Assembly: GCF_041260155.1 (NCBI RefSeq)
Contig: NC_091933.1
Coordinates: 7,962,501 to 8,026,500, forward strand
DNA length: 64,000 nucleotides
From: Ptychodera flava
Taxonomy: Eukaryota; Hemichordata; Enteropneusta; Ptychoderidae
Direction of reading: 5' to 3'
Position 1 is the first letter of the stretch. Every line of letters begins with the position of its first letter. The position numbers were made by a program, and so were the translations under genes. Of this stretch, positions 1 through 64,000 are shown one piece after another. A model generated the notes under the pieces. The model was given only the letters and a program-made list of their open reading frames with translations, did no database searches and had not been told where the DNA came from.

Positions 1-615
1 TTTCATAAACACCTAGACCATACAGAAATCCACATAATTTTAAAGGATTTTCCAATTACAAAGATTTTTTGGGAAAATGACTTTATGAAGAAACACAAGG
101 GCACTTGGGAAACTTCGGTTCCACTACTCAAAAATTGTCAATCGGTCAGTGATACTCAGAGGTGTCAACTGCTTGAACATCTGCCGTGTAAGCCAGAACA
201 ATTACAAGATAAACAAATCATGTGTGTGCATATATATAAATCCATGTGCGAAAGGTAAACTCTTTGAGTTGTAATTGATTCTCTTGGATTTGTGAAAGTG
301 GTGTACTGATATCATAAAACTGAACCTTTTTGAACGTAAGCTAGCAAGAAGTATGAGGCAGTGTCATGAATGGTTGGTGGTGGGCACTGCCACACTAATG
401 ATTTCGCAAAACTGTAAGCATAGTCCATAGTTTGTACTGATGTTGAAAATAAATACAAAAATATTGTATACCCAATCAATCTTCACGTCTCCCCTCCCCC
501 ACCCACAATCGACAGCCAAAATATGGTATGGTACATGTATTTTGGATATGCTGGCCCAACGACCTTTAGGTTTGTGCACATGTTTTTATACAGTGGAAAT
601 TTGATAAAATGTTTA

Positions 616-1157
616 GGGGCTGTCGATAATAAAAGCTGACGCACAAGAAATGTAATTCCTTCGTTTTACATGAAACCCCCTCCCTCCCCCCTCAAAATGA
701 AAGTTTTTATGAGAAATCAATTTCGTATTATGCCATTTCTGACAAACCCACACACACCTCTACGATCCGCACACCCATGAAAAATACCGGAAGGGCACAT
801 TGATTACTAAACCTCCACTTTACGCGTTTCACTTTTTAAGACAGAACATTTTAATGTATTTCGCACATAGGAAAATGTTTCACATACATGTTTCACGTTG
901 AAAAATCATACAAGTTTTTATTTCACATTCATGTCTTTTCGCTGTCTTTTCTGTCGCCGTATTTTGTGGTCATTCTGTTCTCGATGAACGCAAAGGTAGT
1001 TTTGCATTCTCACTGCAAAGTCGCACTTCAAAAACAGTAGAAAATCTTTATGCGATTTTGACGCACACAAAACAAAATGAGCTTTTACCCACTCCCCCTA
1101 AATGAAAGAATTACTTTGTCGTGCGTCAGCTTTTATTATCGATGCCCCCCCCCCCTT
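616..1157. mobile_element. MITE with TTA target duplication (Harbinger-like)
   Basis: Inverted ends are visible: GGGGCTGTCGATAATAAAAG at 616-635 continues to about 643, and its near-perfect reverse complement lies at about 1121-1148, followed by a C-tract. TTA stands on both sides (613-615 and just after the C-tract), as expected of a 3-bp target duplication in the PIF/Harbinger superfamily. Partial inverted similarity continues inward (a polypyrimidine stretch near 677-700 against 1089-1100). No transposase ORF is present, so it is non-autonomous. The superfamily is inferred from the TTA duplication and the GGGGCT terminus only. Confidence 0.7.
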
Positions 1158-1639
1158 AGACAGTCATGATCGGTTTACTAATAGTCCCAGCCACAGTAAC
1201 ATTTGTTTTTTTCTGTGTTGAGAACAAAACACAGCTTAAAAGACATCGCAACAGTTGAAACATTTCCTCAGTCAGTTCAATGTGGATGGATATGTATGAC
1301 ATCAAATCTTCTTGTCTCTGGGCGTGCATGTGTGATGATGGCACATCGAATCATATGCTGCATTGTTAGATTTTGACAAACATTGGTTTGATTCCCTCCA
1401 TAATGAAGATGCACTGACATTGTTGTCAATGCCTGTCACACATTGACTAACTTTTTGTTGAACAAATCTTCAAAAATAAACTCAAAGGTTAAACAGGTTA
1501 CCATACAAACAAATATTGTACATGAAACACACTGAAATGTCAGCCTACACGTGACGTAATAAACTACCGAAGTTAATTTGCTCATAAAGTAGTCCACCTA
1601 CTGCCTACCATTGTCAGCACCGTATTCTTTTGTTCATGC

Positions 1640-2280
1640 TCAGATGAAGAGAATTAGTATATAATATTTATATATATCCCAAAAAGAGGTTATCTTATAG
1701 AGTGAATCAGTTCATTTGCATCTCATTTGCAAGTCTGTGTGTATGTATCTATGTCTGTTATTCAGTCCATATCCAAAAAACTTCCAAACTGAAGGACCTA
1801 CCATCTTAGTATTTAATGTACGCTGTACATGCAGGGATGGAGATGTGGGTTTGTTCAAATGAACATACCAGTGTCAAAAATATGCAAATAAGGAAGGAAA
1901 GGGAAATATACTGCAAATTGCTAAAACTCTGTAACCATTGGTCAGATTGCGTTGAAACTTGGTTTGCAAGTTCCTTTAGGTATTCTTAATTAGTTGTGTA
2001 CAAATTGGGGTATAATTTGCATGTTTGTATTTTTTTTGGATTTTTTATTCATTTTTACCTCATATTTGGTATTTATATAAATACCGAAAAGCTTATATGG
2101 TGAGTCAGTGGTGTCTGTATGTATGTATGTATGTACGGATGTACGTCAGTCACACGCAAAAGCTCCCAAACCGCCAAACAGGTATAGACCCAGGGGTTTA
2201 GATGTAACATTGTTCAAATGAATATGTCAGTGTCAGAATATTCAAATAAGGTAAGAAAAAGGGGGAATCCTGCAAATGTG
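1640..2280. repeat. Two diverged direct repeat units
   Basis: The block at about 1,640-1,930 and the block at about 2,080-2,270 share an ordered set of segments: a gagt(c/g)a(a/g)tcag start, a TGTATGTATG-rich stretch, a segment with CTTCCAAAC/CTCCCAAAC, and a TTGTTCAAATGAA segment followed by a CAGTGTCA segment and CAAATAAGG. No coding signal is seen. It looks like an old interspersed repeat present twice. Confidence 0.5.
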
Positions 2281-2749
2281 CGTGAGTGGTGGCATTTACA
2301 GAAACAGCCCACACATCTGAGATGTAGATTCTGTAATCTCTAACCTATTTGTATGCAGTGTGCCTATTATGTGTAAGAGTGGTGGCAGTGACTGAAACAG
2401 GCTACTTTACTGACCTTGAGTCATTTCCTGTCATTGTTCATGAACTGATACATATTGGCAGACCTGCTGAAACCATGAAGGATTGTGTTGAAACATTCCT
2501 CTGCTAAGCCTGCCTCCTAAAGTTGGGCAGATCGTCCATGTAGCCGACACGAACACGAAGTGTGTGTTACCGGCTACCAAAAACCATTAAAAATAGTAAA
2601 GAATGAGCTACAAAATCACCGTCAGTTTTAAGTTGCAGGTAGAATAAGTCTGTGCCTTTGTAAAAAATACTATAAAAATAGTAGAAAGTGAAAAACCAGC
2701 TGAAAGTTAGTTGAGGAGACCTTAACCGCATATCATTTGCATCTCATTG

Positions 2750-3480
2750 TCGGCTACATGGACTGTGTGCCAAAGTATGACCTCCAGTACCTAAAGTTTC
2801 AGACCTCATTTACTTTTGCCATTCTTTTTTTTTTCTTGTGTAAATATTTCTTGATGGACCAATTCAAACCAACTATGAGCACACTGTCCTTGACGTTATT
2901 TTTTAGTCAAAGAATCTTCTTCTCTGAAACAGCTTGTCTGATTGCTTTGAAAGTTGGTACCTATGTTCCTCAGGATGACCTCAGTCCATTTTGTATAAAG
3001 TGTAGTGAAATATTCGTATTTATAATTTTGGAGCAATTTTCCCAATTTTTTGGTCAATTTTTTTTCCAAAAATGACTGATGAGATAGCTTTTGATATTTG
3101 GTGCACAGGTTGCTAGAGCTTATCTTAATAGTAGATATAGAATTTTGAATGAAATATGTAAATTTTTTATCTTGGGCAATTCTTCTCATTTGTAGTCAAA
3201 ACATTTTTTCTCTCTCAAAAACTACTTGTCTGGTTGCTTTGATATTTGGTTTACACGTTCAAAGGGTTTATATTAATGTGATATATTGAAATTAGGTAAA
3301 AATGGGCACTTTTGTATTGTGGGGGGCAATTTTTGCCACTTGTGTAAAAAAATGTGTTTCTGAAAGACTACTCATCAGACAGCTTTGATATTTAGTAGAC
3401 ATGTTTGTACACGTGATTTTAATTAAATATGTTCAAATTGTGATCAAACTGATCAAATTAACTGCTGTACATATTTTTGC
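2750..3480. repeat. Diverged repeat units of about 110-160 bp
   Basis: Units with the theme of a short C/G-rich start, then TTTGATATTTGGT followed by an ACACGTTC-like segment, recur near 2,930, 3,080, 3,225 and 3,375. Related units occur at about 6,800-7,200 in the same orientation. The reading frames that overlap the array are incidental and follow the repeat. Element type unknown. Confidence 0.45.
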
Positions 3481-3687
3481 AGCTATTTTTGCCATTTTGG
3501 TCAGGCCACTGAAGTGGGTTATCAAAGATTTCCTCCTCCATCAACACATGTGTCACAAAAAATTCATTCTCAGCAATCATTCTCAGCATAACACAAAGGA
3601 GCTCTATCCAGCTACGCTCAGCATGTCATTGAAAATTCCTGGGAAAGATTGTAATTACAATAAATGTCTCTTTATGAAATATCTTAG

Positions 3688-6640
3688 ACTTTACCCAATG
3701 TTGATGATGTGCCAGAATGGGTGAAACCTAGCATTGAGAAAATGGACCCAGAAAGACTACGGAAAGACTTGCCTGATGCATACCAGGGAAGAATCACATG
3801 TGAAAGAGATAAACAGTGGCTACGAGAATTTGCACAAAATATCAATGATCATGCAAAGGTAAGAAAACGTGCATTCGCATGCACTGGAAAGTATTTTATG
3901 TGGGTTCTTTTTGTCTTTTTATTCTGTGTTTACGTAAGTGTAATCGAACGTGAACCTCACTGAACGCAGCATCTTACACAACACAACTTGGTGATTTTTT
4001 GTCGAAAACAGGTAAAATATTTACCGCTGCTACCACTGCATTTGCTGTCAGCCATCTTGTTTACGCCATTAACATAAAAATATTTTCAAAGCTGTCGTTT
4101 TAGACGACCAAACTTATGGATTCCATTCCAGCAACTATCATTTCCCTAACCAAGCTATGCTGCACGGTGTCAAAGTTATCGTTTTCATTCAAAGCTACAC
4201 TTTCTTAGGTATCCCTGCACATGTGACAATTTTGGGTGAAATTTGGAGAAACGTTAATTGTGCAGATCTTGACTGGGCATTTGTCAAGATTTGCGTTCAC
4301 CAAGAAAAATTACATGTGGTCATTCTTTACTGGTTTGTTTGAGTTTATTTCAATGAAAAACACTACTAACTGAGACCAACGTTTCTTCTCAAGGTGTATT
4401 TTAATCTTACCACCTATTGATACTAGTTTGTCAGTTTGTATCAATTTTACACATAAATTTCATATTGGTACAGCAACTGTTTGATTCTAATGGACAGAAA
4501 GGGGCAGCATCAGAATGTATAAACCAAATACTGTCATATTGGCTTGTTTTGTTACGCCATTGGGTTTTGTAAATAATATCTCTGATACTATTGTGAACAA
4601 TGCTATAAGATATTTTCATTGAAATTTACTTTTCTTATCAGGCTCCATCTTCAAGACCTCAAAGGTGGTTTCTACATGACTTGATTGATGCTGCCAAGCA
4701 GAGACGAGATAGGCAGCAGAACACTTCGATGCCAGATCACATACTTTCAATTCAACAGAACATTGAGAATGAGTGTCCAGATGTGAGTATAGCCATGAAG
4801 ATTCACTATTGTGTGTAAAGCAGTCTTTTTTTTCAAATAGCATTTTGTTTTTAGATGCAAATCACATTACTGTTTAAATTATATTATTCAAAAAGTTTTG
4901 ATTTTAATTTTACACTTTGACTGGCAGCCAACAATTCTTTTCAATGTTATTATTTTCTTGTTGACATCGATTGATGCCCTTAGCTGTATAAATATGTTTG
5001 AAGTGAATATATATGTTTACCTGGTTCTGTATCATATTCTAAGATAGCTTAATGCCCCAGTGCTGCTAACTTTTGGTGTTTTTTTTTCATTATTTTTATT
5101 CTATAAATCAATTGCAACTTCTTATTCTACTCCCCAAAGAATGTTGAAACACCCACTATTTAGCTTGTCAACTTAGCATCTACATGTGTAAAATGCATAG
5201 TTATTGTTTAAATTTGAATTCTAGTCCGGACCAGAAGTCAGTTTTCAACAATAACAATGCACTTTACAACCATAGGGGCTGAGTTAACAAGCTGGATACT
5301 GTGTATATCACATTCTTTGGGGAGAAGAACAAGAAATTATGGTTCACATTCAAAATAAAAATGGTGAAATTATCATCAAAAGTTAGCAGCACTGGGGCTT
5401 TAAGTGCTACGCTAACATTAGAATATCTTTTCAAGTCACTGCTGTTCATTAATAATAATTTAGTGAGATAAAAATATGCTGTGAACCATTTTCATGATGT
5501 CATTTTGTACAAAATGAGTATTAGTATTTTAGCATTATGTCAGAAAAGCTAATGTGTACATGTATTAGTGGTGCTGCCTGAGGGGAAAAAAAATTGTTCC
5601 TTGGAGTTTTTTGCTCAGCTTTTGAGGTAATGAGCAAGTTTTTTATTTGTTATTCTGTCAAATCCAGCAGTAATTCCTGCTAATAACATTGTTACTGATG
5701 ACTTGGAGTCCAAACTTTACAAACAGTTCACAACGATAGAGGCATTAAATATACAGGCAGTGTTCACATAACTAATTCTGAGCATTTCAACTTGCTGCCA
5801 GAAGAACTAAAAATATGTGCTACAAAAAGGATTAACAGTAAAATGATAAGTCTTGTGCTATTAGACTCCTCAATGTGGGTTGTATCATTTGATGTTTTTA
5901 TTCATGTTACCTTCACCCCATGTATTAGCCACTTAACCTCTGCCCCACCACATTTTACAGAACAGTCTCATAATTCTGTCCTGTGATCAGAGTGAATTAT
6001 GCAGTTAGCAAGTAGGACCTTTTGTGCTCTGCAATAGAAACAGCAAGCTTCAAACAGGTTGCACTGACTAGTAATTTGTCTCCATTGGACTTTTCCATAC
6101 CGCTCAGTTGTACAACGGCACTTCAATGATTGCAATGCAGAAGTATCTGCTGCATCTCAAAAAAAGATTCTAAATTGGCTTGAGTAGGAGGGGGAATTTC
6201 AAGGAATTTCTTCCTGGCCTTAGTATAATAAAATTTGTTTTTGACAGGTTGTCATTGGGAGACCAATTCCAACAAGTGAAGACAGGGGAAATAGCCTTGA
6301 GAAAATGGATGACTTCTCCAGCCTGAAAGAAGGCATGCTTGTAGCAGTCTATCTCCCAGATGTGAAAAGACAGCCACAAATTGGAAAAGTGGTTTGCTTA
6401 AAGACAGAAGAGGAAGTGCTTACTCTTCATTGGTACACTGGGTCATGGAAAGCAGCATGGAAGCCAACATATAGAGGAGTAGGAAGAAACAGAAGACCAA
6501 ATACACAAATAATATGGATTCAGGCATCAATCATGTGGGATTTTTCCCTCACACCAAGTGGAATGCTGCCAAAACAGACTAGGACACAATTACATGAACG
6601 GTACAGAGAGATAGAGGATGAAAGTGACCAGGAACAGTAA
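3688..6640 (+). CDS. C-terminal three exons of an unrecognised protein with a Tudor/BAH-like basic end
   Basis: Three GT-AG exons in one frame: 3688-3858 (57 codons), 4642-4782 (47 codons) and 6248-6640 (130 codons plus stop TAA). All junctions are phase 0. The product reads through PEWVKPSIEKMDPERLRKDL, a charged Gln/Arg-rich stretch in exon 2, then a compact terminal module with EGMLVAVYLPD, IGKVV, LTLHWYTGSW and a closing TPSGMLPKQTRTQLHERYREI helix. The aromatic beta-rich module resembles Tudor/BAH-like reader folds and C-terminal modules of uncharacterised, often repeat-associated invertebrate proteins; that likeness is from memory, not a search. No start codon is found, so upstream exons lie in the preceding 3.7 kb unrecognised or outside the window. 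The intron at 4783-6247 holds a foldback element. Confidence 0.55.
5050..5403. mobile_element. Foldback MITE of about 350 bp, TTAA ends
   Basis: The left end TTAATGCCCCAGTGCTGCTA (5050-5069, continuing to 5076) is matched by its reverse complement at 5377-5403. The arms extend inward for more than 100 bp: CTACTCCCCAAAGAATGTTG near 5129-5148 pairs with the segment near 5311-5330. Ends begin with TTAA, which fits TTAA-specific elements such as Kolobok or piggyBac, but no transposase is present to decide. It lies in the intron between the exons at 4642-4782 and 6248-6640. A diverged relative may exist at about 28.6-29.2 kb. Confidence 0.65.
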
Positions 6641-7689
6641 GAAAGACAATAATGCATACGTACGTATGCATGTGTACATACATGTGTGTTTTGTGTTTCT
6701 GTGTGCTTTATAGCCCCACTCTCAGCGACGTGGAGCTTATCTCATAGGTGATGTAGCCAGAGTCTGTCATCTTTCTACATTCCAAGCTGCTTCTTCAAAC
6801 TTAAAGTCTGATTCCTTTGATATGTGGAGAACAGGTCTGTAGGGATGATCTTAATCAGATTTGTTCAAATTAAAATGAAATATGCCAGTGTGTATTTTTC
6901 AGGCTAATTTGCTATTTGTGGGCAAAAATCTTCTCCGTAACGGCTGTTAAACAACTTTAATATTTGGTTTACACGTCCATATAGGGATAACCTCAATTAG
7001 GTTTCTACAAACAGTGATGAAATCTAAATTTTGTATAGTGACAGTGGCATTTTTTCTCAGTTTTTTCAATTTTTTTTCAAAGGCATGATAAAAATGTGTT
7101 ATATTCAAATTATGTTGAAATCTACAAGTTTGTATTGTAATGCAACGAATTGATGTGTAGAAATCTGCAGACCTGTCTTTTGATAAATTAAAAGCCAACT
7201 TTCTATCAAATGGTTTATCAGACAGGTTTGGTACTCCAGTCAGGGGCAGAGAAACTCAAATTTATCATTTGTGAGGAATGATGCATTCTTATATGTCGAG
7301 AATATTTTGGTTAAATTTGCTGAAAAAAATTTATTTTGAATCACTGCACAGTATCCTGGTTGAAATAAAGCAATACCATTACCTATATACTAGCTGTGTA
7401 AACCTTAAAATTTTGTTTCAGTTTTAGGTGATTTTTGTTACCCATTGGATATTTATTGCCAATATTGTTACAAAAGTCAGTACATAAAATTTAAAGAAAG
7501 ATAAGTTTTATTAATGCCAAGTTAGTCCATTTGAAATATACTAATACAAAAAAAATTAAACTTGACTTTTTGTAGTTGGCAGAGTTATGATATTCAGTCT
7601 AGGTCATTTCAAAAATGTCCTAACTTCAGCTTTACATAAAACTATGTAATAAGTATAAAATATCTAACCACAATATTTTAAGTGCCCAC

Positions 7690-10600
7690 ACTTCTCATTG
7701 AAAACCAAAGTATTTCTGAAAACAAAGTCAGGTTAATTCCTAATGTGCCCTGACTCCATGTTCAAAACCAAAGTATTTCTGAAGACCAAGTCAGGATCAC
7801 TTATAGTGCCAAGGCCTGAGGTTGAACATAACACTTTATCTGATAAACCAGGTCATCTCAAATGTGACATTCCTTTATGTTGAAAATACACTTTTCTGAT
7901 GACAAAGTCGAGTCATCTCAAATTCCCTGACAACATGTTGAAAATCACACCAGATTTAAAGACTAAGTCTGGGGCTTTCAAAATATGCTCCAACTACAAG
8001 TTGAAAATCACACCTTTTCTTAACCCTTTCACCCCCAGTTCCCTGTATACAGGTCCAACTTTACCATAGAAAACAATGGATTTGGGACAAACCATGGTGG
8101 TGAAAGGGTTAAGACCGAGTTAGAATAATTACAAATGTATGCTGACTACAAGTTGAAACTCACACTTTTTCTTAAAACCACAAGTCAGGGTCATTTAAAA
8201 TATGCCCAGACTTCATGTTGAAAATCATGCTTTATCCAAAGTACAAGTCAGGGTCATATTAAATATGCCCTGACTTCAGGTTTAAAATCAATCCTTTTCT
8301 AACAAGCGAGTCAGGGTCATTTTAAATTTGCCCTGACAACAAGTTGACAATCACTCCTTTTTTCAAGACAAACGCCAGCATTTGAAATGTACCCTGTCTT
8401 CAAGTTGAAACTCACACCTTTTCTAAAGACAACAAGTCAGGGTCATATCAAATGTGCCCTGACTTCATGTTGAAAATCATGCTTTATCAAAAGACCAAGT
8501 CAGGGTCATATCAAATGTGCCCTGACTACAAGTTGACAATCACTCCTTTTTTCAAGACAAACACCAGCATTTGAAATGTAAGTTGAAACTCACACCATTT
8601 CTAAAGACCACAAGTCAGGGTTATTTAAAAAGTGCCCTGACTTCATGTTGAAAATCATGCTTTATCAAAAGACCAAGTCAGGGTCATTTCAAATGTGCCC
8701 TGACTACAAGTTGACAATCACTCCTTTTATCAAGACAAACACCAGCATTTGAAATGTAAGTTGAAACTCACACCTTTTCTAAAGACCACAAGTCAGGGTT
8801 ATTTAAAAAGTGCCCTGACTTCATGTTGAAAATCATGCTTTATCAAAAGACGAAGTCAGGGTCATTTAAAATGTGCCCTGACTACAAGTTGACAATAACT
8901 CCTTTTTTCAAGACAAACACCAGCATTTGAAATGTACCACTACCCTCTGTTTAATTTGAAACTCGCACCTTTACTAAGACCACAAGTCAGGGTCATAGTA
9001 AATGTGCCCTGACTTCATGTCGAAAATCATGCCATATGTATAAAAACAAAGTCGGGGCATTTTTTTGTTGAAAATCACTCCTTTTCTAGCAAGCGAGTCA
9101 AGGTCATTTTAAATTTGCCCTGACAAGTTGAAAATCACTGCTCTTTCAAGAGAAAACACTGGCATTTGAAATGTACCCCATCTTCAAGTTGAAGCTCACA
9201 CCGTTTCTAAAGTCCACAAGTCAGGGTCATTAAAAATGTGCCCTGACTTCATGTGGAAAATCATGCCATATATATAAAAACAAAGTCAGGGGCATTTCGG
9301 GTTGAAAATAACTCATTTTCCTAACAAGCGAGTCAGGGTCATATCAAATGTGCCCTGACTTAAGGTTAAAAATCAATCCTTTTCTAACAAGCGAGTCAGG
9401 GTCATTTAAAATGTGCCCTGACTTCATGTGGAAAATCATGCTTTATCAAAAGACCAAGTCAGGGTCATTTTAAATGTGCCCTGACAACAAGTTGAAAATC
9501 ACTGCTCTTTTAAGAGAAAACACTGTCATTTGAAATGTACCCCATCTTCAAGTTGAAACTCACACCGATTCTAAAGACCACAAGTTAGGGTCATTTAAAA
9601 TGTGCCTTGACTTCATGTAGAAAACATGCTTTAACGAAAGACCGAGTCAGGGTCATATCAAATGTGCCCTGACTTCAGGTTAAAATCGACCCTTTTCTAA
9701 CAAGCAAGTCAGGGTCATAGCAAATGTGTCCTGACTTCATGTTGTAAATCATGCTTTATCAAAAGACAGAGTCAGGGTCATATCAAATGTGCCTTGACTT
9801 CAGGTTTAAAATCGACCCTTTTCTAACAAGCAACTCAGGGTCAGAACAAATGTGCCCTGACTTCATGTTGAAAATCATGCCATACATAAGAAAACAAAGT
9901 CGGGGGCATTTCGGTTTGAAATAACTCCTTTTCTAACAAGGGAGTCAGGGTCATATCAAATGTGCCCTGACTTTAGGTTAAAAATCAATCCTTTTCTAAC
10001 AAGCGAGTCAGGGTCATTTAAAATGTGCCCTGACTTCATGTGAAAATCATGCTTTATCAAAAGACCAAGTCAGGGTCATATCAAATGTGCCCTGACTTAA
10101 GGTTAAAAATCAATCCTTTTCTAACAAGCGAGTCAGGGTCAGTTCAAATGTGTCCATACTACGAGTTGAAATTCAATTCTTCGCTCAAGACAAAGTCAGC
10201 ATTTATAGAAATGTAACCTGTCTTCAAATAGAAACTCACACTGACAGAGTCATTTTAAATGTGCCCTGACTTCAGGTTGATAATCACTCCTTTTCTGACA
10301 AGCAAGTCAGGGTTATTTCAAATGTGCCCTGACTACAAGTTGAAAAACATTTTTTATAATTAGCAAGTGTCATTTACAATTTGCCCTTCATGTTGAACAT
10401 CATTCTTTTTGTAAAGACCAATTTGGGCTCATTTCCAATATGCCCTGACTTCATGATGACAATCACGTTATATATACTGATAAAGTCGGGCATTTTCAAT
10501 GTGCCCTTACTTTATATTAAAAATCATGCTACATTTAAAGACCAAGTCAGGGTCAATTAAAAAGTGCCAAGGCTCGATGTTCAAAATGACTCCTTTCCTC

Positions 10601-11770
10601 AAGACCAAGTCAGGTCATTTCGTATGTGCCCTGACTTCATGTTGAAAATCACACCATATATAAAGACCAATTCAGGGCTACTTCAAATATTCCTTGACTT
10701 AATGTTGAAAATCTCACTTTCTCAAAAGACCAAGTCAGGGCCAGTTCGAATATGCCCTGACTACATATTGAAAATCTCATTTCATCGGAAGATCAAAGTC
10801 AATGGCCTTTCCAATGTGCCCTGACTTCAGTTGAAACACACCTTATCAAAAGACCAAGGGTCATTTCAAATGTGCCCTGACCATGACTTGAAAATCTCAC
10901 TTTTTCATAAGACGAAGTAATGTTCAAGTTGAAAGTCTCCTCTTTTCACAATTTAGACTGAGGGTCATTTCAAACATGCCTTGACTTCATGTAGAAAATC
11001 AGGCTTTATCTAAACACCAAGACAAGGCCATTTCAAATGTGCCCTGACTTCAAATTTAAAATTGCATCTTTTCTCAAGACATGGTCAGGGTCATTTCAAA
11101 CATGCCCTAACTTCAGCATTGAAAATCGCACATTTTCAGAAGACCAAATCAGAGTTATTTCCAATGTGCCCTGACTTTAAGTTGAAAATTGCACCTTTTC
11201 TCAAGACAAAGTCGGGGTCATTTAAAATATTCACTGACTCCATGTCAAAAATCACACTTTTTCACAAGACCAAGTCGGGGTCATTTCAAACGTGCCCTGA
11301 CTTCATGTTGAAAATAACGCTGTATTGTATAAAGACTAAGTCAGGGGCATTTCAATTATGCTTTAGGTTGAACGTCACTCCTTTTCTGACAACCAAGTCA
11401 GGGTCAATTTCAAATGTGCCCTGACTACAAGTTGAAAATCACTCCATTTTTCAAGACAAACACAGTGGCATTTGAAATGTACCCTGTCTTCGAGATGAAA
11501 CGCACACTTTTTCTTAGACCAAGTCAGGATCATTTCAAATGTGCCCTGACCTTGACTTATAAATCACACCTAAACTTCAAATATGCCTTGAGTTCATGTT
11601 CGGTATCACATTATTTCTGAAGACCCAAATCCGGGGGCATTTCAAATGTGCCCCGATTGTATGTTGAAAACCACACTATTTATATAGATCCAGTCAAGGT
11701 CATTTAAAATGTGCGTGACTTCAAGTTGAAAATCTGACTGTTTTTAAAGACGAAATCGGGGGCATTTTAA
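7690..11770. repeat. 4-kb tandem array of ~60-bp hairpin units
   Basis: About 65 diverged copies of a 58-64-bp unit. Nearly every unit carries an inverted repeat AGTCAGGG, a spacer of about 14 bases (TCATTTCAAATGTG type), then CCCTGACT, followed by an A/T-rich linker (TTCATGTTGAAAATCATGCT type). A higher-order period of 178 bp is visible at 8522, 8700 and 8878, made of three linker variants. Homogeneity is highest in the middle (about 8.2-10.1 kb) and decays toward both ends, as expected for unequal crossing over. It lies between two sets of host exons and is interrupted by a 93-bp MITE at 8020-8112. Confidence 0.9.
8020..8112. mobile_element. 93-bp TTAA MITE inserted in the array
   Basis: The sequence starts TTAACCCTTTCACC and ends with the exact reverse complement GGTGAAAGGGTTAA: a perfect 14-bp terminal inverted repeat that includes TTAA. 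Removing it, with one TTAA kept, restores a normal array unit (CACCTTTTCTTAAGACC), so this is a clean insertion younger than the array unit. TTAA target choice is typical of piggyBac and Kolobok superfamilies; the superfamily cannot be fixed from 93 bp. Confidence 0.8.
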
Positions 11771-12197
11771 GGCTACCATTATTTTCAAGTGACTCAAGAT
11801 TGTTTTAATCCTAACTTGTACTCTGACTTTATGATGTAAATCAGGGATGTACTAGATATAAAGTTTACATTGTATAGTTTTTTCTGAAATATTGTGGAAT
11901 GACTTTCTATATGCACTTTTGATATGTAAACTGATGACAATTTTAAGAAAGTAAGACATTTTTGAGTTTTGAATAAAGATTTTAGTAATATTTAATATTC
12001 AGTGTACTTTTGTATGTTTGTCTTAAAGTATTTGCTGTAAGAAAGAAAATTGAAGTAAATCATGAAATTCTTTAAATTTGCAAAATTGAAGGCAACAAAT
12101 GTTGTTTTTTTTTACACAATTTCGTAATTTTTTTGGCTATCCAATTATCCCAAAATAGTTCCAATTGTGTTAATTGTTATTTGTTTGAATTGTGCAG

Positions 12198-12621
12198 GTC
12201 CTGATGTTGGTTGTCCATCTCTGTCTGAAGTGAAGCTGTGTCCACGAGGCTGTATGTATGTAATATCATCCAAAACTGATGGGGAAAGACATGAACTCCT
12301 GGTTCATTACAATGAGAGGCAGAATGAGCTTCAAACCAAGAGAAGAGAGAGAAAGAGAAATGCAAATGAAACCAGAAGTGATCATGACTGGGTGTGCAAA
12401 TTTAGACTGGTGGATGGAGTGCAGTGTCAGTTCAGGTATGAAAAACTTGTCATCTTTGTTTTTTTAAAAAAGGAACTGTTTATTGCAGATATTTACATGA
12501 TTGATACTAAATTCAAATATATATATTTTCTTTCAGCTGTCAAACCTACTATGGTTTAAGAAAACACAAACAGGAAACACAACACTTTGAGAGACAATCC
12601 ACCCGCCACTCTAAATTATGA
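12198..12621 (+). CDS. Two terminal exons of a zinc-finger-like protein, unrecognised
   Basis: Exon 12198-12435 (acceptor TGTGCAG, donor GTATGA) joins exon 12537-12621 (acceptor TTTCTTTCAG) in phase 2 and ends at TGA 12619-12621. The product begins PDVGCPSLSEVKLCPRGCMY, passes through a very basic stretch rich in Arg/Lys/Glu, and ends in a C-x3-C-x8-H-x5-H arrangement (CQFSC, YYGLRKH, QETQH) that resembles a degenerate C2H2 finger completed across the splice junction. The first exon needs phase 1 input, so it does not continue the phase-0 exons at 3.7-6.6 kb. No upstream partner exon is seen; the hairpin array lies directly upstream. Confidence 0.5.
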
Positions 12622-13292
12622 GAGAAGAAATACAAGAAAAGAAGTACTGTAATGATGACCAGTGAAACCAGAAGTGAGAGAGAGCATGTCAAATTTCAAG
12701 CTTCTAGCAGGCACAAGGTAAGTTATACTTTGTCAGTTCTCTGGCATAGTATTACACGACATATTTGAATGTTATTCTGTGTTCTGGATTTCCTCAGGAT
12801 TCTGAAATTTGTAACATAGGGTAGTACATTGTAGTATATTTTTAAATTGCCAGTAAAAGTAACTTGCATGAAAAGTTCTATGGAAATTTAGCTTCAACAT
12901 AAATAGTAGTTTTAGATACTTGCTCAATGACTTGTAAAAAATTCACATGTACATTGGTGAGGGAAATGCCTGTATTCTATTTCCCACATGTCCATGCAGG
13001 GACACACATTGTACCCTACAAGTATTCAAACTGTGCTGGTGAACACTAAACATACTTAGATGATATATCATTGTCATAGTATATCTAATTTTACTATGTA
13101 ACCTTCAAAATTTTGATACATGTCTGAGAAAAATATGAATTAATAGCTATGAAATTGTGAATTGTATTTCTTACCAGTACACTGTACTGTAAGTTAAGGA
13201 ACATAATTCATATTTCCATGGCTATTCATACATTTCAGAATGCCCCATATTTCTGAATATTTATTGTATAATACTAATTTGTTTGCATTGTG

Positions 13293-13345
13293 CAGGTGCT
13301 GATGTTGGTTGACTGATTCCAAAGTGAAGCTGTGTCCAAGCACTT
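13293..13345 (+). pseudogene. Partial duplicate of the 12,198 exon start
   Basis: The intron end and exon start TTTGTTTG..TTGTGCAG followed by GTNCTGATGTTGGTTG and AAGTGAAGCTGTGTCCA match 12,181-12,245. Here a short stretch is missing (the bases encoding the first part of CPSLSE) and the frame meets TGA at once. It is followed by a 22-bp direct repeat (TCTGGAAGAGACCCTGCCAT twice, near 13,358-13,405). Confidence 0.6.
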
Positions 13346-13585
13346 AGTGACTTTATTAATCTGGAAGAGACCCTGCCATTCAAGTCTGGAAGAGACCCTG
13401 CCATTCGGTTCTTCCCTGTGTATCAGCTGGAACAGGCAGAGACAGGAATCTCAGCGTCTTGACATTCTTGCAAGTGACCAGTAGAGATTTCTGCCTGATC
13501 CTTGAATCAAGGCACAGTGACTGTGGAGTCTATGACTTATGTGCAAATTTATTGTTGTTGTTGTTATTGTTGTGTTCTGGATTGC

Positions 13586-13591
13586 AATAAA
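13586..13591 (+). terminator. Polyadenylation signal AATAAA
   Basis: AATAAA in the context TTGCAATAAAAGTATTT, after a T/G-rich run (TTGTTGTTGTTATTGTTG). It is a plausible 3' end for the transcript that contains the 12.2-12.6 kb exons. Confidence 0.45.
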
Positions 13592-13727
13592 AGTATTTAG
13601 TTACTTTATAATGGTTTTTTGATTTTTATTTCATTCAATGGTACATTGGTATATATGTCGTTTGAAAGAAATAGTACAGAGTATGAGTCCGCAATGTTTT
13701 TCAATTTTAGGTCAGTTAAGTTAGAAG

Positions 13728-13747
13728 GGGGGGGGGGGGGGGGGGGG
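13728..13747. repeat. Poly-G tract
   Basis: An uninterrupted run of about 20 G. Similar G runs occur at about 27,222-27,240 and 34,020-34,029. Such tracts are prone to length errors. Confidence 0.9.
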
Positions 13748-13849
13748 TCTGAGGCCAAACTTAAGCAATTAAGTTAGATTTATTATATTGAACTTTTGAT
13801 GTTGCCCCTTAGTCTGTGCAGCTAAACCAGTAGTGAGTTAGCTTGTGCC

Positions 13850-15640
13850 GGGTGAAACTCCCCTGTATCGCGTTCACCCCACTCAACGCGTTCACATAAT
13901 CCTACTCACACATTTCACATGAAAACAGAACACAGATCATTGCACTCCAGACGATCACCCAACTCACACGTTAATTCACAAATCACGCACTTGAACCAGT
14001 AAATAAACCCAGAGAATCAGACGTGCTGGCGGCAGGGTCTTTGTTTTTACGTTTTGAATGCAGTGATTTCAGCAGTAATTCCTGCGGATCATGTAGGTCA
14101 ACGTCAAACGTACCTACACAACTGGTGTCCGTGGGACCGAGTGTAAGCCGTTCCCAATCCAGTTAACTTGAAGTACAGCATCGCATCGTCACCTTTACAA
14201 TGAACTAGTTGACTTGTTCGCCGATAAACGACAAAGCAAACTGACCGAATTATGAATGCACTAGTTTTAAACTTTTGTAATGAATAGTTGGTGGGAAAAT
14301 GCTCGACGTTTCGGGCTTTTTGACACGGTGACAGTCGTTACGGGCCCTGGCGCTGGCTCGGGCGATGCATCGACTGCCGATGCCGGGTCCGGCTAATGCA
14401 CCGTGCCTAAATTAGCCTACCTTATTTTTACTCTGACCTAATGCATCACCACTTGAAACGTAAAAAGCATTCTCATACTCAAGCAACAGAAAAAAGAGTT
14501 TGAACAAATAGCACTCCAGATTCAAACGAACAGTGGACGTACATCACAATCAAAACAGTTACACATGTGTGTAAGTCGGATATAAATATGACTCTCTCCG
14601 TCTCCATCGTTACAGTGATCACGTTTAAAATCCCGCTCTCGCGTGGCTAGTGATATCATCACTCTTTGGGCTCCATACCACGTGATCGCCTAACATTTTG
14701 TAAACACAAGCGCCGCGAACTTCGGTTTTATTACCGTTCGTTATTCACAATCGGGTGTTAGTTTCGACTTATTTCCTTGTCAATCGACAATTAGGAAGGG
14801 ATAGATATAATCTAGCTGGGTTTTTATCATGTAGTCGGTCGGAAAAAATGGTCAAAGTTGCCGCTACTATCCCTTTAATTTGAAGGCCCGAATTTCTGTC
14901 CCCGAAGTGCGTTCTACCTTGAGGGAAAAGCGAAGGGCAAGGCTGACGGTGCTGTCGTCTTCCTTTAGACTACTTTTGCTACTTTAAAGTTAATTGGAAA
15001 TGCCGCTTGTTTCTGCTACTTTCTGCAGAATAGATACGAGGTATTGAGATTGCACTGATTCGATTGCTATCGCGTCGGAGTGCTCCTTTACACTAGAAAA
15101 AGGGTGAAAAAATTGATGACGTACAACATGGATTATGTGAGTTGTTCGTCACCACAAAAGGTGGCTAGCTTGGCCAGTTCACAAATATGCAGCTTATTTA
15201 CTTTCACCGAGTTTGACCATAAAGCCACCACAGAGGTATTTAAGGTCAAAGGAGTACCACTCCTATCATCTGTCATGCACTAATGGACCCCTCAACGAGC
15301 CACAAAGAAAACTGAGGGATACTGAGTATCGGAGCTTACAAACGCTCATGAATAGTAAGTCATGGTACATAGGGCAATAGAATGTTGTTACAAGCGGCGA
15401 GGTGTTGGTAGATACTCACTGACTCATGACTGCTTATTATTGCTTACCTGAAGGCTGCACATACTATAAACCAGACGGCGCACATGTAGTTTTTGAGTTA
15501 ATATATTTGGGCTTACGGTGTGTAACTTTGTGTAATTTCTAGGCACAACAAATAAAATAAAACTTCACACCCAAAATCAACAAGAAATTATATATTATAT
15601 ATATCGATTATCATATACGTAATCGTTGTAAGCTGTTGAT
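13850..15640. other. Non-repetitive, CpG-richer stretch upstream of CLCA copy A
   Basis: No exon could be supported here. CpG density is higher than in neighbouring introns (for example around 14,300-14,400 and 14,690-14,770). I looked specifically for the missing CLCA signal-peptide exon, with its conserved NGYTGI..I segment followed by a splice donor, and did not find it. The region could hold a promoter, but no clear core element was identified. Confidence 0.3.
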
Positions 15641-15674
15641 GCACTCATTCATATTCTTACATGTACGCAAACAG

Positions 15675-18600
15675 GAGATCCTCACAGGTGCCTCAGGCGC
15701 CCTCTACCGGGCAACGAAACAACGAGCCTTCTTCAAGGAAATTACTATCTTACTGCCGAACACGTGGAGCAACGACTTAGTCAATGTTGAAGCCGCTAGT
15801 GAAATATTTGACGCCGCCAACATCATTGTAACGAAACACGAGAACGTCGGCAGAGAAACCCCGTACACCAATCAGTTTGGTTCTTGTGGAGAAAAAGCTG
15901 AGTATATACACCTAACAGATAAGTTTATTCTGGACAGCCAATGGACAGTTGACACGTATGGTGACCCAGGTATATAATCATAACAGCATTTTAAAGACGT
16001 TAGATCTGTGTTAAGGCTGTTATTACGATTTTACTGAGATATAGGTATACCAATAAAGTCTCTCTAATTGATGCTGGAATCTCCGCAAATGAGCCACAGC
16101 GTATTCTTATATCATAAAGACATAGAGAGTTTTTTTTAAAGACAGATTTCGCACTAGAGTTTCCATTGTGAACTGTCAACAAAGAAAATTATTTGAAGTA
16201 AAGCTTTCACCAAAGGAAATATACGCACCAAAATTATTCTACAGTGTGATTTAGACTGCAGGAATACTAGGATTTTTTTTTAAATTTCATAATGTTTTAA
16301 AATCGCTTGGGATCGAACTTTAAACATTGAAGAGCTTTTTCTGTCGGCAACTGATACTTGAATAGAAAACAAAAAGAGTAAAACATTTCGAAGCCATCTT
16401 GTCGTTCTCTTTGTAATTTTTTGTGCGTTTGCTATGATGTCAGATATCTGACGCGAGAAATTGCAGTTACTCCTCGGTAATTAGCTTTTCTCTACTTTCA
16501 GCAAAAGTGATCGTGCACGAATGGGGTCACTTGCGATGGGGACTATTTAATGAGTACGCCACCAACTCCTTCGAACGATTCTACTTGGACGACAATGGTA
16601 ACGTTGAACCAACACGATGTTCGCGGGCTGTGATAGGGAAGTCGTACGATTCTGAGACGGGGAAACGTTGTAACGTGAACCCTAAGAGCGGTAAACGACC
16701 TGGCAAACATTGCCGTTTCCTTCCCATCATGTCTAATAGAGCGACTGGATCATATCTGTTTATGAGTTTCTTAAACTCGGTAGGTAAATAATTAGTCGTC
16801 CAATGTTTAATTCGATGAGAGATTTCACAGGGTTTAACCACAAACTTTTCAATATAAAGCCAGAAAATTAACTTGAGCATTATCCGACTAAATTTAATAT
16901 CTGTCAAACAAAGATTGAAAACAGAATTTATTGCAAACATTATAGAGAAAAGAACCATCGCCTTGAACGATCCAAGTTTACCGAGCGACTTTCGATGACT
17001 CTTTGACTTGAAGTTTAAAAGATTTAAGGCAGTTAGCCGTCTATCGACTTAACCGCAAAAATAACCTACACAGGGAACAAAGCGTTCTGAGTATCGTTGA
17101 TCAGCAAGTTACACAATTTTTCGGCTTAGTGCAACAATAAAATGTTTACTTCTACAAAATACTACGATTAGTGCCATGTTAAATCGTATGTTTTCTTTGC
17201 AAAGTTGGCAGGGGTGCTAAAACGTTATTTCAATGAGGTTGTTAACTTCAAACCACTATGCTCAAATCGATGGAAAAGAAGTATTTATGATTTTAAATTC
17301 TGACTTTTTGACCAAACTTTGAACAAAAGAAGTAAAACAATTACGGTTACTAGGCGGGTAAGCAAGGCTCACCGTAAAATATTGTGTACTTAAAGATGGT
17401 AACAAATGTCAACGACCTCTATAATGTTTTCGCTTATTTTTTCATTCCATTCCCAATAGCTCCGTATGAATTGAATTGAATTGAATCGAATCTTCTTTTA
17501 CATTTGTTAGTTTTCATTCACAAAGGAAACCGCTAATTTAAAACATGTCTCCCATAACTATTAATATAGCAAATCGTCGCTCTCTTCCAGGTCGTTGAAT
17601 TCTGTCATAGTGACGTCACTGGTGATCAATTGTCCCTTCACAATGCCATGGCTCCTAACCAACAGAACATACAGTGTTCATACAGGAGTGCCTGGGACGT
17701 AATGCTGGAGTCAGAGGATTTCAAGAATAACAGCAATCCAGCCCGGCAGGTGACTGACACCACGCCGACTTTCCATGTCATCAAGTCGGCTCCACTTCGA
17801 ATCGTTTTGGTTCTGGACGTCTCGGGAAGCATGTCAACGGTAAAAGTAAATCTAGAAATATACGGAAGGTGCAATTACAGCCATTAAAGTGATGCCAATG
17901 CATTGACTAGATCGGACATTTTAAATGTTGAAATTAAGATCGTTGGTCAGTGAAGGTCAGTTTATCACACTGTCGCTGTGTCCGAGCCATTTCACAGAGT
18001 TGTGCGATGTTTAGATTTTATACGAAACTATTGTGGCCACATTCTTTGGTGCAATTCACAATGTGTTTGTGTACATTCAAATTTACATTTTTTTTATAAA
18101 TATGATACCAAGCATACATACATCTATTAATACGTACACCAACATGACACAATGTAAACTTGGAAATAATGATGAAATAACAGTGGAGAAATATACAGAT
18201 AGTGTGGCTCACTGTTCAACATATATATATTCAGCGGAGGCGACTGGAAACTGGACACCCAATTTGCAAATTACCCAGCTGTATTGCTGGCCATATAGTG
18301 AATTCACTTGGTAATTAGCAAGCGACTTTGGTAACTTGTCAGCGATATCGTTTTTCATTTCAGTCAGGTGCAGACACTTTGTGCAAGCAGGGGGTATGTT
18401 GCCATAAAGCTTATCTGGGTTTGTATAATTCAGTGTAGGGGTGGCTGCTTGTTGCTTCATGGGATTCAAAATGAATAAAGATAATAATAATATCTGGAAT
18501 AATATCATACAGTGGAGCCAAAGTAAACCCACTCAATAAAGATATTTCATCAAAATACATTTGGTCTCATTTACTGCTCTCTGAATTTCAACAAAATCTC

Positions 18601-21600
18601 CATCATGTTCATGAACTGTAAGTGTTGTGTTATGAATGAGTGGTTTCTTCCAAATAGAACAGCCAATGATTGGATATGACTTTTTGGCGGCAAAACTTCA
18701 GAGGCCGATGATCAGTCAAAACAATGTGTCCCGGGCAGACAGTGTGTCTGGGGAAATTGAAAACAACTGCACTGCAGACAGTCTGTCTGGGGAAATTAAA
18801 AACAGCTGCACTGATCTTCATATGTAACTAACAAGACACTGTGATAAGGTCAAAATATGTACAAGAAATTTTGTTTGGTCTGCAGAGGATAAATTACAGT
18901 GACACCAGTTTTTTCCTTTGATTATGGTATAGGTAGGACAAATAAGTTGTCTGAATAAGACTAGTGCATGGACCAGTGCGTGGTAATGTTATCTCAATCT
19001 TCACCACAGAGTGCCAATCATCAACTCTCATTTATAACCCTTGGAAGAGCTGGTTTTTCATTTGTACAAACAGAATTTCTGACTGCATCAAGTTGGCTTA
19101 ATCAACAGTAAAGTGGCCTCCAAAGTTGCAGTGTCTCTATAGTTCAAAGTTACATGTATTAGCCGAAATGATAACTTCTCCTGAACCTCACTTTAAACTC
19201 GTTTGGGTTGTTTGGGTGTAAACTGAAACCACGAATGAGGCCAGACAAAGAGTCTCCACATGACTACACCCCACTCAGAAGGGAACCAGCTGCACTATTT
19301 GGAAGAAACCACTCATTTACAACACGTGAAATCGACACAAACAAAAATAATTTTATTGAAATTCAGAGAGCAGTAAATGAGACCACAAGTGTAGATTGAA
19401 AAATTATCTTTATTTCAGTAGTGTAGTATATTATATCCCAATTATATCAACACAAATATCATAATTATTTTTATTCATTTTGAATCCCATGAAGCAACAA
19501 GCAGCCACCCCTATACTGAATTATACAAACCCAGATAAACTTTGTGGCAACTACGCCCTGCTTGCACAAAGTGTCTGCACCTGACTGAAATGAAAAACGA
19601 TATCGCTGGCAAGTTAACAAAGTCCCTCGCTAATTACCAAGTGAATTCGCTATATGGTCAGCAATACAGCTGGGTAATTTGCAAATTGGGTGTCCAGTTT
19701 CCAGTCGCCTCCGCTGTAATTTGCTCGAAAGTTTCAGGTTATAAGCATTGGAGTCAAGAGTGTAAAGTTTTGATCAAAAGAACAAATCTTTTTAACTCAG
19801 GGAAATTCTGCTGTCTGCTATATGAATGCGTTTGACTACAAAACTTCCGACGGCATGCTGTTCCCATTACAGATGTGCATTTACATTTGTAACACCTTCA
19901 TCTGATCAAAGATAAAACAGAAATCCGATGAGTACGGTTTGAAGCGAAGTGGAGGGGGTGTCATATCTGAACGTTTTGTCAGATACTCGCCTTTCAGACG
20001 CCAATCTTGTAATTGTTACTGTTTCGTAACACCTGCCTCCGCTGAATCTTTCCTCAGAACGATCGCATTGGTACTCTGAATCAACTAGCCACAAAATACA
20101 TTCAAGCGACTGTTCCAGATGGTCATTCTGTCGGAATTGTTGAGTTCGAAGACGATGCAGTAATTACGTCAGATCTTCGGGAACTGCAGGACGGCAAGGA
20201 TCGTGAAGAGTTGGCAAATCTACTCCCAGTCTCAACAAGAGACTCCACGTGTATAGGATGCGGATTGGAAATTGGTATAGATGTAAGTAATAATACTAGA
20301 AAGACATAATTCATAATATGGTCGTCGTACAAAGGAATATAGCGTGTAACGAAAATATATAAATATATCTGTAAAAGAATGTAACCCATTCACATAACTG
20401 GGTCGAATAGGTCTTAATTGATCTATTCAGATACCAATCACTCAACAATTAATCTACATACACGCATGAATGATAGTAACGTATATCAAAAGCCTGGAGT
20501 GACGTTTTATGCGCATATTTACATCCATTATGGACTTTCCACATATTTTACTTAAAGGTGCTGGAGAAGAATGGACATTCTGCTCGTGGCGGCATTCTGA
20601 TTTTGATCACAGACGGTGAAGAGAATGAGTCTCCAGATATAAATGATGTCAAGCCAGCTTTGATAAGTAAAGGAGTCTGCGTTGACACGGTGGCAATAGG
20701 TACGTCAGCAGATGAGAAGTTGTTGAGTCTATCCGAAGACACATGTGGACTCTCCTTTCTTCACAGTGAGGGCGCCAGCTCTACTGGACTGAGCGATGCG
20801 TTCTCGGCAACAATTACTTCCAGGATTGGAGGAAACTCGAACGCATCTTTCGAAGTAAGTTATTTCCTTGAGTTCTCACCAATCAAAATATCTTTACAAC
20901 CATTTTCAGTAATAGAGCGCGAAGCCACTGCAGTGAACTGCAATAAAACTGCTCGCACTAATTAGTTTCAGCTGTAGCCAGCTGGCAAAGTCGACAACAT
21001 TGTATGTCCCATGCAGACAGTTTGCCTGGGGAAGTTGAAATAAAAAAGATTTGTACATGGACCAGTGCATGGTAATGTTACATTGTATCTTAATCTTGAA
21101 CACAGGGTGCTAATCGTAAACTCTCATTTACAACCCGAGCGTCAGACAGAGCTAGTTTTGCCTTTGTACAAGCAGACTTTTTGTCTGTATCAAGTAGCCT
21201 TGTTCAACACCAAAGTGACCACGGCTACAGCTGAAACTAATTAGTGTAAGCAGTTTTATTGCAGTTCACTGTAGTGGCTTCGCGCTCTATTACTGAAAAT
21301 GGTTGTATTTTGTGAAGAGACATAGTCAGTGCACGATATCTCTGTTTTCGGACGTAACTTTCTAAGCGGTTTCAAGAGCTTTTGTTATACATATTCACAA
21401 AAGAAAGCAGGACCATCTACATTTCGCTGTTCCACTAATTCTTGGTAGAGATTTCTGTTAGAAACATAAAATAACGACATGTTCAATGTACAACCAAATC
21501 GAATATAAATGAAAAATGTAACAATCAACTTAAAAAACAATACAGCACAGTGTTCTACTGTAGAATGGCTGCGTTGTCATTATGGTGTGATGATAATTCG

Positions 21601-23899
21601 AGTTGTGCGCAGTCCGGTCGGTACATAATTGCTTACACTGAGCTTTATCTATTCTTTTCACCTAGCTGTACAGTGAGAAGCAGGCTATACCTTCAAATGA
21701 AACATTGAAGGGTACCATCGTCATAGACTCAACAATCGGCAAAAACACTAAGTTTTTCTTCCTGTGGACTACTACGTCACCGATTTCCGTCGTTCTGTAT
21801 AGACCGAACGGGACAGCTATTGACGAAACTTCACTTTACTACGAGCGCAACGATGGATCGCGGACCGTGTTGATTGAGATACCTGGCATCGCTGAGGTAT
21901 GATTTTTAAAAACTTCAATAAAAATGTTTATACTTACCTTGACGTAGTTTTCTATTCAACATTTCAATTATGGAATTCTATTGAAGGGGTATGTATTAGC
22001 CCGCACTAACTGAGTACAGTAAGTGCTGAAGTTTATACAACATAGTGCATTTTCTTCAAAAATGAGGCTGTGATCTCTTGTATAACCACGTGAGCCGTCG
22101 CTGAGCGACGTCACAAACTGGTAGACATAGCCTTATGAAACCGAGTTCAGCATATTATAAAATATAATAAAATATGATAAACTCGTACTGTTGAATACGT
22201 GTCGTTGTCTTTTATTAAGTGGAATTGAATATGTCAATCAAACCATTTTGGAAATCACAAGTGTGCTCAGTAAGTGAAGCAATACACGTACATCCTTGTC
22301 AATTTATTATTGCTATTCAAAACTTAATTGAAATCAATTGCTAATGTTCTGGAAATGCAAAAATAATTACTGCAGTTGTCGTTTCATAGGGAATCGGATT
22401 GTTGGAAATACTATCGTGTCGGGTTATATCCCAACCTACATACTTTCACGAGCCTGACTAACAATTTATAGTTACTTTAAAAATTTGCCGTTCGTAAACT
22501 GTCGTTGCTCTGTAGCTTTGCGAAGCGTCTTAGACTCTTAGGAACGACACCATTTTTCAATATTTCGACATCATGTATGAGTAATTTAAAAAAATAGTGA
22601 AAAATTTCAACCTAACTTTGAAATATCCAAAAATACAAAGAAATTAATGCGTTATTTTCCAAATACTTATCCGCAGTGAATGATTTTTGTTACATGAAAA
22701 CAAGTTCTTGCAAGTAGAAGGCCTTACACGCAACTGTGAAACTTGATCAATGCATTCTTACAATGGCCATTACTTTCTAGTCCGGTACGTGGCTATATGA
22801 AGTAACTGACCATCAGGGCGAAGACATTGAAATATCTGTACAATCCAACTTAAGGGAGGACACACAGCCTATTCGAGTGACCACAACGACCAGCAACTCT
22901 CTGATCACTGAAACACCGGCCATGACTAACATTTACGCACAGGCTCAGCGAGGATACGCACCGATACTAAAAGCAGACGTGGTGGCGACAGTGGAAAGAC
23001 CACACCCTCACTCGCCAGTAAAAGTTAATCTTCTCGACAATGGAGCAGGTATTGTTTCCATCTTTAAGTGAAATATTTGCTATTTTAGTGAATGTTATTC
23101 TGTAATTATTTGTGATAAAAGCGAGTTCTAGAAATAGGTATTTATATCATTTCAAGATATATTGATTGCTAGTTGAGTGCATTTCTCAAAACATGCTGGA
23201 TGGTGCGGGAACGTTTTCATTCTACAACCCCAGGAAAAGTGCATCATAGAATTTGAACCATCTTCCAAGGTTCTTGCTTCTATGCGGAAATCACATATGG
23301 TTGGCCGATGTGGAGAAGTGTAGGCTGAGTATTCGGGAAACACTTTGTCATTGTTCATGTTTTGTAGGCAATATTTGAAGGAATCTTGGAAGAACGCAGT
23401 TATTGTATTGTATTCGTATTTTATTACTTTGTTTTCGAATTTCTCATCAGGGGCTGATTTCACTGAAGATGACGGCGTATATTCCGGTGTGTTCTTGGAC
23501 TTTGTGACAGCAACGTGCCCAAATTGTCGATACAATGTCAAAGTCACCGCGGTTGACACTGATGGCACAGCTCAAGTTCCCATTTCGACGTTCACCGGTG
23601 GAGTATTGCCTATTCGACCACGTGAGTGTGCTATATTTTTAACAGAATTTTATTTGCTTTGTCTGCTTTGCATTTATTCGATGATTTCCTGAATAAAACA
23701 AAATATAACGTACTCACGTGTCTGTTCTTTCTTCTCTCCACCCCTCTTCAATTCTACCCATGATTATGAGCCCCGATGAAAATTACTATTTCAGTAACTC
23801 GGCCGCTCAGTAAAAGTGTAAATAAATAAATAAATAAATAAATAAATTGTCTGTCTTATTTTCTCTGTCTCTCCTGTGTTTTCCTCTCTCTGTTCTGTT

Positions 23900-23942
<43 letters not shown>

Positions 23943-24901
23943 GCCTGTCTGTCTCCCTCTTCTCTCTCAGCTAATGGTATCGACGAGAATACAAACATTA
24001 CCGAACGGTTGGTCCATTTTATAGAGTGGTGTCTGGTGGAGTTATTCAAGCACCCTTGACAATACCTCCTGGTGACAACTTCCCGCCATCCCGAATCACA
24101 GACCTGAGAGTTGCCGCCACATCGTATGACAACCAAACGGTCACCTTAGCTTGGACAGCACCCGGTAATGACCTTGATCGAGGGACAGGTAAGATAGATT
24201 TGGAAATTTAGTGCTTGCTTCAGAATGACATTATTTTATTTGGAAGCACACAGTATTACAATTTATTTTGTGTGGAGACTAATTTCGAAGACCAATATAT
24301 GGGCTATTTAATTTTTGTTTAAATTTGTTCACATCTTGTTCGTCAACTTGTCATTTCCTTTGTTTATTCCAAAATGTTCATTGGATAATCAAGAGTATAT
24401 TGACATTTTTCAGCTTCCAAATACCATCTGAGGTACAGTGAGATCTTTGAAGTGTTTTATAAAAACTTTACGAACGGCATGGAAGTGTCAAATTCGAATC
24501 TCACAGTCGGGAACTTGTCATCTCCGAAGTCCTTCGGCAAAATGGAAACGATGACGGTTCTGATGCCAAGCAAAGATGAGAACATCACGTACTTCTTCGC
24601 CGTCAGAGCACGTGACGCCCCAGGCAATGTAGGACCACCGTCGAATATTGTTTCGGCCACTATTGTATATGATGACCCGGATGAAATCATCATCATCACG
24701 ACCGAGTCTCCGGACACAACGCTAGACACTGAAACGGAAGTAGACATGCAGAGCGGGCAAATATCGATTTTTCTAATCATTGGTTGCTCTGTAGCAGGTG
24801 CCCTGCTTGTGATTGTAGTGGCAATTATCTTGTCTAAGTGCTTGATTAAAAACAAGAAGTATTTGCCCGATAAAGAAGGGGTAGAGAACATCGCTTTTTA
24901 A
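15675..24901 (+). CDS. CLCA family protein, copy A (exons 2-11 found)
   Basis: A CLCA protein is a secreted or surface metalloprotease-like regulator of calcium-activated chloride conductance. Exons: 15675-15969, 16502-16779, 17591-17839, 20058-20282, 20558-20854, 21666-21896, 22781-23048, 23451-23621, 23971-24188, 24414-24901. Exon 2 has the YTNQFGSCGE cysteine segment. Exon 3 has the zinc-protease signature HEWGHLRWGLFNEY. Exons 4-6 form a VWA domain with MIDAS DVSGSM and ITDGEE. Exons 7-8 are the beta-sandwich, and exons 10-11 a fibronectin-III-like segment. A C-terminal helix (IFLIIGCSVAGALLVIVVAI) precedes a short basic tail. All exons fit phase except exon 10, which is 218 instead of 219 nt and shifts frame (see separate entry). 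Exon 1 with the signal peptide was not found within the 15.6 kb upstream. Confidence 0.85.
18232..19716. mobile_element. 1.5-kb foldback element in CLCA-A intron 4
   Basis: The left arm starts CAGCGGAGGCGACTGGAAAC (18,232); its reverse complement ends at 19,716. Inverted similarity runs through about 440 bp of each arm (to about 18,670 and 19,285), including GCTTGTTGCTTCATGGGATT and the AATGAGTGGTTTCTTCCAAA segment. The interior holds a 40-bp tandem duplication (GCAGACAGTNTGTCTGGGGA at about 18,737 and 18,776) and a core at about 18,966-19,125 that is also found in the foldback at 20,896-21,306. No transposase was found. Confidence 0.8.
20896..21306. mobile_element. 411-bp MITE in CLCA-A intron 6, starting 42 bp after the donor
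   Basis: Inverted ends of about 85 bp: ACAACCATTTTCAGTAATAG from 20,896, with its exact complement ending at 21,306. Arms include GAAGCCACTGCAGTGAACTG / CAGTTCACTGTAGTGGCTTC. The interior (about 21,053-21,225) is clearly related to 18,966-19,125 in the larger element, although the arms differ. It lies just past the exon 6 donor at 20,854. Confidence 0.85.
23819..23947. repeat. Two tetranucleotide microsatellites before exon 10
   Basis: (AAAT)n at about 23,819-23,846 and (CTGT)n at about 23,901-23,952. The CTGT array merges into the C/T-rich run that ends in the exon 10 acceptor TCTCTCAG (23,970), so the microsatellite supplies part of the polypyrimidine tract. Confidence 0.9.
24006..24026 (+). 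other. Frameshift site in CLCA-A exon 10
   Basis: Compared with copy B exon 10 (219 nt), this exon has 218 nt. The alignment gap falls in GGTTGGTCCATTTTATAGAG here against CTAATAGGTCGTTTTAAAAG in B. As written, the frame stops at TGA 24,058; the downstream frame then resumes FN3 homology (IPPGDNFPPSRITDLRV) in another phase. It is either a disabling mutation or a one-base assembly error. Confidence 0.8.
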
Positions 24902-25930
24902 GCTACCGAGTGATCATCCGTTCAGTGCAACAGTGATACCAAGATCCTATCACGTCTCAGTAGTCACAGGTGGCAGTGAAAAGGGCTCTGGGAAATGAAT
25001 GTGTTCTATTCCCCTTTTCGATCTGTAACGTTTCCAATAAAACGACGTTCTCCTCTCATTTTACTTAAAGCTTAACATTACAATCATTGATTATTTGAAT
25101 ACACAGTTATTATCAGTCAACCAAAAGTACTTAGAGGCCTAACGAATTGACCTTATCGGAGGATTAGTTTCAATCGGAGGACATCACGCCATAGTAAATG
25201 GTGACTGAGGACTGAGCATAAAGCATATCAAATTTCTAGGAACTCTTTTAACTGCTCCCTGTGGATAAGCTAAGGTAAATCTAAATCACACGTATATATC
25301 GTAACAAGATTTAACTATAATGACAGAACCAATATTACGCATTTATAATACATTCTGACAATCTTAACGTGATTTTCCATATCCAGTAGTGGGAAATCGA
25401 TAACAAATTACCATTACAGCAAGTTATACCAGTGTATCAAATCATGTAACTATATTTCAAATTTTATTTTATACTTATGTGATCACCATTGTTGGTCCAT
25501 GTTACTCATAAATTTCTCATTATTGTATGAAAATGTTTTTAGATAGGCTGTGTTCGCCTGAACAGAGGCAATACTCAGCATAATATGTCATTGGAGAATA
25601 TGGAATCCACATGTTTGCATCACCTAAACGACTCTCACAACATATAATCCTGCATCTATCCATTGAATTTCAGTCATTCCGTATAACGCATATATTCAAC
25701 AAAGTTTAGCTTTTAGTTATTTGAAATCTTTGAAACATTTCCTTAATGTCGTTCAAGACACTCCATACTCAATTGAATGATGTTGATAACTGTCATTGCA
25801 TTTGAGCACAAACATTTCCTTGGTAAATTAAAAACAAACTGACGAATACAAATTTAGAATCAAGTCCAGCATAAAAGAACTCATGGAAATGCTGTTGTGG
25901 CAAGTTCGAAGTAGGATGACTGGCGAGGCT
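24902..25930 (+). repeat. 3' flank of copy A shared with copy C
   Basis: Sequence after the stop (ACCGAGTGATCATCCGTTCA onward) is collinear with 60,256-60,940, including the CAATCATTGATTATTTGAA and GGATTAGT(T/C)TCAATCGG segments, with modest divergence and small indels. This marks A and C as products of one segmental duplication that reached at least 0.7-1 kb past the gene. Confidence 0.8.
25036..25041 (+). terminator. Polyadenylation signal of CLCA-A
   Basis: AATAAA in CCAATAAAACG, 135 bp after the stop codon. Copy C shows AATTAAAAC at the aligned place. Confidence 0.6.
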
Positions 25931-26659
25931 TACTTAGCCCGTTAATTTGGGCTTTCCTCACGCCCGTGGCCACATAAATAAACGTTAATGGTCAGCGCGG
26001 ACTCTGTTATTTCCATTATATTATCCATTATATATCAACGAAGCCAAGAAACCGTCAATTTTTTTAAAAAGTTCCCACTCGAAAGACAACGGGGCCCAAG
26101 ACTTGTCAGTGAGTAGTACGCTATAAAAAATTGCAAAAATCCAAAGATTTTTTTAAAAGTTTCTAAACTTGGCCCACAAGTGCTCCACTGTATTTTGTGA
26201 TTTATTATGATTGTACAAATCACATTATACGTTTTAGCTGTAAAGTTATGATGTTTACGATCTTATTCATATTCACGTGCATGTAACAAACCATTATTGT
26301 GTATTTGTGGGCAGTCACGAGGTTCAGCTTGACAGGGCATGGTAATATAATTAATTTTAGAGTGTCATGAATACTAGTACTCATTCTCGTCTGGAATTAT
26401 GGAAAAATGTAAGTTTTCCTTACGAATAATTTACAAAAACGCCATGCCCAAGCTGGGCACTTAAAAAAATGGGATCCGACGACTGGAGTAAGATTTGAAG
26501 CAATTTCAATACACTTAGAAACAATAATCGGTCTGAACTATAGTGACTACGGTTCATGTACATTTGTTTTATGTCATTTAATTTTTTGCTAACTCGTACA
26601 CTGCAATAAATTTGTACCTCAATATATTCTAATTGAAACAAGTACACTGCAAATTTTTC

Positions 26660-27200
26660 TGGTTTGCCGGCCAGCTAAATTCAAGCCAAAAATAAACCGG
26701 CTTGTTTGTCAGTAAACGGATTGTTTCGAGTTGTGAATTATATTTGGCTTTCTGGCATGCCAAGTCTGGTTTCTGTGCATGCCAGTTTGGGTTTTGATAC
26801 GGCATATATACATGCCAAGTACAGATCACTTCAGCTTGCCAGTAAGCCAGTTAGTACTAAAGAATGGTTTACAGGCAATCCACTATTATATGAACTAGGC
26901 TTGCTAGCAAGCCATGTTTAAGATACTGTGGCTTGCCCATATACCAGATAATGCTGAACAGTAGCTTATTTTTAACCAATACCACACTTCCATGGATCAA
27001 TAGTAAGCCAATTCTGGTTCCATCTGGTTTGAAGATAAGCCATATTACTGCAATGTGGCTTACAAACAAACCAATTTCTGACTAATTCTGGTTTACAGGC
27101 AAACCACTGTAAGGATTCCTCTGGTTTACCAACAAGCCATTACAAGCTGGCTTGCAGGCATGCCAATCTATGGCTTTTTGTAGGGCTTGCTGACAAACCA
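26660..27200. repeat. Left palindrome array, ~32-bp spacing
   Basis: About seventeen imperfect 18-bp palindromes start at 26660, 26698, 26745, 26767, 26800, 26832, 26865, 26897, 26929, 26962, 26993, 27025, 27056, 27089, 27122, 27148 and 27183. From 26,767 to 27,122 the spacing is 31-33 bp without exception, about three helical turns. Examples: TGGTTTACAGGCAAACCA (27,089), AGGCTTGCTAGCAAGCCA (26,897), TGGCTTGCAGGCATGCCA (27,148). Loops and spacers all differ. Confidence 0.85.
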
Positions 27201-27536
27201 GTTCAATATTAGCCATATTTCGGGGGGGGGGGGGGGGGGGAGGGATAATTATTTCTGACCATCCTTCAAATTTAAATTGGATGTCTTCAAATTTTGTAGA
27301 CACAGAGGAGGATTATCATCCCATGGAATGGCCTATTGGGTCCTCTATGTGATGGAGCTACACAAAGCAGGACTGTAAAATATCTGAAACACAAACAACA
27401 GCTGAAATAGTTAGAAATCCTGCAAGCTACATTAAAAAAACAACAATAATCATCAAAATGAATTTCAGACTAACATTTATTGCAATTTACAAGAAATGAA
27501 ACAGTCTTTGTTGCAACATAATTGAATCTAATACTT

Positions 27537-28245
27537 ACAAGGGAATACTAAAAATGACATTCTTATGAATGCTACTTGTAAAATCATACTGATAACATAA
27601 TTTAATGCATCTGATGCAAAATTGCTAGCTGTTTCACTGGGAAATCCCCTGTACACTGCAGACCACTCATAATTGTCAGCCCATTTACTTCTCATCCCAG
27701 CTTTGTCAAGCCAGAAGTACTCTACAAATTGAAATGTTCCTTTCACACATCTGATGTAATCAAAGTTTGAAACCCTACATAACTAAGCAAACCTAGCACA
27801 ACATTGTCTCTTTCCATGCTGCAGAATATAACACCTTCAAGAAACAACACAAACTGTTTCCTCCTTTATAGACGAGCACACCTAAACAGGGCTGCTGCTT
27901 TGCATCTCGTCCACAGAATGTGAGTTTCCAGCATCCTGCAATATAAAAGATGCAAACATTCAAACTCTGCGGTCCAAGATGAGCTCCTGGTAAAACACTC
28001 AGTGCCCAGCTACTTGTACAATGAGGGCAAGGCCTAGAAACTGGTATGTTTAGGGAATTTGTACAAGTATATAACAGTCATGTTCTTAAACACATATTTG
28101 ACTGCAGGAACACAATTTTCAAGTCTTTCTTGGTGCATCAATAATCTGACATGACTGCTCAGGGCAAGTCTCTCAGTATGACAAAGATAGCTCTTACAAG
28201 TTACTGTCAATGTCATAGGCTTGCTGCAACAGTGCACTGGCAAAA
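27537..28245 (-). other. Possible further minus-strand exons in the element
   Basis: Three stretches have good splice signals: one opening after TTTTTGCCAG near 28,232 (Cys/His-containing frame, KSYLCHTERLALSSHVR), one after TATATTGCAG near 27,947 with donor-like GTGTGC near 27,892, and one after GGTTTGCTTAG near 27,784 ending at donor GTAAGT near 27,542 (frame includes DKAGMRSKWADNYEWSAVYR). They could be downstream exons of the 188-aa gene or a second gene. No family recognised. Confidence 0.25.
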
Positions 28246-28629
28246 AGTGTGTGAAACTACGGAGTGAATTTCACGATAATGAATTTCAATTCAAGAATAT
28301 CAAAATGATTATTACAAGACAAGATATATCAGAGTCACAGTGCAATGTCCTTTTGAGACTTGCAAAGAAGTTAGTAGACCTTTGAGAAAGCATTTTATCA
28401 CTCTGGCTATGCAACCCTCATCATTGATGATATACTTCACATGTATGTAGTTTGAAATAAGTAAATGAGGCTCCATTAACTGTAACTTTTGTCTACTTCT
28501 TCAGTATTTCAGTACTGTTAATCAACTACAATTTTTGTCTACTTTCCACAGCATACTAAAATGCCAAGTTTTATAGCCTGTATATTTGATCATTTTTATA
28601 ATTGGCTAATGAAGTCTTGTACGGCCCTA

Positions 28630-29165
28630 AATGAAATTTTCAACAATAACAATGCTACATGTACATACTATATTGAGTAGCTAAACATTGGGGATTTCAT
28701 CATGCTTCAATGACTTGAATGGGAAACTGCAGTTGATAAGCAGAACAATTGTACTGGACTGTTCACACACTAGGTACATGGATGTAAATTCAGCTGTGCT
28801 AGTTATTTTCTGACTATGCTATACTGGGGATATTATTTTAATAGCTGGTAGTCTCTGTTGCTTCTCAGGGCTGGTACAGCTGTGTGTACATCCCTGAACC
28901 AGCCCTCTGAAAGTAACAGGGTTGTATGAATTTTCAAGTGTAGTGTTACACAATGTCCATGCACTGAATCTGACAGTAATCAAATCCAGCATGTTGAAAG
29001 CTCAATCAGCTGTAACTTTTAGCAATTTCCAAGTAATTTTATTTTGTGCAAAAAAACTGCAGTTTCTTGTTCTACTTCTTAAGGCATGATGAGTGTCAAA
29101 CATACATTATCAACCCAGTTCATATGTGCATATTTAGCATTGTTACTGTTGAAAATCAAATTTAA
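28630..29165. repeat. Diverged inverted pair related to the 5.05-kb foldback
   Basis: ATTTTCAACAATAACAATGC near 28,635 pairs with GCATTGTTACTGTTGAAAAT near 29,137. The flanking CTGTAACTTTTAGCAATTT and TTCTTGTTCTACTTCTTAA segments resemble the arms of the element at 5,050-5,403. The relationship is loose and the borders are unclear. Confidence 0.3.
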
Positions 29166-29178
29166 GTCTGGAATACAC

Positions 29179-30020
29179 CCTTTGTGCCTGTCCTGAGGGG
29201 ACATAGAACTATGGGAAAATACTAACCGGACGTGCGGTAAAACATACACGACTATACTTTAACATGGAAAGGTGCAATTTTCGAGTGAAAAAAAGTGAAA
29301 TACGAAGTGAATATTTATGCTACAACAAGAAAACACCTAGTGGTGCATTGGACTAGCTTAGGTAAGTGTTTGTGTGCATTGTTTAGCAAGGTAATATTTT
29401 ATAACTGTAGATATCGGTGATTTTTGGCACGCGAAGCGGGCGAGTTGTAGACTTTCATTTCACTATGTACAATGTATGACGGCGTAACATGGTCAGTATG
29501 TCAAAATCTTCAGAATTATGGGTAAAAATTCAAAATTTTAACGAATTCATACTTTGTTGACTTATGTTTTCATTGCTGTGTTTTTATTTTTGAAATATTT
29601 GAAAAAAATTGAACATTCACGTAAATTTGTTTCCGCTGAGCTACTACGGGTCCCTTAGGTTCGAGAAGCGCAGTCATCATACCGGCGCTACTGTCAGCAG
29701 GGCCATGTGACACAGTTTGCGTCACCCACTCTCGTATCGAGTCTACAACTTGGCCGCATCGCAGGCTGAAAATCGCCGATATCTACAGTTATAAAATAAT
29801 ACGGAGCTAAACAATGCACATGAACACTTACCAGAGCTAGTCCCATGCACCATTAGGTGTTTTCTTGTTGTAGCATAAATATGCATTTCATATTTCACTC
29901 ACTTTTTCCGCTCGAAAATTGCACCGTTCTGTGTTAAAGTATAGAAGTCGTCATATGTTTTACCACACTTCCGTTTAGTATTTTCCCATAGTTCCATGCC
30001 CCTGGCAACAGGCGCAAAGG
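29179..30020. mobile_element. Foldback element of about 840 bp nested in the 7.1-kb element
   Basis: Inverted arms of about 240 bp. Left runs from CCTTTGTGCCTGTCC through ACATAGAACTATGGGAAAAT to ATAACTGTAGATATCGG near 29,420. The right arm is its diverged complement from near 29,775 to 30,020. The centre is unrelated (29,440-29,760). No ORF was recognised. Confidence 0.75.
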
Positions 30021-30888
30021 CTATATAGAACTCATTTGTCAACAACAACAATGGTTTGTTAAACATGTACACAGTACACTGTCAAGCAGAATATTGGTAT
30101 TCATGAGACTGTTATATAGCTATCAAAACTGCAGTTTGTACACACAACAATGAAGATTCAAAATTGCTAAAATTTACAGCCAATGTGCCTTTACTAATTT
30201 ACACAGAATTATGGTAACAAATTTTTCAACAAGCAATACTTACGTCAAAACCGTAACCATTTGTCCAACTGCAGTTTTTCCACAAAAGACACTCTTGAGA
30301 ACCGAGAAGTTTGATGCCTGTTTAACAATCAGGAAAATGGTAAATTATGTCAATTCTATTCTACTTCTATACATCAGACTAAGATTCAATATCATAAACT
30401 AGGTGCATGCAAGTGCCTCCCCTCATGTGATTGATTATTATACACCTGCTTCTGTAACCTATTGAGTTTCGTTGTACAGTAAGTTTCAGTATCAGAGGAT
30501 GCAGAGTCAAATAACTTTGCGGCGCAGTACAATAACATTTGTGTCATTGGACGCTATTTGACATTTGCCCTCAAAAAACCTTTACGTCAGTGCAGGGAAA
30601 AAGGAGAGATGATTTTAAATTTTTAACAAAAAGTATACTTCTAAACATTCAGTACTTCACAACGTTACTAGTGGTGAATCAAAACCCTGTGAATTAGAGT
30701 TAAATTATGCTGCTGACCTACAATTTCTATCATGTACACTGTGCTGCGCAGGTTTGAGTTTAGTTGACACGCTGAATGTGTTCTCAGTTTGCTTGCAATC
30801 GCCTGGTGAAGTATGTGACGGGCATCCAAAAACACTTTGACTTTTTTGCGGAAAAATTGGACCAAAAAAGGTGTATAATAATAATGCT

Positions 30889-31016
30889 ATTCACAAAATA
30901 CCGAGATTTATGTCCTTGTACATCGTACGCTTTAGCATTGTCCGAGAGGCGTAGCATTGAGGACAATACCTCCGCTGCACTATGTACTCGGACATAAATC
31001 CCAGAATTTTGTGAAC
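30889..31016. mobile_element. Short foldback of about 130 bp
   Basis: TTCACAAAATACCGAGATTT-ATGTCC at the left pairs with GGACATAAATCCCAGAATTT-TGTGAAC at the right, with a second inner pair (GCATTGTCC / GGACAATAC). It resembles a tiny MITE. Confidence 0.5.
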
Positions 31017-31254
31017 AACCTTAAATTACAATAATAAGTGTAATGCTTATCATGTATGTTGTGTGACTACGACAAAGATATGTCACAGATATGTAATAAC
31101 AGCTGAAATTTGAACAAAACCCACATTGTTAGAGTAATATGTGGAAATATGAGGAACATTCACGCCTAACATGATTATTATCGCTGCACACAACGATATT
31201 TGATCACCTTTTATATTTACTTTCTGAGTTCCACCATATCTGAGGGCAGAGTCT

Positions 31255-32473
31255 TCATTCTGTTTCCACATTGTGCTCAGAGAATCCATTGTTAATTTGT
31301 GGAGCTGAAGGCATTTTCTGTATCAAGTATATCATGCCCTGGACCATCTGTTGAAAAAGAAACAAATAAGTATCTATTACCAGTAAGTGGAAGTCAATGG
31401 TCAACATTTGTACGTGAAGTTATTTGCTGGAAATGAATCACTTTAGTATGTACCTGTCTTGAATGACAAGATGGCTCACAGGATTTGTGTAAACAATGAC
31501 GTTGAAGGACCCAAGTTAAAATCAAGCTGTGGAAACATAAAGTTGCCTTGAATAACAGAATCAACCATTACGTCATTTTGGACAAATGATTTGTGAGGTA
31601 TGTTTGTCTGTATTAAATCATCTAAGTTGCCAGGTCGAGGTTATTATCAACATAACCAAGAAATATCATTCATGAAACAGTCTAGTTTTGTTATTGAAAG
31701 AATGGTATGAGGATACCTGCATCTACACCATGGCAAGTCAGCCATACAAACACCGTATAAAAGGGACACACACACATCAGGCCCATTTGTTACATCCTTG
31801 GCAATCATCATTGATATGAATATATGCACTAGCTGCAAAATTTGAAGCGCTACGGTGAGGCGGTTGGGGAGTTTTGGTTTTTGCGACCTCACTCACCAGT
31901 AGCACTACAATGCCGACGGCCGTGTAGAGTTCCACCACATACATGAAATAAGCACATCCCACTGGACGAGGCGTGTTGATGTGAAATGCTACATAATTGC
32001 TGAATTTGGTCGTACGATTTATCACTACTGAAGACAAACACTACACAACACTAACCTTGTCGTTTATGGGGTTTGGAATTTGTTCAAACATGTCGATCGC
32101 GTTCCATAAACCATGGATGTAATTTTTTTTTACATCCATGCATAAACATTGACTGAGCGTAGGGCATCCGTGTTTCACTGAGCCGCCTGTACCGGAAGTT
32201 GAATGGCGGCTCCCAGAAATGTTTTCGGAACGCGATCGAAGTGTTTGAACAAATTCAAGCCCGGTTTAAATTAATGACTTTCACATCTTACACGGAATAT
32301 AACACGGAATAAAGCTTACTTGCCTCAAATTCCAAAGACGTCGGTTCTTTCTTTCTACCTCCATGCACAGATCTAGCGGGACTGTGCTCCATCGAGTGAC
32401 TCGATGCATGGTTGAACGAATGAACACAAATACATGTAGTTTCGCTGTACATAACATGTTCTTCCAAAGTCAT
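31255..32473 (-). CDS. Putative five-exon gene inside the 7.1-kb element, 188 aa, unrecognised
   Basis: Exons in transcript order: 32473-32320 (154 nt, ATG start), 32027-31897 (131), 31832-31717 (116), 31526-31454 (73), 31347-31255 (93, TGA). All four introns are GT-AG (donors GTAAGC, GTGAGT, GTATCC, GTACAT; acceptors CTTCAG, TTGCAG, CCACAG, CAACAG), and phases 1, 0, 2, 0 join into one 567-nt reading frame. The product starts MTLEEHVMYSE, contains a His/Ser-rich stretch and a hydrophobic segment across the exon 2/3 junction (VGIVVLL then LVHIFISMMIA) that could span a membrane, then a Cys-rich part. No family recognised. A ten-codon upstream ORF precedes the start. An alternative acceptor inside exon 5 (TGCCTTCAG, about 31,305) would keep another frame open to a donor at about 31,218. 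Confidence 0.4.
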
Positions 32474-33307
32474 ATTTCGTCGGTGATGGAAGCCATTGCT
32501 GTCGACTGTTATATGGGAAATTTTGGAAGTAACTGACGGGGACTGCCGTAGTTCGGAAAGGACTTCGGAAAGGTTGGACGATCGTAGACTGCGTAGAGTA
32601 CTGTCTCAGCTGCACTGCATCTCGGCTGTGGCTTGGTGCGCAGACAGAGGAATTCATACGCCACTCCCTTTGAAGTGAAGGGGTGAGGATTCCACTAGCC
32701 AGCGGTCACTTTAAGAGTACGATCAATCAGCAAGTACAATAATTCTTACATATGTCACGGTGATATAATATCTATAACGAAGTTCACATTGACTCGGGGA
32801 ATCATTGTGTAAAATTGAACTATATAAAGCGTAATGTTACAAAGGGTGAACCGTGGGTCAAAGGTTACGTAATGACCGCGACCGTTAACTTTATTGAAAC
32901 ACGCCACGCGTGGACACACGTATACGTAACGCTCTAAATTATCATCAGCGGTGATCTGGCTTGCATATTTTTGGCACGTCATGAGCCATAAATTATTGTG
33001 GTTTTTACTTTCGTTGTTCTCGCGGGAAATGCAGACAATCCGACCTATAGGCCCAACATTTATTTTTGCATGTTAATGAAAGAAAAATGACGTCATTTGC
33101 GATCAACACTATTTCAGTATTGTCAATTAATTCCTTCAAATTATTGTTTTGATATTTATGTACCCGCATACTTGAAGCAAGTTCATATCTTATGTTCAAA
33201 ATTGTACAGTACGACAAAATTAAAGCTAATCAATCTGTCGCACTGAATGCAGGCATTGATGCGCACCGTCCTCGCTGTTATCAATGTAGTGACGTGATGT
33301 ACGATTC

Positions 33308-33726
33308 TGGTTTAGATATTAACCCGTGACTGTCATGACAATGGCTTGAAAACAGGCCGATTAATTTCAAGTGCATGGATGGTTTAAACTTAAACCATAC
33401 TCACAAAGTTGCCACTTGTGGTTGGTTTAAAGATGAGCCAATGAATTTGTCGGTATATAAGCAAACCAACGATGCCAGTGGCTCAAATTTAAACCAATGA
33501 GAATAGACTATGAAAGGCTTAAAAAGAAGCCATTCGGCTTAAATTTATGCCATGACGGGCTTGATAATAAGCCACCCATGTATTGGTATGAATACATGCC
33601 ATTCATACTCTTTGTGGTGGCGTGACTGCAAACCAAAAAATCTTAGTGGATTGCGGGCAAACCGAAATATTTCAAACTGGTTCACCCGCAAGCCACATAC
33701 AAACCAAGTGGTTATATTTCAAGCCA
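33308..33726. repeat. Right palindrome array
   Basis: Fourteen 18-bp palindromes start at 33308, 33342, 33380, 33423, 33451, 33479, 33515, 33535, 33557, 33584, 33618, 33647, 33678 and 33709. Spacing ranges from 20 to 43 bp with a mean near 31, less regular than at the left end. Examples: TGGTTTAAACTTAAACCA (33,380), TGGTATGAATACATGCCA (33,584), TGGTTCACCCGCAAGCCA (33,678). Arms co-vary (TGGTTT with AAACCA, TGGTAT with ATGCCA). Confidence 0.85.
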
Positions 33727-33849
33727 GAAGAATTTGCAGTGTAATAAAGTGCTTAAAACAAATTAAACAATATTACTCGCACAGAAATACACACACTTGA
33801 CACAAACAAACACACAAAAACACACGCATACATGTATACATGCATACAT

Positions 33850-33850
33850 A

Positions 33851-33911
<61 letters not shown>
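33850..33911. repeat. (TA)n microsatellite
   Basis: About 60 bp of alternating TA directly outside the right end of the 7.1-kb element. A second one lies at about 46,662-46,718 in intron 1 of copy B. Confidence 0.95.
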
Positions 33912-33912
<1 letters not shown>

Positions 33913-33949
33913 CATTGAAATTTCCTCTCAAAAATGAAAGAAATATTTT

Positions 33950-34990
33950 TTATACTTTTGCTTAAACTTTCATCACACGAACGATAAACCATTCTCTTTC
34001 AAGATCAAAATAAAAATTGGGGGGGGGGGTTACCATGCAAAATTTGGTACTCGGAATTATCCATTGTTAAACCGATATTTGAGATTCAAAATGGCCGCCA
34101 TGATCCCTGTGGTATCTCTATGTTATTGAGGTCACAGGTTCATATGTGATTACTCATTTCTGTACGTGTAAGATCGCCAACCCATAGCGTTCAGCACAGC
34201 GAAACAAGCTACGATTATCAAACGTCTTTAACGTTGACATCATTTCATAATTTTCCTATTGCTTTTTATATGGTAAATATAAATTTAAGATCTAAGTCTA
34301 GCGCAAAGAAAGCTAATAGAAATGTTATTCATAACACGGTAAGTTCAAAGTATACTTTATTTTTAGGTAGCATAAACGATTAACGATTCAAAACACAGTC
34401 GTCGCTTTCCTTAAAATATCCCTTGCCCAAGAGTGGCATGTTCACATTGTCGAACATCTGACACCAATGGCAATACTAAGCAACTTCAATACACTATAGA
34501 AAAGAAGTAAACGGCCTATCCCAGTGGTAACAATATTTAAATTTGTTTATTTTCCCAAATTTTGTTGCTACTATATGTTAGTCTTCTCGCGATACAAGTA
34601 GTAAATCATTTATGACAATCATTCGATGTCTTTATTCCCATACAGAATTCAAATAACTATTTTAGCAATGATAACCCGTTTTTCTTGGTTATGTACTCTG
34701 GATGATCATATCGAGTTGTGATAGGTTCCTTCTTTTCCTATCTACTCAAACTTGGGGTAACCTAAGGATGGTTTCGATCATTTTTCGATCACGATATCAC
34801 ACCCTTAATGCTATAAGCCAGCAATTATATTACATCTCGTTCGTCATATAGTTGGATTTCAGTTTATCTATTGTTATCGTCAATGCTAATGATACACGTG
34901 AGTATTTGCTACTTTTCTTTGTTGAGAATCTAAACTAAATAAGCTACAGGTCTCACTAGATTATGTGTTTGATAGTTGCTAATTGACACA
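33950..34990. other. Intergenic, nothing recognised
   Basis: A/T-rich sequence downstream of copy B's stop with no supported exon or clear repeat. No well-placed minus-strand AATAAA was found close to the copy B stop; the nearest TTTATT on the plus strand lies around 34,630. Confidence 0.4.
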
Positions 34991-35010
34991 AACTTGTATA
35001 TTTTTAACTG

Positions 35011-35102
35011 GTAACATATTAGTCAGCATCAAAGTTGTGTATCTTTCTCTTTTACGGTAACATATTAGTCAGCATCAAGGTTGTGTATCTTTCTCTTTTT
35101 CG
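35011..35102. repeat. 46-bp tandem duplication over the copy B stop codon
   Basis: GTAACATATTAGTCAGCATC followed by AA(A/G)GTTGTGTATCTTTCTC occurs at 35,011 and again at 35,057. The second unit contains the copy B stop codon (TAA on minus, 35,065-35,067) and its last coding residues (KIHNLDAD). The first unit lies in the 3' UTR and duplicates that coding tail. Confidence 0.9.
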
Positions 35103-38100
35103 ATGACTTGTATTTAATGATAATCAATGATGTTATCAGGACAGCGACTACTGCCACACCGGCCAATGAACAGCCAACCACCAATGACGTCGACACGGCC
35201 CTACTCGGTAAGCCCTCTTGCGGTACGGCCGAGGAGACTCGGAGAACAGAAGACATTCTTGATGGGAATTCCGTCGTTGTAACTACATCATCCGGGTAAC
35301 GACCAAGTTCAACAGTGATGGAGACGATGTTCGACGGCTGCCCAACGTTACCGGCTGCGTCCCGAGCTCTGACTGAGAAAAATAACGTAGCGTTTTCGTC
35401 GTGGTCCGGAATCTGGACTATCACCGTTTCTGTTTCACCGAAGGGCTGCGGTGATGACAAATTTCCGGCCGTGAGGTTAGAGTTGGTTAGCTCCGTACCA
35501 TTCATGAAGGTTTTGTACAGTACACTGAAGTTCTTGCTGTACTTAAGATCATATTCATCAGCTGAAAAATGAAAGTTGAACGACAGAAAGATCTATCATT
35601 AAAACAGACCGTGTATTTCGTTAAGATGATGGCCGATACTCGGACTAGACAGCTGTAAACGCGGCCTTGTGTGCAAATTGTTTGGAAACATTAGAAATAA
35701 TGCTCGATATACCCGTCTGCGCCATCAACATTAACGTAGAAAACAATACACCCAATATTAACAACTGACATCAAAAATATTGTTTGGAAGATGAGTTTGC
35801 GATCTACAGATGTTTTCTTAACATCGAGGAATCTTCTGAGCATTCCTAGAAAGGTTAATTTCCTGTTTGATTATTCGGGCAAGTTGAATAAAACACACTT
35901 TTTGAATGCAGAAAGCAAGCTTTCTTTTCTTTCTCAGCTTTAGGCCCGAAACTGGAAGAAATTTGTAGATTGACAGCTTTAGGGTTTCAAGACAAGAAAT
36001 TGACCTTTATAATCTAACAATTCTCTGGTGGTTAATAAGCTCAAAACCCCCGTAAATTACACATTTTCTAAAAGCCTAGAGACAGGGTAACATTTTGGTA
36101 ACAACAGTGTTACCATTGTTTACATAACTATCACGTGATAGGTAATTTGCATAACCTTTCAAAAATCTGTTTTCCCTATGTTAAGTTCATCAAAATATCT
36201 TACTCAAACTTTCTGGAATGCCAAGCTGTCACAACGCTCTTGCAAAGTGTGTCTCAGATTATATCTTGCTTTTTGGGCACAATTTTAGGATAAAATTCAC
36301 CGCTCTAGAAGTTTTTCTGGCATAAAAATTGTTTCAGGAGGTTTAAAAAATTCTGAGACACTTTTTGAAAGATCCTCCTGACAGCTTACACTCACACAAA
36401 TTTCAGCCTTATATGTCAAAGCATGGAACCAAAACATACAAAATATAAGGGAAATAGATTTCTCAAATATTATGCAAATTACCTGTCACGTGGTAGTTAT
36501 GTAAACAATGGTGACACTATGGTAATAAAAATGTTACCATATATCTAGGCGTTTCCGAAAATATATTATTTACGGGGTTCTGAGCTTAATACCATTAGAA
36601 AATTGTAATCTTAAAAAGGTCAGATTCTTGTCTTGAAAACTTTAATAAGTGAAAATTTCACAAGATGATAGTCCGATACGAAGAGAGGCTCTAGATTGCC
36701 ACATTATTAATAAAGTTATTGTCTATGATTATAACGAGATGGACTGTCAGATCTTTAGAGTAGTTTGTTGAAAATGATGATAACAGTTTTCGCATTCCAG
36801 CATCACGTAAGAGCAAAGAGAAAATGGCTTTATAGTTATTTGTATCACTGTTTAATTCCGACTGTTACTCAAACGGCAGTCCCTAATAAGTTGCTGGTGA
36901 CTCATATGAAATGCCAGCTGACTGTGTCCAATTACTTCATCTCTTGTTCAGAGGTGACATGCTTTCCCTTAGAGTAAGCAAAACATGCAGATTTATTTAA
37001 TAGAATTCAACCTATTTTCAAGGTTAAAGCATTACTACATTCTTGCGAAAAGAAGGAAAGCTGCAATTATCGATTTTAATATAGACGGCAGAAGCAAAAT
37101 CTACTCTCTACGTTTTAAGAATGGCATGCTTCTCATCAGCTGATGCACCCGTCCTGGGATAAATGGTCGACCTAAATGTAAGTGTGCAGTACTGTAGCTT
37201 TGTCTGGCCGTCTCATCGCTCCAACGTGCCACCAAATAGATTCACTTTTTCTTACAGTACTGTTACGCTTTCAACTTGTTTGCACCAGAATCATGTTCAT
37301 TTTATCACGGGCCTACCTGTTCCTCGATCCAGGTCATTTCCGGGTGCTGTCCACTCCAATGCGACAGTTTGCTCGTCATACGATGTACCTATCACCCTCA
37401 GGTCGGTGATTCGGGATGGAGGAAAGAGGTCACCATGGGGTATGGTCAGAGGTGCCTGAATCACGCCACCAGACACCACTCTTTTAAAACGACCTATTAG
37501 TTGCGTTAGGTTGATTCTCTCGTCAATTGGGTCCGCTGAGAGTTTAAATGTATATTCTGAGTTAGTAGCCCTAAAACATGGTGTTTTATCTAAAAAATTT
37601 AAATCGGGTCCTTATTCGAACAAAATATTTCCTTCGATGTTGATACAGCGTAAATGACAGACTTGGCGTAAAATGATATAAACAAAAGATTGAAAACTCA
37701 ACGAAGTGTACTAAAAGATATGATCATTGAAGGTAATTTAAATACAATAATTCCATGTTGTTGTCTCTCCTTGAAATCCATTTGTACTTAAACAGAACTA
37801 GTGACACAAGAAATGTTTTTTGTTTTTTTTTATGTTTTCTAACTTCCAGCAGTCAGGAAATACCAGGCGTCTATAGTCTCGATGCAGCGCCACCTCTCGT
37901 TACAGTGAGAATTCGGATAAGTAGTCTGCCCATCACATGTGGTGTATGCAGTTTTGTTGTCATAATGATGACCTTCGTCAACCTAAAATATTATCTTCGG
38001 CTGAGTAAATTGACAACATGAAAGTTAACAGAAAAGCTAACAAACCACAAACAAAATTCAATCAGTAATAGGGAATTGAGATTGTCACAGAATTCGCAAA

Positions 38101-41100
38101 GATTAACTCACTCGGTCGCATGATCGGTAAGACTCTGCTATTGGAATTGCCTATAACAGGCACTTCAGCGCCCCAGCTGGTTTCCTCTGCAGTCACTTTG
38201 ATGTTGTAACGGCAATCAGGACAAGTAGCTGTCACAAAGTCCATAAACACGCCGGAATAAACTCCATCGTCCTTACTGACGTCAACTCCTGGTGGTCCAA
38301 AAATTAATAACGCTGACAAGTTCCTCAGAAATGTCGTAGATTTGACAATTGAACGAAACAACAGAGATTCTAAAGTTGACATACCTTTAATCAAAAATTT
38401 CTACTTTAAGGAGTCTCTTGAACACGAAATGCAAAAGTGCATCGTCAGTGATCAAATGTTCTAATTTGCAATCAAAGTCAGGGACGGTAGTTTCAATTAC
38501 AGACAATAAGGCAACTCGCTCGCATCTATTATTTCTTTAGAAGAGACATGCCCTACCGCTCCATTATCGAGAAGTCGAACATCCACGGCTTGGTATGTTG
38601 ATGGCCTTTCTACTGTTGCAGTAACATTGGCTTTGAATACTGGTGAGTAGCCCATTTTAACTTGCACGTAAATGTTGGTCATTGCTGGCAGTTCCGTGAC
38701 CAATGATTTGCTGGTCGTTGTCGAGACGACAATGGGCTGTGTGTTGTACCTTGCGACGGACTTTACCAATGTTTCGACCTGCTGTTGACTACCAGAAAGT
38801 TCATACAGCCATATCCCAGGCTGGGAAAAGATTGAGATATTTTGTATACTTTAAAGTTTGCCCCTAGCTGATTGACATTTTCAAATCAATGAATCATGGT
38901 TACTGAATTCCGATCGACAGTATTGGAATTCGAGTTTGGAACTGAATTTACGACACACATTCTTCAAATATTCACCCTATTAGTAACCTCCCGAAAATAT
39001 GTGATATTTATAATTTTATTCAAAACACATCATTTCTGTCCTTTATTCTTCGCATGTTTCATTTTTACATGCGATAAATTGCATGTTGGCTCTCCAGCCT
39101 ACTGTATATTGATTGTTGAATCGGCTTTAATTGTTGTCAGCATTGAACCAGATATGAACTGAAAATGCTCACGTGTTTCATTATATATTGCAGTTATGTG
39201 TAAATTTGAACCTTTGCTACATGTTTGCAACTTCACTGAAAGTATTATGATCAACATAATGAACAATAATCACCGCCGATTAATTCTAAAAGGTCATGAA
39301 GTATACAAATATGTAATTAGCTGAAATAAAAATATTAAAGTTCTTTGACTGCTGTCATTGTATCACCATTTTATATAGCAAGTGTAATTACCGTTGGCCA
39401 AGTCCTTCAAGCCATATATGCCGAGCTGTGAAAGCTCATTAGATATGCAAATTATAAATTAGCTGACATGAAAATGTGAAATGAATTTCGATATTGTTTT
39501 AACCAGGTATAATCATCAATGTACATAGCATGTTTTGCCAACTTTGATCAAGTAAATCCCAGTATATATCCCTAATAAGCAAAGTTCATTAAATATGTAA
39601 ATTAGGAATTGACTTAATTAAAAGTGCCTTATGATTGTCAATAATGTTGTATCATGGTATCTGCAATATATGTAGCAAGTTTTGTCAACTTTGGTCAAGT
39701 CAATTCAGATATATATCTCTAATTAGGAAAGTTCATTAAATATGCAAATTAGGAATTGGCTGAAGAGAAAATGCTTAATGACTTTCAATAATATTGTATT
39801 ATAGTGTCTTTAATGTACATAGCAAGTTTCATCAATTTTGATCAAGTCAATTCAGATAGATATCCCTAATTATGAAAATTCATTTAATATGCAAATTAGG
39901 AATTGGCTGACGTAAAAATGTCTTTTGACTTTCAATAATGTTATATCACAGTATCTTTGATGTATATAGCAAGTTTCAACAACTACAATCAAGGTAATTC
40001 AGATATATATCCCTAATTGGGAAAGTTTATTAAATATGCAAATTCGGAATTGGCTGAAGTAAAAATGCTTAAAGACTTTCAAAAATGTTGTATCATAGTA
40101 GCTCCAAATACATGTAGCAAGTTTCATCAACGTAGGTCCAGTCAATTCAAATATATATCCCTAATTAGCAAAGTTCATTAAATGTGCAAATTAGGAATTG
40201 GCTAAAGTTAAAACGCTTAATGACTTTCAATAATGTTAAATAATAGTATCTTTAATATACATACCAAGTTTGGTCAATTTTGATCGAGTCAAATCAGACA
40301 TATATCCCTAATTAGGAAAGTTCATTAAATATGCAAATTAGCAACTATTTTTCATGTCACCCCTTAATGGTTCCCACTGCTGATATATCTTGGTGTGATC
40401 AACATTTGTAGCAAATCTCATCAAATTGTGTGTAGTCGTTTTTAATGTATATCCGTTTTTTCTAAAATCATTAATTATGCAAATGAGCAAAAAGTATGCA
40501 AGCCACACCAACCAAAAACTAATCAGTTCTTGCCATTTGCCAACTGAATATATGTACCAGATTTGATTCTGATCTGATCAGCTTTTTATGAGATATCGGA
40601 CCAACAGACAGACACACAGACACACAGACACACAGACAGACATCGCTGCGACATATGCTCACGTGAGCAAAAAACGGGCATATTACGTATACTTATATTC
40701 TCGGACAATGTAGGTTAAAGTTTGATCCACATGGTAGCTTTTTTGTGGTATTCACTCAAGAGTATATCTCCAATCTTTCAAATTGGTAGCATTGCGTATA
40801 TACTAAGCGATCTTCAAGATTCAAAATCGTACCTCTGCGATGCCAGAGATCTCAATTGACACTGTCTTCGCCCCGTCGTCACTCTTGTACTCGGGTGCAG
40901 AGGCATCAATAGCCGTCCCTTCCGGTCTGCGAAGGACAACAGATATCAGTGAAGTGGACCACAGGAAGAAAAACTTCGTGTGTCTCCCGATGGTAGAGTC
41001 TATGATGATGGAACCAATTAAATTGCCCGCTGCAGGAATTTCCCGCTTCTCACTGTGCAACTTCATAGAAGAAAGGGAAAAAAGTCATGATCATCCAAGT

Positions 41101-44100
41101 TTCCAAATAGGTCTTTAACTGTTTAAGCTGGCACCACAACACAGTTATCTCGTGAATAAAGAAGGTCAAACCGCCAACATGTATACTTTCAAAAACAAGA
41201 TATCTGTTTATGTCACATTCTATTTCATTACACAACAACAACAAAAATTAAGCAAGCCTAAATCGGAAAAGTTTACTTTGTCCCAACTCCGTAAAGTTAA
41301 GCATTGACTTTTAAAAAATTCAATGAAGAGTTTCCAAATCATGTTTCTGACAAATGTATACACGAATAATTCTTTATTTAATCGAGAATTCTTTGTTTTG
41401 AGAGGTAATTTCTTTTTCTTTGGGATGGCAACTTTACTTAGGACGTTACTTCCACCCTCAAAAAGACTAACCTGAGCCCATATTTCTATAGCTATGATAG
41501 AAAGACGCTTTGTGAGATCATGATCTTAAAAAATGATGTCATATTTTAAGACTGAAACAGTAAAAACTCAGGCAAATGTCACCAGGTGGAGATATCATAT
41601 CAACTCACTTCAAATGGTACATTTGAGCTTCCCCATATCCTAGAAGTGATGGTAGCCGTCAGAGCGTCGTTGAGTCCGGTGGAACTCTCACCCTCTCCGT
41701 GGAGAAAGGACAGTCCACCGGTATCGTCAGACAGACTTTGCAATTTCTCATCAGCTAAAGTTCCAAATGCCACTGTGTCAACACCGACACCTTTGCCAAT
41801 CAAAGTTGGCTTCATATCAATAATACGAGGATAAGAACTACTCTCCTGGCCATCAGTGATCAACAGAATTATCCCTCCGCGAGCATTATTTCCTCCATTC
41901 TCAAGAACCTTTGAAATATAACAATACATATTAGCAATGGGAGCATTCGCTGTCTTCAAGAACAACGTTTCCACTTATGTTTCTAACCGCACGAATGATA
42001 ATGTACATTGTTTCCTAGCTTGAATGTTCTTTCAAACTCTATTTGAAGATCTTATCTTGAATTAATTGGCCATTGAAAATAATACTAAATTTAAAGATGA
42101 ACCAAAAATTTGCCAAAGCATGATCGTGTTGTTTAGTTTCCGATTAAATATTTTTTATTCAAATCTAATTCTGATTAAACTATCTAATTTTGAAGTGACC
42201 GCAATTCGATTTTGATATATTTTTCGAACACACTGTCACCTCTATACCACTTCGCAATCCACAACCAATGCAAGTTCCACCACTAGCTGTCGTCGGCAGC
42301 AGATTTGCCAAGTCTTCGCGATCCTGAAGTGTCTTCAATTCTTTCAGATAGGACGTTATCGTTGCACTTGACGAGAAACTGACGATTCCAACTGAGTTTC
42401 CATCAGGCACAGTGGCCCGGATGTATTTTCTTGTCCCTTGGTTCAATATACTGATACGGTTGTTCTGTAAGTTTAGGTAGATAAAAGTAAGCAAGGAGGC
42501 ATTCTAATTTCTTAAATACTCTTTCCCTTTACAATCTTTATCAAAAGTATCCTCTATGACATGGGGTACTTTTGTCGTACTTTTAATATATTGACAAAGT
42601 TAGACAAATGCTAATTTTGACATTGACACCACATTAAATGTACAAGGAAATTCACGTTTATTATCAAAGATACTGGATTACAAAGACTGCGCTTGCATAC
42701 TTATTTTGAGTACCCAATATTTCCAATAAGATCACTCGAAACTGAAGAATTTTGCTCGCTTTGCAATAGAAACCAAAGCGAAAGCTGCACTGTAAAATAT
42801 TCAAAATAATATATTGACTTAGTGTTTAAAATATTTAAAGGTTTTAAAATTTAAAATATGCATACAAAAGGTTTCGAAAATGATCTGGCAAGGATAAGCT
42901 ATGAGAACTCGCTGTAAAGGTTTGGGCTTTGTACTCTCCCTCCCGAAAAAAGATAGTGCGTTGATAAAAAGAAAACCCTGGGATTATTTTGATGTTTTAA
43001 ATTGTTCATTGTGGGCCCAGTGTACTCCAGTTATGTCGAACGACGAAGGGAATACTAATTTCATCACTATTTCTAAAACATTGTATAAGTTCTTTCCACC
43101 TCATATAATGTATGTAGTTATCGAGTGATAAACCTGAATTTTGACCTTAAACGGCAGTGTGCAATAGTCTTTCTTGAAATTCGAAACCTACGTCATTCAT
43201 GCTTCCCGAGACGTCCAGTACCAGGACGATTCGAAGTGAAGCCGACTTGACCACACGGAAAGTCGGCGTGGTGTCAGTCACTTGCCGGGCTGGATTGTGG
43301 TCATTCTTGAAATCTTCTGACTCCAGCATTACGTCCCAGGCACTCCTGTATGAACACTGTATGTTCTGTTGGCTAGGAGCCATGGCATTGTGAAGGGACA
43401 ATGGATCACCAGTGACGTCGCTGTGACAGAATTCAACGACCTTGAAGGGAAAACAGGGTCTTAGAGTTAAACCATCCTGGGTTCCTACATGTACATGACA
43501 CACGACGCAGATTTTACAATATTTATCGTCAACGGCAGACGTCAAAGACAACCTTTTCGGGACGTTTTATTTCAAGGCACTGTCGGTCGATCGTGTTGTG
43601 ATGGTTTGAATCGGAATTACAAAAAAACATACAGCTATAGCCATACTAACTGTTAATTTGTTTTATGTATTTTTACTCATTACTTAGGGATAATGGTCCA
43701 AATAAGAAAGAAATAAAGTAGATTTCTCGGAAAGGTAAACATTTTTATATCGACACCGGAAGCTTGTAATATATTAAACCGGCCCTCCAATGTTCTAATG
43801 GTCAAAAAACTCGAAATATCTTATTGTTCATTAACTAATTTCTTCCACGATCATCGGAAAAGATCAATGCAGTAGTTAAGAAACTTGAATAATATATTAT
43901 ATCATATAACATGTCAACATAATTGATGTCACGAATAAATGTTATAGCCATACTGTGGATTAACCCGTTCGAACACTTACAGAGCTCAGGAAACTCATAT
44001 GCATGTAAGACCCTGTTGCTTGGTTATTCTCAAGCTGTGGATAAAATCTGCAGTGCTGGTCCGGTAGTACGCGATTCTTTGAATTCAAGCTACATTGTTC

Positions 44101-46660
44101 CCCTGTCCTAGAATCGTACTCCTTTCCCAATATGAATCTTGAACATCCCGTTTGCTCTACCTGTCCCGTTTCGTTCAAGTAAAAGTGTTCGTTGTCGTTG
44201 GTGGCGTACTCATCAACAAACCCCACCTCAGATGTCCCCATTCATGTACGATAACCTTTTCTGAAAAATATAAGACATTAAAAAGACGTCTCGTTGACTG
44301 ATCCTTAATAAGCAGCCCACTGTTTTGTCATTAGAAATAAACTTATGTACTTTGAAGCTGACGATTCTGCAAATATGTACGTAATGTGTGCATTATCCCT
44401 AAATTTAACATAAAACTCTATGACCTTTAAAATCAATTCATACCAGTGTGTAATATTTTACCATTACCGGCTCTGAAGACATGTATTGCCGGTGTCAACT
44501 TTGATTTGTAAAGGAAATTCAATTACTGTCCAAGTAAATAAATAATCAAGTTCCAAATTATAGTATCCTTAATGGACAAATGAAAGTCATACACCACCGT
44601 TTTTCTTTAGATACGAACAATTAATTTATAGAAGGTATGGACGCTGAGCCGGCAAAATGTGTGGATGACACTTTAGACCGATGGTCTTCACCACTGGGCA
44701 TAGAATCAGGTAAGACACTGCTGGTGACAGTGGAACCTATTTGTATTCAAAGTAGGACTGGCATTCAATAGATGAATAAGTTGTGGTCATGATGTTATAC
44801 AAACTGTGTCCTTCTTTCATTATCACAATCGGGGATATGTGAAATAGTTTATTATTTAAAAGGTTGAGAAATCCTGGACAAGGCGAAAAACGTCGACTGG
44901 GTCACACTAATGGAAAGTATCAAGTTTACAGTTTTGTTCGTATGCTATTTGTCAATGTGATTTAACCATGCGATGAAAATTTTTATTTTCATTCTTTTTA
45001 AAAAAAGAAATATGGACGGGGGAAATTGTGTGATAACTAATCGGAAGAGTCACTTTCGCCCACTAAAGCGATGTATTCATTGCTCTGATAAAGTTTGTGT
45101 ACGATGTGTGATGGCGAGTATGTGAGTGCGAGTGCTTCATTAACTCTACAGCCTGTGAAGGGGTCACAGTCAGAAAAAAATGTAACAACTTAGCTCGGTT
45201 ATTGAACCACTCTTTTTAAGGGTGGGGATTTGGCCAAGAGCTTTTGACTGTGATATCTTCGCTAGCCTGAGATTACTGGGTGTTAGTTCGAATCCAATCG
45301 AAAATATGCTATTTTTATAACTATCATTTTCGTTATTGTATGATTTTTAAAGAAATAAGGTCATAACAAGTAGGGATAAAATGTAAATTTTAAACGTTGT
45401 CATTTCTTTCACCCTTTTGTAATTCCAATAATGTCAAGTGACCGTATACACTGCAGAGAGGTTGCAAACCCGATGCAAGATTCGCAAACAGACGTAATTC
45501 TTCATCATGACGCAGACGTTCTTAAAATATTCTGATTCCAGGGCGCAGCCTCACCGAATTGCCAGGGGGCGAACCTAGCTTAGCTAGAATTTGGGTAATT
45601 TACATAAATTTACTGATCGACATTGTGGAAAATTTCAAGGGGGCCTGCCAATCCCCACAAGTTACGGCGTCGAATTATCATGTCCGTACACGTCACAGTC
45701 TGATGTCGAAGGTTAACAAGACATAACTTATTTATCCCAAAAAGACGTTACACTAATAGAGACATTTGACTAAACTTTCCTTGGCCTGTTTCGAAGTTGT
45801 GGCGGCAAGAGTAGAATTGTTCGCGTCTGTAGGCCTTGGTTTTGTAAGATAAGGTCATCTTATCTGGCATTAGTTATACTGTTCATATCAAATGTATGAT
45901 TAGCCGGGACGACCGCTATATATTGATCCAACGCCATCTTCACCGAGTTGCATAAACGCGTATATCTGTGCTAGTATGGAGTGCAGTTTTACCAAAGTCG
46001 CGATAGCTCTACATATAGCATTTAAACAATCGTTTTGTTCACAGTGACAGACTTTTGACAAGTCTTCGATCAATGTCTACAACCTTAAAGCCAATTTGAT
46101 GGCAGCAAACATATTTTGGATTTGCGAAAAATCATGGAGTTGAAGAAGCTGTCGCAACTAAATAACATTTGCACAAATTGTATGTACAAAGACTCTGAGA
46201 ATACAATGTTTGGCACTATATGGTAAAATTCCAAAGATTCTCTACCTGGTTCACCGTACTTGTACGTAGTCCATTGTTTGTCAAGAATAAACTTGTCTGT
46301 CAGGTGTATATACTCAGCTTCTTCTCCACAAGAACCAAACTGATTGGTGTACGGCGTTTCTCTCCCGACGTTCTCGTGTTTCGTTACAATGATGTTGGCG
46401 GCCGCAAACATCTCTGTGGTAGCTGTGCCGCTTGCTAAGTTTGAGCTCCAGGTGCTTGGCAGCAAAATGGTGATTTCCTTGAAGAAAGCCCGCTGTTGCG
46501 TAGCCTTGTAGAGGGTACCCGAAGCATCGATGAATATATCCTATGTGGAGCACATTCCGACGAAATCAATGTCTACCATAATTTTCATGATGTAATGTGA
46601 CATTAAAAAACACACGGCATTACACAAATTAGCCGTCGATCAATAAATTAGCTTTTGTCG

Positions 46661-46721
<61 letters not shown>

Positions 46722-49353
46722 AGTGTACAAATGTCCTCGTTGAAAATTACAGTGCTCGGTGTTGAAAAGCAGAGCGTTATAAATAATAAAAGTACAAATA
46801 TCAAATATTAAATATCAAATATCAACTTCACAATACAATATGATGGTACGTCCCAGCCGTATAAAAGGGAGTGTGGGGCCAAGGACATTTTAGTTCTGCT
46901 TCTGTTCGACCACCATTATATTTGCTGTATGTACACATAACTATTAACCACGGTTACTCTCCTCGGGGTCTACTGATAATATAAAGTTATTCCGAGCGAT
47001 CAAGTGTACGTTCCATTTTCAGGGTCCGTACGTCACTCATGGCTTTAAGATTGGCAAATTTCAATAGGGTGATCAAGAGAGCTGAAAGATCTTGCAAGCT
47101 AGGGCTTTAATTTTGTAGGTCCGCAGACGTCAAACTGTGCAGAGTCATTACATAGACCAGCCAAACGCAAAGTGCCGTGGTTTCATTTTAGTGTACTTTG
47201 CGTTGTTTGCGCTTCTGTTCTGACCTCACTAAAATCAAATAAAGCTAACCGCTGCACCTGCTATAAATCGCATGAAGCATAGCTTATACGTAGCAACCCA
47301 AGGCTACAGAAACTATTGCCTATTCTTAACAACTCGGACAGTACCGCAGTGACATGTCACCTATGCGTATGTACGTGCCGTACGTTTGTGGCGGTTCCAC
47401 ATTTAGGCATGAGCTAAGCCGGAAATTGGGGACAGGACAGTAGACGTAGAGGGGCATGCATAGACCATTTGTTCCTGCCTGTATCAGTAGTAATGGTCTA
47501 CTTAAACTACTAAGAACGCGCGATAAGGCGTCCATGAGTCGTGTACAGACCGTATAAGAAACTATTGTTAGAATAAACGTTTGACCTTGCAGACGGAGAC
47601 GAAGCCCTCCCGAGTCAACAGCTGTAATGAAAATCATTGCCATTGATTAGCCCCTATCCTTCATTATGTACTAAGTTCACATCAAAATTAACTGAGTGAC
47701 ATTTTCTGCTTAAAACAGCTAAACTCCATTCGTCTGATACAGCAGCAAAAATGAAAGGCCAAAGGGAAAGTTGACAGGCTGAAGCAAAACGAAAGAATCT
47801 GACGGAGTATTCAAGACTAAAATGTAGAAATGGAAGATATCTACGGAGCAAATGAAAAGTAAAGTTGTTTATCAAAGTATAAAGTAAGTAGGGGTCTCTT
47901 AATAAAATATCTAATTCAAATATTAACAATAGTACAATTCATTCAACATAAATATTTGAGCCAAAAGAAGAACAAGAATGTACCAAAATTTTAATGACAA
48001 AGTGTATTTCGCAAAATCTATTTAAGGTAGTGTGCGACCGTGACTCTTAAGAAAGACTTAAATGTTTGCCCAAACATGCACATGCCTTATGGAAATCTTT
48101 TCTTTAAAATTAAAAGGTAAAACTTGGGGATCACCATCCAAATTTTGATACGTTGGAAACTTTGGCAAATTACTTTAAATTTGCGGGATATTTGAAATTC
48201 AAAATTGCTCCATCCCTTTATTCGGGGGAAATAAATTTCGATGTCTACAAAAACAAAGTGATGAAAACTTCCTTTACCAGACAGTCCTCACATTTTCAAT
48301 TAGTGTACAGAAAAAAAGGGTTGGTAAAATTTGAGAATTTGAATATGTGTCCCCGAATCTCATTCTACCTTAAATGTAGTTCAAGGTTCGTTACGGTGAA
48401 GATGTGGAAATTGGACATATATTGAGCCTCAACTTGTGTTGGGACAGGTCACTGCTATTATTTTAGCCAGCTTGCTATTTCCTAGAGTAGTGGTGTCATT
48501 TTGGAAGAGCGAAAAAATCACATCATCTTACCACGCTAGATCGAAGGGCGATTTTTTCGTGAAATGCGACGGCAGGCTTTGATAGTTAGTAAATGACACA
48601 AAAGTTTTATAAACCGTATTTTGTTTGCAGTAGAAAAATTTGTCGCACGAATCTCGGCCACCGCTATTGTCAGAAAGACCTCTATGTAACCATTAAAATA
48701 CAGGCTGTAGATCTCTTATGTGGGTAATGGAGCTGGTCACAACATGGCAAAATATCTATTCAATTCCCTGATAAAGTCACATTTAACCCACTCTAGTTGC
48801 GTACCATTTTGCTTCTATGGCATCGTACAATTGCAAAACACACCCTGCTGTATAATGCACGCATTTGAGCAGCCACGTAGTGTGATCATATTGTGGTATT
48901 GTTCACTGCTTTACTGCTAATCGGTTGCGTTGGCAACATGGCAGTATGTTGTCGTAGCAACAGCAGATCAATTGTAGAGCCGTTCCAATGGCGACTAAAT
49001 ATGCGGTAGTGATCATGGTGAACCAGAAATGACTGTTTTATACTCTGTGTCAGACTTAAGACCAGGTTGATACAACAACAAAAATGCAGCTCAAATTCTC
49101 CCTAATAGTTGGTATAGTTTGACCGTTCATAGTACAGACATTGAATTTTGTAAATGTATAAAATGTATCAGCGCACCTTGAGGTTTTCTATCAGTGCAGC
49201 GTCTTCTCGTACATTTTCGTCTATGGCTATCAAGATCCCGGTGTATTCATTATTCTCCAAGAAAATTTTCGATTTCGGGAGAAACGCCAGACTACAGGAC
49301 AGGAGTACCAGAATTGTGACGCAAGCTGACAAAATATGGCTTTCAGTTGTCAT
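35065..49353 (-). CDS. CLCA family protein, copy B (11 exons, signal peptide to membrane helix)
   Basis: Exons in transcript order: 49353-49177, 46540-46246, 44260-43981, 43440-43192, 42464-42240, 41908-41609, 41060-40833, 38820-38557, 38288-38112, 37535-37317, 35561-35065. Exon 1 encodes a hydrophobic signal peptide (ILSACVTILVLLSCSLAF) then ENNEYTGILIAIDENV. Exon 3 has HEWGHLRWGL, the zinc-protease signature. Exons 4-6 give a VWA domain (DVSGSM, ITDGQES). Exon 11 ends in SLVVGCSLAGVAVVAVLITS, a membrane helix, and a Lys-rich tail. Two length anomalies break the frame: exon 3 is 280 nt (281 expected) and exon 8 is 264 nt, ending one base short of the phase that exon 9 needs. Introns carry a foldback (36 kb), a 145-bp repeat array (39.4-40.4 kb), a tRNA-like repeat (45.1 kb) and a TA array. 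Convergent with copy A. Confidence 0.85.
35977..36650. mobile_element. Near-complete foldback of about 670 bp in the last intron of CLCA-B
   Basis: GGTTTCAAGACAAGAAATTG at the left pairs with the complement near 36,621-36,641. Further pairs include GTTTACATAACTATCACGTG (36,118) against CACGTGGTAGTTATGTAAAC (36,488) and TGTGTCTCAG against CTGAGACACT near the centre. Pairing runs almost to the midpoint (about 36,310), so a transcript would form a long hairpin. Confidence 0.8.
39410..40350. repeat. Array of about seven ~145-bp units in CLCA-B intron 7
   Basis: The marker CATTAAATATGCAAATTAGG followed by AATTGGCTGA recurs near 39,440, 39,590, 39,733, 39,872, 40,029, 40,178 and 40,323. Between markers are TGACTTTCAATAATGTTGTA and GATATATATCCCTAATTAGG segments. 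Units are diverged, so the array is old. A (GACACACA)-type microsatellite follows at 40,606-40,640. Confidence 0.85.
44213..44222 (-). other. Frameshift site in CLCA-B exon 3
   Basis: Copy A reads GGACTATTTAATGAGTAC; here the minus strand reads GGTTTGTTGATGAGTAC, one T short in the T run. HEWGHLRWGL is in one frame and DEYATND in the next. It lies within the catalytic-site region. Confidence 0.85.
45095..45310 (+). mobile_element. tRNA-like interspersed repeat, copy 1 (SINE candidate)
   Basis: Shares about 210 bp with 62,915-63,128: a TGAGTGCGAGTGCTT segment, CAGTCAGAAAAAAATGTAAC, ATTGAACCACTCTTTTTAAG, then a tRNA-like block. The block has an A-box-like TTGGCCAAGAG (about 45,230) and a B box AGTTCGAATCC (45,285-45,295). 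It lies in intron 2 of copy B, opposite to the gene. Similarity stops soon after the tRNA-like block, so the block sits at the 3' side of the shared unit, which is unusual for a SINE. Confidence 0.6.
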
Positions 49354-49399
49354 GCTGGAAGAGTCTGAATACTTTAAAACTGCATTTCCAGCCCTGTCT

Positions 49400-52000
49400 T
49401 TCTATTTTATGGGCTGACTCTAATATTTGTTTAGATCAAGTTGTCAAAGTTAGGTCCACACCCCCGGGAGAAGGTTGGTTGCAAAATGATGGACCCATAC
49501 ACAACCAGTGCATGTCACTGTGTAAAAAAACTATTTTAAACGGTGGCGTTATAACCAATAGGCAACAATTTTATTGACAAGCTTTAACAATAGCACAGTT
49601 GTCTCAGTCTCCCCAGTGACATTACGTATATACAGCCTGGGGAAGGAATATTTGCATTAAAACAATGTGACATAATATTATCGATTTTACAGCCGAAAGG
49701 TATTGATTGGTAAATATTTTTGTGACAATCCATAGCGAACCTGCTGCAACATATTCGTAATATTATGATATAAATAAAACTGCATCATGAACACCTTTTA
49801 ATAGCCCACGGCCCATATTTTGTCACAAACTCTTCTTATTACGGCAACTTAGTGGCGCATTCCTTCAGAAAGGAAGGAAAACCAGAGACAATAAGAAAAA
49901 CCCGAACTTTAAAATGTTAGCATATATATAGTATATTAGCAGTAATTTTGCCGCATTTTCCAGTCTTTTGTTCTGTCTCTAAAAAGACATGCCGTAAAAC
50001 CTATCTGAATTATGCATGATGCTCTACTTTATCAGCACATCATGTGCGTGTTTTATATCTGATGTTGTCACTGACAGCTGTACTCTATCCAGGACAAGGA
50101 TTCGTTTGTGAACCATAATGTTACTCATTGTACGCAATGTATGTTGTTGGCGAAGCTAGTGTTGTGTGTTTCTGCATAATTTGGGGAGATGATTACGAAA
50201 ATGCACTCGTTTTATAACATCAATCAATCAATCACATTTCTGTATATGTCAAGGCCACCGTTGTAAATGAAAACAATGAAAAACAGCATTAAATATTACA
50301 GCTCTCTTTGAGACAGCATGTGTTACACGAGGTGTTTCTACATTGCTTAAACTACTTGATATATTTGTGAAAAAAACCATAATTTATCAAAACTGTGACA
50401 GTTAAACATTTCCGCAGGAAGGATAAGAAAGAAATCGATATGGACATACATAAGCTAACCGTGTCTGCTTTTTAATTGTGTCGAATTCACTGAAATTGTG
50501 AATGACATAGAAAATCGTATAGAAGACCGTAGCTTGTAGACTTGCCTTTAATTATTGATAATGCTTTTGCTTCAAAGCAAATATTATATTCACGACGATG
50601 CAATGTTTTACTTCTGGTTAGTATTTTCGATTTTGTGACCCCACTGTAAAGATGTTGGCATAGCTACAATTCAAACGAAATGTTATTTACAGGGGGCGCA
50701 ATGTATATATCTGTTGCCGAGCCAACTTCATACACATCGGCAGCAGTCCGGGTAATGCCTCATAGAGCACGGTACAATCGATCAATCAGCGAACCTCACT
50801 CGCCAACGTCAACCGTGTAATTCTAGGCTTATATACTGCAACGAGTTCGGAACTTTTCGGCTAGATTTTACCCTTTTTTGCACTCGGTTGTTTTAGATGT
50901 AGCGTTACGCATATGCTTCAGTATGGTCGAGATGGCGACCAAGACAAGTGGTTATTACATGAAAAATTACTTCTGTGGATCATGGTTTTCCTTGTCAGGT
51001 ATAGCTGCTAGAAATCAGGATTTGATGATTTAAGGCTATTGTAGGGGCTATTTTAAAACACTAACCGTGTAGTACCTTGTTTTCAGAGTTTGTCATCTTT
51101 TTGTTGCAGTAGATGGTAAGATGCAGTGCAGGGGGAAAACCGGATATTCGGTTGCCATGGCTACAATTTCAGGGTTAAAAATATGAGGAAATTTGTGGCA
51201 AAGATATCTATTGAACGAAAAGTCATACAAATACCGATTTTTTCTGTAGCATTCAGATGTATATGTATTACAATATGAACCTAAATCTATGACTGTATAA
51301 GATGTCAATATAAATTAAATCATAGTCATCTCGGTAAGATTGAAAAATTAATAAATTTCACAACTTTCCGTCAAGTTTCTACTATGACATGATTGGATGA
51401 CCTTGTTTTTTGAGGTTATTTTGTAAAGTATTTAATCACAACCATTCTTTCAAGAGTTATTACTGCCACAAGAAACGAATGCAGTACAAAACACAATTGT
51501 TAGGAATATTGGATTGAAATGTTTACAACATACAGGTGATACTCATACTTCATGCAAAGTTTACGACCTCAAAATAGGGTATTGGACAAGTTTAAATTGT
51601 CAGTTAGAATTCTATTTACAAAAGCCTGGTTTTAATTGCTTTCTAAGTGAAAAATGAACAGTGTTAATTATCAAAAAAACATTGTTTTTATAATCAGCAT
51701 GATAATGAAATTCATGTGAGATTCTTTACTTGTTATGTATATGGACACCATAACGTCTAATATGGTTTGTTTTCTGGTTTAATTGCTATACCTGAATAAA
51801 TCTTCATATGCCTTACAGTAATATCAACACAAAATATAAACAGAATCATTTGTTGCAAATTTCTTCCCGATTACTCATTGAGCTGGCTTTTTTAGACTGC
51901 AATTAGTCTCAAACTCACAATTTCCACAACGCCACATTTTTACCTCTGAAAAAGCTGCTTCAATAAGCAAGCAAATGGTCACTACTTCATACATGATGCC
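49400..52000. other. Upstream of CLCA-B, nothing recognised
   Basis: A/T-rich sequence with only short, unsupported reading frames. It includes the presumed promoter side of copy B (above 49,353), but no convincing core promoter motif was identified. Confidence 0.4.
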
Positions 52001-53084
52001 ATAACTCAACAAAGTTTTTAGGCAACCAAAAATAGCGATTTACCTGTTTTGAATATATAATTTGACTAAATAAAATTTGACCAGGGGTCAGTGGGAAAAA
52101 AAACACGATTTTTCTCGATTTTAGTTAATATTTTTTGAAGAATGATATAGCTTATTTGAAAGTATACATGTCGAGGGTGACAATGAAGGAAAAAAATAAA
52201 ATTTGATTTTTTGAGCATTTTGACCGACATTAGCCCAGACGATGGCCTTAATGATTTTCGCTGATTGGTCGATCGTACTTTGCTCCCGGCCATTCGGACA
52301 TAACCAGGACTGGTCAGGTCAGATCGAGATGTCATTTCGAAGCGAACACACGTGAACTTTTAACCCTAATTATATATACAGTATGCGATTGGTTCTTGCC
52401 TTAACCATCATTACATATACGGTACGCATTTGCTCTTTCCCACAATGCTCTATTGAGACATTACCCGGACTGGTCAAAACAAGATATCGCTGTTGTGAGT
52501 GTTAATGTCTGAAGATGGTGGTTCGAAATATTCGGAGAAATACTAGTACGCTTCTATTCAATCCCGCTCTTTGTCGTAAAATATCGAGTTTCGTGATCCT
52601 GCAATGTACAACTACACAAACGTGAATGAATTCAGACTTTTCTAGAAAGACCAAAACGGCAGACGCCATCCAGCGATCAACATCACGGTGTTTGGAAGCT
52701 GTGGTTTGAAAGCGTGGTGCACTAAAGTCGTATTGTTCCAAATGACAACTTCCTCACGAAACTTACTTTGATGTCAGATATAAACTCTTTGCTTTAGTGA
52801 AATTTATGGCACAAACAATAATTTGAATCTACATAAAATTGCCTTTGTAATTTTTTTGAAGTTAAAACTCTTAAAAAGTCATTCATTCGACTTTATATAT
52901 AGAAGATAACGGGTGTTTTAGCCTTATTGTCCCTGTATCTGAAACAACAAGCTTGTCAAAATTGTCGCTTCACATACTTTCACTGAATTAAATTCATCAA
53001 AATCAACCTCTTTTCATTTTTACCGCTCAAAAGTATCTGGAACTGTAAGGAAATATGAATAACATCGAGGGCCAAGTGCAAGAG

Positions 53085-53487
53085 GGGCGTAACTCACTTT
53101 TTCAACAAACTGAGTTAGAGGGAATAAAGGTTTTGAAAGAATCTAGCCCTCAAAATCAATTTGTTTGTAGCTAATGGTTTTCTTGGCAAAGGATATTGTC
53201 ATAGACATATAAACTGTGATAAACGAATTTTATTATCAAAAAATCATTTTTATGTCTTGCACTTGCATTTTGAGCGAAAAAGGAAGTACCTAATCATGAG
53301 TTTATAGGGCGTAACTCATCATATGGTACTTCTTTTATGCACAGGTCGATTTTCATGAATAGCATCCTCATTATAAGACGTTTTTACATTTTGATGTTTT
53401 TACCTTTTGCCCGTGTGAAACAGTGCGTAAGTATGGAGTTACGCCCTTAGTGCACTGACTTTCTCGTGCAAAAATGGGCGTAACTCA
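53085..53487. repeat. GGGCGTAACTCA motif four times in 400 bp
   Basis: GGGCGTAACTCA at 53,085-53,096, 53,307-53,318 and 53,476-53,487, and its complement with one change (GGAGTTACGCCC) at 53,435-53,446. Intervening sequence is A/T-rich and differs, so this is not a tandem duplication. Function unknown. Confidence 0.7.
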
Positions 53488-54994
53488 AGTTACATCGGTC
53501 CATGGCAATATGACTTACATTGACTATTTTTTACTCAAAATTTTCACACAAGATGCACCTCACATTCCCGAACAAAAATATATCAACAACTCAAGTTTTG
53601 GCCATAACATCATTTACTTCCTCTTGTACTCAGTCATAGAAATTTAAGGCTGATGAAAAATTGCAGTAATTAATCATTTTATGAGAGCATTAATTTCAAG
53701 TCTAATAGTAATAATTATTCTCCACTGGCTGATGGTCATAAATAGTGAACATTTTACGAGCTAAAGAAGATGTGTTTATAATATTCTTTAAAACATTTGT
53801 ATGAATGCTTTCATTAAGAACTATAAACGAATCACAGGCGAGGATATACATTTATTTCAATCTTTTAAAGTTGGAACTCATGTACTTTGATACTTTTCTA
53901 ATTTTTTTTTTTTTCTGGATCTAGTGCGTATACCCGCCTCACGTCTTGACACAAGTATAGATGAGTTGTGTCCTTGCCTTATTACAACACCCTGGCTTTG
54001 TAGAGTAACACAAAGTTAGTCGTTTAGCAAGTCTTCCTTTCTATATATACATTCGTTCAGTTAAAACAACCGTGAATCGGCGCGCACGTATTGTCATTGG
54101 ATATCAGTCTTAATGCACCTCGCAGAGCCCGCATGACAGCGTCACTGAGAGCATGCCTGTCGGATCAGGCCACTTTGCGGTTTCAGTCAGTGAAACGTAA
54201 GCTCCCCTTGAAACAAGCTACCTTTATAGAATACAAAAGATCAGTTTGCACTCTTGTAGCCGCCGGGAGCACATCATGGCATGATGCGTTTTGTTTTCAC
54301 GAGATTTCCTACAACAGAGAAACCAGATCTCACGCAAATTTTAACAACCCTCATGGCTCCCTTGACGTATGCAGTGAACTTGCCTTATCATGGACTGAGC
54401 ATTTTGGTTCCTCTCCGTAACTGCTTTGTCCAACTCTGCTCTTGCATTCTGATGTCTCTGCGCAGGCTTCAATTGTAGTTGTACACATACATGTGTAGGT
54501 TTGTATATTTACTTTACGAAAACATCGCGTATACCTCTTTGGCGCACTGCCAACATGGTTTACGAATAATGTCAGTGCCTGATCTCGTCAACGACAACTA
54601 AACGACAGCTAAATTCTGTGCTTACTGTTTCATTCTCAATGGTTGGGCAGTCCTAAGTGCACTCATAACAGATAAACGGGGAAGACTTTGTGCAAGGCTA
54701 TTAAATTTTGGACGTATTTTCATCTAATTGAAATGACCGAAATGCTCTTTATATAGCACGCTCAGTGCACGTTCATTTAATCGATTTTTGACACTACCCA
54801 ACATACCTAATATCGCCTCCTTGCTACAAGCAGTCGATGACCTTACCTCTAACCTCATGTACTTGTGTATACCAGTGTACCATAACTTTTTCCTTGCATT
54901 CAGATTCCATTTCCGGTTCAACCAATCTTGGTAAATATTTTCAAATTTCCTTAAATTTTGTAAATGTGTCAGAATTATATTGCCTATTTCTTTT

Positions 54995-56825
54995 TTAAGC
55001 CAACTGGCCACCCAAATTCAAGGAAATCCACAATTGACTGTAGTTTAGTCCTTGAAGACGTGCACGCCATGCAGGAATGTTCAGAGATGAAGGAACGGGA
55101 ATGCGAAGCCCTGCAAAATTTGGCCTGCCCGAGTTAAACACTGCATGGTGCGTACTTACTAACCAATCTACAGAAATGCGAGGGCTGGGTGGCCAGGAAG
55201 CAATATGAGGGGGAATCCAGTGAGGGATGTGAGGAAAGTTAACTTTGACAGTGGAATTTGGTGGCAATGCAAAATTCCCTTATATGAAACCGTAGACACT
55301 GTTCAAAACTTGAGGCAATGTTACATTTGATGAGTAATCTAGAGATTGTTGAACAATAACAATAAATGGTTTGAAACTAGGATCAAGTGAGTATGCCTTT
55401 GAATCTTCCAAATGATGGAAAGTTGATGTCTCTAATGGTTCGGTTGTGCAAATTGACCCTTGGTTTACATACAATGGAGGTTGTTCCAATGCCACCTGAC
55501 TGGGCAAATTCACCTCTTTTACATGGACAAAATGATCACTATCGAAATCACTATCAACTACAAGATGGGAAATTGTGAAAGAATTTCCAGTACTAAGCTA
55601 AACAATAGGAGCAAGACTCTCAAGGCTGTGACCCTGGCCCTCAGAAACCAATTGTCAATCTTTGTGTGAACTTTTTTGTTTTTGTTCTCTGTACTCTCTG
55701 TCATTGCATGGACAGCCAATGGAAGCATGCCTTGCCTCTTGTTGTCTGAAGCGCAAGCAGGCTGAACAAACATGCTTCTCTAAACTACCATCTACTATGT
55801 GGTCATCTGACTGACTACATTTGTTACTCTGAAAGGCATAACAATACCTCACACGGCGTGCTTTTTATTCTTAGCAACCATTTGTGATATGTTAGGCTGT
55901 GGGGGTTTCTTACAAATCTGGTGTGTTGTGATATGTTAGGCTGTGGGGGTTTCTTACAAATCTGGTGTGAATATTGTCAAAAGAATCTCCCCACTCCAAC
56001 AACCCTTGTTCTAAATATTGCAAAATAATAGAATGATACTTTCGTACTCGATCCCATGGGTACAATTGAGCATCTGTTACAATATTCTGTAAGTGGCTTA
56101 GCCTATGTAAGGCGGTATTACTACTAAGGTTCATGCTTAATATTATTTCAAGCTCTCCAGAAACTAGCTGTGCTAATGTCATATCGTCATATGTTAAGGC
56201 ATCTGGCCTATTAGGAGTTGGGTCTGTAATGAACTCGTGAGGCCAGGGTATATACTTCTTAACTCAATCAGTGGGTTTTCGTTTTGCTCCACTCTTAATA
56301 CGTTTACCTTTGGTGACGGTCAATGTACTACTGTGTTTGCTACTTTTACTGTTGCCGTTCGCACCTTTCGCCCTGGACTTCAGATTCTTGTGTACGGCAG
56401 TGGCACTTGCCTTGTATTCGCCGTCGGAACTGCCACTGGTGCTGTCTTCTATATCGGACTTTGGCGAACTTGTAGAACTCACGACTAGAACCTGCGTCCG
56501 GTTATCGTGGTGGTCTGTGACGTCATGGCCTTCGGCTTGCACGATTTTCATTACGTCTGCAATTTTGCTCGATATATCTTGAACTTGCGTTGTATTACGC
56601 ATCTAATTGTTTTTGAACACTGCTGCCTGTCGAAGCACGTTTGACTGTCTTCTTACCAAGACCCGACGTCTTGAAAGTTGCCTTCGGTCTTGCGCCTGCT
56701 CGGAGAATTCGTGATTGACCAGGAGCTGTATCGTTAGTGCTGATGGCGGGAACGGCAGAATCGACTGCCTCATCATGTTCCGTTTCGGACGCCTCGATAT
56801 CTTGAGCATTTGCTCCGGCAGCCAT
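54995..56825 (-). pseudogene. Gag-like ORF of a retroelement, frameshifted
   Basis: Minus-strand frames run in order from 56,825 to 54,995. First comes an acidic, Ser/Lys-rich low-complexity N-terminus. It is followed by a central segment (DDMTLAQLVSGELEIILSMN, then LYPWDRVRKYHSIILQYLEQ), a Cys/His stretch like a zinc knuckle (near 55,850-55,700: CSQSDDHI, KHVCSACL, GCPCN), and a terminal segment with NIPAWRARLQ and, in a shifted frame, IVDFLEFGWPVG. The order and the closing motif match Gag-like proteins of tyrosine-recombinase (DIRS/Ngaro-type) and related invertebrate retroelements, as I remember them. At least three frame breaks are present, one in an A-run near 56,600. No reverse transcriptase or recombinase is seen downstream. 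Confidence 0.55.
55882..55969. repeat. 44-bp tandem duplication in the gag remnant
   Basis: TGTGATATGTTAGGCTGTGG with the following GGGTTTCTTACAAATCTGGTG occurs at 55,883 and again at 55,927. The unit is not a multiple of three, so it shifts the frame. Confidence 0.9.
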
Positions 56826-57662
56826 ACTTCTGAAGCTGGGGATACTTGTGCAGTGAGAAATATAACTGTGCGTCAGTAGTGTAACGTCGTGCTGATTTCT
56901 CGACGAAATTTGTCTCTAAAAGAAAATTGAAATGGGAGCAGCTGGAAAAACATGTGACCGAAGCAAGCATATAAACGATCTGAGTAACATAGAGGGCTAG
57001 ACTAGACATTTAAGGTTGCTAGAGGGCGCACTAGCTCCTGGGATGTAATTAAATCAAATGACACATTTATAACACTTTGTTTGAGAGAAATACAGACAGA
57101 TTGGCAGACAATCTGACTGAAAAAATGTAGAGAGGCTCAGAGAGACAAACTCATGAGATTACGTCGTCTGCTCAAACATACGTTTATGTGTGACTACCAG
57201 TAATTGGTGGGGTCGTCATGAAATAATTCAATCCAAGATCTGTCACCTTTTTAGATGTGTGTTTTGCACAATCCTTGGTGCGATCACGGTCCCAGGACCG
57301 TGATACGATACCCATAATTTATCAACTTAAGTTTATTGTATTAAAATCGATGACTGTGCTGTGTCCGTGGGTGACCGTATGCATACCGATAGATTACTTA
57401 CTATGCACTCCACACTGCAGCAACTTAAGCACGGCCATATAAACGTTACCCAAGGTGCGTGAAACCACGCCTGCATTCCCGATTTATGATTTTGCTAACA
57501 CGTACACCTTTATTTGTCATCGCATACGTTCGGCTTCTCTTTCATTTCCCCGTGTTGTGCATGTAAGACACCTTTAACTAACACCCCAGTGCAAAAAAAA
57601 TACGGCGCACCATTACGAAACGACGAAGCTGATCGAATCTAAGATTGGGACACCAGGTGAAA

Positions 57663-60256
57663 ATGCGGAAGGCGAAACTTTTTCAAGTCTTCTCAGTTGT
57701 TTTGATTGCATGCACCGCGATAGAGTCAGCCTTAACTCGGTCTAAGATAAAACTGCAAAATAACGGATACACGGGCATTGTGATCGCCATCAACGAAGAC
57801 ATTCCTGAAGACGTTGCCATAGTGAACAACTTACAGGTACGTGGAAAATTGGTTTAAATTAAGACATTAAGATGATTTACTATTATCAATTAAAATTATA
57901 ACCGTGGATGAATTAGTAACGTTACAGTGCAGATATATTGAAACAAATCAAGTTCTTAAACATTTATCACACTTGCGCTGTACTTCCTTTAAGTTAGTAT
58001 TGTCCTCGTTACTTTTGTGTCAGTTGGATATCTTATTGTCACACTTCGAGGTCTCCAATTTGATCTTAATCATGGGTCACCTAACGAATTGCACTAGGAA
58101 CACGATTGGAACTAATTTGGGATAATGGGATCTTCATATTTTTCAAATTTCTAAAAAGTGTTAGGTGCCATATAGCTGAATGTCGCAATACTACAAATTA
58201 CTCATAAAAGCAAGTGTGTGATCTAAAAAGAAAAGCAAATGAGCTTACATTTTTAGGTGAAAACGACCTTACTTCACTATCCAATAATCCCAAATTAGTT
58301 CCAATCGTGTTTAGGTAAAATTGAAGGCTGAGCTTCTATTAAAGGTTTTACGTCGGCAATGTATTTCCTTATTAGTAACGTTCGAACTTCCGCCAACCAA
58401 ACAACATGGGCCACGGATGTTAATGTTGTCACTCACTGCCCAATATCTGTCCATGTCTGAAAAACAATTCCACTGAACTATCAGTATGAACTTCTAGCAT
58501 ATCCTTGTGTGTGTGTTTGGGGACAGGAAATCTTCACCAATGCCTCAAGGATCTTACACCGGGCCACGAAGAAGCGAGCATTCTTCAAGGACATCACGAT
58601 CCTGTTGCCGGAGACCTGGGGCGACAGTCTGACGAGCGAGTCGGCCACCAGCCAAACATTCGACACGGCCAACATCATCGTCGACAAGCCAAACGGTTTG
58701 TGGGGAGACGATCCCTACACAAATCAGCTCGGCTCATGCGGAGAAGAAGGCGAGTACATACATCTAACTGCGAATTTCCTCGGCGATAAAGACTGGGCCT
58801 GGGAGACATTTGGAGATCCCGGTAAGTTGGCAAGGACGCTATTATTGAGATATATAATCAGGGTATTAAGTTGTCCCCTAACCTTTATTGGACTGAGCAA
58901 TCGCATAAAACTGACTTACAGGTTATGACCTTAGAGCGTATAGACTGTGCAAAGCCAATTATTCATTAAAACAACAGTCGGGTATTGTTACATTTGTAGA
59001 TACAATCTATATGTTTGTAATGACTAATAAAACTGTCATTGTTGACAGCTATAGTCTGGACTTTAAATTATTTGTTAACAATTGCATCGTATATAGCCAT
59101 TGTACTCTACGCGTCGTGTTTCAAGGCAGGCATTTTATATGAAAAAATTAACTGAAATTTACAGTTATTTCCCCCTTAACAACTCATCTCCTAACGGATT
59201 CAGCGAGGGTGCTTGTACACGATTGGGACACTATCAATGGGGTCTTTTCGACGAGTATTCCACCGGCGACGACAATCATTTCTACCTCAACGACAAGGGA
59301 CACGTTGCCGTCACAAAGTGTTCGAGCCACGTTGCGGGCAACGCCCTCGACGTTAGGAACGGTAAAGAATGCAACAAGAACCCCGAGGCGGGAATACTGC
59401 CGGACAAATATTGCCGCTACTATCCGGACCTCCAGAAAAATCAGGCCACGAGCTTTACGGAAACTGTGAGTATGAGACTGTACACGTTAAGCCAGCACAA
59501 ATTCGAAAGTCAATTCATCATATTGCCTGTAATTTAAACTTAGTTTGTCACTTGACCTGTACATCAAGCTTGCTTTTAAATTGGAAGTTGAGTAATTTGG
59601 TCGGCATATATATTGTAATTTACATTTGTTGTAAATGTACCATTTTTGCTGTAATTATTGCAAATCTGAAATTAAAAAAATACTTTTCTTTAAATTAAGA
59701 AGACTATTCTAATCTTACCGTTCAGATATATTTGACAATCATCATGTCGACGGCTGCGGTGGTAGCGACGACGACGGTAATCATGGATGGTGGTGGTGGT
59801 GGTGGTGGTGGTGGTGGTGGTGGTGATGATGATGATGATGATGCTGATGATGCTGATGATGCTGATGATGCTGATAAGGAGGAGGATTAAGATAAAAAGA
59901 ACATCTCAAGTACTTCTTTGCCATTCGGGCACGGATGCTCCCGGCGATGTAGAATCACCGTCGTATATTGTTTCGGCCACTATTGAATATGATGACCCGG
60001 ATGAAATCATTATCACGACTGAGGCCCCGGACACAACGCTTGACACTGAAATAACCTCCCGTTTCCATACTACTGCTCCTGATCTTATCTGCCAAATCGG
60101 AAGCGTTCATGCAGAGGGGAGAAATATCGAATTTCCTAGCCATTGGTTGCTCAGTCGCAGGTGTCCTGCTTGTGATTACAGCGGTAATCATTAAAGTGCT
60201 TGAATAAAGTCAAGTATTTCCCCGATGAAGAAGGAGTAGAAAACAACGCCTTCAGA
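57663..60256 (+). pseudogene. CLCA copy C, middle deleted and frameshifted
   Basis: Recognisable pieces: exon 1 57663-57836 (signal peptide FQVFSVVLIACTAIESA, then LQNNGYTGIVIAINED), exon 2 58527-58821 (295 nt as in A and B, YTNQLGSCGEEGEYIHL), exon 3 59204-59465, and the distal part of the last exon from about 59,885. Exon 3 lacks one G in the GATTGGGACAC run, which breaks the protease motif. In the original frame that motif would read HDWGH, so the catalytic Glu of HEXXH is also replaced by Asp. Exons 4-10 (VWA, beta-sandwich, first FN3 part) are absent; only about 420 bp lie between exon 3 and the last-exon fragment, much of it GGT/GAT microsatellite. The last exon has at least two more frame breaks, and the tail after the membrane helix is lost. 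Exon 1 and 2 splice sites look intact, so a truncated transcript is possible. Confidence 0.8.
59789..59878. repeat. (GGT)n(GAT)n microsatellite at the copy C deletion junction
   Basis: About 12 GGT repeats run into GAT and GCTGAT repeats. Homology to the last exon of copy A starts immediately after (about 59,885, AGAACATC and TACTTCTTTGCC), so the microsatellite sits where exons 4-10 are missing. Confidence 0.95.
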
Positions 60257-60940
60257 GCTGCCGAGTGATTATCCGTTCAGTGGGACAATAATATCAAGAT
60301 CCTATCACGTCAGTTACAGTTGGCAGTGAAAAGGACTCTGGGGAATAAACGTGCTCGATTCCCTATCTAAATCTATGATATTCAATTAAAACATTATTAG
60401 CTACCTATTTCCGATGGTCTCCCTTAAATTAACGCTTAACACATGCAATCATTGATTATTTGAACCCACACTGTTATTATCGGTCAAAATAGTACGTTCA
60501 GGCTAACATGTTGACCTTATCGAAGGATTAGTCTCAATCGGTCGACATCACGCGATAGTGAATGGACATAAGGCACACCACATTTCTAGGTACCGTTTAA
60601 CAGCTCCCTGTGAATAAGCCAACTTACCTCTAAATTATAGGTATATGTTACAACAAGATTTAATAACTAAAACGACAGAACTAACGACTGTGCCTTAATA
60701 ATACATTCCTACAAACCAGTATTGGAAAATCGATGACAAATAACTGTTACATCAATTTTTTTAAGTCTTTCAAATGGTATGATGACACGTCCACAGATGC
60801 GCAATCAAATGGTATTTTTTAATTGTCATTACACTTATAGACAAAATATGAAAAAAAATTACTAAAACAAATTCAGAACCACGTCTAGCATAAAATACCT
60901 GCCGAAAACGCTGTTGATGTTATGGCACGTTCAAAGTACT
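60256..60940 (+). repeat. 3' flank of copy C shared with copy A
   Basis: Collinear with 24,902-25,930 (see that entry). An AATAAA is present at 60,344-60,349, at a place where copy A has AATGAA. Confidence 0.8.
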
Positions 60941-61189
60941 TAATTTTGAAGTGTAATGGAATAACGTAATTATATATTTTCCCCTACGAATAATTTTAAG
61001 CTACATGCAGTCTTGCTATTCCCTTAAATGAGAGACCAGAAAAAAAGAAAGAAAACACAGAAAGAAGAAAAGTTTACCGTAAAAAAGTTGACAAAAGCTC
61101 CCCACATTTCAACATATATCCTTTGTCTATCTTGTGAGATGCTACATACTTTTCTGTTTTGCAAACAGATTTCACGCACAATTAAAACT

Positions 61190-62810
61190 GAAGCTAGGAT
61201 ATTGTGAATGAATTAGCATTTTTACATCTAAAATTAAAAGAGCGTCCATAAGGAAGATGACATTTATAAATAAACTAGAACTCGAACATGACGAGTCACC
61301 AAAAATACAATTTATTGCATTAAGCGTTTTGGTATTTTGTGTAAGCATTTGAAACCATTCCTTTACTGAAATCCAAAAACAATTTAAATAAATACGGTTC
61401 CAAAATAAATGATCAGAATCCTATGGGATGATAACAACCCAAGATCATATAAATAATTAAAACATTGAAAAATGGGTGTAAATAATTCCGTGAAAAACGT
61501 TTTATAAAACTTCAACCGGAATAGCTGGGAAGGCTCTGATAGCTTGCCACAATTCATTGACCGTGATTAAGCCTTCCAGGTTTCCCGTTCAGATCTACTT
61601 AGCCCACATGCCTAATTATCAGGGAAAATGCGACAATTGTCATTGCTAAGTGAAATCAGGAAAGATAGAATGAATAAAGCTTCCTGTAAAACAAAGCTTC
61701 TTCACTCAAAATGTGTAATGGGTCTGACAGAAAGGTGCTATCGGGTTTTACTAAACTCAAGACATTTTTCCTCGAATAATTTCTGTGAACAAGATTAAGA
61801 AATATTTCGTTGCACGATCGCCACCAGCCATTCACCTTGAACGAATAATGAGACAAGCAGTTTTCTCTGCATAAAGAGACACAAGTTCTTCGTGTTTCAA
61901 TGACAAACGGAGAGGAAGGTGACATTGACAATGACTAGAACCAGAATCAACAATGGCTTGTAAATCGTTAAGGCTCTAATTAGACAATTCTCCTTTTTGT
62001 TCTTTTGTGGTACTTAAATGAGCTGAATTTTATACAGTGTCCTCAAAAAGCACATTTAAAGGCATCCAAGACACTATGAGGGTTAGCAGAGCCATTATTA
62101 GCAACGAAGAAATCCGAAATAGAATGTTGTGATTGAATAATGAAATTATGGTCTTTGAGGAGAGAATTATTCAACAAATATCCCTTTCCGCATGAGAAAA
62201 CATTAGTTTCCGAACCAATACCAATGAGGTGATGATCTGAGCGATATCGTTTCGCCAATGGTAACATCTGTTATTTTTGAGACAACAGAAAAATGGCACT
62301 AAAATAATCAATTCCACTGGCCAAATTGCCTCTCCTACAAGTATATCACCTCACAGAAGGGTTTGTTAATCGCCAGATATCATGCAAGTCTCACGAATGC
62401 ATTAAATGTTTAATGCTCTCGATTGCATTGCGATGACAAATATTCTTTCCTGTACCTACTCCGTCTAACGTGTAATCTTGAACGGTGCTAAAATCTCCAC
62501 AAATAATGATGTCAGTTACGTCACCACAAAACTCGACAGTGTTTGAGTGGAAATTCTCAGAGAAAAGGTATCATCATCATTTGGGGCATATAAACAAACG
62601 AGAATCTACCCTGGTTGGGTTACTGTTAAAAACAATTGCAATCCCTCTTCGATTAGCAGTACCATGACTGAAAAAATATCCGCACCCCATTCCTCTTTCC
62701 AGTAACTTTTATTACATACAATGGAGTGAGTTTCTTGGAAACAGTAAATGTTTTAAGATTTATCTCGACTATTTTTTACTCAAAAGGTCTGTATCAGGCC
62801 TGGCATTAAA
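61190..62810 (-). mobile_element. LINE remnant: endonuclease and C-terminal end, reverse transcriptase core missing
   Basis: Minus-strand frames, in order and with several frame breaks, match an APE-type non-LTR element. FQETHS near 62,740 and GADIFFSHGTANRRGIAIVF near 62,640 come first. They are followed by ICGDFSTVQDYTLDGVGTGK near 62,470, GNLASGIDYF near 62,320, RSDHHLIGIG near 62,230 and a YLLNNSLLKDHNF segment near 62,160. A linker (FLNLVHRNYSRKN, FYRKLYSF) reaches about 61,660, then GLITVNELWQAIRAF near 61,570. After about 61,440 the frame matches the region behind the RT domain (LNCFWISVKEWF, INCIFGD). The RT core is therefore deleted near 61,440-61,540. A CR1/L2-like clade is a guess. 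Confidence 0.7.
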
Positions 62811-62914
62811 GGAATGAATACGGCGATATAATTTCGAAGTGCATCTAGTGATATGACCACATGACTGAAATACTGGTGTACAATCAACAAACTTTGGACA
62901 AAACAAAACAAAGT

Positions 62915-63128
62915 GTGTATGTGCGATGTATGATAGTGAGCATGCGTGCGTGAGTGCTTTCACGAACTCTACAACGTGTTGAGCGGTCTCAGTCAGAAAA
63001 ATGTAACAACTTAGCCGGCTATTGAACCACTCTTTTTTTGGAGTGGAGATTTAGCCGAGTGGTTCTGTCTGTGGCCTCTCAGCTAGGCGACTGATGCCGT
63101 ATTTTGTGGGTTCGAATCCGATTGAAAA
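62915..63128 (+). mobile_element. tRNA-like interspersed repeat, copy 2 (SINE candidate)
   Basis: The tRNA-like block at about 63,043-63,128 has an A box in TTTAGCCGAGTGGTT (63,050-63,064) and a B box GGTTCGAATCC (63,109-63,119), with the long variable-arm spacing of tRNA-Ser/Leu. Upstream, about 130 bp are shared with the copy at 45.1 kb (CAGTCAGAAAAATGTAACAA, ATTGAACCACTCTTTTT). It abuts the 5' side of the LINE remnant, opposite strand. It is not an intact tRNA gene: the acceptor-stem ends do not pair. Confidence 0.65.
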
Positions 63129-63397
63129 CTAGCCGTATTTGGTGTGTCGGTGTCGAATTTATAGGGCAGGGCCTGTTACAGTGTCTGAAAATCTTTAAGA
63201 TTTCAGAGGTGTAAATTTTCAGAGAAACGGGCCAATTTTGATGACAGAAATGAATACAGGCATAAGTGTGTGCACATTCAAAAGTTATTGACTATGTTAC
63301 AGATCCGTATTCACATTTCTGTGTACAGTCCTGTAATTACAGTAATGAGATAGTCAAAAATTTCAGGCCACATCACTGTGTCTACAGTAGACTCTCC

Positions 63398-63496
63398 ACA
63401 GTCGCTGTGCCTTGTTTTGTGCGCGCCCACGGTGGGTCTGCATTCGAAGGCTACGCTACGCAGCTGTGAGCACGCGCTGCCAGGCACAGCGACTGT
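63398..63496. repeat. Short inverted repeat, 14-bp perfect arms
   Basis: ACAGTCGCTGTGCC at 63,398-63,411 and its exact complement GGCACAGCGACTGT at 63,483-63,496, around a CpG-rich centre (GCGCGCCCACGG). Confidence 0.7.
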
Positions 63497-63499
63497 CCG

Positions 63500-64000
63500 T
63501 TTTTGCAAGTATATGAATATTCATAAGGGTAGTGACGTCAAAAGAAACACCTATCTGACTGGGCGGAGAGAATATATATTAGTAGCTGGTAGAGTTATAT
63601 TACGCGCTATGTTTTGATTTTTGATTTTTAATTTTATTTTGCTAGGGTACTTGTCATTTTTTTTTTTGATAAACGGGTGTGTGGAGTTCTATAAAGTACC
63701 CGGATCAGGCAGAAATTCGACCGGTCGCTTGCAAGAACGTCCAGACCCTGGGATTTCCGTCGCGTCTCTGAAGGGCGGGCGCGTGTTCCAACAGGAAGAA
63801 CGCGAATCGCGGGGTCTCTGCCAGACTATGTCTACAGCACTGTATATAGCCATGTCATCACAGCACTGGCCATAGACCTGTACATCAGCCTCTTTAACAG
63901 CAATGGGACGTCTTAGCTGACACCGTGTGAGAGGGCTGTGTCAGGGTATATACAGGGTCTTTCACGGGGCCAAATATTTTTAATGTTTAATTACCTTATA
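63500..64000. other. Window end, nothing recognised
   Basis: No supported exon. The frame at 63,621-63,875 has no recognisable motif. Confidence 0.35.

Follow-up and report, generated by a model that had tools for sequence, protein, structure and literature searches.

A window of 64 kb from the genome of the acorn worm Ptychodera flava, a hemichordate, contains a 7.1-kb element bounded by short inverted repeats, each of which is followed inward by a row of variable palindromes (table 1). With about even confidence we read it as a non-autonomous cut-and-paste DNA transposon whose termini resemble those of the CACTA/EnSpm-Mirage-Chapaev (CMC) group and whose arrays would bind a dimeric protein. 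The evidence counted for this reading comprises the tips with their adjoining TA, the excess of the motif, the transfer of a motif matrix between ends, a common offset of the first palindrome, the contrast between units and spacers and the lack of coding capacity. The known kind that we have in mind is the cut-and-paste transposon whose short inverted repeats are backed by subterminal arrays for protein binding, its superfamily being unproven; the likeness to the CMC group is one of termini, in a single copy without a transposase. The palindromes are probably docking sites for a transposase or a helper protein.

Table 1. The element and its parts, in window coordinates
Feature	Position	Strand	Basis or detail
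7.1-kb element	26643..33743		tips and subterminal arrays
Left terminal inverted repeat, TA + CACTGCAAATTTTTCTGG	26643..26662	+	pattern search of window
Left subterminal array, 15 palindromes (14 at <=2 mismatches), type TGGYTTRC-NN-GYAARCCA	26660..27200	.	pattern and matrix
Interior, several inverted-repeat elements	27225..33300	.	six-frame Pfam, open frames, codon scores
Degenerate inverted-repeat element	28591..29164	.	
Fold-back element	29173..30026	.	arms about 285 bp, 84% alike
Small inverted-repeat element	30882..31023	.	45-nt arms, 80%
Small inverted-repeat element	32076..32256	.	36-nt arms, 89%
Right subterminal array, 14 palindromes	33308..33726	.	steps 20-43 bp
Right terminal inverted repeat, TA + CACTGCAAATTCTTCTGG reading inward from right tip	33724..33743	-	pattern search of window

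Tips and palindrome arrays

The tips TACACTGCAAATTTTTCTGG (26643-26662, forward strand) and TACACTGCAAATTCTTCTGG (33724-33743, reverse strand) are the sole two matches to the tip pattern in the window when up to three mismatches are allowed; 0.09 would be expected there by chance, and two matches were reached in 1 of 100 shuffles. The 20-bp inverted repeat with one mismatch that was given in the preliminary description is thereby borne out. It can be followed as far as 24 bp, where a second mismatch is included, and ends there. The tips read as CACTG...CAGTG, so that TA adjoins both borders, and the first palindrome begins at base 18 from the tip on left and right alike. This common tip, offset and TA support a single element with two mirrored ends, as had been proposed. 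On sequence grounds the TA is the candidate for a 2-bp target duplication, which would fall within the 2-4 bp of the CMC group, although two bases can match by chance; it could also be part of the inverted repeat itself, without any duplication.

The motif TGGYTT-N6-AARCCA has 43 matches in the 64 kb at up to two mismatches, and each of the two ends holds 14 of them, 28 together. Among the 15 outside the arrays, four are one repeated sequence of a minisatellite at 8-11 kb and one falls within the element, between the arrays, at 32629. Shuffled ends held a mean of 0.22 (left) and 0.15 (right) matches, with a maximum of 3 for either end in 300 shuffles. A matrix built from the left half-sites recovered 14 matches in the right end (0.54 expected); the reciprocal matrix gave 15 on the left (0.65 expected). 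The 14 copies originally described on the right were thus recovered, whereas the 17 described on the left were reduced to 14 by pattern (at up to two mismatches) or 15 by matrix. Near-perfect dyads counted blind to the motif (6-base arms, gap of 6, at most one mismatch) number 13 on the left and 5 on the right, against a window background of 4.3 per 500 bp. Because such dyads are not in excess on the right, the palindromes there are imperfect ones that share a half-site motif; this lack of a gap-6 excess at the right end is counted against our reading.

The 18-bp units have a mean pairwise identity of 0.66 on the left and 0.60 on the right, whereas the identity of the spacers is at or near background (left 0.33 and 0.35 versus 0.30; right 0.27 and 0.26 versus 0.28 and 0.26). 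The six-base cores exceed the identity that their composition predicts (left 0.42 versus 0.27, right 0.38 versus 0.30), and therefore the half-site is nearer to 8 bp. The view that what is maintained in the arrays is a motif, not a particular sequence, is supported, and it fits a putative protein-binding array; the accompanying statement that loops and spacers both vary holds for the spacers, but the loops are too much alike to be fully free. The cores also differ in flavour between the ends: those of the right array are AT-rich except for three among the four closest to the tip, and position 8 of the half-site is a C in 20 of 30 cases on the left versus 6 of 28 on the right.

Regular spacing is confined to the left array, where 9 of 14 steps measure 31-33 bp (the rest are 85, 22, 64, 26 and 35) and where R reaches 0.77 at 32.0 bp, with a nominal p of about 1e-4 for a period chosen from the same data; the right array lacks this period, with an R of 0.31 at 32 bp. 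The left array gives an R of 0.19 at 10.5 bp and of 0.62 at 10.8 bp (nominal p 0.003), and the right one a nominal signal at 10.2-10.3 bp (R 0.56-0.58). Since the helical periods of the two ends disagree, we dropped the idea of an array phased on one face of the helix. Both the one-sided regularity and the low left R at 10.5 bp are counted against the preferred reading.

The interior and matches elsewhere

Comparison of the six frames of the interior with Pfam gave no credible match to a transposase or any other domain (best E 0.14); neither the DDE transposase of the CMC group, which has C2C and H(3-4)H motifs, nor the Tc1/mariner DDE/D transposase, nor RAG1 was found by it. The longest open frame, of 110 codons, is at chance level (simulated median 120), and the search for a hidden transposase thus ended without a candidate. 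Codon scores in the interior are near those of non-genic DNA: the best interior frame has 9.2 versus 7.5 for the best of two other non-genic stretches, a value biased low as both stretches also lie within the scoring background. The 20 segments of the CLCA training exons score from 9.0 to 49.9, with 4 of 20 below 11, and since the weakest are similarly low, a short or decayed exon could still lie in the interior; a CMC transposase of animal type, if poorly covered by the Pfam models, may also have escaped detection there. Because there is no credible Pfam match and the open frames are of chance length, the element is probably non-autonomous, and its missing transposase is to be expected, since any non-autonomous element lacks one. 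Among the inverted-repeat elements of the interior, the fold-back element is probably a nested insertion, and part of the degenerate one (28591-28737) is related to positions 5107-5259 (67% over 153 columns).

The tip pattern had no match in viral contigs and three in prokaryote contigs; with as many as two mismatches allowed, the 8-kb loci around these three contain 1, 0 and 2 palindromes. We read these three as chance because such numbers are close to the rate in the window outside the ends (15 palindromes in about 63 kb). Four viral loci with palindrome pairs were rejected as relatives, none of them carrying the tip: L001 has six copies 22 bp apart, L002 a single pair, and L003 and L004 copies of one near-constant sequence. 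The alignment with the paralogous CLCA copy ends at 25442 and yields no empty site. Searched as text in the literature, the letters of the tip returned no paper with a transposon title, and the words Ptychodera flava were absent from the papers among the matches listed in one literature search. That the element is known from one copy is counted against our reading; the inward-facing tip sequence for use as a pair query for further copies is TACACTGCAAATTYTTCTGG.

Related transposons and rival assignments

The preliminary description recognised no described superfamily with this architecture. This was wrong, since excerpts of the literature, on which the following comparisons draw, give precedents in CACTA elements (PMC8978399, PMC2613891) and in Hermes (PMC10368747); array-type ends are already known from other transposons and are not a new principle. 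CACTA elements have short CACT tips, behind which motifs are arrayed subterminally in both direct and inverted orientation (PMC8978399). In soybean Tgmt*, 4 left and 24 right repeats make 2 and 12 palindromes, 14 altogether, and in En/Spm of maize the subterminal repeats are recognised by TNPA (PMC2613891). The present element likewise has inverted repeats that start with CACT, followed at both ends by hundreds of bases of a repeated short motif, direct and inverted, which is a feature of the CACTA branch. It differs in its CACTG (versus CACTA) and in its motif, and the precedents are from plant hosts, with a 3-bp duplication in Tgmt*. CAC...GTG termini, which are characteristic of Chapaev, a lineage of the CMC group (PMC4079192), are present here as CACTG...CAGTG. 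The CMCT clade has duplications of 2-5 bp, TA in fungal ESTA, and mostly CA...TG termini (PMC12730594); Chapaev duplications, however, are of 3-4 bp, and subterminal palindrome arrays are not mentioned for Chapaev, Mirage or ESTA in these excerpts. The SmTRC-type relatives of CACTA likewise live in animal hosts and have 2-bp duplications, the length that TA would have here, but their inverted repeats begin with CCC and not CACTG, which is counted against our reading, and the word subterminal occurs 0 times in the text (PMC1636069).

A minor, though serious, chance is left for a non-autonomous transposon of another TA-duplicating group (Tc1/mariner or the TA variant of PIF/Harbinger-ISL2EU-Spy), in which the palindromes would play the same role. 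TA target duplications are a mark of Tc1/mariner, and TA does adjoin both borders; the termini CACTG...CAGTG nevertheless match those of the CMC group, and 14-15 palindromes per end are, to our knowledge, not typical of Tc1/mariner. A PHIS lineage has TA duplications too (PMC12730594), and their occurrence outside the CMC group is counted against the CMC-like assignment.

We see a small chance that the element belongs to a superfamily not yet described, with a transposase that would recognise long rows of palindromic dimer sites. The six frames have no credible transposase match in Pfam, the tip agrees fully with no single family compared here, and among the matches listed no title or abstract opening presents such an animal element; the array features, however, have precedents in CACTA and hAT elements, and a missing transposase is normal for any non-autonomous element. 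The chance is slim that this is a lineage of animal transposons of superfamily rank, where a row of palindromic dimer sites would largely have taken over end recognition from a long inverted repeat and the differing core flavours would let the enzyme distinguish the ends.

A non-autonomous RAG-like/Transib element is very unlikely. That group is known from P. flava itself, and its CAC start and A-rich stretch by the tip (protostome consensus CACTWMCAAACKTYKBB; PMC7204232) recall the CAC and the AAA run seen here; but its marker, a 5-bp duplication, is absent from the borders, where AAGTA and TAATA are identical at 3 of 5 positions, and there is no RAG1 match. We think it equally improbable that this is a hAT element with an 8-bp duplication and subterminal repeats as in Hermes. 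The two ends of Hermes, each about 450 bp long, are dissimilar; they have imperfect inverted repeats of 17 bp and hold 17 and 14 subterminal motifs, and the first two motifs of the left end form a quasi-palindrome cooperatively bound by two BED domains (PMC10368747). The likeness of Hermes to the present element lies in the two dissimilar ends with their motif sets; it differs in its 8-bp duplications, its motif AAGT, its mere two palindromic pairs (on the left end) and its unrelated tips. A reading shifted by one base aligns AAACAAGT with AATAAAGT at 6 of 8 positions, short of an 8-bp duplication, and is one among 20 combinations of start and length compared at the borders; moreover, it would put the tip at ACACTG, which is unlike any hAT tip that we know of.

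Palindromes as candidate protein half-sites

The palindromes had been suggested to be under selection either as protein-binding sites or as cruciforms (DNA hairpins), and the second of these is to be regarded as highly improbable. Each end does fold better than all 100 of its dinucleotide shuffles (z -4.5 and -5.3), but these scores merely restate the presence of palindromes, because any row of them would fold so. Set against arms shuffled between units, the Y column was paired within the palindrome in 13 of 29 units versus 13.4 expected, and the pooled arm columns matched 130 times versus 130.2, without any excess within units. The pooled core columns matched 37 times versus 32.8 expected (p 0.17), and a weak excess is confined to the right cores (20 versus 14.5, p 0.037); stems and loops of six bases each are, moreover, short. 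Since the arms do not co-vary within palindromes, we rejected cruciform selection, and the sequences favour protein half-sites.

It is extremely unlikely that two unrelated minisatellites flank the 7 kb by coincidence. Such a pair would explain the regularity of the left array near 32 bp and the slightly greater likeness of units from one end than of units from different ends (permutation p 0.0115). Against it, the two arrays share one motif, one gap, the 17-bp tip and the offset of the first palindrome, their spacers do not resemble one another as those of head-to-tail copies would, and Tandem Repeats Finder reports just 26743-26794 on the left and no repeat in the right array. Independent minisatellites had been named in the preliminary description as grounds for refuting the element, and the common motif and offset speak against them.

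Under the preferred reading of a CMC-like transposon, an element-derived protein, be it the transposase or an accessory protein like TNPA, would be supplied by an autonomous relative elsewhere. Each palindrome would be bound by a dimer whose two subunits each occupy a half-site of about 8 bp, and the filled rows would bring both ends of the element together. The catalytic core would thereby be placed at the CACTG tips, which would be cut and joined into TA. The protein would depend mainly on the half-sites, which leaves the spacers to drift and the loops to do so less; hence the two ends would have a design in common without being alignable. The long arrays need not be used in full, since the deeper sites of Hermes were judged unlikely to act through extra binding of transposase (PMC10368747).

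If other copies of the element keep the half-sites and not the loops and spacers, they would form a natural data set for the dimer site of a transposase or TNPA-like protein, with 29 instances in one copy. In that case, the palindromic subterminal arrays of plant CACTA elements would extend to a hemichordate, a member of a group that also has RAG-like transposons.

Two tips and two arrays of one motif

The tips of the 7.1-kb element, its terminal inverted repeats, are confined to its borders: TACACTGCAAATTTTTCTGG and its inverted partner are the sole two matches in 64 kb when up to three mismatches are tolerated. The preliminary description had read them as an inverted repeat, and this is borne out; the repeat covers 24 bp, two of them mismatched, and goes no further. 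Inside each tip lies an array of 18-bp palindromes, TGGYTT-N6-AARCCA, with two six-base arms around a six-base core. With at most two mismatches, this motif has 43 matches in the window, 28 of them within the element's ends (14 left and 14 right, versus means of 0.22 and 0.15 in dinucleotide shuffles). The right-hand count agrees with the 14 first described, whereas the 17 claimed on the left become 14, or 15 if a further, matrix-detected site is included. The gap of six is exceptional, since no other gap between 0 and 19 yields more than seven matches in the left end or two in the right; orders of the half-sites other than inverted, with gaps of 0–23, reach no more than six and three. A matrix trained on the left end finds 14 matches in the right (0.54 expected) and one trained on the right finds 15 in the left (0.65 expected), which shows one motif to be common to both ends. 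At each end the palindrome nearest the tip begins at base 18, and a two-ended element is well supported.

Steps in the left array measure 31–33 bp in 9 of 14 cases (the others being 85, 22, 64, 26 and 35 bp), and a period near 32 bp is clear, though it was chosen from the same data; right-hand steps range from 20 to 43 bp. Helical phasing is not claimed: on the left a period of 10.5 bp gives no phase and 10.8 bp a nominal one, versus a nominal phase at 10.2–10.3 bp on the right.

Four starts and five duplication lengths were compared for the target site, and a perfect direct repeat results only when the ends are read as CACTG...CAGTG with TA; two bases alone are weak evidence. The copy of TACACTGCA outside the left tip could be left over from an earlier insertion or be due to chance (five such 9-mers in the window, 0.79 expected).

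Coordinates of the element and of other features of the window
Feature	Position	Strand	Remark
Relative of part of the first interior inverted-repeat element	5107-5259		
Large degenerate minisatellite	7600-11770		63-bp unit (AGTCAGGGTCATTT...GTGCCCTGAC), contains inverted motifs
CLCA gene, first copy	15672-24898		convergent with second
3' exons of first copy	24410-24898	+	
Extra TACACTGCA	26597-26605		46 bp outside left tip, same orientation
Element	26643-33743		
Left tip	26643-26662	+	
Left array	26660-27200		
Matrix-detected 15th left site	begins 26800		
19-G run	27222-27240		inner edge of left array
Interior inverted-repeat elements	28591-29164, 29173-30026, 30882-31023, 32076-32256		
Right array	33308-33726		
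Right tip	33724-33743	-	
Long AT repeat	33844-33912		about 100 bp outside right tip
CLCA gene, second copy	35068-46540		
3' exons of second copy (paralogue)	35288-35571	-	
Tandem array	39281-40490		147-bp unit, flanked by two exons of one CLCA gene
Frame matching CLCA Pfam domain	46088-46540		E 5.6e-26
Adjoining open frames	55283-56915	-	105-117 codons
CLCA gene, third copy	57657-60253		further downstream

Half-sites or hairpins

The arms of a palindrome vary independently, a pattern more in keeping with a pair of protein half-sites than with a hairpin. Across the six arm columns 130 positions are matched (130.2 expected), and in the Y column 13 of 29 palindromes (13.4 expected), so that the cruciform-forming option of the preliminary description loses ground; the right core columns by themselves have a weak excess of matched bases (20 versus 14.5, p 0.037), but with both ends pooled there is no such excess (37 versus 32.8, p 0.17). 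Near-perfect gap-6 dyads sought without reference to the motif number 13 on the left and 5 on the right, against 4.3 per 500 bp window-wide, an excess on the left only; the right-hand sites are recognised via their half-sites and not by perfect symmetry.

Mean pairwise identity of the unit is 0.656 left and 0.603 right. Loops and spacers had been described as variable. This holds for the seven-base flanks, which lie near their nulls (left 0.327 and 0.350 versus 0.30 and 0.30, the 3' flank being about two standard deviations high; right 0.268 and 0.262 versus 0.28 and 0.26), but not for the cores, which exceed composition (0.419 versus 0.265 left, 0.381 versus 0.304 right). There is a slight difference between left and right units (identity 0.687 within the left end, 0.634 within the right and 0.638 across ends; permutation p 0.0115). 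The left half-site consensus is TGGYTTRC and the right half-site is A-rich at positions 8 and 9; C occupies position 8 in 20/30 left versus 6/28 right half-sites (one-sided p 0.0006). Such differences could stem from local duplication inside each end, or from a preference specific to one end.

Interior and genomic setting

A six-frame Pfam search of the interior at E ≤1 returned no credible domain, the sole match being Yos1 (E 0.14, far below the cut-off), and open frames reach 110 codons at most, less than the simulated median of 120. The codon-score peak is 9.2; two further non-genic stretches peak at 7.5, and the CLCA training exons score 9.0–49.9. The interior peak lies at the low end of the exon range, and a short decayed exon is thus possible. 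The element is most likely non-autonomous, and its interior inverted-repeat elements would be nested insertions.

The surrounding DNA is animal, with a cluster of genes for CLCA, the calcium-activated chloride channel regulator, and the element is flanked by the 3' exons of two copies that point towards each other. When a chimera of two CLCA genes of the window served as query, Ptychodera flava proteins filled the first six rows among the best 120 of 209 matches. Eight of these proteins were mapped back: P0003 matches nine exon segments at 89–100% identity (eight of them at ≥97%), whereas of the six segments of the second gene that P0011 matches, five are at 96–100% and one is at 79%. These matches identify the host as P. 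flava or a very close relative. The open frames on the minus strand at 55283–56915 are reminiscent of a DIRS-type gag; three minus-strand frames of 54000–57000 had no Pfam match at E ≤0.01.

Affinities and a proposed mechanism

The end architecture, in which no described superfamily was at first recognised, has published precedents. The closest worked examples are En/Spm, whose subterminal repeats are recognised by the accessory protein TNPA, and soybean Tgmt*, in which 28 repeats form 14 palindromes (PMC2613891). Hermes has ends with 17 and 14 motifs, mostly not alignable, and a quasi-palindrome bound cooperatively by two BED domains; its deeper motifs were judged unlikely to work by binding extra transposase (PMC10368747), which counsels caution for any model that fills every site. 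Tips, arrays, their mirrored offset and the lack of detected coding capacity are seen directly; dimers would sit on the palindromes, the two ends would pair, and cleavage at the CACTG tips would be followed by insertion at TA.

The element agrees with the CMC group (CACTA/EnSpm-Mirage-Chapaev) in its CAC...GTG termini and subterminal arrays, and the TA at its borders would suit a 2-bp duplication. A hAT origin fails on the 8-bp duplication (6/8 bases, in a reading shifted by one) and on the tip, and a RAG-like or Transib origin on the 5-bp duplication (3/5). The element is CMC-like, but it is not counted among the members because the transposase that defines the group was not detected in six frames with Pfam; it probably represents a new family in a hemichordate.
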